A stretch of DNA of 33,879 bases from a virus, in IMG/VR virus record IMGVR_UViG_3300020478_000031, positions 1 through 33,879 of that record. The stretch is one strand, 5' to 3'. The translations under genes were made by a program, and so were the position numbers. The notes beneath the pieces are model-generated. The model worked only from the letters and a program-made list of their open reading frames with translations, made no database searches and had not been told where the DNA came from. Of the stretch, positions 1 through 33,879 are shown one piece after another (the first letter of the stretch is position 1; the number at the start of each line of letters is the position of its first letter).

Positions 1-1
1 A

Positions 2-3000
2 ATGGTTATCGCTCAGTACACTGGTGTATCTCTACAGAAAGACGATAGAGCATTCATCAGATACGATGAGTACAGTAACACATTTAACCAAGCATCACTA
101 GCAGACGCATTTGCTACTGTTCCATATCACACCAAAGGTGACGCATATTGGAAGGATGACTGGAGAAACTTCCACGTTCGTGCTTCAGAAGACGCATTTA
201 TCCAGTGTGTTAGTATCTTCGCTGTTGGTTTCGCTGACCACTTCTTGATGGAGTCTGGTGGTGACATGAGTATCACCAACTCTAACAGTAACTTCGGTAA
301 TACATCACTCCATGCTATCGGTCATAAAGGATATGCCTTTGCACAGGATAAGGGTGGATATATTACTGATATTGTTCCTCCACAGATTGTTAATACAACT
401 ACTGGAAATATCAAAAAGAACGCTTATTATACAATTGATATTCCAGCAACAAAAAATCTTAACACTGCATCAGACCAGACTAAGATCTATCTTGGAGACG
501 ATGAAGGATTCAATCCTGAGACACGTCTCGCTGCATCTATTGATGGATTCCGTATAGGTTCTAGGTCAGATGAAAAGTTATTTGTAAAATTAATTCCTAG
601 AACTGCTGGAAGTAGTAATATTTTCAGTGCTACATTATCTCCAAATGGATTTAAGAAATTTAATGCAACTGCAAGTATTCTTAATCCTACTGGTATTACA
701 ATTAACAATAAGGATCTAGACGCTGCTGACCTTATTGAAGCAAATAAAGAATTTATTGCTTATGAGGCATACGGATACATTACTAATAAGTATCCATATC
801 TCTTAGACAGAGAAGGTATTGATATTGTTAAGTGTCGTCGTGACATTGGATACCTACTTGATGCTACTATTCAGGATTTAAGACTTGGTGGTAACATCAA
901 TACTATTCAGGCTGCTGAATCATATTACGTTGGTAATAGTCTATCATATATTACATCAGAACTTACTGAAACTCTAGAGGGTTACGACTACGCTAGAGAT
1001 CTTGCTATTGCATCCATACGTAATTTTACATATCTACGTACTGGTGCAGAAACTGTTGCTGGAACTGCAATTGTTGACATTGGTGATACCAGTGGTGTTG
1101 TACAGGGTATGACAGTTGCTGACTATGATCCTAGTCAGTTCACAGATAACAAACTTAATTCTGGTGCTACACGTCCTGCATCTCCAGTTATTCCAGATAA
1201 CACATACGTTAAGCGTGTTGTATCATCAACAGAGATTGAACTTGGACAGAAAGCAACCTTCTCTACTAAGAAGGTAATCTCTGATCGTAATGGTGATGCT
1301 AGAAACCTATTACTTTCAAACAAATTATTCATTGCTGCTGAAGCATTTGATCGTATGGTCTTGGATTATCCAGGATATACTTCACCTCAAGGATATGGTC
1401 CACAGGATTGTAGAGATGACTTAGTTGACATCGTTGAAGCAATTGCTGAGAACACTGCTTATGGTGGTAACGATGAAGTATGGGATGCTGCTTATCACTA
1501 TGATAGTGGTGCAGTTCAGTATATTTCACAGAAGAAAGATGAGACTATCCGTGCTATTGAATATGCAAGGGATATGTGCATCCAGATCATGCGTAATGAG
1601 AAGTCATTCATCTTTGGTAGTCATGGTCTAACTCAAACATATGATAATACTGTCACTTATGAACCACCTGAAGTGGTTAATGACAGAAATGGTGACGCAC
1701 GTAATCTAATACTCGCTAACAAGCAATTGATTGCTGCTGAATCTGTAGAGAGAATGTTGGTTCGTTCTTCTACTGCTGAGTATACACCAACTGATGCTGA
1801 GTATGATCCAGCAACAGGTGATTTGACCTTAGATATTGCTAGTCATGGTCTACTTGGTCCTACTTCAATCACTGCTTCAAGTGCAGCATATGATCCTGAA
1901 ACTGGTTGGTTAACTGTTACTTCTAATGCTCATGGTTTAGCTGCTGGTAGTAAAGTTAAGATTGAAGATAATTCATTGACATTGACATGCTCAATGGATA
2001 ATAACGCTTCTACTCACACATACCCACGTCCTACTGATCCTATTAGTGATAAGTGGATTGATGTTGTTGAAGCAGATATCAATACATTTAGTGTTGATGT
2101 AGGTAAGTCTCTATTAATTGGACATGATGTAACTGCTGCTACATATGCTCCTGCTACTGGTTTGTTGACTGCAACTATTCCAAACCACGCATTGAGTGAA
2201 GGTCAGAATGTAAGAATTGAAGACGGAGCATTCACATTTACATGTGATCAAGATAGTCATGCTACTCAGCATGTTTATCCTCGTTCATCTGATCCAGCAT
2301 ATCAGAATTCCGTTAAGATTGTATCTGATGGTTCTAAGCACACAGTTACTGGTGCTGGATATAATCCTGATAAGGGTACAATAGAATTTACTCTTACTAA
2401 TCATGGATTCTCTGATGGAGATAAGATTAGACTTGATGACGATTCATTAGTCTTTACTTGTGCAATGGATAACAATGCTACTCAGCATTCATATCCACGT
2501 AAGAGTGATCCTATCAGTGGTAAGTGGGTTACTATTACAAATACAACCAATAATACTTTTGAAGCACACGTTGGAACTACTGGTGCAGTAACATATGATA
2601 TTACTAATGCTAACTATGATCCTGTAAATGGTCAGTTAACAGTTACTGTTGATGGAAACCATGATATTGATGTTGGTGAGAATATCAGATTTGCTACTGA
2701 TGCATTAACATTTACATGTGGTATGGATGGAAACAGTTCTAACCACACTTATCCTCGTGTAACTGACCCTGCATATAACACTGGACTAGAAGTTATTGGT
2801 GTTGGTGGTGACTATGATATCAGTAATGCTAACTACAATCCATCTACAGGTGTACTTGAATTCACTGTTGCTAATCATGGATTGTCAAATGGAGAACTCA
2901 TTAAGATTGCCCAAGAGTCTCTAACATTTACATGTGGTATGGATAACAATGCTTCCGAGCATAAGTATCCACGTGCAAGTGATCCATATTCAGGTGATTG

Positions 3001-6000
3001 GTTATCTGTTTATGATGTACAGCAAAATTCATTTAAGGTTCAGATTGCTGATGCTGGAGCTAACGTAGAGTTTACTCCAACTGATGCTACATATGACCCT
3101 GCAACAGGTGACTTAGAACTTACTGTTGGTGCTCATAATCTATCTGTTGGTGATGGAATCGTCATGGATGACGGTGCTCTATCATTCACATGTACAATGG
3201 ATGGCAACCAAGTTGCTCAGTCATATCCACGTGCAAACCTAGACAAAGCTTCTGGAAGATCTCTTCCAATTACAGCAGTTGATACAGGTAAGTTTACATT
3301 AAATGTAGGTTCTGCTGGTTCTAATAAGTTCCTAACTCCTACTGGTGCAACATATAATCAGAACAATGGTGACATGGTTCTTACTGTTGGTCAGCATGGA
3401 TTCCGTGTTGGTACTGATATTACATTAAAAGATAATTCATTAACATTTACTTGTGATAAAGATGCTGGTGCAACTCAGCATTCATATCCTCGTCCTGGCA
3501 CTGACCCTTATGCTGGTAAGTCTATTGCTATTACAGCAGTTGGTTCTACACAACATACAGCAACTAATGTTGACTACACACCTTCAACTGGTGTTATGGT
3601 TGTTACTGTTGCTAGTCATGGATTCTCACCAGGAGATTACATTCAGGTAGCAGATAATTCTATTACATTAACATGTGATTTAGATGGTAACGTAAGTCAG
3701 AAGACATATCCACGTACTAACTTTGATTCACTAAGCAACAGGTGGGTTCCTATCCTATCAGCAAGCACTGATACATTTACTATTAATGTTGGTTCTTCTA
3801 CTGATAACTCAGTACATACATTTGTATCTGCTTCTGCTAATGGTATCTTAAAGCAAGATGGAACACTAACAATCAATGTTGGTTTCGATGCTGATCCTGC
3901 TAACAGATATGCTCATACATTCGTATCTGCTCTTACCGATGCTGTAGAATATAAGCCTCAGTCAGCACATACATTTGTATCTGCATTAACAAATTCAATT
4001 AAGAATCTACCACAGTCTGCTCACGCATTTAAGAGAGCAGCTGATCATGCTATCTCTAAGAGAGGTGGTGACATTACAGTTAATGTTGGTAAGTCTCCTA
4101 TTGTAGAATTTACACCAACTAATGCTACCTATGATCCTAATACAGGATTGATGGAATTGACTATAGGTAGTCACAGTTTAACTGCTGGCACAAGCATTAA
4201 GATCGATGATGATTCTCTCAAGTTTACTTGTGAGATGGATGGTAATTATAGTACCAAGTCTTATCCTCGTTCAACTGATCCTGTACATGATACTTCTATT
4301 GAAATTACAGCAGCATCAGCTACAACTATTACTATTGACGTTGGTGCATCTCCAATAGTAAGTCACAATGTTGATGATGGTTCATACAATCCTGCAACAG
4401 GTGAGATGACATTGAAGATTGGAAACCACAGTCTAACTGTTGGTGAGTCAATCAAGATTGCTGATGATGGTGTAACATTTAGTTGTACATATGGTAATGT
4501 CCCACACACCTTTATCACTGGTGCTGCTAATGGTATCACGGATGATGGTAGCAATAATTGGACAGCAGCTTCTGGTACAACTTACGATCCTATAACAGGT
4601 GAATTGGTTCTTGAAGTTGGAGCACATGCTTTAAATGCTGCTTCCACACATACAGTAACAGACGCAGTATATAATGCTGCAACTGGTGCTATGGTTGTTA
4701 CTGTTGCTAATCATGGATTTAGTAATGGCGATAGAGTTAAATTTGCTGAAGGTTCCATATCACTTAACTGTGCTATGGATGGTAATGTTTCTACTAAGAC
4801 ATACCCACGCAGATCTGATCCTACATTCGGTAAGTGGTTACAAATCTCTAATGTAACTCAAGATTCATTCTCAGTTGATGTTGGTTCATCTCCATTAATA
4901 CAGCATACACCTACAGCTGCAAATTATAATCCTACCACTGGTATAATGGAACTTACCATTGGTGCTCATAGTTTGACTGTTGGTACTGCTGTTAAGATTG
5001 CAGATAACTCTCTAACATTTACTTGTGCTGAAGATAATCACGCAACAACTCATACCTATCCACGTGCAACTGATCCATTCTCTGATAAATCATTTGCTAT
5101 TACAGATGTAACTGCTACAACAATTAGTGTTCAGGTATTGAGTACAATCCCATCTACTAATACTACAGCACACCTATTTGTTTCTGCAACTGCTAACTGT
5201 GTTACATCTGGTGGAAACTATGCACACACATTTGTATCAGCTACTGCTAGTGGTCTTAAGAAAGCAAATAGTACAATTACATTTGCACAGGATGCATTGA
5301 CATTTACTTGTGATGCTGACAACAATGCTACACAGCACACATATCCACGTGCTACTGACCCATTCCGTAATGAAACATTGGGTCTAGATTCTGTCACTGC
5401 AACAACAATGACAGTATTCGTTGGATTCTCTGTTGGTAGTCAAAGTGCTAAGTCTTATCCTAGATCTGCTACTGAAACACATACAGCTGCTGCTGGTACA
5501 ACATATGATCCAGCTACAGGTATATTAAGTGTAACAACTGCTGCTCATAACATCAAGGACGGTGACTATGTTCAGTTTGCTACTGGTGCATTTACCTTCA
5601 CATGTATGGAGGACAATAATGCTACTCAGCACACATATCCTCGTGTAACTGATCCAGTAAGTAGTAAGTGGTTGAAGGTTTCTAATGTAACTTCAACTAC
5701 ATTTGAAGTACAAGTATTGGATGTTATTCCTTCTACTAACACCACTGCTCACTTGTTCGTAACTGGTAGCACCAACGGTATTACTTCTAAGGTTGATAGA
5801 TCATATGATCAGGCAATAGAAATTACTGGTGTTACTGCTGATACTATCACAGTTAATGTTGGTCCTTCAAGCAAGACTACAGACGTACATACTTTCGTAT
5901 CTGCACTAGCAGGTGCTGTTAAGTCTGGTGGTGGATATGTCCATACATTCAAGTCTGCTGATGCAGGTGCTATTAAGACTGGTGGTAACTATCTACACAC

Positions 6001-9000
6001 ATTTGTATCTGCTACTAGTGGTGCTCTAATTTCTGGTGGTAATTATGCACACACATTTGTTAGTGCTGTTGCCAATGGATTGACAAGGTACAATGATACA
6101 GTAACTTTAGATGTTGGTACATCTTCTAATACAACTGCACATACATTTGTAAGTGCTATACCTAAAGCAATTACTACTGGCGGTAACTATACTCACTCAT
6201 TCATTGATGCTAATCCTAATGGTATTAAGAAGTCTAATGATCGTGTAAGGATTGATTATGGTGCATTGACATTTACCTGTGATATGGATAATCATGGTAG
6301 TTCTCATGCATATCCACGTATTAGTGACCCTGCATATCAAGAGGATCTACCAGTCTTAACAGCATCTACTAATCAGATAACTGTTAATATTGGTAAGACA
6401 ACTCAAGGTAATCTTGACGTAAGTGATGCAGCATATAACCCTGCAAGTGGAGATCTTACTCTAACAGTTGGACAACATAACCTAGAGCCTGGTCAAGACG
6501 TTAAGATCATTGGTAATTCTATCAAGTTCTCATGTAATAAGGATAACAACGCAACAGACCACGCATATCCTAGACCTACTGACCCTGCTGGAACTACATC
6601 TCTACCAGTTAAGGATGTTGGTTCTACTCATCATAGTTCAACAGATGCTTCTTATAATCCAGCAACAGGTGAACTATCATTGGTAGTTGCTAGTCATGGA
6701 TTTAGTGATGGTGACAGAATTAAGATTGCTGATGGATCTCTCACATTTACATGTGATATGGATAACAATGCTACTGAGCATGCTTATCCAAGACTTAAGG
6801 ATCCTATCAATGGTAAGTGGTTATCAATCTATGGTTCAACCACAGATTCATTTAAAGTTAATGTTGGTCAGGCAGGTGCATCACAATCATATACACCAAC
6901 TGGTGCTGATTATCAACCTGCAACTGGTAACTTAGTCCTAACCATTCCTAATCATAATATTCCTAATGGTAAGAATATTACTATAGCACAGAACTCATTG
7001 AAGTTCCGTTGCACAATGGGTGATACTTCTGAGATTAAGACTTATCCTCGTTTAACTGATCCCATCTTCACTACTGGGGCTACAGCACAGGCAGTTTCTG
7101 GTGATGAGTTAGTTATTCAGGTTGGTGCATCACCTCTAGTTACTCATACTCCAACAGGTGCATCATTTGACCCTGTAACTGGTCAGATGACATTGATTAT
7201 TGGTAGTCATAATATCAGTGTTGGTGATTCTGTTAAACTTGCTGATGGTGCTGTCACATTCACATGTGCTCAGGATAATAATGCTACCAATCATGCATAT
7301 CCAAGAACAACTATTGATTCACATAATATATCTGATGCTAGTTACAATCCTACAACAGGTATTCTTACATTAGAGAATAGTGGTCATGGTATTAAGCAAG
7401 GAGACTGGGTTAAGGTAGCAGATAATTCTCTAACCTTTACATGTGCTCAAGATAGTAATGGTACTAACCACACATATCCTCGTACTACTGATCCTATCAG
7501 TAACAAGTGGGTTAAGGTTCTTGCTGTAACTACAGACACATTTGATATTCAAGTATTAGACTTTGCTCCATCTACTAACACTACTGCACATACATTTGTA
7601 TCTGCTGTTGCTGGTGCTGTTACTCAGAAGAGAGATAAGGCATATGATTCTCCTGTAAATGTTACTGCTGTTGCTGCTGATTCTATCACACTTGATGTTG
7701 GTAGGTCTTCTGACACCACACAACATCTATTTGTTTCTGGTCTTGCTGACTCTGTAACCAGTGGTGGTAACTATACTCACACATTTATATCTGCTGACTA
7801 CGGTGCTGTTGTTGCTGATATTACAGAGAATAAGTTCACACCAACAGGTGCAAATTATGATCCTGCTAGTGGAGATCTTACTCTAACAATCGGTGCTCAC
7901 TCTCTTGCAATTGGTGATGGTATTACCATTGATGATAATTCATTGACATTCAAGTGTCAGATGGATGGTGAACAATCCAATAAGATATATCCACGTCCAG
8001 CATCTAAAGCTCTTACTCCTACAACTGGTACAACATATAATCCTACAACAGGTATTGTTTCTGTTACAACTACAACCGATCATGGATTGATGAACGGTGA
8101 CTTCATTAGGATGAATGATGGTGCATTAACATTCAGTTGTGGATTCAATGGAGCAACAGGTAGCAATGCAGAGAAATCATATCCACGTCCTAGTGATCCT
8201 GTAAGTGGTCAGTGGATTAAAGTTTCTAACGTATCATCAAATACATTTGAGTTCCAGTGTCTTGCTGGCACACCTTCTACTAATACAGATGTACATACAT
8301 TTGTAAGTGGTGTTGCTAATTCAATCACACGTCAGACTGGTAGTGACTGGGCTTCTTCAAGATCATTGAACATTATTGATAGAACTGCAAATACAATTAC
8401 AGTTAATGTTGGTGGAGCTGGAGATAACCAGACATGGACTCCTAGTGCTGCTGACTATAACTCAACCACTGGTGAGATGATCCTTACCATTGGTCAACAT
8501 GGTCTTCGTGAAGGTGCAAACATTATCCTTAAAGATAATTCACTAACCTTTACATGTTCTAAAGATAATAACACATCTAATCATAGTTACCCACGTCCAG
8601 GTATTGATCCATTTGCAGGTGAGAAATCTATCACTATTAATGAGGTAGGTGCTACACTTCACAGTGCTGCTGGTGCATCTTATATTCCTGAGACAGGTGT
8701 TCTTTCAGTTACAGTTAACAATCATGGATTCACTAGTGGAGATTATATCCAGATAGTTGATGGTTCACTGGTAATGACATGTGACCTTGATGGTAACGTA
8801 AGTTCCAAAAATTATCCCCGTGCAGGATTTGACTATCCAAGTGGACGTTGGTTAAAGATTCAAAATGTAACAACAAATTCATTTGATGTTAACGTAGGTA
8901 TCTCTAGTGATACTACTAATCATACATTTGTATCTGCTGTTGCTAATGGTATCAAGAGACAGAATGGAACTATTACAGTTAACATTGGTGCATCTCCTTT

Positions 9001-12000
9001 AACTAACTATACACCTACTGCTGCTTCTTATAATGCATCTACTGGTGATCTTGTTCTTACCATTGGAGTACATGATTTACAAAATGGTGAGAAGATTAAA
9101 TTAGCATCTGATTCTTTGACATTTACATGTACTAAGGATAACAATGCTACTAACCACACATATCCTAGAGTTACTGATCCAGCATACAATGCTGATCTAG
9201 AAATTAAGGATGCTACAGCTACAACTATCACAGTTAATGTTGATGTTGGTGCTGTTGCTGACCAGTATGATCATACATTTGTAAGTGCAGCAACTAATGC
9301 TGTTATCTTTAACCAGAGATACACTCACACATTTGTAAGTTCAACTACTAATGCTGTACACTTCGAACCACAGTCACCTCATACATTTGTAAGTGCTGTT
9401 GCTAATTCGATCAAGCATTATCCTACTGCTAACCATACATTTGTAAGAGCAGTTGCTAATAATATTGAAAGAGAGACAGGAACATTCACAGTTAATGTTG
9501 GTGCTGCTGCTCTTGCTGATCAATATCCACACCAGTTTAAGAGTGCATCTGCTGGTGCTATTCAAACTGGTGGTGCATACTTCCATAAGTTTGTTAGTGC
9601 AGTAACTAATTCAATACACAAGGTATTCACAGTTGCTGGTAACCAACAGTATCATAATCAAGATTGTATTGATGATGTTGTTGATCTACTAGATGCAGTT
9701 GCTGATAACATTGCCTATGGTGGTAATGATAAGACATGGGATGCTGCATACTCGTACAAGACTGGTGCTCATGTTGCTGGTGAGGAAGAAGAAACCAATT
9801 ATGTATTTGAGCAAGCACGTGAGATGTCTGCTCAAGCACTTAGAAACCAGAAGATTCTTGTCACTGGTAGTCATGGTTTATCACAGGTATTTGATAAGAG
9901 TATCACATTCAATGAAGCTGATCCTCCAACAGATAGATTTGGTGATGCACGTAACCTAGTTGTTGCTAACAAACTACTCATTGCTGATGAAGCATATGAA
10001 AGAATGTTGGTCAACCATCCTGGATTTGTTCCTCCAACAGGTAACCCACAAGATTGTAAGGATGACATTGTAGACTTCGTTGAAGAAGTTTCATACAACT
10101 TAGCATACGGTGGTAACGATAGAGTTTGGGAAATGACCGATCTCTATGTACAGGGTATGGTTGAAGAAGTTGCTGGAGAAGAAGAACAAACTATCCAAGC
10201 ACTTAATCATGCACGTGATTTGATGATTCAAATCGCTAGGAATGAGAACATTGTAACACTTGGTTCTCATGGTCGTACTCAAGTTAGAGACACTTCTATA
10301 ACTGCCAGTGCAGCTGCTCATGTAAGCAACAGACATGCTGATGCTAAGAATCTAATCTTGGCTAACGTAGAGTTTGCAGCAGAGATTGCATTGGGTAGAA
10401 TGATTGCTCAGTATCCTTCATACACATGGGGTGCTGGTTATAGTTCTACTGATTGTCTTGATGACCTTAAGGATGTAGTTAAAGTTGTTGCACACAACAC
10501 AGGTTATGGTGGTAACCATAGAGTATGGGATGCTGCTAACCTTTATGTTGCTGGTGCTCATGCTGCTGGATCAGAGAATGAAACTATCTTTGCATTCAAT
10601 GCAGTACGTGACATCATCAAAGAGATTGCTACTAATGTAGATGTTACTGTTGGTGGTCACACTGCACTAACTCAGACTAAGGATACAACCATCACTGATG
10701 GTGTAAGCAATGGAGACTGCAACGTTGTACTTAGTGCTATTGATACATTAGTTACTATCTTAACTGGTACAATTCAGAATCCTGCATCACTTGGTAGTGT
10801 TACACGTACAGATTCTAATGGTCCTTGTGAGGACATGAGATCTGCTGTTGGTGTTCTTACTAAGATTGTAACTGATGCTATTGCAGATCCTAGTACATTA
10901 TCTGGTAAGAAGCATACAGTAACAACATCATCTTATAATCCTGCAACTGGTGCTCTAACACTTGACATTGGTGCTCATAGTTATTCAGCTGGAACCAGTG
11001 TTCATATTGTTGACAACAGTTTAACATTCACATGTGCTAGAGATAACAATGCTACTCAGCATACATATCCACGCACAACAGACCCCGTATCTACAAATGA
11101 TCCTACCATTACTGGCACTACTGCTACCACAATCACGGTTAATGTTGGTGTATCACCTGATACGTCAGTTCATACCTTCGTCAGCTCATCAGAAAAAATC
11201 GTAGTTGGTGGAGTTACAAGGACTCCTTCAGTTGGATCATGTGAGGATGTAAGATCAACACTTAACTCACTATTCAAGATTGTTATTGACACAGTTGAAA
11301 CACCAACAAGTCTTGATGGTGTACCAAGAACTATTTCTAATGGTGCTTGTCAACAGGTTGCATCTACAATCACAACTCTCTTCCAGATAATCACTGGAAC
11401 TATTAACTCTGCTTCTTATCTTGACAGTGTTGAAAGGAACCCTGTTCCTCTTGGTCTAGAGTTTGGTCCTTCTATTAATGCTAACGCAACCAGTACTAAC
11501 TCTTACTTGTACTTCCAGTTCATTGATGGAGTATACACAACTCTTACTAGAACAGTTGATGATACTATCACACAGAACACAACATATCCTCAGTGTGTTG
11601 ACCAAGCAAATGCTATTCGTCAGTACTTCTCTAACATTAGCACAGTTATTCAAACTGGACTAGGAACTGTACCACGTAGTGAACCATCACAGTTGTCTAC
11701 TGCACTAGCATCTAGAGCAACAGTCTGGACATTATCACAGGGTGCTGGATCTAATCCACACGATCTTGAGACAGGTACACCAGTTAGATTGGTTCCACGT
11801 CCACGTTATGATACAGCAACCAGTTCTTATGTTGATGTTGATAAGCGTTTCATTAGACTACCTAATGGATTTTCTACCAACCAAGAGTACTATGTAATTG
11901 CTCCTGCAAGAACTACTAAACCTGAGAACTATGGTATATCATCTACATTTAATGGAACAGATCAGACTAAGTTAATGCTTGCAAGCAGCAAAGAGAATGC

Positions 12001-15000
12001 TGCTGCTGGTATCTACCTACACTCTGCTGAAGTAGAAGATATACATCCAGATGTAGAGATTGATCTATATCAATTTGTTCTTGATGATAACTATGATCTA
12101 CATCAATATGCTTGTGTACTTGACGGTGTAAGTAATACTAACATACGTACAGACGTTCCACACATCTTTGATGTTCCATTCTCTAACATCACAGGTCACA
12201 CTGTATTCTTTAGAGAAAGAGAAGGTGGTTCTTTACCTTTAGTTGGTGCAGCATATGCTAGTGATAGTACTGTTGCAGATAGTAATGGTAGATTGTTAGG
12301 TAACAAGTATTTCTATGCTAGGTATCAGACAGAGAAAGTCTTTACTATCCATAAGACTAAGAGTGATTCAGAACAGGGTGTTAACCCAATCACATATCAA
12401 CCAGGCATTTATGACTTTAATGTCTTTGCTAACAAGCGTGAGTCACCAATGCGTTTTGACCCAACGTTTGTTAATCCTAATACTGCACCAGTAATATATG
12501 GTAAGTGGTACTTACAGGTTGAGAATGACAACAGCACAGATCAGATCATTAAGAGGATCAGAGAATATGCTGATGGTATTGATAAGACTAATGACTCTTG
12601 GTTCGAAAGAGTTAAGGATGAGAGACCTGCTGATGATAGACTATATCGTCTACGTTATGTTATACCTCAGTACCTTAAGTCTGTTCGTGATCCACTTAAC
12701 GGATTTACCATTAAGACAAGGACTGACGAAACAAGAAGGTTAGTACCTCAGAAACTATTATTGAAACCTGTATCTGGTAACGTAACTAAAGCACGTTTCT
12801 CTAACCCAGTACAGTCCAATGAGTACATTGGTTATGATAAGCAAGACTTTATTAACTTCAGTCTTAATGATGAAGTAGCATACGATCCATATAAGAAGGA
12901 TCTTGTAGGTAATACACAGTTTGCTAAGATCATTACAACTCAGAACTATATCTCCATGACGATTCAGTCTGGTAGATATGTTACTCAGGGTGCTGATGAG
13001 TTCTTAGAACTAACTGTATTTGAACAGGGTGTTACTAATCCTGCTCTACTTAACACTAAGTTTACTACTGTTAAGATTACTGCACCTCAAGGTGGATCAT
13101 TCACTCCTAACAAGACACAATCTGTACAAAGTAACAGGGTTGAGTGGGCTGGTAACTCTAGTGGTTATGGTTATATCCATGCCATCATGAATGTACCTGG
13201 TACTACTACATGGCACATGATCCTTAAGGATACTGTTGGTAAGATTGATTATGATACCATTGATAACATAAGGTTCAGTCAAGGTACAGCGTTCGCTGAT
13301 CTACTTGCTGATGCTGACTATGGTAAGTCATTGGTACTTAAGGATCTTATTAAGAAAGGATATCCTGAATACTATTACAGACAGAATGGTGCTGGCATCT
13401 ATACTATCACACCAGGTGATATTATTGAAGACGATGCAAGTATCCAATACTATGTTGAGTCAGTAGAAGATGTTGGTCAGATTGATGACACATTCTATAT
13501 CTTCAATACACAAGAGATTCAGAAACGTATCTATGGTCAGCAAGATGGTATCTATTATCTTACTGCTGTTCGTGGTAACATTTCACCACTACCTCAAGGT
13601 GCTGGTAACTTAGGTAACTTCAGGAACTTCAAGTTCTCTCAACCTATCAGCAAACTATATCCATTAAACTATAAGAACGATCCTCTCTGGTATCAGCAGT
13701 TGGATGCAACATTAGTTGATCCACCTCAGACATATTCTGCTGCTGATAACTATACTCATGGTTTAGTACGAGTCAATGACTTTAAGGGTTCATTAACTCA
13801 AGAGAGTGTTATTGATCTACTTAAGAACAATGCATTTGGATCTAATACTTATACACAGGTATCATCCAGCATTGACAATAGATTGAGAGCACAGAAGGGT
13901 AATGCTGCTTCTGGTTCTGAAGATAGATTAATTCCTATTGTTGGTGATAGTACAGTCGTAGCAGATCAACGATACTACGTTGAACTTCGAAGACCATCTA
14001 TCGCAAGAGCAGGTAACCACACATTTGAATATCTTGGTTTTGGTCCAGGTAACTACTCAACTGGTCTACCTCAACGTCAAGAGGTTGTACTCACAGAGAT
14101 ACAAGACTTCTATGCTCAGTCTAAGAAAGAGAATGGTGGTATTGTATTCTACACTGGTCTTAACTCAAATGGTGACCTATACATTGGTAACCGTAAGATT
14201 GATGCTATCACTGGTGAAGAAGTATTCCTTGAGTCTGCAACACTTCAGGATTCTGCTGATGATGACGAGACACTAGGTAATCTAGTTACTACGTTTGATA
14301 CTCCTGTTACATTTAATGAGTACATCACTGTTAATGGTGGTGAGGCTCAGGATAAGAGAAGTACATTCAACTCACCTGTTCTAATTAATGTTCTTGGAAC
14401 TGTTAGAAACAACCCTGCGTTGGTAGTTTCTTCTTTCGTTGATCCTGCTATTGATGATGGTTCTCTTGATAGATCAGCGTTCGTTAGAAATGTCGAAACT
14501 GGTGGTGATATTGTCATTGCTAGGAATAAAATTTCCGCAGCAATTTTCCAGTTCAATAGTCGCAGAGATGGTCAGGCATACAAGATTCAGACACATGTTG
14601 TAGGTGCTGTACCTTCTAACATTACTCCTGATCAAACTGGTGCATTTAATGCAAGTCAGATTGTTCAGTATGGTAATGCTGGTACTCCTGGTTCTGGTGA
14701 CTTCCTACTCAAGGGTGGAAGCATTGGTAAGACTGGATCACTTGGTTGGATCTACTCTAACTACTACACCATAATTGGTAACGCTGTTCCTGAATCATTT
14801 GCATTCAATAACACCAACGTTATTACACTTACATGGGCTACATTAACTAACCAGCAACTTGGTGTTACATCTGCTTCTGAACTTAGAATCAGTGGATTCT
14901 CTGATCCTGATTTCAATGGTACATGGCAGGTCATATCAAATGGATTTAATCCTGCTGCTAATACATTACAGTTTGCTATCGGTGCAACTAAGAACACTGT

Positions 15001-18000
15001 TAACAATCAGAACCCAAGAATGTGGTCTGATGAGGTTACTACTAATCCTAACATTAGACTTGAATACTCTAATTCTAACTGGAAAGAGTGGGGTGTTATT
15101 GGTGCTGAAGCACTTAGAACAGAGACTGATGCTATTGGTGATTACAAACTTGGTGTTAACACAGTTGGTAGATCTGATAAGGCATCCTTCGAAACAAACT
15201 TCGTTGATGCTAAGACAGAACCACGTGCTAACTTAGATGTTGTTGGTACTGCATTCATCAGTGGTAAGAAGATCACTGATTATGCATCACATAACACAGA
15301 TGCTACTAGAACATATCAGGATCGTACTGATGCACTCATGGTTGGTGGAGATTCTGCCACACCAGAGAATGAAGCAACCTTACGTGTTTCTACTGCTAAC
15401 GGTGGACGTGTTGGTATCAATGTAACTAACACTGAATTAGATAGAGCATTAGTTGTTGATGGCACATCTAGATTTACAGATGATGCTAAGTTTGAAGAAG
15501 ACATCGAGATCAATGGTGGTGGTGGAACTAGTACTGCACAGGTTAGAACTACTATTACTACAGGAACGATTGAGTTCTTCCCAAGTCTATTTGTTGGAAC
15601 ATTAGACTTTGCACCTACTGCTGGTACAGTTCATGTTGCTAACGATAGCACTGCTGATCAATTCATTCGTGTAGGTAATGCTTCACTCCATAGTAATATA
15701 TGGATTGGTGCTACTCCTGATACTTCCACCAATATTTCTAAGATAGAGATAGGTGGTGCTTATAATAATAACGAATCATTATCATTCACACTTATAGGTA
15801 CTAAGTCATTCAAGACTAAGGGAGACTTCCAGTTAGGAACAGATAGAGGATTACTTGACACTGTTAAGTTAACATCTACTGCTGGAACTGTTGAGTTCTT
15901 CTCTGGTAGTTCTGCTACATCTAAACTTGACTTTGCTACCAACGCTGCTGAGATCACAATCGCTGGTAAGGGTGGTACTACAACAATTAGAAACAACCTA
16001 GTTGTTGATTCTGCTGCTAGATTTAACTCTGATATCACACTCTGTGGTGGATTTGCTTCTTACGCATTCACAGCATACAGAGCACAAATTGGATCTACTC
16101 CATTCTCTCATGCTAGTGGAGATCTTGGTAACAATGTATTCAACAGTAACGTTGACTTGATTGATGTACTAAGACTTGCAAGCACTGAGGATAATTATAA
16201 CGCAGTTGATACTGCTGGTACTGGTGATTGGGGTGGAACAGTATTCCAGAATGCAATCACACAGATTGCTGGAACTGTTGAACCTCTAACTCTACCAGCT
16301 CTAACTGGTGAGCAGTACTACTTACCACTTAAGAATCGTCCATACGATGCTAATGGTGTTCAGTACTTTAGTGAGCAGGATATACTACTCATTGATACTG
16401 ATGATTCAGGTGGTGTTAAGCATCCAGAATTTGTCAGGATTGTTTCTCTTCCAAGAATCAACGTTGCACCTTACTGGATCGTAGTTGAGAGACTACCATT
16501 TGGTACATACACTGCTAAGAGATCTGATCATAATGATACTACAGCAATCTTCAAGTGTATCGTTCAGTACAATGCTACTTGGACAACTACAACTTTAGAT
16601 GCTACAGGTGCTGAAGAAGATCTATACCTATCACAGTTTGGTGGATCTATTGCAATTGGTGACTATGTAATTGTTGATCGTGAAGATACCACTTCTAATG
16701 GTGTCTTTGATCAAGGTGAGATGTTCAAGGTCAAGACTCTTCTATCTCAGGTTGCTAAGAAACTATCCATTAAGAATGGTTGTGACACTGCTAATGAGGT
16801 AACAGTCTTTGAAGTTGACTCAACAAATGGTAATACTCAGTTGGGTACAGGTGGAACTACCGTTATCAATGGTCAATTGAGTCTCAATGGTACATGTTCT
16901 GCACCTTATACTAACTCCACTACTAATAAGAAGTTAACTATAACAAATGGTTCTGAGGTTACAACCTTCGAGGTTGACACTTGCACAGGTGACACAACTG
17001 TTGGTAACCATCACGGTACAGTCTTCATGCTTTCTGAGCAGTATGGTACTGCACCTGCTGCATATACTAAGGGTGTTGATGAAGTACACGTTTACAGACA
17101 TAATCCAATGTCTGTTATCTCTGGTGGTCCTGCAACACAGATTGCTACTGCTGTTGTACAAGCAACATCTAACATTGAAATTCAAGGTAACCTAACATCA
17201 TTCACTAAGGGTGATCTGGTTGCACTTTATACCACATCATCTATTGAAATCATTCAAATCACTGATGATCCTTACACAGGTTCAGGTGGTGAGTTGATAC
17301 TACCAACAGCATCTAATGCTGAGTATACCAATGGTGGTCGTGGAGTTGAAGGCACGAGTGCGATAGCATTCTCTATCGGTGCTAACGTTGTTAAGTTAGA
17401 CAAGTATGATAGAACTACCACACTCTTACATGATGTACCTGCAACACAGAATGACAGAGCAACAGAACTCAAGGCTAGAACACCTAACACAAGTGATGTT
17501 AGACTTGAGATCACACTTAAAGATGCTGATCTAATTGCTCCTAAACTTGATTATGTAACTCTGGTTAGAATAGGAACTGAATTCTTCCTACCTGATTCTG
17601 TTGATGGATCACTTGATGCATTCTATGCAATCAAGATGCCTAAGCAGATCAGAGAACCTAACGTTATTGGTACTACACCAGTTAAACTATTTGGTGGTGG
17701 ATCTACAACGATCAATCAAGATCTTGAGGTTATCAGTGGTAACGTCAGAATGTATGGTTCTGATGGTAAGACTCTGGTCATGTCCATCGCTAACGATGAT
17801 GGTCACTCAGGTGACGGATCACTTGAAGATCCTAAGACAGATACTGCTGGTCTTACACTTAAGGGTGCTGCTGCATTCTACGGTGATCTTAAGATCTACT
17901 ATGATAACTGTCAGATGCATGGAGTCTGTTCAACCGAGACTTCATTCAGAGTTACCAATAGAGAAGGTAACATCTTGATGGGTGAAACCTTCTATCAGAA

Positions 18001-18610
18001 AGGTAAGGTATTGTCAGTTGAATCAGCAATTGATCCAATATTCCATATAGATAACTTAGGTGCTGCTGGAGTTGGTGGAACTGAAGGTCCTAAAGACTTT
18101 AAGATCTATCAGAACAACGCTATTGACTCATTCGGTATCGAGAAATACTGGACTGCTGGTGGTGGTAGAAGACACACTTATGTTGCCTTCGATCCTACAA
18201 CAGGTCTTGGACAACAACAAGATAACCCACTACAAGTTAACCAGAACTATCTTATTAATGCATCTTCTGGAAGCAACATGGTTGTTTACCTACCAGAGAA
18301 TGCACAAACAGGTGACATGATTAGATTTGTTGAATTGAGTGGTAACCTCACATACAACACAAGTCTGATTATCAGAGCGAAGAAGATCAACAACATTGCT
18401 ACGAATATTCAAGGTGATGGATTTGGTTCAAGAATTGCTGCTGGTGCTGGTCAGACATTGAATACAGCATGGGATTCAGGTGAGTTAATTATCCAGACAC
18501 GCAACGCATCATTCGGTCTAGTTTATGCTGGTACTGTTGACGTTGAAGGTTCTGCTTCTGCACAAACTATTCCTCCTGCATTGAGAGGATGGTGGTTAAT
18601 CGAACTCTAA
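2..18610 (+). CDS. Giant phage virion structural / tail fibre protein (5' end outside window)
   Basis: This frame is open from the window edge for 6202 residues. The ATG at base 2 is probably internal, because it leads directly into compact conserved-looking sequence with no leader. Visible parts in order: a conserved region (about 1-400); alpha-helical modules with DARNL..NK and DC.DD..D motifs (about 427-590 and 3215-3565); about 25 beta-type repeats (about 592-3213); short Cys-containing helical modules (about 3570-3820); a long unrecognised region; a shaft-like region of G-T-[VI]-x-F strands (about 4760-5700); and a C-terminal domain ending ALRGWWLIEL. Established knowledge: T4-like cyanophages often carry one giant virion protein in the late region next to tail-collar genes. 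Role in tail or host adsorption is inferred from composition and neighbours. The next start follows 4 bases after the stop. The exact virion location cannot be told from sequence. Confidence 0.85.
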   Translation: MVIAQYTGVSLQKDDRAFIRYDEYSNTFNQASLADAFATVPYHTKGDAYWKDDWRNFHVRASEDAFIQCVSIFAVGFADHFLMESGGDMSITNSNSNFGNTSLHAIGHKGYAFAQDKGGYITDIVPPQIVNTTTGNIKKNAYYTIDIPATKNLNTASDQTKIYLGDDEGFNPETRLAASIDGFRIGSRSDEKLFVKLIPRTAGSSNIFSATLSPNGFKKFNATASILNPTGITINNKDLDAADLIEANKEFIAYEAYGYITNKYPYLLDREGIDIVKCRRDIGYLLDATIQDLRLGGNINTIQAAESYYVGNSLSYITSELTETLEGYDYARDLAIASIRNFTYLRTGAETVAGTAIVDIGDTSGVVQGMTVADYDPSQFTDNKLNSGATRPASPVIPDNTYVKRVVSSTEIELGQKATFSTKKVISDRNGDARNLLLSNKLFIAAEAFDRMVLDYPGYTSPQGYGPQDCRDDLVDIVEAIAENTAYGGNDEVWDAAYHYDSGAVQYISQKKDETIRAIEYARDMCIQIMRNEKSFIFGSHGLTQTYDNTVTYEPPEVVNDRNGDARNLILANKQLIAAESVERMLVRSSTAEYTPTDAEYDPATGDLTLDIASHGLLGPTSITASSAAYDPETGWLTVTSNAHGLAAGSKVKIEDNSLTLTCSMDNNASTHTYPRPTDPISDKWIDVVEADINTFSVDVGKSLLIGHDVTAATYAPATGLLTATIPNHALSEGQNVRIEDGAFTFTCDQDSHATQHVYPRSSDPAYQNSVKIVSDGSKHTVTGAGYNPDKGTIEFTLTNHGFSDGDKIRLDDDSLVFTCAMDNNATQHSYPRKSDPISGKWVTITNTTNNTFEAHVGTTGAVTYDITNANYDPVNGQLTVTVDGNHDIDVGENIRFATDALTFTCGMDGNSSNHTYPRVTDPAYNTGLEVIGVGGDYDISNANYNPSTGVLEFTVANHGLSNGELIKIAQESLTFTCGMDNNASEHKYPRASDPYSGDWLSVYDVQQNSFKVQIADAGANVEFTPTDATYDPATGDLELTVGAHNLSVGDGIVMDDGALSFTCTMDGNQVAQSYPRANLDKASGRSLPITAVDTGKFTLNVGSAGSNKFLTPTGATYNQNNGDMVLTVGQHGFRVGTDITLKDNSLTFTCDKDAGATQHSYPRPGTDPYAGKSIAITAVGSTQHTATNVDYTPSTGVMVVTVASHGFSPGDYIQVADNSITLTCDLDGNVSQKTYPRTNFDSLSNRWVPILSASTDTFTINVGSSTDNSVHTFVSASANGILKQDGTLTINVGFDADPANRYAHTFVSALTDAVEYKPQSAHTFVSALTNSIKNLPQSAHAFKRAADHAISKRGGDITVNVGKSPIVEFTPTNATYDPNTGLMELTIGSHSLTAGTSIKIDDDSLKFTCEMDGNYSTKSYPRSTDPVHDTSIEITAASATTITIDVGASPIVSHNVDDGSYNPATGEMTLKIGNHSLTVGESIKIADDGVTFSCTYGNVPHTFITGAANGITDDGSNNWTAASGTTYDPITGELVLEVGAHALNAASTHTVTDAVYNAATGAMVVTVANHGFSNGDRVKFAEGSISLNCAMDGNVSTKTYPRRSDPTFGKWLQISNVTQDSFSVDVGSSPLIQHTPTAANYNPTTGIMELTIGAHSLTVGTAVKIADNSLTFTCAEDNHATTHTYPRATDPFSDKSFAITDVTATTISVQVLSTIPSTNTTAHLFVSATANCVTSGGNYAHTFVSATASGLKKANSTITFAQDALTFTCDADNNATQHTYPRATDPFRNETLGLDSVTATTMTVFVGFSVGSQSAKSYPRSATETHTAAAGTTYDPATGILSVTTAAHNIKDGDYVQFATGAFTFTCMEDNNATQHTYPRVTDPVSSKWLKVSNVTSTTFEVQVLDVIPSTNTTAHLFVTGSTNGITSKVDRSYDQAIEITGVTADTITVNVGPSSKTTDVHTFVSALAGAVKSGGGYVHTFKSADAGAIKTGGNYLHTFVSATSGALISGGNYAHTFVSAVANGLTRYNDTVTLDVGTSSNTTAHTFVSAIPKAITTGGNYTHSFIDANPNGIKKSNDRVRIDYGALTFTCDMDNHGSSHAYPRISDPAYQEDLPVLTASTNQITVNIGKTTQGNLDVSDAAYNPASGDLTLTVGQHNLEPGQDVKIIGNSIKFSCNKDNNATDHAYPRPTDPAGTTSLPVKDVGSTHHSSTDASYNPATGELSLVVASHGFSDGDRIKIADGSLTFTCDMDNNATEHAYPRLKDPINGKWLSIYGSTTDSFKVNVGQAGASQSYTPTGADYQPATGNLVLTIPNHNIPNGKNITIAQNSLKFRCTMGDTSEIKTYPRLTDPIFTTGATAQAVSGDELVIQVGASPLVTHTPTGASFDPVTGQMTLIIGSHNISVGDSVKLADGAVTFTCAQDNNATNHAYPRTTIDSHNISDASYNPTTGILTLENSGHGIKQGDWVKVADNSLTFTCAQDSNGTNHTYPRTTDPISNKWVKVLAVTTDTFDIQVLDFAPSTNTTAHTFVSAVAGAVTQKRDKAYDSPVNVTAVAADSITLDVGRSSDTTQHLFVSGLADSVTSGGNYTHTFISADYGAVVADITENKFTPTGANYDPASGDLTLTIGAHSLAIGDGITIDDNSLTFKCQMDGEQSNKIYPRPASKALTPTTGTTYNPTTGIVSVTTTTDHGLMNGDFIRMNDGALTFSCGFNGATGSNAEKSYPRPSDPVSGQWIKVSNVSSNTFEFQCLAGTPSTNTDVHTFVSGVANSITRQTGSDWASSRSLNIIDRTANTITVNVGGAGDNQTWTPSAADYNSTTGEMILTIGQHGLREGANIILKDNSLTFTCSKDNNTSNHSYPRPGIDPFAGEKSITINEVGATLHSAAGASYIPETGVLSVTVNNHGFTSGDYIQIVDGSLVMTCDLDGNVSSKNYPRAGFDYPSGRWLKIQNVTTNSFDVNVGISSDTTNHTFVSAVANGIKRQNGTITVNIGASPLTNYTPTAASYNASTGDLVLTIGVHDLQNGEKIKLASDSLTFTCTKDNNATNHTYPRVTDPAYNADLEIKDATATTITVNVDVGAVADQYDHTFVSAATNAVIFNQRYTHTFVSSTTNAVHFEPQSPHTFVSAVANSIKHYPTANHTFVRAVANNIERETGTFTVNVGAAALADQYPHQFKSASAGAIQTGGAYFHKFVSAVTNSIHKVFTVAGNQQYHNQDCIDDVVDLLDAVADNIAYGGNDKTWDAAYSYKTGAHVAGEEEETNYVFEQAREMSAQALRNQKILVTGSHGLSQVFDKSITFNEADPPTDRFGDARNLVVANKLLIADEAYERMLVNHPGFVPPTGNPQDCKDDIVDFVEEVSYNLAYGGNDRVWEMTDLYVQGMVEEVAGEEEQTIQALNHARDLMIQIARNENIVTLGSHGRTQVRDTSITASAAAHVSNRHADAKNLILANVEFAAEIALGRMIAQYPSYTWGAGYSSTDCLDDLKDVVKVVAHNTGYGGNHRVWDAANLYVAGAHAAGSENETIFAFNAVRDIIKEIATNVDVTVGGHTALTQTKDTTITDGVSNGDCNVVLSAIDTLVTILTGTIQNPASLGSVTRTDSNGPCEDMRSAVGVLTKIVTDAIADPSTLSGKKHTVTTSSYNPATGALTLDIGAHSYSAGTSVHIVDNSLTFTCARDNNATQHTYPRTTDPVSTNDPTITGTTATTITVNVGVSPDTSVHTFVSSSEKIVVGGVTRTPSVGSCEDVRSTLNSLFKIVIDTVETPTSLDGVPRTISNGACQQVASTITTLFQIITGTINSASYLDSVERNPVPLGLEFGPSINANATSTNSYLYFQFIDGVYTTLTRTVDDTITQNTTYPQCVDQANAIRQYFSNISTVIQTGLGTVPRSEPSQLSTALASRATVWTLSQGAGSNPHDLETGTPVRLVPRPRYDTATSSYVDVDKRFIRLPNGFSTNQEYYVIAPARTTKPENYGISSTFNGTDQTKLMLASSKENAAAGIYLHSAEVEDIHPDVEIDLYQFVLDDNYDLHQYACVLDGVSNTNIRTDVPHIFDVPFSNITGHTVFFREREGGSLPLVGAAYASDSTVADSNGRLLGNKYFYARYQTEKVFTIHKTKSDSEQGVNPITYQPGIYDFNVFANKRESPMRFDPTFVNPNTAPVIYGKWYLQVENDNSTDQIIKRIREYADGIDKTNDSWFERVKDERPADDRLYRLRYVIPQYLKSVRDPLNGFTIKTRTDETRRLVPQKLLLKPVSGNVTKARFSNPVQSNEYIGYDKQDFINFSLNDEVAYDPYKKDLVGNTQFAKIITTQNYISMTIQSGRYVTQGADEFLELTVFEQGVTNPALLNTKFTTVKITAPQGGSFTPNKTQSVQSNRVEWAGNSSGYGYIHAIMNVPGTTTWHMILKDTVGKIDYDTIDNIRFSQGTAFADLLADADYGKSLVLKDLIKKGYPEYYYRQNGAGIYTITPGDIIEDDASIQYYVESVEDVGQIDDTFYIFNTQEIQKRIYGQQDGIYYLTAVRGNISPLPQGAGNLGNFRNFKFSQPISKLYPLNYKNDPLWYQQLDATLVDPPQTYSAADNYTHGLVRVNDFKGSLTQESVIDLLKNNAFGSNTYTQVSSSIDNRLRAQKGNAASGSEDRLIPIVGDSTVVADQRYYVELRRPSIARAGNHTFEYLGFGPGNYSTGLPQRQEVVLTEIQDFYAQSKKENGGIVFYTGLNSNGDLYIGNRKIDAITGEEVFLESATLQDSADDDETLGNLVTTFDTPVTFNEYITVNGGEAQDKRSTFNSPVLINVLGTVRNNPALVVSSFVDPAIDDGSLDRSAFVRNVETGGDIVIARNKISAAIFQFNSRRDGQAYKIQTHVVGAVPSNITPDQTGAFNASQIVQYGNAGTPGSGDFLLKGGSIGKTGSLGWIYSNYYTIIGNAVPESFAFNNTNVITLTWATLTNQQLGVTSASELRISGFSDPDFNGTWQVISNGFNPAANTLQFAIGATKNTVNNQNPRMWSDEVTTNPNIRLEYSNSNWKEWGVIGAEALRTETDAIGDYKLGVNTVGRSDKASFETNFVDAKTEPRANLDVVGTAFISGKKITDYASHNTDATRTYQDRTDALMVGGDSATPENEATLRVSTANGGRVGINVTNTELDRALVVDGTSRFTDDAKFEEDIEINGGGGTSTAQVRTTITTGTIEFFPSLFVGTLDFAPTAGTVHVANDSTADQFIRVGNASLHSNIWIGATPDTSTNISKIEIGGAYNNNESLSFTLIGTKSFKTKGDFQLGTDRGLLDTVKLTSTAGTVEFFSGSSATSKLDFATNAAEITIAGKGGTTTIRNNLVVDSAARFNSDITLCGGFASYAFTAYRAQIGSTPFSHASGDLGNNVFNSNVDLIDVLRLASTEDNYNAVDTAGTGDWGGTVFQNAITQIAGTVEPLTLPALTGEQYYLPLKNRPYDANGVQYFSEQDILLIDTDDSGGVKHPEFVRIVSLPRINVAPYWIVVERLPFGTYTAKRSDHNDTTAIFKCIVQYNATWTTTTLDATGAEEDLYLSQFGGSIAIGDYVIVDREDTTSNGVFDQGEMFKVKTLLSQVAKKLSIKNGCDTANEVTVFEVDSTNGNTQLGTGGTTVINGQLSLNGTCSAPYTNSTTNKKLTITNGSEVTTFEVDTCTGDTTVGNHHGTVFMLSEQYGTAPAAYTKGVDEVHVYRHNPMSVISGGPATQIATAVVQATSNIEIQGNLTSFTKGDLVALYTTSSIEIIQITDDPYTGSGGELILPTASNAEYTNGGRGVEGTSAIAFSIGANVVKLDKYDRTTTLLHDVPATQNDRATELKARTPNTSDVRLEITLKDADLIAPKLDYVTLVRIGTEFFLPDSVDGSLDAFYAIKMPKQIREPNVIGTTPVKLFGGGSTTINQDLEVISGNVRMYGSDGKTLVMSIANDDGHSGDGSLEDPKTDTAGLTLKGAAAFYGDLKIYYDNCQMHGVCSTETSFRVTNREGNILMGETFYQKGKVLSVESAIDPIFHIDNLGAAGVGGTEGPKDFKIYQNNAIDSFGIEKYWTAGGGRRHTYVAFDPTTGLGQQQDNPLQVNQNYLINASSGSNMVVYLPENAQTGDMIRFVELSGNLTYNTSLIIRAKKINNIATNIQGDGFGSRIAAGAGQTLNTAWDSGELIIQTRNASFGLVYAGTVDVEGSASAQTIPPALRGWWLIEL
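1280..1660 (+). repeat. Intact alpha-helical module, copy 1, in giant protein
   Basis: The encoded module starts with DARNLLLSNK, continues through an ERM/DRM-like helix and a short P-G-Y linker to DCRDDLVDIVEAIAEN, then AYGGNDEVWDAA, then a second helix (YARDMCIQIMRN) and a GSHGLTQ end. The same order recurs at 9924-10300 and 10322-10690, and as two separated halves at 1677-1765 and 9650-9915. It reads as a tandem structural domain; no function is known to me. Confidence 0.8.
1775..9640 (+). repeat. Array of about 25 diverged beta-type repeats in the giant protein
   Basis: Repeats of roughly 90-110 residues follow the pattern YDPATG.L.LTI..H.L..G..I.I.D.SLTFTC.MDNNAT.H.YPR..DP. They then run into a V.VG strand and often one or more H-T-F-V-S-A-x-x-N-[AG]-[IV] hairpin-like units. 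I count 25 YPR signatures and about 25 HTFVSA-type signatures by eye. Copies have diverged in protein and DNA, so this is old duplication, although short DNA blocks such as those encoding HTFVSA are almost identical between copies. Nearly every unit keeps one cysteine in F-T-C followed by Asp/Asn-rich residues. The alternating strand/turn composition suggests a beta-sandwich or beta-solenoid stalk; glycan or ion binding is only a guess. Confidence 0.88.
9650..10690 (+). repeat. Second half of a split helical module plus two intact copies
   Basis: The segment opens with the DCIDDVVDLLDAVADN half-module, whose missing first half lies before the beta array at 1677-1765. Two intact modules follow. 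One begins DARNLVVANK and contains DCKDDIVDFVEE, AYGGNDRVWE and GSHGRTQ. The other begins DAKNLILANV and contains DCLDDLKDVVKV, GYGGNHRVWDAA and GGHTALTQ. The regular order supports a tandem helical repeat domain. Confidence 0.8.
10907..11212 (+). repeat. Isolated 102-residue beta repeat inserted in a different helical module
   Basis: One unit of the large-array type stands alone here. It has YNPATGALTLDIGAH, SLTFTCARDNNAT, HTYPRTTDP and an HTFVSS end. Its flanks are a short helical module whose sister copies read ..SLGSVTRT.. and ..SLDGVPRT... Here the same site reads LSG, then the 102-residue unit, then VTRT. Removal would restore a normal module in frame. Confidence 0.8.
14280..17050 (+). 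other. Fibre-shaft-like region of the giant protein
   Basis: The encoded segment has recurring N-N-x-V-V-D-x-x-x-R-F-x-x-D-[IV] and G-T-V-E-F-F strand patterns, with G-G-T-T-T-I turns. It ends with two copies of a K-L-[ST]-I-x-N-G...T-x-F-E-V-D-[ST]..G-[ND]-T..G motif near 16760-17010. This is typical of trimeric phage fibre shafts. It precedes the C-terminal tip domain (about 18200-18610). Domain limits are approximate. Confidence 0.55.
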
Positions 18611-18614
18611 AGAT

Positions 18615-20276
18615 ATGACTGCACTCTACGACTCTATTAAAAGTATGAGAACTGCAAAGGTAGGAACTATCCTACCTTGGGGCGGTGATGGTGGTACAGG
18701 TTTCCTTGCTTCCAATATACCTAAAGGATGGATTGTATGTACAGGTCAAACAGTAAAGGCTTCTGACTATCCAATGTTAGCATCAATCATAGGTGATACC
18801 TATGGTGGTGACATGACTGATTCTAATGGAGATCATTATCCATTCCCTTATTATGGGTATGATAATGCTGAGTTTAGGTTACCTAACCTATCCAATAGAG
18901 TCATGTATGACATAGAGAATAGTAATCTTAATGATCCAACGTATCAATATGGTCAGAGTGATGCTCAAAGTATAGTTGGTGGTTTGATTAGTGATTATGG
19001 TGAGACAACACCAGTTACTACAACTTATGAAGCAACTGCTGATATTGATTTCACACTTAATATAGCTGGTAACTTATACTTTAAGTTCACTAACATATCT
19101 TTGTTTGCTCCTGATTTTATTGAGACAATATACACATTGAATCGTAAGCTAGGTATTAATCATACTCCTGCTCATGGTCACTCAGATAATATATTATCTA
19201 CCAACGTCAACCCAACAGGTGTAATGACGTTCAGAACAGATAGAGGTATGGAAATGACTGGCTCTGCTAGTGTTTATTGTTCTGATGATGGTCCTAATAA
19301 CTGTGCTCTTAAATCTGCTGAACCAACGGTATGGCAGAATGGTGCAACTTCTATCACATTCTATGGTGATGAAACTCATGAGCATACTCTACCACGTATG
19401 GACAGTTTCATGGAGTTCATAACAGACAGTTCTAATAAAGACTACTGGGGTCATACTCCTGCTGGTGAAGCGAACTGGCGTACTAATACTAATGATAGAG
19501 GATCTGGTCATGGTAGTACAACATACACACAAACAATTTTTAGTAGAGGAAATACAGATCAGATATTAGATGCTGTTCCTGTAGATACACATAAGACACC
19601 AAATCATACTGGTATGTTCCCAAGACCTATGGAGTTTAGGTCTAGACCAAACTACTTTGGATATGATACAGGATCACCATTAAGATCGGATGGTTTAGTA
19701 GACGATCCTGAGACTGCACCAGTGTTCACAGTTTCTGGTTGTATACTTGATGCCACTAATAAAATTATATTACCTAGTGGTACTGATCTTAGAAGAACTT
19801 ATGGTACTGCACCAGATCAATGGCAGCAATGGGATAGGATAACTCCACTGATGTATGTTACACCAGTTAATGTTGATGATAAGTATGATGTTGTAAGAGA
19901 AGGTACTTATATACAGACAATGGAAGCTGCTCAGGACGTTTCTGTTAATCCGACACCACAGTGGGAGATTACTCTCAACTCATCAACACTGGTGTCTGGT
20001 ACATTTGATTTGAAGTTTAGACATGGTGCATGGCCATGTTCAATGAATTTAGCTGCAGAAAATAAGGATCCAGTTCAATCATCTTATCGAGCACATAATC
20101 ATGGTAGTTTTGAGATACAACAGGGTATAGGATCCATGGCTGGACCTCCATCACATGTTGCTGACAACGCAGATGGTTCTGCATTACAGGCAGAAAGTTT
20201 AGAAAATGCACTAAATATTTCATGTGATACTACACAACCTTCGTTAACGATGACATTCATTATCAAGGCATTCTAA
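18615..20276 (+). CDS. Phage tail collar domain protein (tail fibre/adhesin paralogue 1)
   Basis: The protein has 553 residues. Residues about 17-97 form a tail collar domain: GTILPWGG, then IPKGWIVCTGQTV, DYPMLASIIGDTYGG and FRLPNLSNRV, the usual order of the collar family in T4 gp12-like and short tail fibre proteins. Downstream are HxH motifs at about 187-189 (HGH), 255-257 (HEH) and 494-496 (HNH). In T4 fibre tips such motifs bind metal; that role here is inference. The C-terminus ends in a hydrophobic FIIKAF tail shared in form with the next two proteins. The ATG is 4 bases after the giant gene stop, and the stop overlaps the next start as TAATG, so translation is probably coupled. Likely a virion component at the distal tail; the specific receptor is unknown. 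Confidence 0.85.
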   Translation: MTALYDSIKSMRTAKVGTILPWGGDGGTGFLASNIPKGWIVCTGQTVKASDYPMLASIIGDTYGGDMTDSNGDHYPFPYYGYDNAEFRLPNLSNRVMYDIENSNLNDPTYQYGQSDAQSIVGGLISDYGETTPVTTTYEATADIDFTLNIAGNLYFKFTNISLFAPDFIETIYTLNRKLGINHTPAHGHSDNILSTNVNPTGVMTFRTDRGMEMTGSASVYCSDDGPNNCALKSAEPTVWQNGATSITFYGDETHEHTLPRMDSFMEFITDSSNKDYWGHTPAGEANWRTNTNDRGSGHGSTTYTQTIFSRGNTDQILDAVPVDTHKTPNHTGMFPRPMEFRSRPNYFGYDTGSPLRSDGLVDDPETAPVFTVSGCILDATNKIILPSGTDLRRTYGTAPDQWQQWDRITPLMYVTPVNVDDKYDVVREGTYIQTMEAAQDVSVNPTPQWEITLNSSTLVSGTFDLKFRHGAWPCSMNLAAENKDPVQSSYRAHNHGSFEIQQGIGSMAGPPSHVADNADGSALQAESLENALNISCDTTQPSLTMTFIIKAF

Positions 20277-21640
20277 TGGCAGTATTCTACAGTAGAGAAA
20301 GAGCAAAATATGGTAATCTGACTGGTCAGGTAATTATATGGCCAGTAGAATATGAAGGATTGCCCGATGGTGCTATTAACGCAACAAATTTACCTGCTGG
20401 TTATTTGAAGTGTGATGGTACAAAGTATTATGCTGAAGATTATCCACAACTTGCTGCTATATGTGGAGTAGGAGCAAACTGTAAGTTTATCAGAAAGAAT
20501 CTTGATCTTACAGACTTTGATTCATTAACTGATTCACAGTTCATGGTTCCTGATCTTGGTTCTAAGTATCCTGAACCAACTTCAGGTGCTAACTCAGGAT
20601 TATATAATAATATAAGATTAAAGAACGCATTAGATAATGAAGTAAGTCGTTCAGGTATTGGTATTGAGGCAGTATCTGCCATTGGTACTAATGTTAGAAT
20701 TTCATATAGTGGATCTATTTCAGTACCAAGTCAAGAGATTGATATTAGAGGTAAACCCTCTTGGATATATGCTGGTGAAACACACCGTACAGATACTGAG
20801 GGTGTTGAAGAGAATACTATTCACCCACACTCACACTTCCACTCAGCAACAAGAGCAAGAAACTTAGCTACTAATGAGACTAGTACTAATGCTCCAATGA
20901 CTATGGGACAACTTGGTAGAAGAAATGCTTCTACTATTCCTATTCAGGATTGGTTAGATGAAACTACTAACAGTAGTGGAACTCCAGGTTCAGGACAACG
21001 ACCTTGTATGGCTATAGATAAATGGTCTCCAGGTTCAGGTGGTGGTGCAACATCAACACAAGGTCCACAGGGTACTATCTATTGGGGTCACTGCATCTAT
21101 GGTGCTGGTGATCAATACACATATAACTGTATTAATAACTCATCATTTGATTTAGATAGAGGATCAATGGATGGTTCTGTTGATGATAATAATATTGCAC
21201 GTTATAGAAACAACTTGCAATTACTTTTCTACTGTACTGAATTTGGTGGTGCTGTTGCTAGTGGATCTATGTTAACAGTTCCTGCAACTTATATTCAAGG
21301 TGCTGCTGGTGTACCTGAAGATTTTCTTGGTAATAGTTTATATGATGTACTACCACTACAAACAAATGATTCAGTAGGTGTTGGTCGTGCAACAGCTGAC
21401 CTAGAGAATACCACAACAGACACGGTAGAATTACCACGTGAAGGTGGAACCGATCCAACTATGCATAATCATCGTATTGATATAGACAAAGGGGATCACA
21501 ACTATCAGGTTAAGACAAATGCTATTGTTATTCCACCTGAAAACTTAGAAACTACCATGACTATTGGAGAAGACAATTCAGTATCAATTGATTCTGCATG
21601 TGCTCCTTTTGTTGTTATGGAATATTTAATTAAGATCTAA
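20276..21640 (+). CDS. Phage tail collar domain protein (paralogue 2)
   Basis: The protein has 454 residues. A collar domain spans about 17-98: GQVIIWPV, NLPAGYLKCDGTKY, YPQLAAICG and FMVPDLGSKY. A histidine cluster (HPHSHFH, near residue 185) resembles metal-binding fibre-tip motifs. The end reads FVVMEYLIKI, parallel to the ends of both neighbouring paralogues. Start and stop both overlap the neighbours in TAATG form. The protein is shorter than its neighbours and has no glycine-rich region. The role as a tail-fibre or adhesin subunit follows from the domain and context; stoichiometry and partner are unknown. Confidence 0.83.
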   Translation: MAVFYSRERAKYGNLTGQVIIWPVEYEGLPDGAINATNLPAGYLKCDGTKYYAEDYPQLAAICGVGANCKFIRKNLDLTDFDSLTDSQFMVPDLGSKYPEPTSGANSGLYNNIRLKNALDNEVSRSGIGIEAVSAIGTNVRISYSGSISVPSQEIDIRGKPSWIYAGETHRTDTEGVEENTIHPHSHFHSATRARNLATNETSTNAPMTMGQLGRRNASTIPIQDWLDETTNSSGTPGSGQRPCMAIDKWSPGSGGGATSTQGPQGTIYWGHCIYGAGDQYTYNCINNSSFDLDRGSMDGSVDDNNIARYRNNLQLLFYCTEFGGAVASGSMLTVPATYIQGAAGVPEDFLGNSLYDVLPLQTNDSVGVGRATADLENTTTDTVELPREGGTDPTMHNHRIDIDKGDHNYQVKTNAIVIPPENLETTMTIGEDNSVSIDSACAPFVVMEYLIKI

Positions 21641-24600
21641 TGACATCATCACAACTATACAGAAATGCTCGGACAGGTTTCTACACAGATCTTACCGTAG
21701 ATACAACTCCAGTGGGTGCTATTGTACCCAATTTAAAGACTGGCACAAACTCATATGATCATAGTTTTGTTAAGTTTGGTGCTACCACATTTCCTAATTT
21801 AACAGAGACTACTGGTAATGCATACCAAGTAGCAGATGATCCTGCATATACACATGAGGGATATCTGTATTGTAATGGAGAAGAGTATAATATTAATGAT
21901 TTTCCAGGATTATATCAAATTATTGGTAACAAGTATGGTGGTAGATCTAGCAGTGGTATTGATCTAACAAATGGTGGAGCAAACTATGCTGATGCTCCAA
22001 CTATATCAATCACTGCTCCTGGTGGTGGATCTGGAGTACAAGCAACTGCTGGATGCACAGTTGAGGGTGGAGTAGTTGTACGTGTTGATGTTGTTAATCC
22101 TGGATCAGGATACACATCAGCACCAACAGTGCAATTTATTAGTGGTACTGGAGCAGGTGCTGCTGCTGTTGTAAGAATTAATTCCGAAGGTTCTATTGAA
22201 GGTATCAATACTGCTAATGTAATGAAGTGGTGGGGTGATCCAAACTTAGGAACATTTAAAGTTCCTGATATGATTGCTAAGAAGGTGGTTGGTAATGGAC
22301 CTGTATTTGGTAATAACTCTGCTAACGTAGGTAACTCTACACTTGGTGTTGGTACTACAGGTGGAGCATGGTATCTTGCTAAAGAACAACAAGATGAATA
22401 CTTCTCACTTGGTAGGATAGTTACTACTGGATATGATAATGTTGTTGAGACTGTTGAGTGTAGTATTATTGGTCAACAACAAGTTGGGATAACTATGAGA
22501 GAGACTAAACTCTCTGGTGCTCCTCAACACAGTCACACAGTATATCATACTATACCAGGATTTAATGAATTTATATCAGAAACATCAGGTGATAGATATC
22601 TACAAGACTATCGTGAAGGTAGAGGTAGACTTGCTAGATGGTATCCGACTGGTGGTGTTGTATTTACACACAAGCATGGACTATTAAGAAGTCCTATTAC
22701 AGATAATACTGTTGCTACCTATGATGTATTTGATGCATTTGGTGGTGCTGCTGGTTGTGGATCACTTAAAGATCCAACAGCAGATGCTGCTGATCAGTTT
22801 TACATGGCATCAGGTGCTCAAGGTGCTGGTTCATATGTATTCCAAACTTACATACCTGAACCAGTAATGAAAAAATTTACTGGTTCATCTAATATTGGTG
22901 GTAGAACAGTTAATACTGGTGGTACTCCCATCTATGATTATTCAGATGAGTGGTCATTCACATCACCAGGATCATACAGCATCAACTTAGGAAATATCTC
23001 AGGTACACCAGACAGATTAATATACACAGTTACTGGTGGTGGTGGATCAGGTGCTGCTGGAACATCTGCTGGTAATAATGGTACTGCTAGTACGATGGTG
23101 GTTGGTAATGTTAATCTAACTGCTAATGGTGGACAAGGCGGTGGCGCATCCAGTGGCCAGCAAGGAGGATCTGGTGGTGACGGTGGAACAGCAACCGAGA
23201 GTGGCAGCACCTCAGCTATGGGTGGACTGGATGGTCAAGATGGTGGTAACGGTACAAATGGTGTGACATCAGATGGTTGGCCAGTAGCAGATTATCCAAG
23301 TAATCCCAGTGGTGGTGGAATTGGTGGATTTGCTGGTGATTATGGTGGAGGTAGTGATGGTATCAACCTACTGCAAGGTGGACAGAGTGGTACACTAAGT
23401 CAGACTCTTACTGGTGATGGTACATTTAATACTCAGGGTATTAGTAACCCAACATCTGTGCAATTCACAATAGCAGGTGGAAAGGGTGGACAAGCTGGTT
23501 ATGGTGCATACTATGGATATAATGGTGGAGTAATAACTGTTAATTTAACATCTTCTCAGTTATCAAGTTTTTCAAACTCTGCTTGGTCAGTTCAAATTGG
23601 TTCTGCTGCTAACTTTAGAAATGGTGGAACATCATCTGCTGGTGGTAATGGTGGATATGGTGGTGAAGGACATAGTGTAGCAGAAGGTGGAGGCGGTGGT
23701 GCGTCTTCACTATTAAAGAGAGGAACACAGATTGTTGCTGGTGCTGGTGGAGGTGGAGGTGCTGGTGCATCTGGATATGACGGTGGTGCTGGTACAAATG
23801 GTGGAGGACCACCATCAGGATATGCATCTCCAGACGGAACAACACAGGCATTAGGACCAGGAGCTGGTGGTGGCGGTGGTCACTACGGATGTATCGGTGG
23901 TGGTGGAGGAGCTGGCGGTGCTGGTGTCGCTAGAAACGGTATTACATTTGGTGGACAAGGAAACGGTGGAGCGTCAGGTGGTCCTGGCGGTGCTCCTGGT
24001 GGAGATGGAGGTCACCAAGGTGGTGGTGCAGGACTATCAGGTGTTAGTTCTTATCGTACTGACTGGTTTACTCTTACTTCATTCAGTCATTCAAATAATG
24101 GTAATGGATATGCATCTATCAGTGCTGTATATAATAATGACTACTGGACCGCTGGAGGCGGTGGTGGTGGAGCAGGTGGAACATGGGGTGGATCTATACA
24201 ATGGTCACAATTAAATAATCCAGGATCAGTATCATTAACAGTTGGTAGCGGTGGAGCAGGTGTCAGTCCAGGTGGACAGACTACAGGATCTACTTCAAGT
24301 GGTACTAATGGATATGTTAAGGTTGGATTGGGTAAGATTGTTGGATACAGTGGTGGACAAACAGGTACATCTACTGGTGATATTATTGCTTCAGGATCAC
24401 AGGATGCAACAGTATGGGATGTAAATATTGTTGGTGGTGGACTGGGTACAGGAACTGCTGGAAACTTCAAACTACCAACCACACAAGTACCTGATGTTAT
24501 ATTTGCAGGAGGTGGTGCTACCACTGCTGCTACTGCGTCAGCAACTGTGTCAGGTAATAAAGTAACACAAATCACTTTAGATACTGTTGGTGCTGGATAC

Positions 24601-25428
24601 ACAGAGATACCATACATCTATGTTATGAATGGAGCTGGTGGTGGTACTAAGGTTACATCTACCATTGATGAAGCTGCTGGACAGATTGATCAACTATTCT
24701 TAGGTACTAATAGTTCATCACAATACACTAACTACGTCAAGTTCGGTGGTCTCAGTGGTACAACTGGCACACGATTCATTACATTGAATCCAGTTGACAC
24801 AACCAATTGTAATTATTTTTCAATCAAAGCATGTAGAGGCAATGGTGTTAATGGTGGTGATTTAGCAGAAGAAGTGTTGCGTGTATACTATCAAGCAGCA
24901 GACGCAACTGACTGGACATTGATTGATACTATTATTACACCAGCATCAGTTAGAAATGATCCTCTCATTGGTAGTGTCCCTGTTGTCAGTCAAGCATGGG
25001 ATGGTGGTAGTGGTGATACTCAATGGTATACTTATTCAGTAGCATTACCAGTAGCTGCTAAGGCAGTTGGTACTAAGATAAAGATTGAACAACCACGTGC
25101 TACACCTAGTGCTGCTAATGATAATGATGCAGACAGTGACCATTATGGTATTGCTGAATTCATTTACTGGAATGAGAAGGTAACAGGTCTTGTATTTGTT
25201 CCTACTGCTGGTAAGATCAGTAAACCAGGTGTTGACTCACTAAGTTATACTGTTCAAGGTGAGACAGGTCCAGGTATTACATATAGTTCTGGTCTTGGTG
25301 CATCTGAAGCAACGTTGACATTAAAATCAACTACTAAGATAGAACCACAGGCTACCATTGACCCTGATATAGATGTACCACTCGTGCATCCTTACATATT
25401 ATGCAAGTACTTGATTAAAGCTTTCTAA
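21640..25428 (+). CDS. Tail collar domain protein with large glycine-rich region (adhesin-like)
   Basis: The protein has 1262 residues. The N-terminal collar domain begins near residue 25 (VGAIVP, GYLYCNG, DFPGLYQIIGNKYGG). It is interrupted at about 102-200 by a Gly-rich beta insert before continuing at GTFKVPDMIAKK. HxH motifs occur in APQHSHTVYH and FTHKHG. A FTSPGSYSINLG lead-in opens a long Gly-rich region (about 465-890) with GGGGxGG blocks. After it come a VGAGYTEIPYIYV repeat and a beta-rich C-terminal part ending YLIKAF. Glycine-rich blocks of this sort occur in phage adhesins such as the T-even gp38 type, where they form polyglycine-II sandwiches; that similarity is compositional only. 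The gene ends at a late promoter and is the last gene of the fibre cluster. Probably the receptor-contacting tip. Confidence 0.82.
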   Translation: MTSSQLYRNARTGFYTDLTVDTTPVGAIVPNLKTGTNSYDHSFVKFGATTFPNLTETTGNAYQVADDPAYTHEGYLYCNGEEYNINDFPGLYQIIGNKYGGRSSSGIDLTNGGANYADAPTISITAPGGGSGVQATAGCTVEGGVVVRVDVVNPGSGYTSAPTVQFISGTGAGAAAVVRINSEGSIEGINTANVMKWWGDPNLGTFKVPDMIAKKVVGNGPVFGNNSANVGNSTLGVGTTGGAWYLAKEQQDEYFSLGRIVTTGYDNVVETVECSIIGQQQVGITMRETKLSGAPQHSHTVYHTIPGFNEFISETSGDRYLQDYREGRGRLARWYPTGGVVFTHKHGLLRSPITDNTVATYDVFDAFGGAAGCGSLKDPTADAADQFYMASGAQGAGSYVFQTYIPEPVMKKFTGSSNIGGRTVNTGGTPIYDYSDEWSFTSPGSYSINLGNISGTPDRLIYTVTGGGGSGAAGTSAGNNGTASTMVVGNVNLTANGGQGGGASSGQQGGSGGDGGTATESGSTSAMGGLDGQDGGNGTNGVTSDGWPVADYPSNPSGGGIGGFAGDYGGGSDGINLLQGGQSGTLSQTLTGDGTFNTQGISNPTSVQFTIAGGKGGQAGYGAYYGYNGGVITVNLTSSQLSSFSNSAWSVQIGSAANFRNGGTSSAGGNGGYGGEGHSVAEGGGGGASSLLKRGTQIVAGAGGGGGAGASGYDGGAGTNGGGPPSGYASPDGTTQALGPGAGGGGGHYGCIGGGGGAGGAGVARNGITFGGQGNGGASGGPGGAPGGDGGHQGGGAGLSGVSSYRTDWFTLTSFSHSNNGNGYASISAVYNNDYWTAGGGGGGAGGTWGGSIQWSQLNNPGSVSLTVGSGGAGVSPGGQTTGSTSSGTNGYVKVGLGKIVGYSGGQTGTSTGDIIASGSQDATVWDVNIVGGGLGTGTAGNFKLPTTQVPDVIFAGGGATTAATASATVSGNKVTQITLDTVGAGYTEIPYIYVMNGAGGGTKVTSTIDEAAGQIDQLFLGTNSSSQYTNYVKFGGLSGTTGTRFITLNPVDTTNCNYFSIKACRGNGVNGGDLAEEVLRVYYQAADATDWTLIDTIITPASVRNDPLIGSVPVVSQAWDGGSGDTQWYTYSVALPVAAKAVGTKIKIEQPRATPSAANDNDADSDHYGIAEFIYWNEKVTGLVFVPTAGKISKPGVDSLSYTVQGETGPGITYSSGLGASEATLTLKSTTKIEPQATIDPDIDVPLVHPYILCKYLIKAF
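21943..22239 (+). other. Beta insert within the collar domain of the 1262-residue protein
   Basis: Between IGNKYGG and GTFKVPDM, which are adjacent or nearly so in the two sister proteins' collar folds, lie about 99 residues. They carry two units of the form G-x-x-Y-x-x-A-P-T-[IV]-x-[IF], namely GANYADAPTISI and GSGYTSAPTVQF. A third related unit (GAGYTEIPYIYV) is at about 24589-24624. Confidence 0.7.
23032..24320 (+). repeat. Glycine-rich low-complexity adhesin region
   Basis: The translation is dominated by GG, GGG and GGGG blocks separated by Ala, Ser, Asn, Tyr or short beta segments. The DNA is visibly richer in GGT/GGA codons and G than its surroundings. Antisense reading gives spurious Pro-rich open frames. 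The region fits a polyglycine-II or flexible adhesive tip. Confidence 0.8.
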
Positions 25429-25431
25429 ATA
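25425..25431 (+). promoter_or_regulatory. T4-type late promoter element CTAAATA
   Basis: CTAAATA overlaps the stop codon of the adhesin gene and lies 22 bases before the next ATG, with GGAGA (25436-25440) between. T4-like phages use TATAAATA-like late -10 elements with the gp55 sigma factor. A 7-base match in AT-rich DNA is not conclusive, but its position at the only gap after the fibre cluster supports it. Confidence 0.5.
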
Positions 25432-25453
25432 CTACGGAGATACTAATAATACA

Positions 25454-26335
25454 ATGGCAGATGCACCAGTACTGCAAGTACAGTTAGATGTTATCAATCA
25501 GGAGATTGAGTACAACGGTACACCAAAGACTATTCCTGAAACATATTGGAAGGACACTCTCACTCCAATGCTATATCCTTTATGGGACAGTGATAAAGAT
25601 AAACTTATCACATTCCAGTGGTTTACCAATGATTCATATACTGCCAAGCGTAGGAAGTATGTAAAAGATTTCAAGGCTGGCACATTTAAGTGGGTTGACT
25701 ATGAAATGGAAGCAGTTGGTGCTACTGAAGCAACTGCATTTAAAGATAAGTTAATTGAAGCATTTTATTTAATTGATTCACTTGAGAATCAAGAGTTCCA
25801 AGATGAATTGGCTAGAATGTATTCTAAGCAGAAGTCAGTTACACCAATGAGTGTAAGACTAGCAAGAGATTTTCTCTTAGATGAAACAGATTGGACACAG
25901 ATAGCAGATGCACCAATTGATGCTGATCTTAAAGCACAGTATGTATTATACAGACAAAAATTAAGAGAACTAACTGATTCTGATGAGTTTGTTAATGACA
26001 CAGAGAATACTAAGTTCCCTATATCTCCAGAGTTTTACAATAAAATACACAAGGTAGACTTCCCAACTGAAGATTATCTTGCAACTGACTCACAGTTTAT
26101 TGAGATGGGTAAGCATCGTCTTAATAAGTTTAAAGATAAGATAGCATATTTCTTGACACTCAAGTCAGAAACTGATAAGACATACTTCAGTGATCTATTA
26201 ATACAGTATGATAGAATCAAAACAACTAAAGTTCTTGCTAGTGATGGACTGCTTAGTGATGTTGAGGATAATAGAGAGTTCTTAGAGAAACTCATTCAAC
26301 AAGCTAATGACACTCTCGATGATTTAGACACATGA
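25454..26335 (+). CDS. Conserved-looking phage protein, 293 residues, function unknown
   Basis: I do not recognise a family. The protein is acidic and mostly alpha-helical by composition, with no signal peptide or membrane segment. It contains WKDTLTPMLYPLWDSDKDK early, a central FYLIDSLENQEFQDELARM helix and a C-terminal helix ending in DTLDDLDT. ATG is chosen because it follows GGAGA (13-base spacing) and a late promoter. The stop overlaps the next start as ATGA. Late-promoter linkage after fibre genes makes a virion or assembly role (for example fibre chaperone) possible, but nothing in the sequence proves it. Confidence 0.8.
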   Translation: MADAPVLQVQLDVINQEIEYNGTPKTIPETYWKDTLTPMLYPLWDSDKDKLITFQWFTNDSYTAKRRKYVKDFKAGTFKWVDYEMEAVGATEATAFKDKLIEAFYLIDSLENQEFQDELARMYSKQKSVTPMSVRLARDFLLDETDWTQIADAPIDADLKAQYVLYRQKLRELTDSDEFVNDTENTKFPISPEFYNKIHKVDFPTEDYLATDSQFIEMGKHRLNKFKDKIAYFLTLKSETDKTYFSDLLIQYDRIKTTKVLASDGLLSDVEDNREFLEKLIQQANDTLDDLDT

Positions 26336-26688
26336 TTATACAAGGAAACGAATTATCACAATTTGATTTGATGGAGTATTATGCTAATCGTAACCAATGT
26401 ACGTTAGTATACTTCGATCTTAGCACGTATAATGCTCTCAATGCAACAAAGAAAGCAACGGTGAATACATGGTATGAGGAGTTCATCGATGAGTATGTAC
26501 TTGACATCATGAAACAAGGGGTGTATACTACTATCAGGTTTGAAACAGACGAGGCTGCAACAGTGAATGCTGCTGCTTGGTTCCCCAAGCAAGCAGACTG
26601 TCCTGACTCAGACCATTTCATAAATGCGTATGTCGTTGATACATACGGTGATATAGTATGGCAAAACGTACCAGAAAACCCCAACTAG
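26332..26688 (+). CDS. Hypothetical protein, 118 residues
   Basis: No recognised family. The protein is a soluble mixed alpha/beta acidic polypeptide with aromatic-rich segments (TVNTWYEEFIDEYVLDIM; NAAAWFPKQADC). ATG overlaps the preceding stop as ATGA, indicating coupled translation. Its last 31 bases overlap the next gene in another frame. It probably belongs to the transcript starting near 25431. Confidence 0.72.
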   Translation: MIIQGNELSQFDLMEYYANRNQCTLVYFDLSTYNALNATKKATVNTWYEEFIDEYVLDIMKQGVYTTIRFETDEAATVNAAAWFPKQADCPDSDHFINAYVVDTYGDIVWQNVPENPN

Positions 26689-26885
26689 AGAAATTAGAAA
26701 ATCCATATCTCTTAGAAGATAAGTTTATGATGCCAGGTTTTGTTACCAAACAACCGTATGGTGAATGGGCTGCTGTACCTATCATGGGTAAGCATAACAG
26801 ATATATGGTCATACATAATGGAGAGTTACTCAAGGCATGCACTTATGACGTTGCCTTTAACCTAATGATGAAGCATTACAAATGA
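26658..26885 (+). CDS. Hypothetical basic protein, 75 residues
   Basis: No recognised family. The N-terminus is Lys/Arg rich (MAKRTRKPQLEKLE) and is followed by a compact beta-like part (GEWAAVPIMGKHNRYMVI). The basic start could contact nucleic acid, but this is a guess. It starts inside the upstream gene and ends in an ATGA overlap with the first methyltransferase, so it belongs to the same translational train. Confidence 0.7.
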   Translation: MAKRTRKPQLEKLENPYLLEDKFMMPGFVTKQPYGEWAAVPIMGKHNRYMVIHNGELLKACTYDVAFNLMMKHYK

Positions 26886-27835
26886 GAAACACAGTATTAT
26901 TTGGTGACTGTCGCAAAACACTTGGTACACTCAAGGCACAAATCACTACTGGTATATGTGAAAGACCACGAATGTGTGTTACATCTCCACCTTACTATGG
27001 TCTACGTGACTATGGTGGTGAGGATGATCAGATTGGTCAAGAGCAGACACCAGAAGAGTTTGTTAATAATTTAGTAGAAGTATTCAGAGGTGTACGTGAT
27101 GTGCTCACAGATGATGGAACTCTTTGGCTTAATATTGGGGATAGTTACTATAATTACAGGCCAGGGCGAGGACAAGGACTGGTTAAACAAACAGTCTCAA
27201 ATACAAAACAAGATTTACCAGATATGTGTCCACGTAGAGGAAATAAACTCGAAGGACTAAAAGAGAAAGATCTAATTGGCATACCATGGATGTTAGCATT
27301 CGCATTACGTGCGGATGGTTGGTATCTAAGACAAGATATTATTTGGAACAAACCAAATCCAATGCCAGAGTCAGTTAAAGATAGATGTACTAAATCACAT
27401 GAATACCTATTCTTATTATCTAAAAATAAAAAGTATTTCTATGATAATGAAGCAATCAAGGAACCAGCAAAAGACTGGGGTACACGTGACAGATCCAATG
27501 GGAAGTATCACAATGAAGGAACTGGACTCTCACCACATACAGGACTCAACAAATCTTATAAGACAAAGAATAAAAGATCTGTTTGGTCTATAACTAATAA
27601 ACCCTACAAGGGTGCTCATTTTGCAGTGTATCCACCTGATCTCATTGAACCATGCATTCTAGCAGGATCAGAGGAGGGTGATATTATACTTGATCCATTC
27701 TTAGGATCAGGTACTACTGCAATGGTTGCTAAGAAACATAATAGAGCATATATTGGGTGTGAACTCCATAAGGACTATGCCAGTTTACAAACTGACCGTA
27801 TTAACAGCATACCCAACAAACTTCCGCTATACTAA
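26882..27835 (+). CDS. DNA methyltransferase, N4-cytosine/N6-adenine type (beta class order)
   Basis: The protein has 317 residues. The catalytic motif SPPY is at 35-38 (in TSPPYYGLRDYG). The SAM-binding motif DPFLGSGTT lies near the C-terminus at 271-279, followed by the NRAYIGCELHKDY strand typical of the N6_N4_Mtase family. Catalytic motif before SAM motif is the beta-class order. SPPY is frequent in N4-cytosine enzymes but also occurs in N6-adenine enzymes, so the modified base and target site are open. A central variable part (residues about 160-250) is the likely target recognition region. The ATG overlaps the preceding stop (ATGA). No restriction enzyme of a standard type is adjacent, so an orphan phage methylase protecting or marking DNA is likely. 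Confidence 0.9.
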   Translation: MRNTVLFGDCRKTLGTLKAQITTGICERPRMCVTSPPYYGLRDYGGEDDQIGQEQTPEEFVNNLVEVFRGVRDVLTDDGTLWLNIGDSYYNYRPGRGQGLVKQTVSNTKQDLPDMCPRRGNKLEGLKEKDLIGIPWMLAFALRADGWYLRQDIIWNKPNPMPESVKDRCTKSHEYLFLLSKNKKYFYDNEAIKEPAKDWGTRDRSNGKYHNEGTGLSPHTGLNKSYKTKNKRSVWSITNKPYKGAHFAVYPPDLIEPCILAGSEEGDIILDPFLGSGTTAMVAKKHNRAYIGCELHKDYASLQTDRINSIPNKLPLY

Positions 27836-27840
27836 TAGTG

Positions 27841-28003
27841 TTGAGGGATAACGGTTCTCTAGCCCCAGTACTGGGGGTTCAGGTGTAAGCGATTCCCTAG
27901 AGGTAAATTTGGGCATATAGGTGAAACCTTGCAGATGCCCCGTTCTCTCAACTGCGGTAACTCCCTTTGGTAGTTTCAGAGTTAGCGGCGATAGGAAACT
28001 ACC
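27841..28003 (+). ncRNA. Candidate structured RNA / cis-regulatory element before the HNH gene
   Basis: Complementarity visible by hand: a closing helix 27841-27848 plus 27851-27854 with 27940-27951 (12 pairs, one 2-base bulge, one G-U); an internal helix CTCTAG 27857-27862 with CTAGAG 27897-27902; inside it a CCCCA/TGGGG hairpin (27863-27876); a second internal helix GGGCAT 27911-27916 with ATGCCC 27935-27940, topped by AGGT-GAA-ACCT. Next comes a 9-pair hairpin GGTAGTTTC 27969-27977 with GAAACTACC 27995-28003, whose loop GAGTTA (27979-27984) matches TAACTC (27958-27963), giving a pseudoknot. One outer pair competes at 27940. Known cyanophage RNA classes such as manA and wcaG are also elaborate and pseudoknotted; I cannot assign this one to either. 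Confidence 0.6.
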
Positions 28004-28024
28004 ACAATATCATTATTGATTATC

Positions 28025-28450
28025 ATGCCTTCAACAGTATCACAACAACAGAAAGCAAGATTCTTTGCTGAAGGACACACACTCCCTACATGTGTCAATG
28101 ATGGATGTAATAATAATGTACAAGTAAGAGAGTGGAAGTACTGGTCATTCAAATCAGAATGCTCTAGTTGTGCCACTGCACGTAAGAAAGGAGTTGATAG
28201 ACCTGGTGTTACAAGACATAAAAAGAACTATTGCGAAAATCATGATGGTCATCTAGGATGGACATGTCCTGTTCCTAGTCTATCATGGGCAGGGTTTGAG
28301 AATAGTCTCGATTTAGATCATTTAGATGGTGACCACCACAATAATGTTCCTGATAATGTCAAGACATACTGTAAACTATGTCATGGACGCAAATCATTAA
28401 TAAATGGAGACTGCAACAGTAACAAATCATCATCAAGGAGCATAGGATGA
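28025..28450 (+). CDS. HNH endonuclease with zinc-binding cysteine pairs
   Basis: The protein has 141 residues. The C-terminal HNH motif reads LDHLDGDHHNNVPDN, then TYCKLCHGRKS, with D98-H99, H104/H105, N107 and C116xxC119-H120, like free-standing phage HNH homing endonucleases. Further Cys pairs at C23/C28, C46/C49 and C70/C81 suggest an N-terminal zinc-binding DNA-reading part. The ATG at 28025 is preferred; an in-frame TTG at 28016 would add three residues. No clear ribosome site precedes it, and the structured element at 27841-28003 ends 21 bases upstream, so translation may be controlled by RNA folding. The stop overlaps the second methyltransferase start (ATGA). It may be a homing enzyme lodged between the methylase genes. 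Confidence 0.82.
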   Translation: MPSTVSQQQKARFFAEGHTLPTCVNDGCNNNVQVREWKYWSFKSECSSCATARKKGVDRPGVTRHKKNYCENHDGHLGWTCPVPSLSWAGFENSLDLDHLDGDHHNNVPDNVKTYCKLCHGRKSLINGDCNSNKSSSRSIG

Positions 28451-29226
28451 TCATACATGACGATGCATTGAACAGTTTACATGACATGGATGGTGATAGT
28501 ATACAGTTAACGTGTACTTCTCCTCCATATTATAATGCAAAAGCATATGCACAGTGGGCAAATTATGATCTATATCTTAGATTTCTTGAGGATATATTTC
28601 GTGAAGTATTCAGAGTAACTGAACAAGGTAGAATGTGTGCTGTCAATTTATCACCAGTCATACAAGCACGTGAGTCAAGAGCACATGAGAGTAAGAGACT
28701 TGCGATACCATTCCACTTCTTCAGTATTATGGAGAGATTGGGATGGCAATACATTGATGATATTATATGGTTGAAACCAGAAGGATCTGCTGTTAATCGT
28801 AACGGTGGATTCTTTCAGCATCGTAAACCAGTAGCATATAAACCAAACCTTGTTACAGAGACTATACTAATATTCAAGAAACCTGCACCATTCCTTATAG
28901 ATAAGACAGTACGATCATGCTTGCCTGAGATACTTGAGAAGTCATTAGTTCCTGATGGGTATGAACGTAGTAATGTATGGTGTTTCAATCCTGAGACTAC
29001 ATCAAAGCATTTAGCACCATATCCTCAAGAACTGTCTGATAAGATAGTCCAATACTATAGTTTTGTGAATGACCTAGTTCTTGATCCATTCATGGGGTCA
29101 GGAACTACTGCCATATCATGCCTAGATTATAACAGAAGGTATATTGGTATTGAAATTCATGAAGAGTATGTTAAAATGGCGAATGATCGTATCAAACGTC
29201 ACACACCTCTTAAGAAATTCCTATGA
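28447..29226 (+). CDS. Second DNA methyltransferase, N4/N6 type (beta class order)
   Basis: The protein has 259 residues. The catalytic SPPY is at 25-28 (TSPPYYNAKAYAQW) and the SAM motif DPFMGSGTT at 213-221, followed by RRYIGIEIHEEY. Motif order matches the upstream methylase, but the protein is about 58 residues shorter and the central part differs, so it is a distinct enzyme, probably with another target, and not a recent duplicate. Translation is coupled to the HNH gene by ATGA overlap, and the next gene starts in the same way. A conserved DIIWLKPEGSA segment resembles the DIIWNKPNPMP segment of the first enzyme. Modified base is not decided by sequence. Confidence 0.9.
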   Translation: MIIHDDALNSLHDMDGDSIQLTCTSPPYYNAKAYAQWANYDLYLRFLEDIFREVFRVTEQGRMCAVNLSPVIQARESRAHESKRLAIPFHFFSIMERLGWQYIDDIIWLKPEGSAVNRNGGFFQHRKPVAYKPNLVTETILIFKKPAPFLIDKTVRSCLPEILEKSLVPDGYERSNVWCFNPETTSKHLAPYPQELSDKIVQYYSFVNDLVLDPFMGSGTTAISCLDYNRRYIGIEIHEEYVKMANDRIKRHTPLKKFL

Positions 29227-29426
29227 CCGACCAAGCATCCATTGACCATCATGAATCTCAAGATGAGAAATGGAATCGTGGACTAGACTTATTCATTGAG
29301 TCAGTACAGAAACCAGACAACCAATTGCGTGGTTGTGCTCATAACCAAAAGTGTTACAATGAGTTAATGGACGTAAGAGAGCATGTATTAGAGTATTTGT
29401 ATACTATACGGAGAACAATCAAATGA
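29223..29426 (+). CDS. Hypothetical protein, 67 residues
   Basis: No recognised family. Small, polar and mostly helical, with two cysteines in GCAHNQKCYNELMD and a charged N-terminus (HHESQDEKW). ATGA overlaps at both ends place it firmly in the methylase-HNH translational unit. Confidence 0.7.
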   Translation: MTDQASIDHHESQDEKWNRGLDLFIESVQKPDNQLRGCAHNQKCYNELMDVREHVLEYLYTIRRTIK

Positions 29427-29779
29427 AAAGCAGGAAGACAATGCTATCACAAGCAATTCAAATGTATCTTGATGATGCATCTGTTGATGAGTTTCATTCT
29501 GATTTAGAGTCAGAGTTAGAAAGATTACGCTCATATCATCAACAACATGCTGATGATGCAAATAAAATGAGTGGTAAAGCACCTAAGACAATATTATTGA
29601 ATGAGGAGGACTGGAATCAGTGGGGTGAAGACCCTGACTGGACACCATCACCTGAAGAAGGGTATGAGTATACTCCACCAACTACTATACCTGGTAAAGC
29701 AGAGCAAAAACAGTATAAGTATGCTGCTCACGTTACCATGTCAGATATAGCAAGATTTCAACGAGGTAGCAGCCTCTAG
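29423..29779 (+). CDS. Hypothetical acidic protein, 118 residues
   Basis: No recognised family. The N-terminal half is helical (MLSQAIQMYLDDASVDEF, then ESELERLRSYHQQH) and could form a short coiled coil. The C-terminal half is rich in Trp, Pro, Glu and Asp (EEDWNQWGEDPDW; PSPEEGYEYTPPTT), suggesting disorder. It starts by ATGA overlap and is the last gene before the promoter-hairpin region at 29811-29926. Confidence 0.72.
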   Translation: MKSRKTMLSQAIQMYLDDASVDEFHSDLESELERLRSYHQQHADDANKMSGKAPKTILLNEEDWNQWGEDPDWTPSPEEGYEYTPPTTIPGKAEQKQYKYAAHVTMSDIARFQRGSSL

Positions 29780-29810
29780 TGTGCCAGTGTTACAAGTGTC
29801 TAACAATCGC

Positions 29811-29838
29811 TTGCATCTGACCCACAATACACTATAAT
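29811..29838 (+). promoter_or_regulatory. Sigma70-like promoter TTGCAT-16-TATAAT
   Basis: TTGCAT (29811-29816) and a perfect TATAAT (29833-29838) are separated by 16 bases. The likely start is the A at about 29845, 7 bases after the -10 box, which is the first base of an ATG and nearly the base of the hairpin beyond. It lies in a gene-free gap and would serve the zinc-ribbon gene cluster or a small RNA as an early promoter using host RNA polymerase. Confidence 0.65.
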
Positions 29839-29844
29839 ACATTC

Positions 29845-29895
29845 ATGGGAAACAAAACAGGCATCCAATGGGTAGGACATGCTTTCCTACATTAA
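29845..29895 (+). pseudogene. 16-codon ORF resembling the start of phage Gp37/Gp68 (DUF5131) proteins
   Basis: An ATG at the predicted transcription start reads MGNKTGIQWVGHAFLH and then stops. From memory, phage Gp37/Gp68-family proteins begin with K-T-G-I-x-W-T-D-x-T-[FW]-N-P. The K-T-G-I-Q-W and H-x-F positions agree, but the match is only about 11 residues long and there is no continuation. It could be a gene remnant, a leader peptide or chance, since the same bases form the hairpin arm. Confidence 0.2.
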
Positions 29896-29926
29896 TCATT
29901 GAATGTAAGTCCTGTTTTTGTTTCTC
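29845..29926 (+). ncRNA. Long imperfect hairpin at predicted transcript 5' end (small RNA or leader)
   Basis: The arm GGGAAACAAAACAGG (29847-29861) pairs with 29911-29926 (one extra T bulged at 29919, one G-U pair). Inside it CAATG (29866-29870) can pair with CATTG (29897-29901), and GTAGGA (29872-29877) with TCCTAC (29885-29890), giving an interrupted rod about 80 bases long. The predicted start of transcription coincides with its base. The T-rich stretch is inside the 3' arm and not after it, so it is not a normal terminator. Either a leader controlling the gene at 29947 or a small RNA. Confidence 0.5.
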
Positions 29927-29946
29927 TCATCATATTATGAGGTACA

Positions 29947-30105
29947 ATGAACGTTAACGGACGTACAAGAGCACCAAAGGACGGCAGATGGATTATCTGT
30001 CCTCATTGTGGTGGTGCATCAAGAGTTTACAATTTTGCTTTCAGTTCATTATGGTGCATGTATTGCCAGAATGAAGCAGAAAAGCATGAGTGGATAGTCG
30101 CATGA
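29947..30105 (+). CDS. Zinc-ribbon microprotein, 52 residues
   Basis: ATG at 29947 follows GAGG (29939-29942) by 4 bases. The protein has a CPHC pair (C18, C21) and a CMYC pair (C37, C40), 15 residues apart, a zinc-ribbon layout. The N-terminus is basic (NGRTRAPKDGRW). Such small ribbons in phages usually bind nucleic acid or transcription/translation factors, but no partner can be named. It overlaps the next gene by ATGA. It is the first gene after the promoter at 29811-29838. Confidence 0.72.
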   Translation: MNVNGRTRAPKDGRWIICPHCGGASRVYNFAFSSLWCMYCQNEAEKHEWIVA

Positions 30106-30320
30106 ACTTAAGAGTGGACACGATCAGTAGGATCATAGGATCAATATTGATCGTAGTTTCATATTTTATTATTCTACATGTACATGTCATCGCTGGTACA
30201 GTGATACATGCAATTGCTGATGCCATTAGCATACCATACTTCATTCGTACTAAAGGATGGGACGTGGTAATCATGCTGTCATTTATGACATGTATTTCTA
30301 TAAGTAAATTCGCCTTATAG
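30102..30320 (+). CDS. Small membrane protein, 72 residues, two transmembrane segments
   Basis: The ATG at 30102 overlaps the zinc-ribbon stop (ATGA) and is preferred over an upstream in-frame GTG at 30090. Two hydrophobic stretches are visible: residues about 10-35 (IIGSILIVVSYFIILHVHVI) and about 54-70 (VVIMLSFMTCISIS), separated by a polar turn with RTKGWD. An inner-membrane protein is likely. It is too short and unspecific to call a holin, and no endolysin is adjacent. Confidence 0.7.
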   Translation: MNLRVDTISRIIGSILIVVSYFIILHVHVIAGTVIHAIADAISIPYFIRTKGWDVVIMLSFMTCISISKFAL

Positions 30321-30322
30321 AT

Positions 30323-30535
30323 ATGTCATTCCCATTCTCGGTTGGTGATCATGTAATATATGGTGATGAATCTGGGTTCATTACATTCATAGATCATCAT
30401 TATTTTACATTATGTGTGGCACAGTGGGAGGATGAGAATACATTACACGGTTACAAACAGTGTAATTTGTTAGTATACAGGCAATATTGGAAAGAAGTGC
30501 GTAAGGTGGACAGTCAAGAGAGTGTCCACGATTGA
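30323..30535 (+). CDS. Small beta-rich conserved phage-like protein, 70 residues
   Basis: The sequence VGDHVIYGDESGFITFIDHHYFTLCV looks like an SH3/KOW-type barrel, and the NLLVYRQYWKEV end is typical of small cyanophage hypothetical proteins as I remember them. No biochemical function is known. It starts 2 bases after the preceding stop; no good ribosome site is seen. Confidence 0.7.
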   Translation: MSFPFSVGDHVIYGDESGFITFIDHHYFTLCVAQWEDENTLHGYKQCNLLVYRQYWKEVRKVDSQESVHD

Positions 30536-30587
30536 TTGCATGCGTCATCATATCCATTATAATAAGTACATCAAACAAATCAGCACA

Positions 30588-30914
30588 ATGAACCAAGCAG
30601 TATTAGACCAAATGAAGATCGCAGACAGAGTAGTAATACTCGGTCAGAGACTTCAAACCAACTATGATAGACATGGATATGCGTCTGATACAGTATTTGA
30701 TGTTAAAGAGGGTAGAAAGTATTGGAAGATCAACATGATCAACAATCAAGAGAGTGTACACGCATTCATTGATAAGAAGACAGGTGACGTATTTAAACCA
30801 GCATCATGGAGAGGACCAGCAAAGATAGCAAGATATAACTTACTAAACGAAGGATCATATGGTGAGTGTATTAATAGAGCAGACTGGTCAGGTGGTTACC
30901 TTTACCTACGGTAA
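30588..30914 (+). CDS. Conserved phage-like protein, 108 residues
   Basis: The conserved-looking part begins MNQAVLDQMKIADRVV and ends with SVHAFIDKKTGDVFKPASW, ARYNLL and RADWSGGYLYLR. This resembles a small hypothetical protein common in T4-like phages. The ATG at 30588 is chosen because the longer in-frame starts (GTG 30522, ATG 30540) add a poorly structured His/Tyr/Lys stretch; ATG 30540 remains possible. No catalytic motif is visible. Likely cytoplasmic. Confidence 0.7.
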   Translation: MNQAVLDQMKIADRVVILGQRLQTNYDRHGYASDTVFDVKEGRKYWKINMINNQESVHAFIDKKTGDVFKPASWRGPAKIARYNLLNEGSYGECINRADWSGGYLYLR

Positions 30915-30917
30915 GGG

Positions 30918-30946
30918 TTGACCTCAGTCCATTTCTCTGCTAAACT
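30918..30946 (+). promoter_or_regulatory. Sigma70-like promoter TTGACC-17-TAAACT with TGC extension
   Basis: TTGACC (30918-30923) is followed at 17 bases by TAAACT (30941-30946), directly preceded by TGC, an extended -10 form. It lies in the 54-base gap before the gene at 30969, in which a small AGGT-TTCA-ACCT inverted repeat also lies (30954-30965). A plausible early or middle promoter for the following small-gene run. Confidence 0.5.
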
Positions 30947-30968
30947 ATCCTACAGGTTTCAACCTATC

Positions 30969-31262
30969 ATGTCAAAGAAATTCTACAACCAACAACTAAA
31001 AGCGCAACGCTTGTCACCCCTAGTAGTATCTCATGTCAAAGAATTACTTGCTCCTATCGAAGCGAGCAGCGAACGCTCTGCCTTTACGGTACGACTTAAT
31101 ACTAACGCTGATCCTTATTCTAGAGATTACAGAACATTTTGGAATTACCAATCTCGTTTCACTCTTGAGTTTGTTAAAGCACTAGAGTCCTTGATACCAC
31201 AGGGTTATCGCCTTGTACAGTATGATCATTTGAACAACCTCGCATCCTTGGAGAGAAACTAA
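30969..31262 (+). CDS. Hypothetical protein, 97 residues
   Basis: No recognised family. It starts MSKKFYNQQLKAQR at the first ATG after the promoter-like sequence; an in-frame TTG at 30918 coincides with the promoter -35 box and is rejected. Basic N-terminal half, then a helical part (YQSRFTLEFVKALESLIP). The stop overlaps the next start as TAATG. Confidence 0.68.
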   Translation: MSKKFYNQQLKAQRLSPLVVSHVKELLAPIEASSERSAFTVRLNTNADPYSRDYRTFWNYQSRFTLEFVKALESLIPQGYRLVQYDHLNNLASLERN

Positions 31263-31507
31263 TGACCAAAGATACACCTGAATCTCACTTCATGGAGCTC
31301 CGTATATCAGGAGAACGTGACAAACTATGTGAATGGGTCATGGAGCGTTTCCGTCACTTGATTGCGGAAGAAAGGATCGATGATGCGATTAGTTTTGCGG
31401 ACGAATGGTTCGAATGGATGGATCCTGAGAACTATATAAACGAGTCCACTCATTTTTACGACGAGTATGAGCTCAAGGAACTCTATGAATCAATCACAAA
31501 TTGCTGA
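31262..31507 (+). CDS. Hypothetical acidic protein, 81 residues
   Basis: No recognised family. Strongly acidic and helical, with many aromatic residues (DEWFEWMDPENY; HFYDEYELKELYE). Acidic small phage proteins sometimes mimic DNA or inhibit host enzymes, but that is only a possibility. TAATG overlap upstream; the next gene starts within its last 23 bases. Confidence 0.68.
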   Translation: MTKDTPESHFMELRISGERDKLCEWVMERFRHLIAEERIDDAISFADEWFEWMDPENYINESTHFYDEYELKELYESITNC

Positions 31508-31625
31508 GTCATTGCGTGTATTGGTTCTTCAGTACTGTGAAGCACAGTCTAAACATGATGAAGAAACAGCAGCAAAGATCTTAGCAAACATAGAAGAACT
31601 TAAAAGATTATGCAAGGACTGTTAA
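31485..31625 (+). CDS. Helical microprotein, 46 residues
   Basis: ATG at 31485 lies inside the end of the previous gene. The product is one or two helices (SLRVLVLQYCEAQ; AAKILANIEELKRLCKDC) with three cysteines. The stop is directly followed by the next ATG. Unknown function; supported by tight packing and even amino-acid composition. Confidence 0.6.
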   Translation: MNQSQIAESLRVLVLQYCEAQSKHDEETAAKILANIEELKRLCKDC

Positions 31626-31799
31626 ATGGATCAGTATGAACGTATCAAAGGATGGGAAAGAGAGTATCTCTCAGACGCATTCAACGTTATCAACAAGCGA
31701 GAGAGGGAGATCCTAGAAGGGTCTCCATTGAAATCGAACGAGGGCATGGTCTACGGACGCATGTATGCAGAATGGAAAAAACACAATGAGATACCATGA
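31626..31799 (+). CDS. Hypothetical charged microprotein, 57 residues
   Basis: ATG directly follows the preceding TAA. Highly charged helical sequence (YERIKGWEREYL; NVINKREREILEG), ending MYAEWKKHNEIP. The stop overlaps the oxygenase start as ATGA. No family recognised. Confidence 0.62.
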   Translation: MDQYERIKGWEREYLSDAFNVINKREREILEGSPLKSNEGMVYGRMYAEWKKHNEIP

Positions 31800-32401
31800 G
31801 CATTGATATGGATAGTGTGGTCGTGGATGAGATATTCCAGGACTTTGTTATCACTGTGAATTTAAAACATGATTTGGATAGACTTGTTGAGGATACATAC
31901 ATCCTTAAGCATGACTATCCTTCTCAGTCTATCAGCAACATCGGAGGTTGGCAGTCACCAGTCTTCGGACCACAGTGTCCAATAGAAATACTCAACCAAA
32001 TCCCCAAAAGCCTCTCAAATCTTCAGAGAGATTGTTGGGATTTGTGTAATACTATTGTAAAAGGTAAGTTTCAGAAAGAACTGCATAAAGATCATACTGG
32101 TTGGTGGGTGAATATCAATGAGAAACATTGCTATAACTCTATACACCACCATGGACGTACAGATTTAATTGCAGTTGCATTCATTAAGACTCCTGATAAC
32201 AGTGGCAAGATGATTGTATCTCGCAATGATGGTGCTACATACTCACAATTGTATGATGACTTCAACTATGCCTGTCCGAGTAAAGCAGGTAAGTTATACA
32301 TATTACCTGGTCATCTGTGGCACTATGTTGATGAATCATTCAGTGATGAAGATCGTATCAGTGTTGCATTTAATTTTTACATTAAGGCCAAGAGGTTCTA
32401 A
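31796..32401 (+). CDS. 2-oxoglutarate/Fe(II) oxygenase-like protein (TIGR02466/PF13759 type)
   Basis: The protein has 201 residues. The core reads SIHHHGRTDLIAVAFIKTPD (H117-H119, D123), NSGKMIV, KAGKLYILPGHLWHYV (H176) and RISVAFNFYI (R187 in the usual 2OG-binding place). This matches the small putative 2OG-Fe(II) oxygenase family often found in marine phages. Which N-terminal His/Asp serve as first iron ligands is not fully clear. Substrate unknown; phage members may hydroxylate proteins or modify nucleic acids. ATGA overlap upstream and TAATG overlap downstream. Confidence 0.8.
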   Translation: MSIDMDSVVVDEIFQDFVITVNLKHDLDRLVEDTYILKHDYPSQSISNIGGWQSPVFGPQCPIEILNQIPKSLSNLQRDCWDLCNTIVKGKFQKELHKDHTGWWVNINEKHCYNSIHHHGRTDLIAVAFIKTPDNSGKMIVSRNDGATYSQLYDDFNYACPSKAGKLYILPGHLWHYVDESFSDEDRISVAFNFYIKAKRF

Positions 32402-32529
32402 TGATAGTTGTCAACGCTGAAAATATCAGACTATTTGCTATAATGGTAATGGGTATCGTATGGATCTATTTGTTAATTGAACACCTCGCAATGAAATCAG
32501 TGGAAGATGATCGCAAAAATAATAGATAA
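32401..32529 (+). CDS. Single-pass membrane microprotein, 42 residues
   Basis: TAATG overlap gives the start. A hydrophobic stretch at residues about 11-27 (LFAIMVMGIVWIYLLI) is followed by a charged tail (KSVEDDRKNNR), predicting an inner-membrane anchor with cytoplasmic C-terminus. It overlaps the next gene by 23 bases. Function unknown. Confidence 0.6.
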   Translation: MIVVNAENIRLFAIMVMGIVWIYLLIEHLAMKSVEDDRKNNR

Positions 32530-33070
32530 CACATTTGATCAACAGTATTTGTATAATATTATGCAAGTACTGAATGACTCCATAGAATACAAAGCAAATA
32601 ACATAGCCAATCGTAAGACATGGCCATTTGGTGATAGTGGTTCACATAGACTGTTAGGATGCAGACTATTTGAACGCAAGTCATTGAATAGATGCACAGT
32701 ATTACATGATAAGGCACAACCATTCTTTGATATGTTCGAGAGAATTGAAACTCTCACTGAGCATGAGTATTATTTGCAAGAGATATTCATCAACTTACAA
32801 CATGCTGGATGTGATGGTAGTTCACACATAGACTCCATACAAGGTACGAAGGATGAACTCACTATCATGGTATTCCCTAATCCTGAGTGGTGTCAAGAGT
32901 GGGGAGGACAGTTTGAAATCCTAGACAAGGGCAGAGTCATTGAGAGTCACGAGTACAAACCAGGAAGAATAGTTATATTTCCTGCTTATGTCAGTCATCG
33001 AGGACTTGGACCATCAATTGATCAACCACATTTGTATAGATATAGTATAGTCTTTAGAGTAAGAACGTAA
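32507..33070 (+). CDS. 2-oxoglutarate/Fe(II) dioxygenase, prolyl-hydroxylase-like
   Basis: The protein has 187 residues. Ligand pattern is clear: H107-x-D109 (SSHIDS), WGGQFEIL after it, H164 in PGRIVIFPAYVSHRG, and R178 in LYRYSIVFR for the 2-oxoglutarate carboxylate. This is the double-stranded beta-helix order of the 2OG-Fe(II) superfamily, close to prolyl 4-hydroxylase-like phage proteins. It differs from the oxygenase at 31796 in motifs. Substrate unknown. It starts inside the membrane microprotein gene and ends in a TAATG overlap. Confidence 0.85.
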   Translation: MIAKIIDNTFDQQYLYNIMQVLNDSIEYKANNIANRKTWPFGDSGSHRLLGCRLFERKSLNRCTVLHDKAQPFFDMFERIETLTEHEYYLQEIFINLQHAGCDGSSHIDSIQGTKDELTIMVFPNPEWCQEWGGQFEILDKGRVIESHEYKPGRIVIFPAYVSHRGLGPSIDQPHLYRYSIVFRVRT

Positions 33071-33234
33071 TGTCACACTACATTGTTGGTTATCACGACT
33101 ACGAGATGCACACACATGAAATCTGTGAATATGCAGAGAATTCATTCGAAGCAAAGATAGAAGCAACAGAGGACGTACCATACGTGCATGATCACCCAAA
33201 CTGTATAGATTACATCCTTAAATCAGAAGAATAA
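33070..33234 (+). CDS. Hypothetical acidic microprotein, 54 residues
   Basis: TAATG overlap with the dioxygenase stop. Rich in His, Tyr and Glu (GYHDYEMHTHEICEYAEN; YVHDHPNC). Possible metal binding through His/Cys, but no known motif. Last gene before the late promoter gap. Confidence 0.62.
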   Translation: MSHYIVGYHDYEMHTHEICEYAENSFEAKIEATEDVPYVHDHPNCIDYILKSEE

Positions 33235-33293
33235 GTATAAACTCGTAGGCATAAATTATTGTTACCATCACCTCTAAATGTGTCCACTTCCAC

Positions 33294-33300
33294 ATAAATA
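33294..33300 (+). promoter_or_regulatory. T4-type late promoter element ATAAATA
   Basis: ATAAATA lies in the 142-base gene-free gap 33235-33376, 77 bases before the next probable gene start. Between them are AAGGA (33312-33316) and a tiny ATG-AGT-TGA frame at 33324-33332. The match to the late octamer core is good; AT-rich background limits confidence. Confidence 0.5.
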
Positions 33301-33376
33301 GTGGTAGAATTAAGGACAGGATAATGAGTTGAAGTTTCTCTTCGTCATGTACAATAATTCTCAAAGAGGTAAATTT

Positions 33377-33538
33377 ATGCACAATCTCATCTCGCAGAAC
33401 CAATTAGCAGAGTGGAAACATTTCGAGTCTTCCACAACTCAGGAAACACTCACTAAACTAGATGATTACTACGACTGTATAATTGAAGCAGAAGAGGTGC
33501 ATGGGGACAAACGAATATGTAGGAGTTTACTCCCATAA
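33377..33538 (+). CDS. Small conserved phage-like protein, 53 residues
   Basis: The ATG at 33377 is chosen because AGAGGT (33365-33370) stands 6 bases before it, and because MHNLISQNQLAEWKHFESS looks like the natural N-terminus. In-frame upstream TTG 33329 and ATG 33347 are weaker. Helical; ends with YYDCIIEAEEVH and KRICRSLLP, with two cysteines. Similar short proteins are, as far as I recall, common in T4-like cyanophages; function unknown. Confidence 0.68.
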   Translation: MHNLISQNQLAEWKHFESSTTQETLTKLDDYYDCIIEAEEVHGDKRICRSLLP

Positions 33539-33564
33539 TACTAAACATAACAGAATAACCAGAG

Positions 33565-33592
33565 ACCCTTGACAAATCATGTCAGGGGTTTT
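33565..33592 (+). terminator. Rho-independent terminator
   Basis: A 10-pair stem (ACCCTTGACA with TGTCAGGGGT, one G-U pair) encloses the loop AATCA and is followed by TTTT at 33589-33592. It lies 26 bases after the stop of the preceding gene. Its sequence is shared with the promoter at 33569-33597. Confidence 0.75.
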
Positions 33593-33597
33593 ATAAT
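33569..33597 (+). promoter_or_regulatory. Perfect-consensus sigma70 promoter TTGACA-17-TATAAT
   Basis: TTGACA (33569-33574) and TATAAT (33592-33597) are both exact consensus with 17-base spacing. The predicted start near 33604 is about 14 bases before the ATG at 33618. The -35 box is in the 5' arm of the terminator stem and the -10 box begins at the end of its T tract. Confidence 0.8.
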
Positions 33598-33617
33598 GGA
33601 ATGAGTTAGAGAATATT

Positions 33618-33848
33618 ATGTCAAGTAAATCAACGAAACTACGAGCGCAAGTCAAATCACGCTGGTATTATTTCTTCTGGAGTTCAGCAACGGTCTCTGT
33701 ACTACTAGGTCAATTGTATGTGGGGTCAGGATACAGATTGTATTCAAGAACACTAATGCAATTGTTTGATGCAGTTGAGTTCGAACTGAAGAAACCAGGT
33801 TTCGATGCACCTGACATGCTCCCCTCACCTTATCAGTATTTGAACTAA
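33618..33848 (+). CDS. Small membrane-associated protein, 76 residues
   Basis: The N-terminus is basic (SSKSTKLRAQVKSR) and is followed by a probable transmembrane helix at about 16-38 (WYYFFWSSATVSVLLGQLYV), then a soluble part with a Pro-rich end (FDAPDMLPSPYQYLN). Driven by the consensus promoter directly upstream, so probably early. The stop overlaps the next ATG (TAATG). No family recognised. Confidence 0.72.
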   Translation: MSSKSTKLRAQVKSRWYYFFWSSATVSVLLGQLYVGSGYRLYSRTLMQLFDAVEFELKKPGFDAPDMLPSPYQYLN

Positions 33849-33879
33849 TGGCAACAGGTCAATGGTTTCCACTCCCAGT
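33848..33879 (+). CDS. Start of a gene cut by the window end
   Basis: ATG at 33848 overlaps the previous stop (TAATG) and gives MATGQWFPLP before the sequence ends. Too little to identify; the start is supported by the overlap pattern seen through the whole window. Confidence 0.5.
   Translation, partial: MATGQWFPLP

Follow-up and report, generated by a model that had tools for sequence, protein, structure and literature searches.

The window, i.e. the whole stretch of DNA that was analysed, is a viral contig of 33.9 kb (33,879 nucleotides) that begins inside a giant tail-fibre open reading frame (ORF). Pieces of this ORF match phrog_4527, the short tail fibre family of cyanophages, with profile E values of 4e-225 and 0; as the first match begins at position 929 of the profile, the N-terminus of the protein lies outside the window. 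The equivalent fibre frame has 6,620 aa in G001, a near-complete sister genome whose modules are 94–96% identical to those of the window over the tested stretches. The fibre ORF carries five helical modules of about 130 aa each, four of them intact and the third one split. Profile searches place the start of the first half of the modules (half A) at residues 236, 428, 561, 3311 and 3443 and that of the second half (half B) at residues 277, 468, 3220, 3350 and 3484. The original prediction had recognized a split copy, which is retained here, and three intact ones, to which the profiles add a divergent fourth, module 1 (residues 236–355). The features are as follows.

2..18610, + strand: giant tail-fibre ORF, 6,202 aa, phrog_4527 'short tail fiber', 5' end truncated by the contig edge
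707..1066, + strand: module 1, residues 236–355, phycobiliprotein-like, alpha-type, K-C-R-R-D, Cys278 at nt 833–835
1283..1660, + strand: module 2, residues 428–553, intact, phycobiliprotein-like, D-C-R-D-D, Cys470
1682..1762, + strand: module 3, first half, residues 561–587, C-terminal end VERMLV
1763..9625, + strand: inserted array, residues 588–3208, 27 beta units (about 85 aa, E1-FCCH-like) and 25 H-T-F-V repeats
9626..9907, + strand: module 3, second half, residues 3209–3302, FTVAGN...DCIDD, Cys3222
9932..10303, + strand: module 4, residues 3311–3434, intact, D-C-K-D-D, Cys3352
10328..10696, + strand: module 5, residues 3443–3565, intact, D-C-L-D-D, Cys3485
10913..11212, + strand: second insertion, one beta unit, residues 3638–3737, in helical repeats after module 5
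18615..26335, + strand: downstream fibre cassette, gp12-like short tail fibre, collar protein, virion structural protein and tail-fibre assembly chaperone

The order of the downstream cassette is also found in named Kyanoviridae, in which gp5 and cpeT are followed by the fibre gene and then by the gp12-like genes. The window therefore shares both the gene and its neighbourhood with the short tail fibre family phrog_4527, or T4-like GC734 (S-PM2, Syn1, S-RSM4, S-WAM2). However, the tested named isolates of Kyanoviridae differ from the window by other numbers of modules and by beta units located at other sites. The tRNAs annotated within the fibre CDS of S-PM2 were considered as a feature of the gene and dropped, ARAGORN finding 0 there.

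As had been claimed from the first reading, the two halves of one module are separated by an entire repeat array: half A ends at residue 587 and half B resumes in frame at residue 3209, and in between HMMs recognize 27 beta units (U), together with 25 short H-T-F-V repeats. The gap between halves A and B reaches 2,632 residues in module 3 of the window versus 11–26 in 342 intact modules from the window and its relatives. All the 41 interrupted A–B pairs, which are not all independent, are broken at one loop of module 3, which joins the two helices located ahead of the bilin cysteine. Removal of codons 588–3208 (nt 1763–9625) rebuilds a module in frame; the deletion first put forward (about 1763–9660) is slightly longer and not a multiple of three. 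The rebuilt junction, ...VERMLV|FTVAGNQQYHNQDCIDD..., matches that of array-free relatives, for example ...ARML|TTYPSFTVTGGNQNCIDD....

The comparison set comprises 50 distinct sequences, including the window, the relatives originating from IMG/VR. An array is found at exactly the module 3 loop in 31 of them, with a length of 854–2,632 aa, and the homologues devoid of any array that had been anticipated do exist, module 3 being uninterrupted in the 19 other rows of the tree. Array-free phages read ...RML-xxYPSFTVAGGNQNCIDD... and array-bearing ones ...RMLxxSSTxxxTPT [array] SVHKxFSVAGNxxYHNQDCIDD...; therefore, the second half of the loop has been kept beside the array. In an unrooted 50-row tree of the flanking modules, one branch with 100/100 support separates the 31 array-bearing sequences from the 19 array-free ones. 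Presence or absence of the array switches once on this sequence-based tree, which does not polarise gain versus loss. The proposal that the array expanded within a loop of the module thus fits a single loop, an array that can be removed in frame, and a length that varies from 854 to 2,632 aa next to a conserved flanking module; that the array corresponds to an insertion in the module 3 loop is well supported.

The growth of the array can also be followed in the lineage of the window, for which an expansion had been predicted. Residues 588–1363 are the counterpart of almost the entire short array found in relatives (55% identity with L056 and 49% with L082, over most of its length) and the remainder, past residue 1363, looks like further copies of this short array. 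These similarities support a later enlargement of the array of this lineage, about threefold and from copies of itself. From 0 to 2,632 aa in the loop of a single domain, these close relatives provide a clean natural series for the growth of giant phage fibres.

The search for a known sequence family for the beta unit yielded only weak Pfam and PDB sequence matches (E1_FCCH PF16190, E = 0.003–0.004, below the cut-off), so that its FCCH-like character is limited to the fold level. The best fold matches comprise a Uba1-type E1 (VIA Z 8.7, 78 aa, 2.5 Å) and the stalk domains of phage endosialidases (Z 7–8). The beta units resemble E1 FCCH-like and endosialidase stalk domains in fold, but those of the window differ in forming a tandem of 27 units in which a Cys and Y-P-R are conserved. 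Ig-like domains are mobile beta domains inserted into phage structural proteins, and the beta domains of the window have likewise been added to a virion protein. However, their best matches are not Ig-like and, unlike Ig-like insertions, they form a long tandem inside the loop of another domain.

The helical module itself belongs to a known superfamily found here in a new setting. Phycobilisome (PF00502) was the sole Pfam family matched by the first module-bearing pieces that were searched. It was matched by 20 of 28 diverse modules (best E value 7.9e-5), any other family being matched by at most two, and the window's own modules score below the Pfam cut-off (8.9e-4 and 0.029). A profile of the modules compared with PDB sequences retrieved phycobiliproteins throughout the 60 rows listed (best 6e-5), a profile of module 1 preferred alpha subunits (3.7e-4), and a lone module reached E values of 0.35–1. 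HHalign scored module 1 at 92.8% and the module set at 89.4% against phycocyanins of cyanobacterial genomes, versus 0–5.0% for eight shuffled or reversed profiles, with a preference for alpha subunits for module 1 and for beta subunits for the module set; these targets are genuine genome sequences, 82–91% identical to the phycocyanin query that retrieved them, and the alignments comprise no others. Modules 1 and 2 of the window were modelled by AF2 without templates, with a low confidence (59.5). All the 50 rows listed by Foldseek for this low-confidence model stand for phycobiliproteins, phycobilisomes or related fluorescent proteins; VIA gave rows of the same kinds (Z 10.0–10.7, 102–114 aa, about 3–4 Å) and one designed protein besides, and these fold matches cover module 1 only. 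Globally, these data identify the helical module as a divergent phycobiliprotein domain of PF00502 type, present in tandem in a giant fibre of T4-like cyanophages. The modules are relatives within the phycobiliprotein superfamily rather than phycobilisome subunits.

The modules of the window share with the alpha and beta chains of phycocyanin, phycoerythrin and allophycocyanin the same fold, helix order, bilin cysteine and Asp at position +3, as well as a P-x-G-N type loop ahead of the cysteine and, in module 1, K-C-x-R-D. However, the phage modules are carried by a virus fibre, in tandem, have about 130 aa, score mostly below the Pfam cut-off and lack the N-terminal X/Y hairpin, which was not found in any module since the alignment between module profiles and phycobiliproteins begins only at about residue 32–38. 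The phage module is comparable in length to smURFP, an engineered fluorescent protein (PDB 7uqa) whose 131-aa chain is matched over 105 aa by VIA (Z 10.5); smURFP is a single domain, unlike the tandem modules of the phage. A phycobiliprotein-type domain with an extra segment is found in the core-membrane linker ApcE, whose PB-loop sits between helices B and E. This segment is dispensable, as deletion of the PB-loop leaves the membrane association of ApcE unaffected (PMC4553884). The PB-loop is nevertheless short and belongs to a cellular linker protein, whereas in the phage a virion protein carries repeated domains over 854–2,632 aa.

The signature of the bilin ligand was counted over 234 distinct modules that had not been picked by motif. 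The aligned cysteine (84/82 equivalent) is present in 232 of them and the Asp at Cys+3 in all 234. K-C-R-R-D, which resembles the K-C-A-R-D of alpha-phycocyanin, is found in module 1 and in total in 45 of the 234; its invariance in two alignments (A4 and A5) was not counted as evidence because their rows had been selected by that motif. An Arg at Cys+2 (C-x-R-D) is found in module 1 and replaced by Asp or another residue in nearly all the other modules; modules 2–5, mostly C-x-D-D, are therefore devoid of it.

The genes surrounding the fibre are also related to bilins. Of 29 loci that were chosen by their fibre gene and offer at least 3 kb of sequence before it, some of them not independent of each other, all carry an upstream cpeT homologue, the nearest within 2.7 kb. 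Two cpeT genes are found in 14 of these loci, seven of which carry a ferredoxin-dependent bilin reductase between them (confirmed by Pfam). P-HM2 (L119) was excluded from this count because the region had been fetched for its cpeT. G001 encodes a heme oxygenase, a bilin reductase and two CpeT proteins, its modules being spread over three ORFs. As gene order is generally conserved among these phages, the cpeT neighbourhood partly reflects shared ancestry. Furthermore, the association is not strict: P-SSM2, which has pebS (PMC3037559), carries a heme oxygenase with neither CpeT nor module found, S-BM3 carries a module with no CpeT found, and no module was found in the cpeT-adjacent fibre of P-HM2. 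What the bilin-synthesis genes of cyanophages do has been described as a mystery, and phage cpeT is likewise said to have an unresolved role (PMC3037559).

PF00502 was matched in all of 15 cyanophage records, in ORFs of about 2,800–6,600 aa, seven of these records scoring above the Pfam cut-off, which among 14 control genomes was passed by Synechococcus elongatus only. The module profile matches S-PM2, P-HM2 and S-BM3; it gave no match in P-SSP7, Syn5, S-CBS2, T4, the pelagiphage HTVC008M and P-SSM2. A tblastn search of 50,697 phage records with modules 2 and 3A matched 327 of them, all named as Synechococcus phages, Prochlorococcus phages or cyanophages. Light-dependent adsorption has been reported for several marine cyanomyoviruses (PMC2984593), and modelling gives a dark adsorption near zero for P-HM2 and no light effect for P-SSP7 (PMC7112961). 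The distribution of the module fits the light effect in these two phages, P-HM2 being with and P-SSP7 without; as they differ in much else, this agreement is weak evidence. No phage-side receptor for light-dependent adsorption was found in the literature.

These data can be brought together in a reading whose chances we consider to be even, namely that the fibre bears covalently bound bilin and that the array serves as a spacer or side arm. A linear tetrapyrrole, supplied by the heme oxygenase and bilin reductase of the phage or by the host, would be bound by the conserved Cys and Asp of the modules and attached to the fibre by the CpeT-like lyases encoded just upstream. The fibre would then be a chromoprotein on the virion, and the array would project or extend it while leaving the pigment domain intact. 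More speculatively, such a pigment could make fibre deployment or adsorption responsive to light. The full version, in which cyanophage virions are chromoproteins whose fibre bilins are made and attached by phage enzymes and act as a light sensor gating adsorption, seems unlikely, although it would account both for the bilin genes that cyanophages carry as orphans and for light-dependent adsorption. The lack of the Arg in modules 2–5 and of the X/Y hairpin in all modules disfavours a chromoprotein. The lyase site also counts against a bilin-carrying fibre, since the site described for T-type lyases, CpeT among them, is Cys-153 and not the Cys-82/84 equivalent (PMC10452541), which is the one conserved in the modules.

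The main rival of the bilin-carrying fibre is a purely structural use of the domain, to which we tentatively attribute a little less than an even chance: phycobiliprotein domains derived from the host would be mere building blocks of the fibre, without chromophore, in which Cys and Asp are maintained because they help folding or packing; the antenna of the host would be the target of the bilin and cpeT genes. Tail fibres often recruit folds for structure, and C-x-D-D instead of C-x-R-D in modules 2–5, the loss of the Cys in two modules, the heme oxygenase of P-SSM2 without modules and the module of S-BM3 without CpeT all speak for such an exaptation. It accounts less well for the near-absolute retention of the bilin Cys and Asp in modules whose identity with module 1 falls as low as 23–37%, for the K-C-R-R-D kept by module 1, and for the lyase genes that adjoin the fibre gene, accompanied by a bilin reductase in seven loci. 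Single-module matches are weak (PF00502 8.9e-4 and 0.029, PDB E 0.35–1) and the model of modules 1 and 2 is of low confidence, as would be expected if the likeness to phycobiliproteins resulted from chance or from convergence of helical bundles. Nevertheless, a chance or compositional likeness was ruled out by the shuffled and reversed profiles and by the exclusive match lists. Four independent methods give such lists with controls near zero, some fibres exceed the Pfam cut-off, the functional Cys and Asp align and different modules prefer alpha or beta subunits; chance or convergence, already largely refuted, is given only a very slight probability.

The split module raises a further alternative, according to which the array merely parts two regions of the fibre and the halves of the module are remnants, either unfolded or independent of each other. 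The only model that spans both halves, that of a short-array homologue, is indeed weak in the second half, which is of low confidence; the matches listed for it by Foldseek and VIA are taken up by beta folds, so that the absence of phycobiliproteins from them is uninformative. However, every array-bearing relative conserves both halves of module 3 like the intact modules, including the Cys motif, and keeps the remnant of the loop, F-[TS]-[VI]-[AG]-G, at the array junction. Furthermore, three relatives (L063, L065 and L069) tolerate an additional single beta unit at a later loop of the split module. Independent or unfolded halves are improbable.

In the literature covered, from which subscription papers were outside scope, no link between phycobiliproteins and cyanophage virion proteins was found; InterPro may list PF00502 for such proteins. 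If the fibre does bind pigment, this would be a new kind of system. A fibre made of phycobiliprotein-like domains and encoded beside lyase genes would tie the bilin genes of cyanophages to light-dependent adsorption, a connection that is cheaply testable.

Beta units, single or in short runs, are also found in other loops of the fibre. The single unit located after module 5 in the window (10913–11212) is not present in L025 and other array-free relatives, and another relative, L068, carries one or more units between modules 3 and 4.

The beta units of the giant fibre (window 1763-9625 and 10913-11212) share a conserved cysteine and a conserved Y-P-R motif, in the pattern F-T-C-x-x-D ... Y-P-R, each being found in ~90% of 456 distinct beta units. 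Further giant structural proteins of cyanophages (phrog_701, 18802, 5342 and 2885) contain the same units. One subtype, KKTV ... S-x-[KQ]-I-x-V-G-G, is found in two different fibre loops, which suggests that single beta units are copied from loop to loop. These and the other features considered here are as follows.

Features in the window and in related cyanophages
Window 10913-11212: KKTV-subtype beta unit, also present in module 3 of three relatives (L063, L065 and L069)
Window about 10697-11400: helical repeats of ~35 aa each, downstream of module 5
G001 (near-complete sister genome), contig C1, 106282-106587 and 134596-134970: phycobiliprotein-like modules outside the giant fibre
S-PM2, 55552-57972: phycobiliprotein-like modules outside the giant fibre
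L079, 5319-5609, and L033, 5652-5948 (two related loci): small ORF, about 96-98 aa long
Window 26882-27835 and 28447-29226: pair of neighbouring ORFs that match the DNA methyltransferase family phrog_67

The helical repeats, which are common to array-bearing and array-free relatives, carry one cysteine each and follow the pattern G-x-C-x-x-V/D ... L-x-x-I ... V-x-R-T. Besides the giant fibre gene, G001 and S-PM2 have second and third large ORFs that encode phycobiliprotein-like modules, one of these ORFs being annotated in S-PM2 as tail fiber protein GC 830.

Upstream of the fibre gene, most loci carry between two cpeT (bilin-lyase-like) genes the ORF of about 96-98 aa, a relative of the T4-like GC730 without any Pfam match. 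Within the fibre CDS of S-PM2 (NC_006820, 8249-13076), the RefSeq record lists ~16 tRNAs that share the locus tag of the CDS itself; as ARAGORN finds no tRNA there, this listing is probably an annotation error.

Elsewhere in the window, the two methyltransferase ORFs match the same stretch of phrog_67 and are tandem paralogues within a single phage. At about 22000-25000, inside the ORF of a 1,262-aa virion protein, the GC content rises to 0.44-0.46 with a GC skew of ~0.27, and the same region contains a GGTGCTGGTGCAGCTGGA repeat.

Follow-up and report, generated by a model that had tools for sequence, protein, structure and literature searches.

The window analysed here is the whole 33,879-nucleotide stretch of the IMG/VR virus record IMGVR_UViG_3300020478_000031, and features are given on its plus strand unless stated otherwise. 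From 25454 to 29779 the window carries a run of open reading frames overlapping by a few bases, at 25454-26335, 26332-26688, 26658-26885 and 26882-27835 on one side and at 28025-28450, 28447-29226, 29223-29426 and 29423-29779 on the other side of a gap at 27836-28024; the initial annotation had called this the only gap in the run, and the ORF coordinates agree. The gene upstream of the gap (26882..27835) is an intact N6/N4 DNA methylase gene (PF01555, E 4e-56). The gene downstream (28025..28450), which would be the first gene of an RNA-led transcript, is HNH endonuclease-like (PHROGs HNH families, E 8e-5 and weaker; 58 related loci), its 141 aa product having weak HNH matches and no other Pfam domain. 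A predicted -10 box, TATACT (27828..27833), overlaps the methylase stop codon 6 nt before the first helix of the RNA, P1, with no good -35 element present. The RNA ends 21 nt (28004..28024) before the HNH ATG at 28025, with no Shine-Dalgarno sequence in this spacer, and a repeat search of the gap recovered inverted repeats at 27840-27848/27944-27952, 27857-27862/27897-27902, 27911-27916/27935-27940, 27955-27963/27979-27987 and 27968-27977/27995-28004; the repeats, the spacing and the missing ribosome site are all as first described. No tRNA or tmRNA was detected in the window by ARAGORN.

The RNA in the gap consists of two independently occurring parts, joined here. In blastn searches of annotated phages, the region of part 1 (about 27841-27951) matched unannotated intergenic DNA of the Prochlorococcus phages P-SSM2 and P-SSM5 and of the single-cell marine viruses AG-345, and the pseudoknot region (about 27950-28005) matched ACG-2014f, S-SM2, Bellamy, S-B05, S-SKS1 and others, indicating that the two parts occur apart and happen to be combined in the window. 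Pattern scans of IMG/VR found each core in at least 120 stretches.

Part 1 (27840..27952) is a three-way-junction RNA. It is closed by helix P1 (27840-27848/27944-27952 plus 27851-27854/27940-27943), and holds a P2 arm (27857..27902) and a P3 arm (27911..27940), the latter with covarying pairs and the apical hairpin AGGUGAAACCU. The P2 arm is formed by CUCUAG (27857-27862) and CUAGAG (27897-27902), enclosing a socket hairpin (27863-27876) and a conserved strand (27877-27896). Exact reverse complementarity of P2 was kept in 130 of 138 copies across 10 sequence versions (CUACUG/CAGUAG, CCUAUG/CAUAGG, CUCUAG/CUAGAG, CCAUAG/CUAUGG and others), with two-sided changes in 4 of its 6 pairs. In the covariation set, which comprised 23 distinct short-insert copies only, 98.5% of cells were paired and 13 pairs showed two-sided changes; none of 500 shuffles matched the pairing percentage, the number of two-sided pairs or the covariation score, and the count of pair types was not above shuffles (281/500). 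The sequences were gathered via an exact core, so that the invariance of this core is partly a selection effect. One further contig (L020, reverse strand) holds two copies of part 1 about 0.9 kb apart.

Part 2 (27952..28003) is an H-type pseudoknot, with two crossing helices that are both supported by covariation. All copies share the order CUG, S1, L1, S2, A, S1 partner, GCGAUAG and S2 partner, in which S1 has 9 positions, L1 4-5 nt (CCYUU) and S2 8-9 pairs. In the window S1 (27955-27963/27979-27987) comprises 8 pairs and a conserved G.G mismatch, S2 (27969-27977/27995-28003) comprises 9-10 pairs, L1 is CCUUU (27964-27968) and L3 is GCGAUAG (27988-27994). Thus, the pseudoknot proposed in the initial annotation is present, but is larger than the 6 pairs given there. 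S1 reads CGGUAACUC/GAGUUAGCG in the window and CUGCAACCC/GGGUUGGAG, CUGUGACCC/GGGUCAGAG, CUCUAAUCC/GGAUUAGGG, CUGCUAGUC/GACUAGGAG and more besides elsewhere; the G.G mismatch occupies its third position, where one lineage has a C-G pair instead. Two alignments, of 30 and 42 distinct sequences, had 94-95% of cells paired and 11 two-sided pairs each (5-6 in S1 and 5-6 in S2), and in neither did any of 500 shuffles match the pairing percentage or the covariation score. Sliding the S1 and S2 partners by 1-3 columns lowered pairing from about 95% to 16-56%. Pairing of S2 served as a filter for the collection and pairing of S1 did not; both covary.

By folding energy the region is unremarkable (z = -0.93 for the whole gap, -1.74 for part 1), and the case therefore rests on comparison. 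As these z-scores are unconvincing, and minimum-energy folding fails to recover the covarying helix P2, we adopted the comparative structure. Compensatory changes in other phages, well above both shuffled and slid controls, uphold the original proposal of a complex structured RNA with a pseudoknot; this RNA is real and was previously unnamed.

We found no match to either core, searched exactly, in 84,980 bacterial and archaeal genomes, and rejected a host origin for the RNA on these grounds. As a control of specificity, a search pattern one base shorter gave a single match (L310), judged by eye to be due to chance. The window had no match at gathering score among 4227 Rfam families, nor did 16 further loci with other modules, and a search of the gap region at E values up to 10 returned nothing meaningful. 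The suggestion of a phage class such as manA (RF01745) or wcaG (RF01761) was thus not borne out by the covariance models at either threshold, and no known RNA family or intron was found that explains the region; the same search recovered manA in another locus (L002, 90 bits). The RNA is absent from Rfam and unannotated in the records of P-SSM2, S-SM2 and ACG-2014f, and no description of it was found in the open literature searched, most subscription papers lying outside that search. Two unannotated gaps of P-SSM2 (L001, AY939844; 55,815-56,116 and 56,567-56,932) hold several tandem structured modules, one of them immediately following an N6A methyltransferase gene, which parallels the window.

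The RNA lies next to promoters. In pseudoknot leaders without part 1, promoters matched a mean of 10.2 of 12 consensus positions, 90% scored at least 9/12 (random sites: 1.4%), and 108 of 115 had their -10 box exactly 5 nt upstream of P1. Among part-1 loci, 34% scored at least 9/12 against 3% of random sites, and where a promoter was detectable its -10 box preceded P1 by 6 nt in most, 52 copies; some part-1 copies, those with GTGTGAG, had no clear promoter beside P1. With this spacing, transcription is predicted to begin at the first or second nucleotide of P1, so that no unpaired 5' tail would remain.

Without part 1, a promoter is usually followed by a short 5' hairpin, the pseudoknot and, after 3-4 nt, tRNA-Arg(UCU) or tRNA-Pro(UGG). 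We found 114 of 184 non-redundant pseudoknots ending a few nucleotides before a tRNA (mostly 3-4, gap lengths in this count being possibly one base too long), which was Arg(UCU) in 98 cases and Pro(UGG) in 16. In the window's clade, part 1 occupies the 5' hairpin and a protein gene lies downstream, and no tRNA lay within 700 nt of any of the 27 pseudoknots with part 1. Among annotated genomes, the leader is seen in S-SCSM2R (before tRNA-Pro), in RB11-B (before a tRNA-Arg at the head of an array) and in S-SM2, as well as in S-SKS1, with a protein gene downstream. Arg(UCU) and Pro(UGG) account for nearly all tRNAs beside the leader, and no other lies within 12 nt (L002, L127-L243). In ACG-2014f, promoter, hairpin and pseudoknot are followed by tRNA-Arg, a manA RNA and tRNA-Asn. 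The manA RNA of L002 (3132-3342) lies between tRNA-Arg and tRNA-Asn in an operon headed by the pseudoknot leader, indicating that manA is not confined to the 5' UTRs of metabolic genes. In four further loci (L008, L013, L016, L085) a conserved CGAGGAGATGGATGTGCCTCGTGGGTCGC, which can encode MDVPRGSPPLKELTSA, is found downstream of the pseudoknot.

We additionally compared the junction between methylase and HNH genes among relatives of the HNH gene. It is empty in three (L252, L253, L257), is occupied in four (L255, L256, L258, L259) by part 1 carrying a long insert, and in one (L254) holds a different P1-borne module and a pseudoknot with other stem letters. The -10 box is retained at empty junctions, including L252 and L257, and both genes are intact at all junctions compared. 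Thus, the RNA is neither an intron nor an obligate partner of the HNH protein, and the leader has been gained, lost or exchanged as a cassette.

Exchange extends to the interior of the RNA. The inner hairpin of part 1 behaves as a socket, replaced among copies by 66 distinct inserts of 13 to 230 nt, of which the short hairpin of the window is one; these lengths are often not multiples of three, which excludes a coding explanation. Of 58 long inserts, 36 are carried on CC(C)GAA...AGUAGG(G), whose letters resemble a bulged-G (sarcin-ricin-like) motif. The same modules recur elsewhere, GGATCTATGGTTGTCTC being seen 12 times in the part-1 socket and 22 times outside it. P1 of the leader is itself a socket, tetraloop-sized in most copies, filled by part 1 in 21 and by other modules in the rest, so that its contents range from a tetraloop to more than 120 nt around a constant clamp and pseudoknot. 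Further unrelated folded modules lie inside the leader P1 of four loci (L338, L359, L385, L394).

A second promoter-proximal hairpin leader is present in the window at 29847-29926 (z -4.24, 0/200 shuffles). It has a long outer helix, a -10 box (TATAAT, 29833-29838) 8 nt upstream, and a GGC...GUAAGUCC socket with a CCAAUGGGUAGGACAUGC...AUCAUUG module also seen elsewhere (L012), and it ends 20 nt before an ORF starting at 29947. The arrangement of leader plus socket is therefore not unique to the RNA in the gap. It is possible, if on balance doubtful, that marine phages run a combinatorial RNA system, in which a fixed 5' clamp and pseudoknot are combined with what look like sockets (the leader P1, CCCGAA...AGUAGGG of part 1, and GGC...GUAAGUCC) and folded modules are swapped and nested between genomes, yielding rapidly diversifying transcript leaders or decoy RNAs against host nucleases or defences.

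The comparisons above establish the structure, the placement beside promoters, the spread, the swapping of parts and the empty sites; the function is inferred. We tentatively favour, at a little under even confidence, a protective role, in which this 5'-terminal leader would shield the transcripts of the phage from nucleases of the host. Directed by the -10 box that overlaps the methylase stop, transcription would begin with the 5' strand of P1; P1 (enlarged here by the part-1 junction), one linking G and the long pseudoknot would then fold in order ahead of the HNH-methylase message. RNase E prefers free 5' ends, and RNase J is a 5'-3' exonuclease. A paired extreme 5' end with a pseudoknot behind it may keep both enzymes off phage transcripts, be they precursors of tRNAs or messages, while host RNA is being destroyed in the course of infection, and the unpaired CUG, CCYUU, A and GCGAUAG together with the G.G mismatch may build a resistant fold or bind a partner. 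Host RNase E rises in infection by cyanophage P-SSP7, and antisense RNA has been proposed to shield the transcripts of that phage (PMC9692554), and RNase J is present in cyanobacteria (PMC10989914). The predicted start within P1, and the constancy of clamp and pseudoknot despite variable P1 contents, are consistent with shielding, and the placement of the leader before both tRNAs (114/184) and protein genes fits a gene-neutral role. However, RNase P normally removes tRNA leaders, so that protection of precursors would be brief; the HNH operon can do without the leader, as its absence from the empty sites shows, and the part-1 copies with GTGTGAG have no clear promoter beside P1. Conserved loop letters, moreover, go beyond the needs of a simple stabilising hairpin, which makes a role in trans and a role like that of the put RNAs of phage HK022 serious rivals.

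In the first of these, which we consider unlikely, RNase P would cut the leader off at the tRNA, or a different nuclease would do so ahead of a message, and the leader would then work as a trans-acting small RNA, for instance a decoy or regulator directed at a host nuclease or defence system, and module swapping would reflect an arms race. Leaders ending 3-4 nt before tRNA-Arg or tRNA-Pro would indeed be released by RNase P as RNAs of about 70 nt, the 66 inserts at one socket look like diversification, and T4 also makes stable RNAs, RNAC and RNAD, of function not known (PMC9697503). Against it, part-1 copies, that of the window included, have no tRNA downstream and often a start codon about 20 nt away, making them also 5' UTRs, and no target or partner was found.

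Rather improbable, by analogy with HK022, is that the nascent leader binds its own RNA polymerase and suppresses pausing or termination through tRNA arrays and long operons. HK022 putRNA is about 70 nt long with two structured arms, putL lying just downstream of PL (PMC9378689); the leader is similar in size and promoter-proximal, it heads operons of untranslated tRNAs, and its conserved unpaired bases suggest a specific partner. When the leader is set against the put plan of two stem-loops after an early promoter, its placement fits, but its second element is a pseudoknot, with no known sequence relation to putRNA; putR works 270 nt from its start, which leaves the strict +1 placement unexplained.

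A riboswitch, or some other element that controls the downstream operon in cis by sensing a ligand or protein, might be read from the conserved unpaired residues beside covarying helices in a 5' UTR, and cyanophage manA and wcaG have been proposed as riboswitch candidates (PMC2864571). We consider this quite improbable, as this one pseudoknot is found ahead of tRNAs and of HNH, antitoxin-like and unrelated genes, with no consistent function, no terminator or alternative fold linked to the RNA was seen, and the RNA is lost without trace in sister genomes. Finally, the idea, also raised initially, that the RNA works with the HNH protein, whether as an OMEGA/HEARO-like guide or as an intron with a homing endonuclease, draws on its position directly before the HNH gene and is scarcely credible: it is refuted as a general role by close relatives whose same junction is empty or holds other RNAs, by the many HNH relatives (most of them) with neither part upstream, and by most RNA copies adjoining tRNAs or other genes. 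As specific candidates, a group I intron was rejected for lack of an Rfam match, with both flanking ORFs complete and uninterrupted and the gene ends kept in empty alleles, and a HEARO or OMEGA RNA with IscB for lack of an Rfam match and for the small protein with its weak HNH matches.

The family spans hundreds of marine virus contigs and isolates such as P-SSM2, S-SM2 and ACG-2014f. By its predicted position, the leader pinpoints where phage tRNA operons begin, offering a direct handle on how cyanophages make and protect tRNAs and messages, and swapping folded modules in and out of fixed sockets would be an unusual instance of RNA domain shuffling. Among known systems, manA and wcaG are likewise structured, come from marine T4-like cyanophages and lie between genes or in 5' UTRs (PMC2864571), manA even sharing a tRNA operon with the leader in ACG-2014f, but they have other helices and conserved letters, and the leader sits at the transcript start. 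GOLLD and ROOL are also ornate phage non-coding RNAs, some near tRNAs, but are several times larger and have no promoter-adjacent pseudoknot. RNAC and RNAD, located in the T4 tRNA region, are comparable as phage-encoded small RNAs; the leader differs in sitting at a promoter and in occurring also without tRNAs. The 5'-terminal stabilising stem-loops of bacterial mRNAs, such as the ompA leader, share a paired 5' end that blocks 5'-end-dependent decay, but need no conserved loop or pseudoknot and are not shuffled among loci. The closest functional analogue would be HK022 putL and putR, structured phage RNAs of about 70 nt, putL just 3' of an early promoter, that act in cis on whatever follows; they differ in having two stem-loops in place of a hairpin and pseudoknot, in their host group, and in showing no association with tRNAs.
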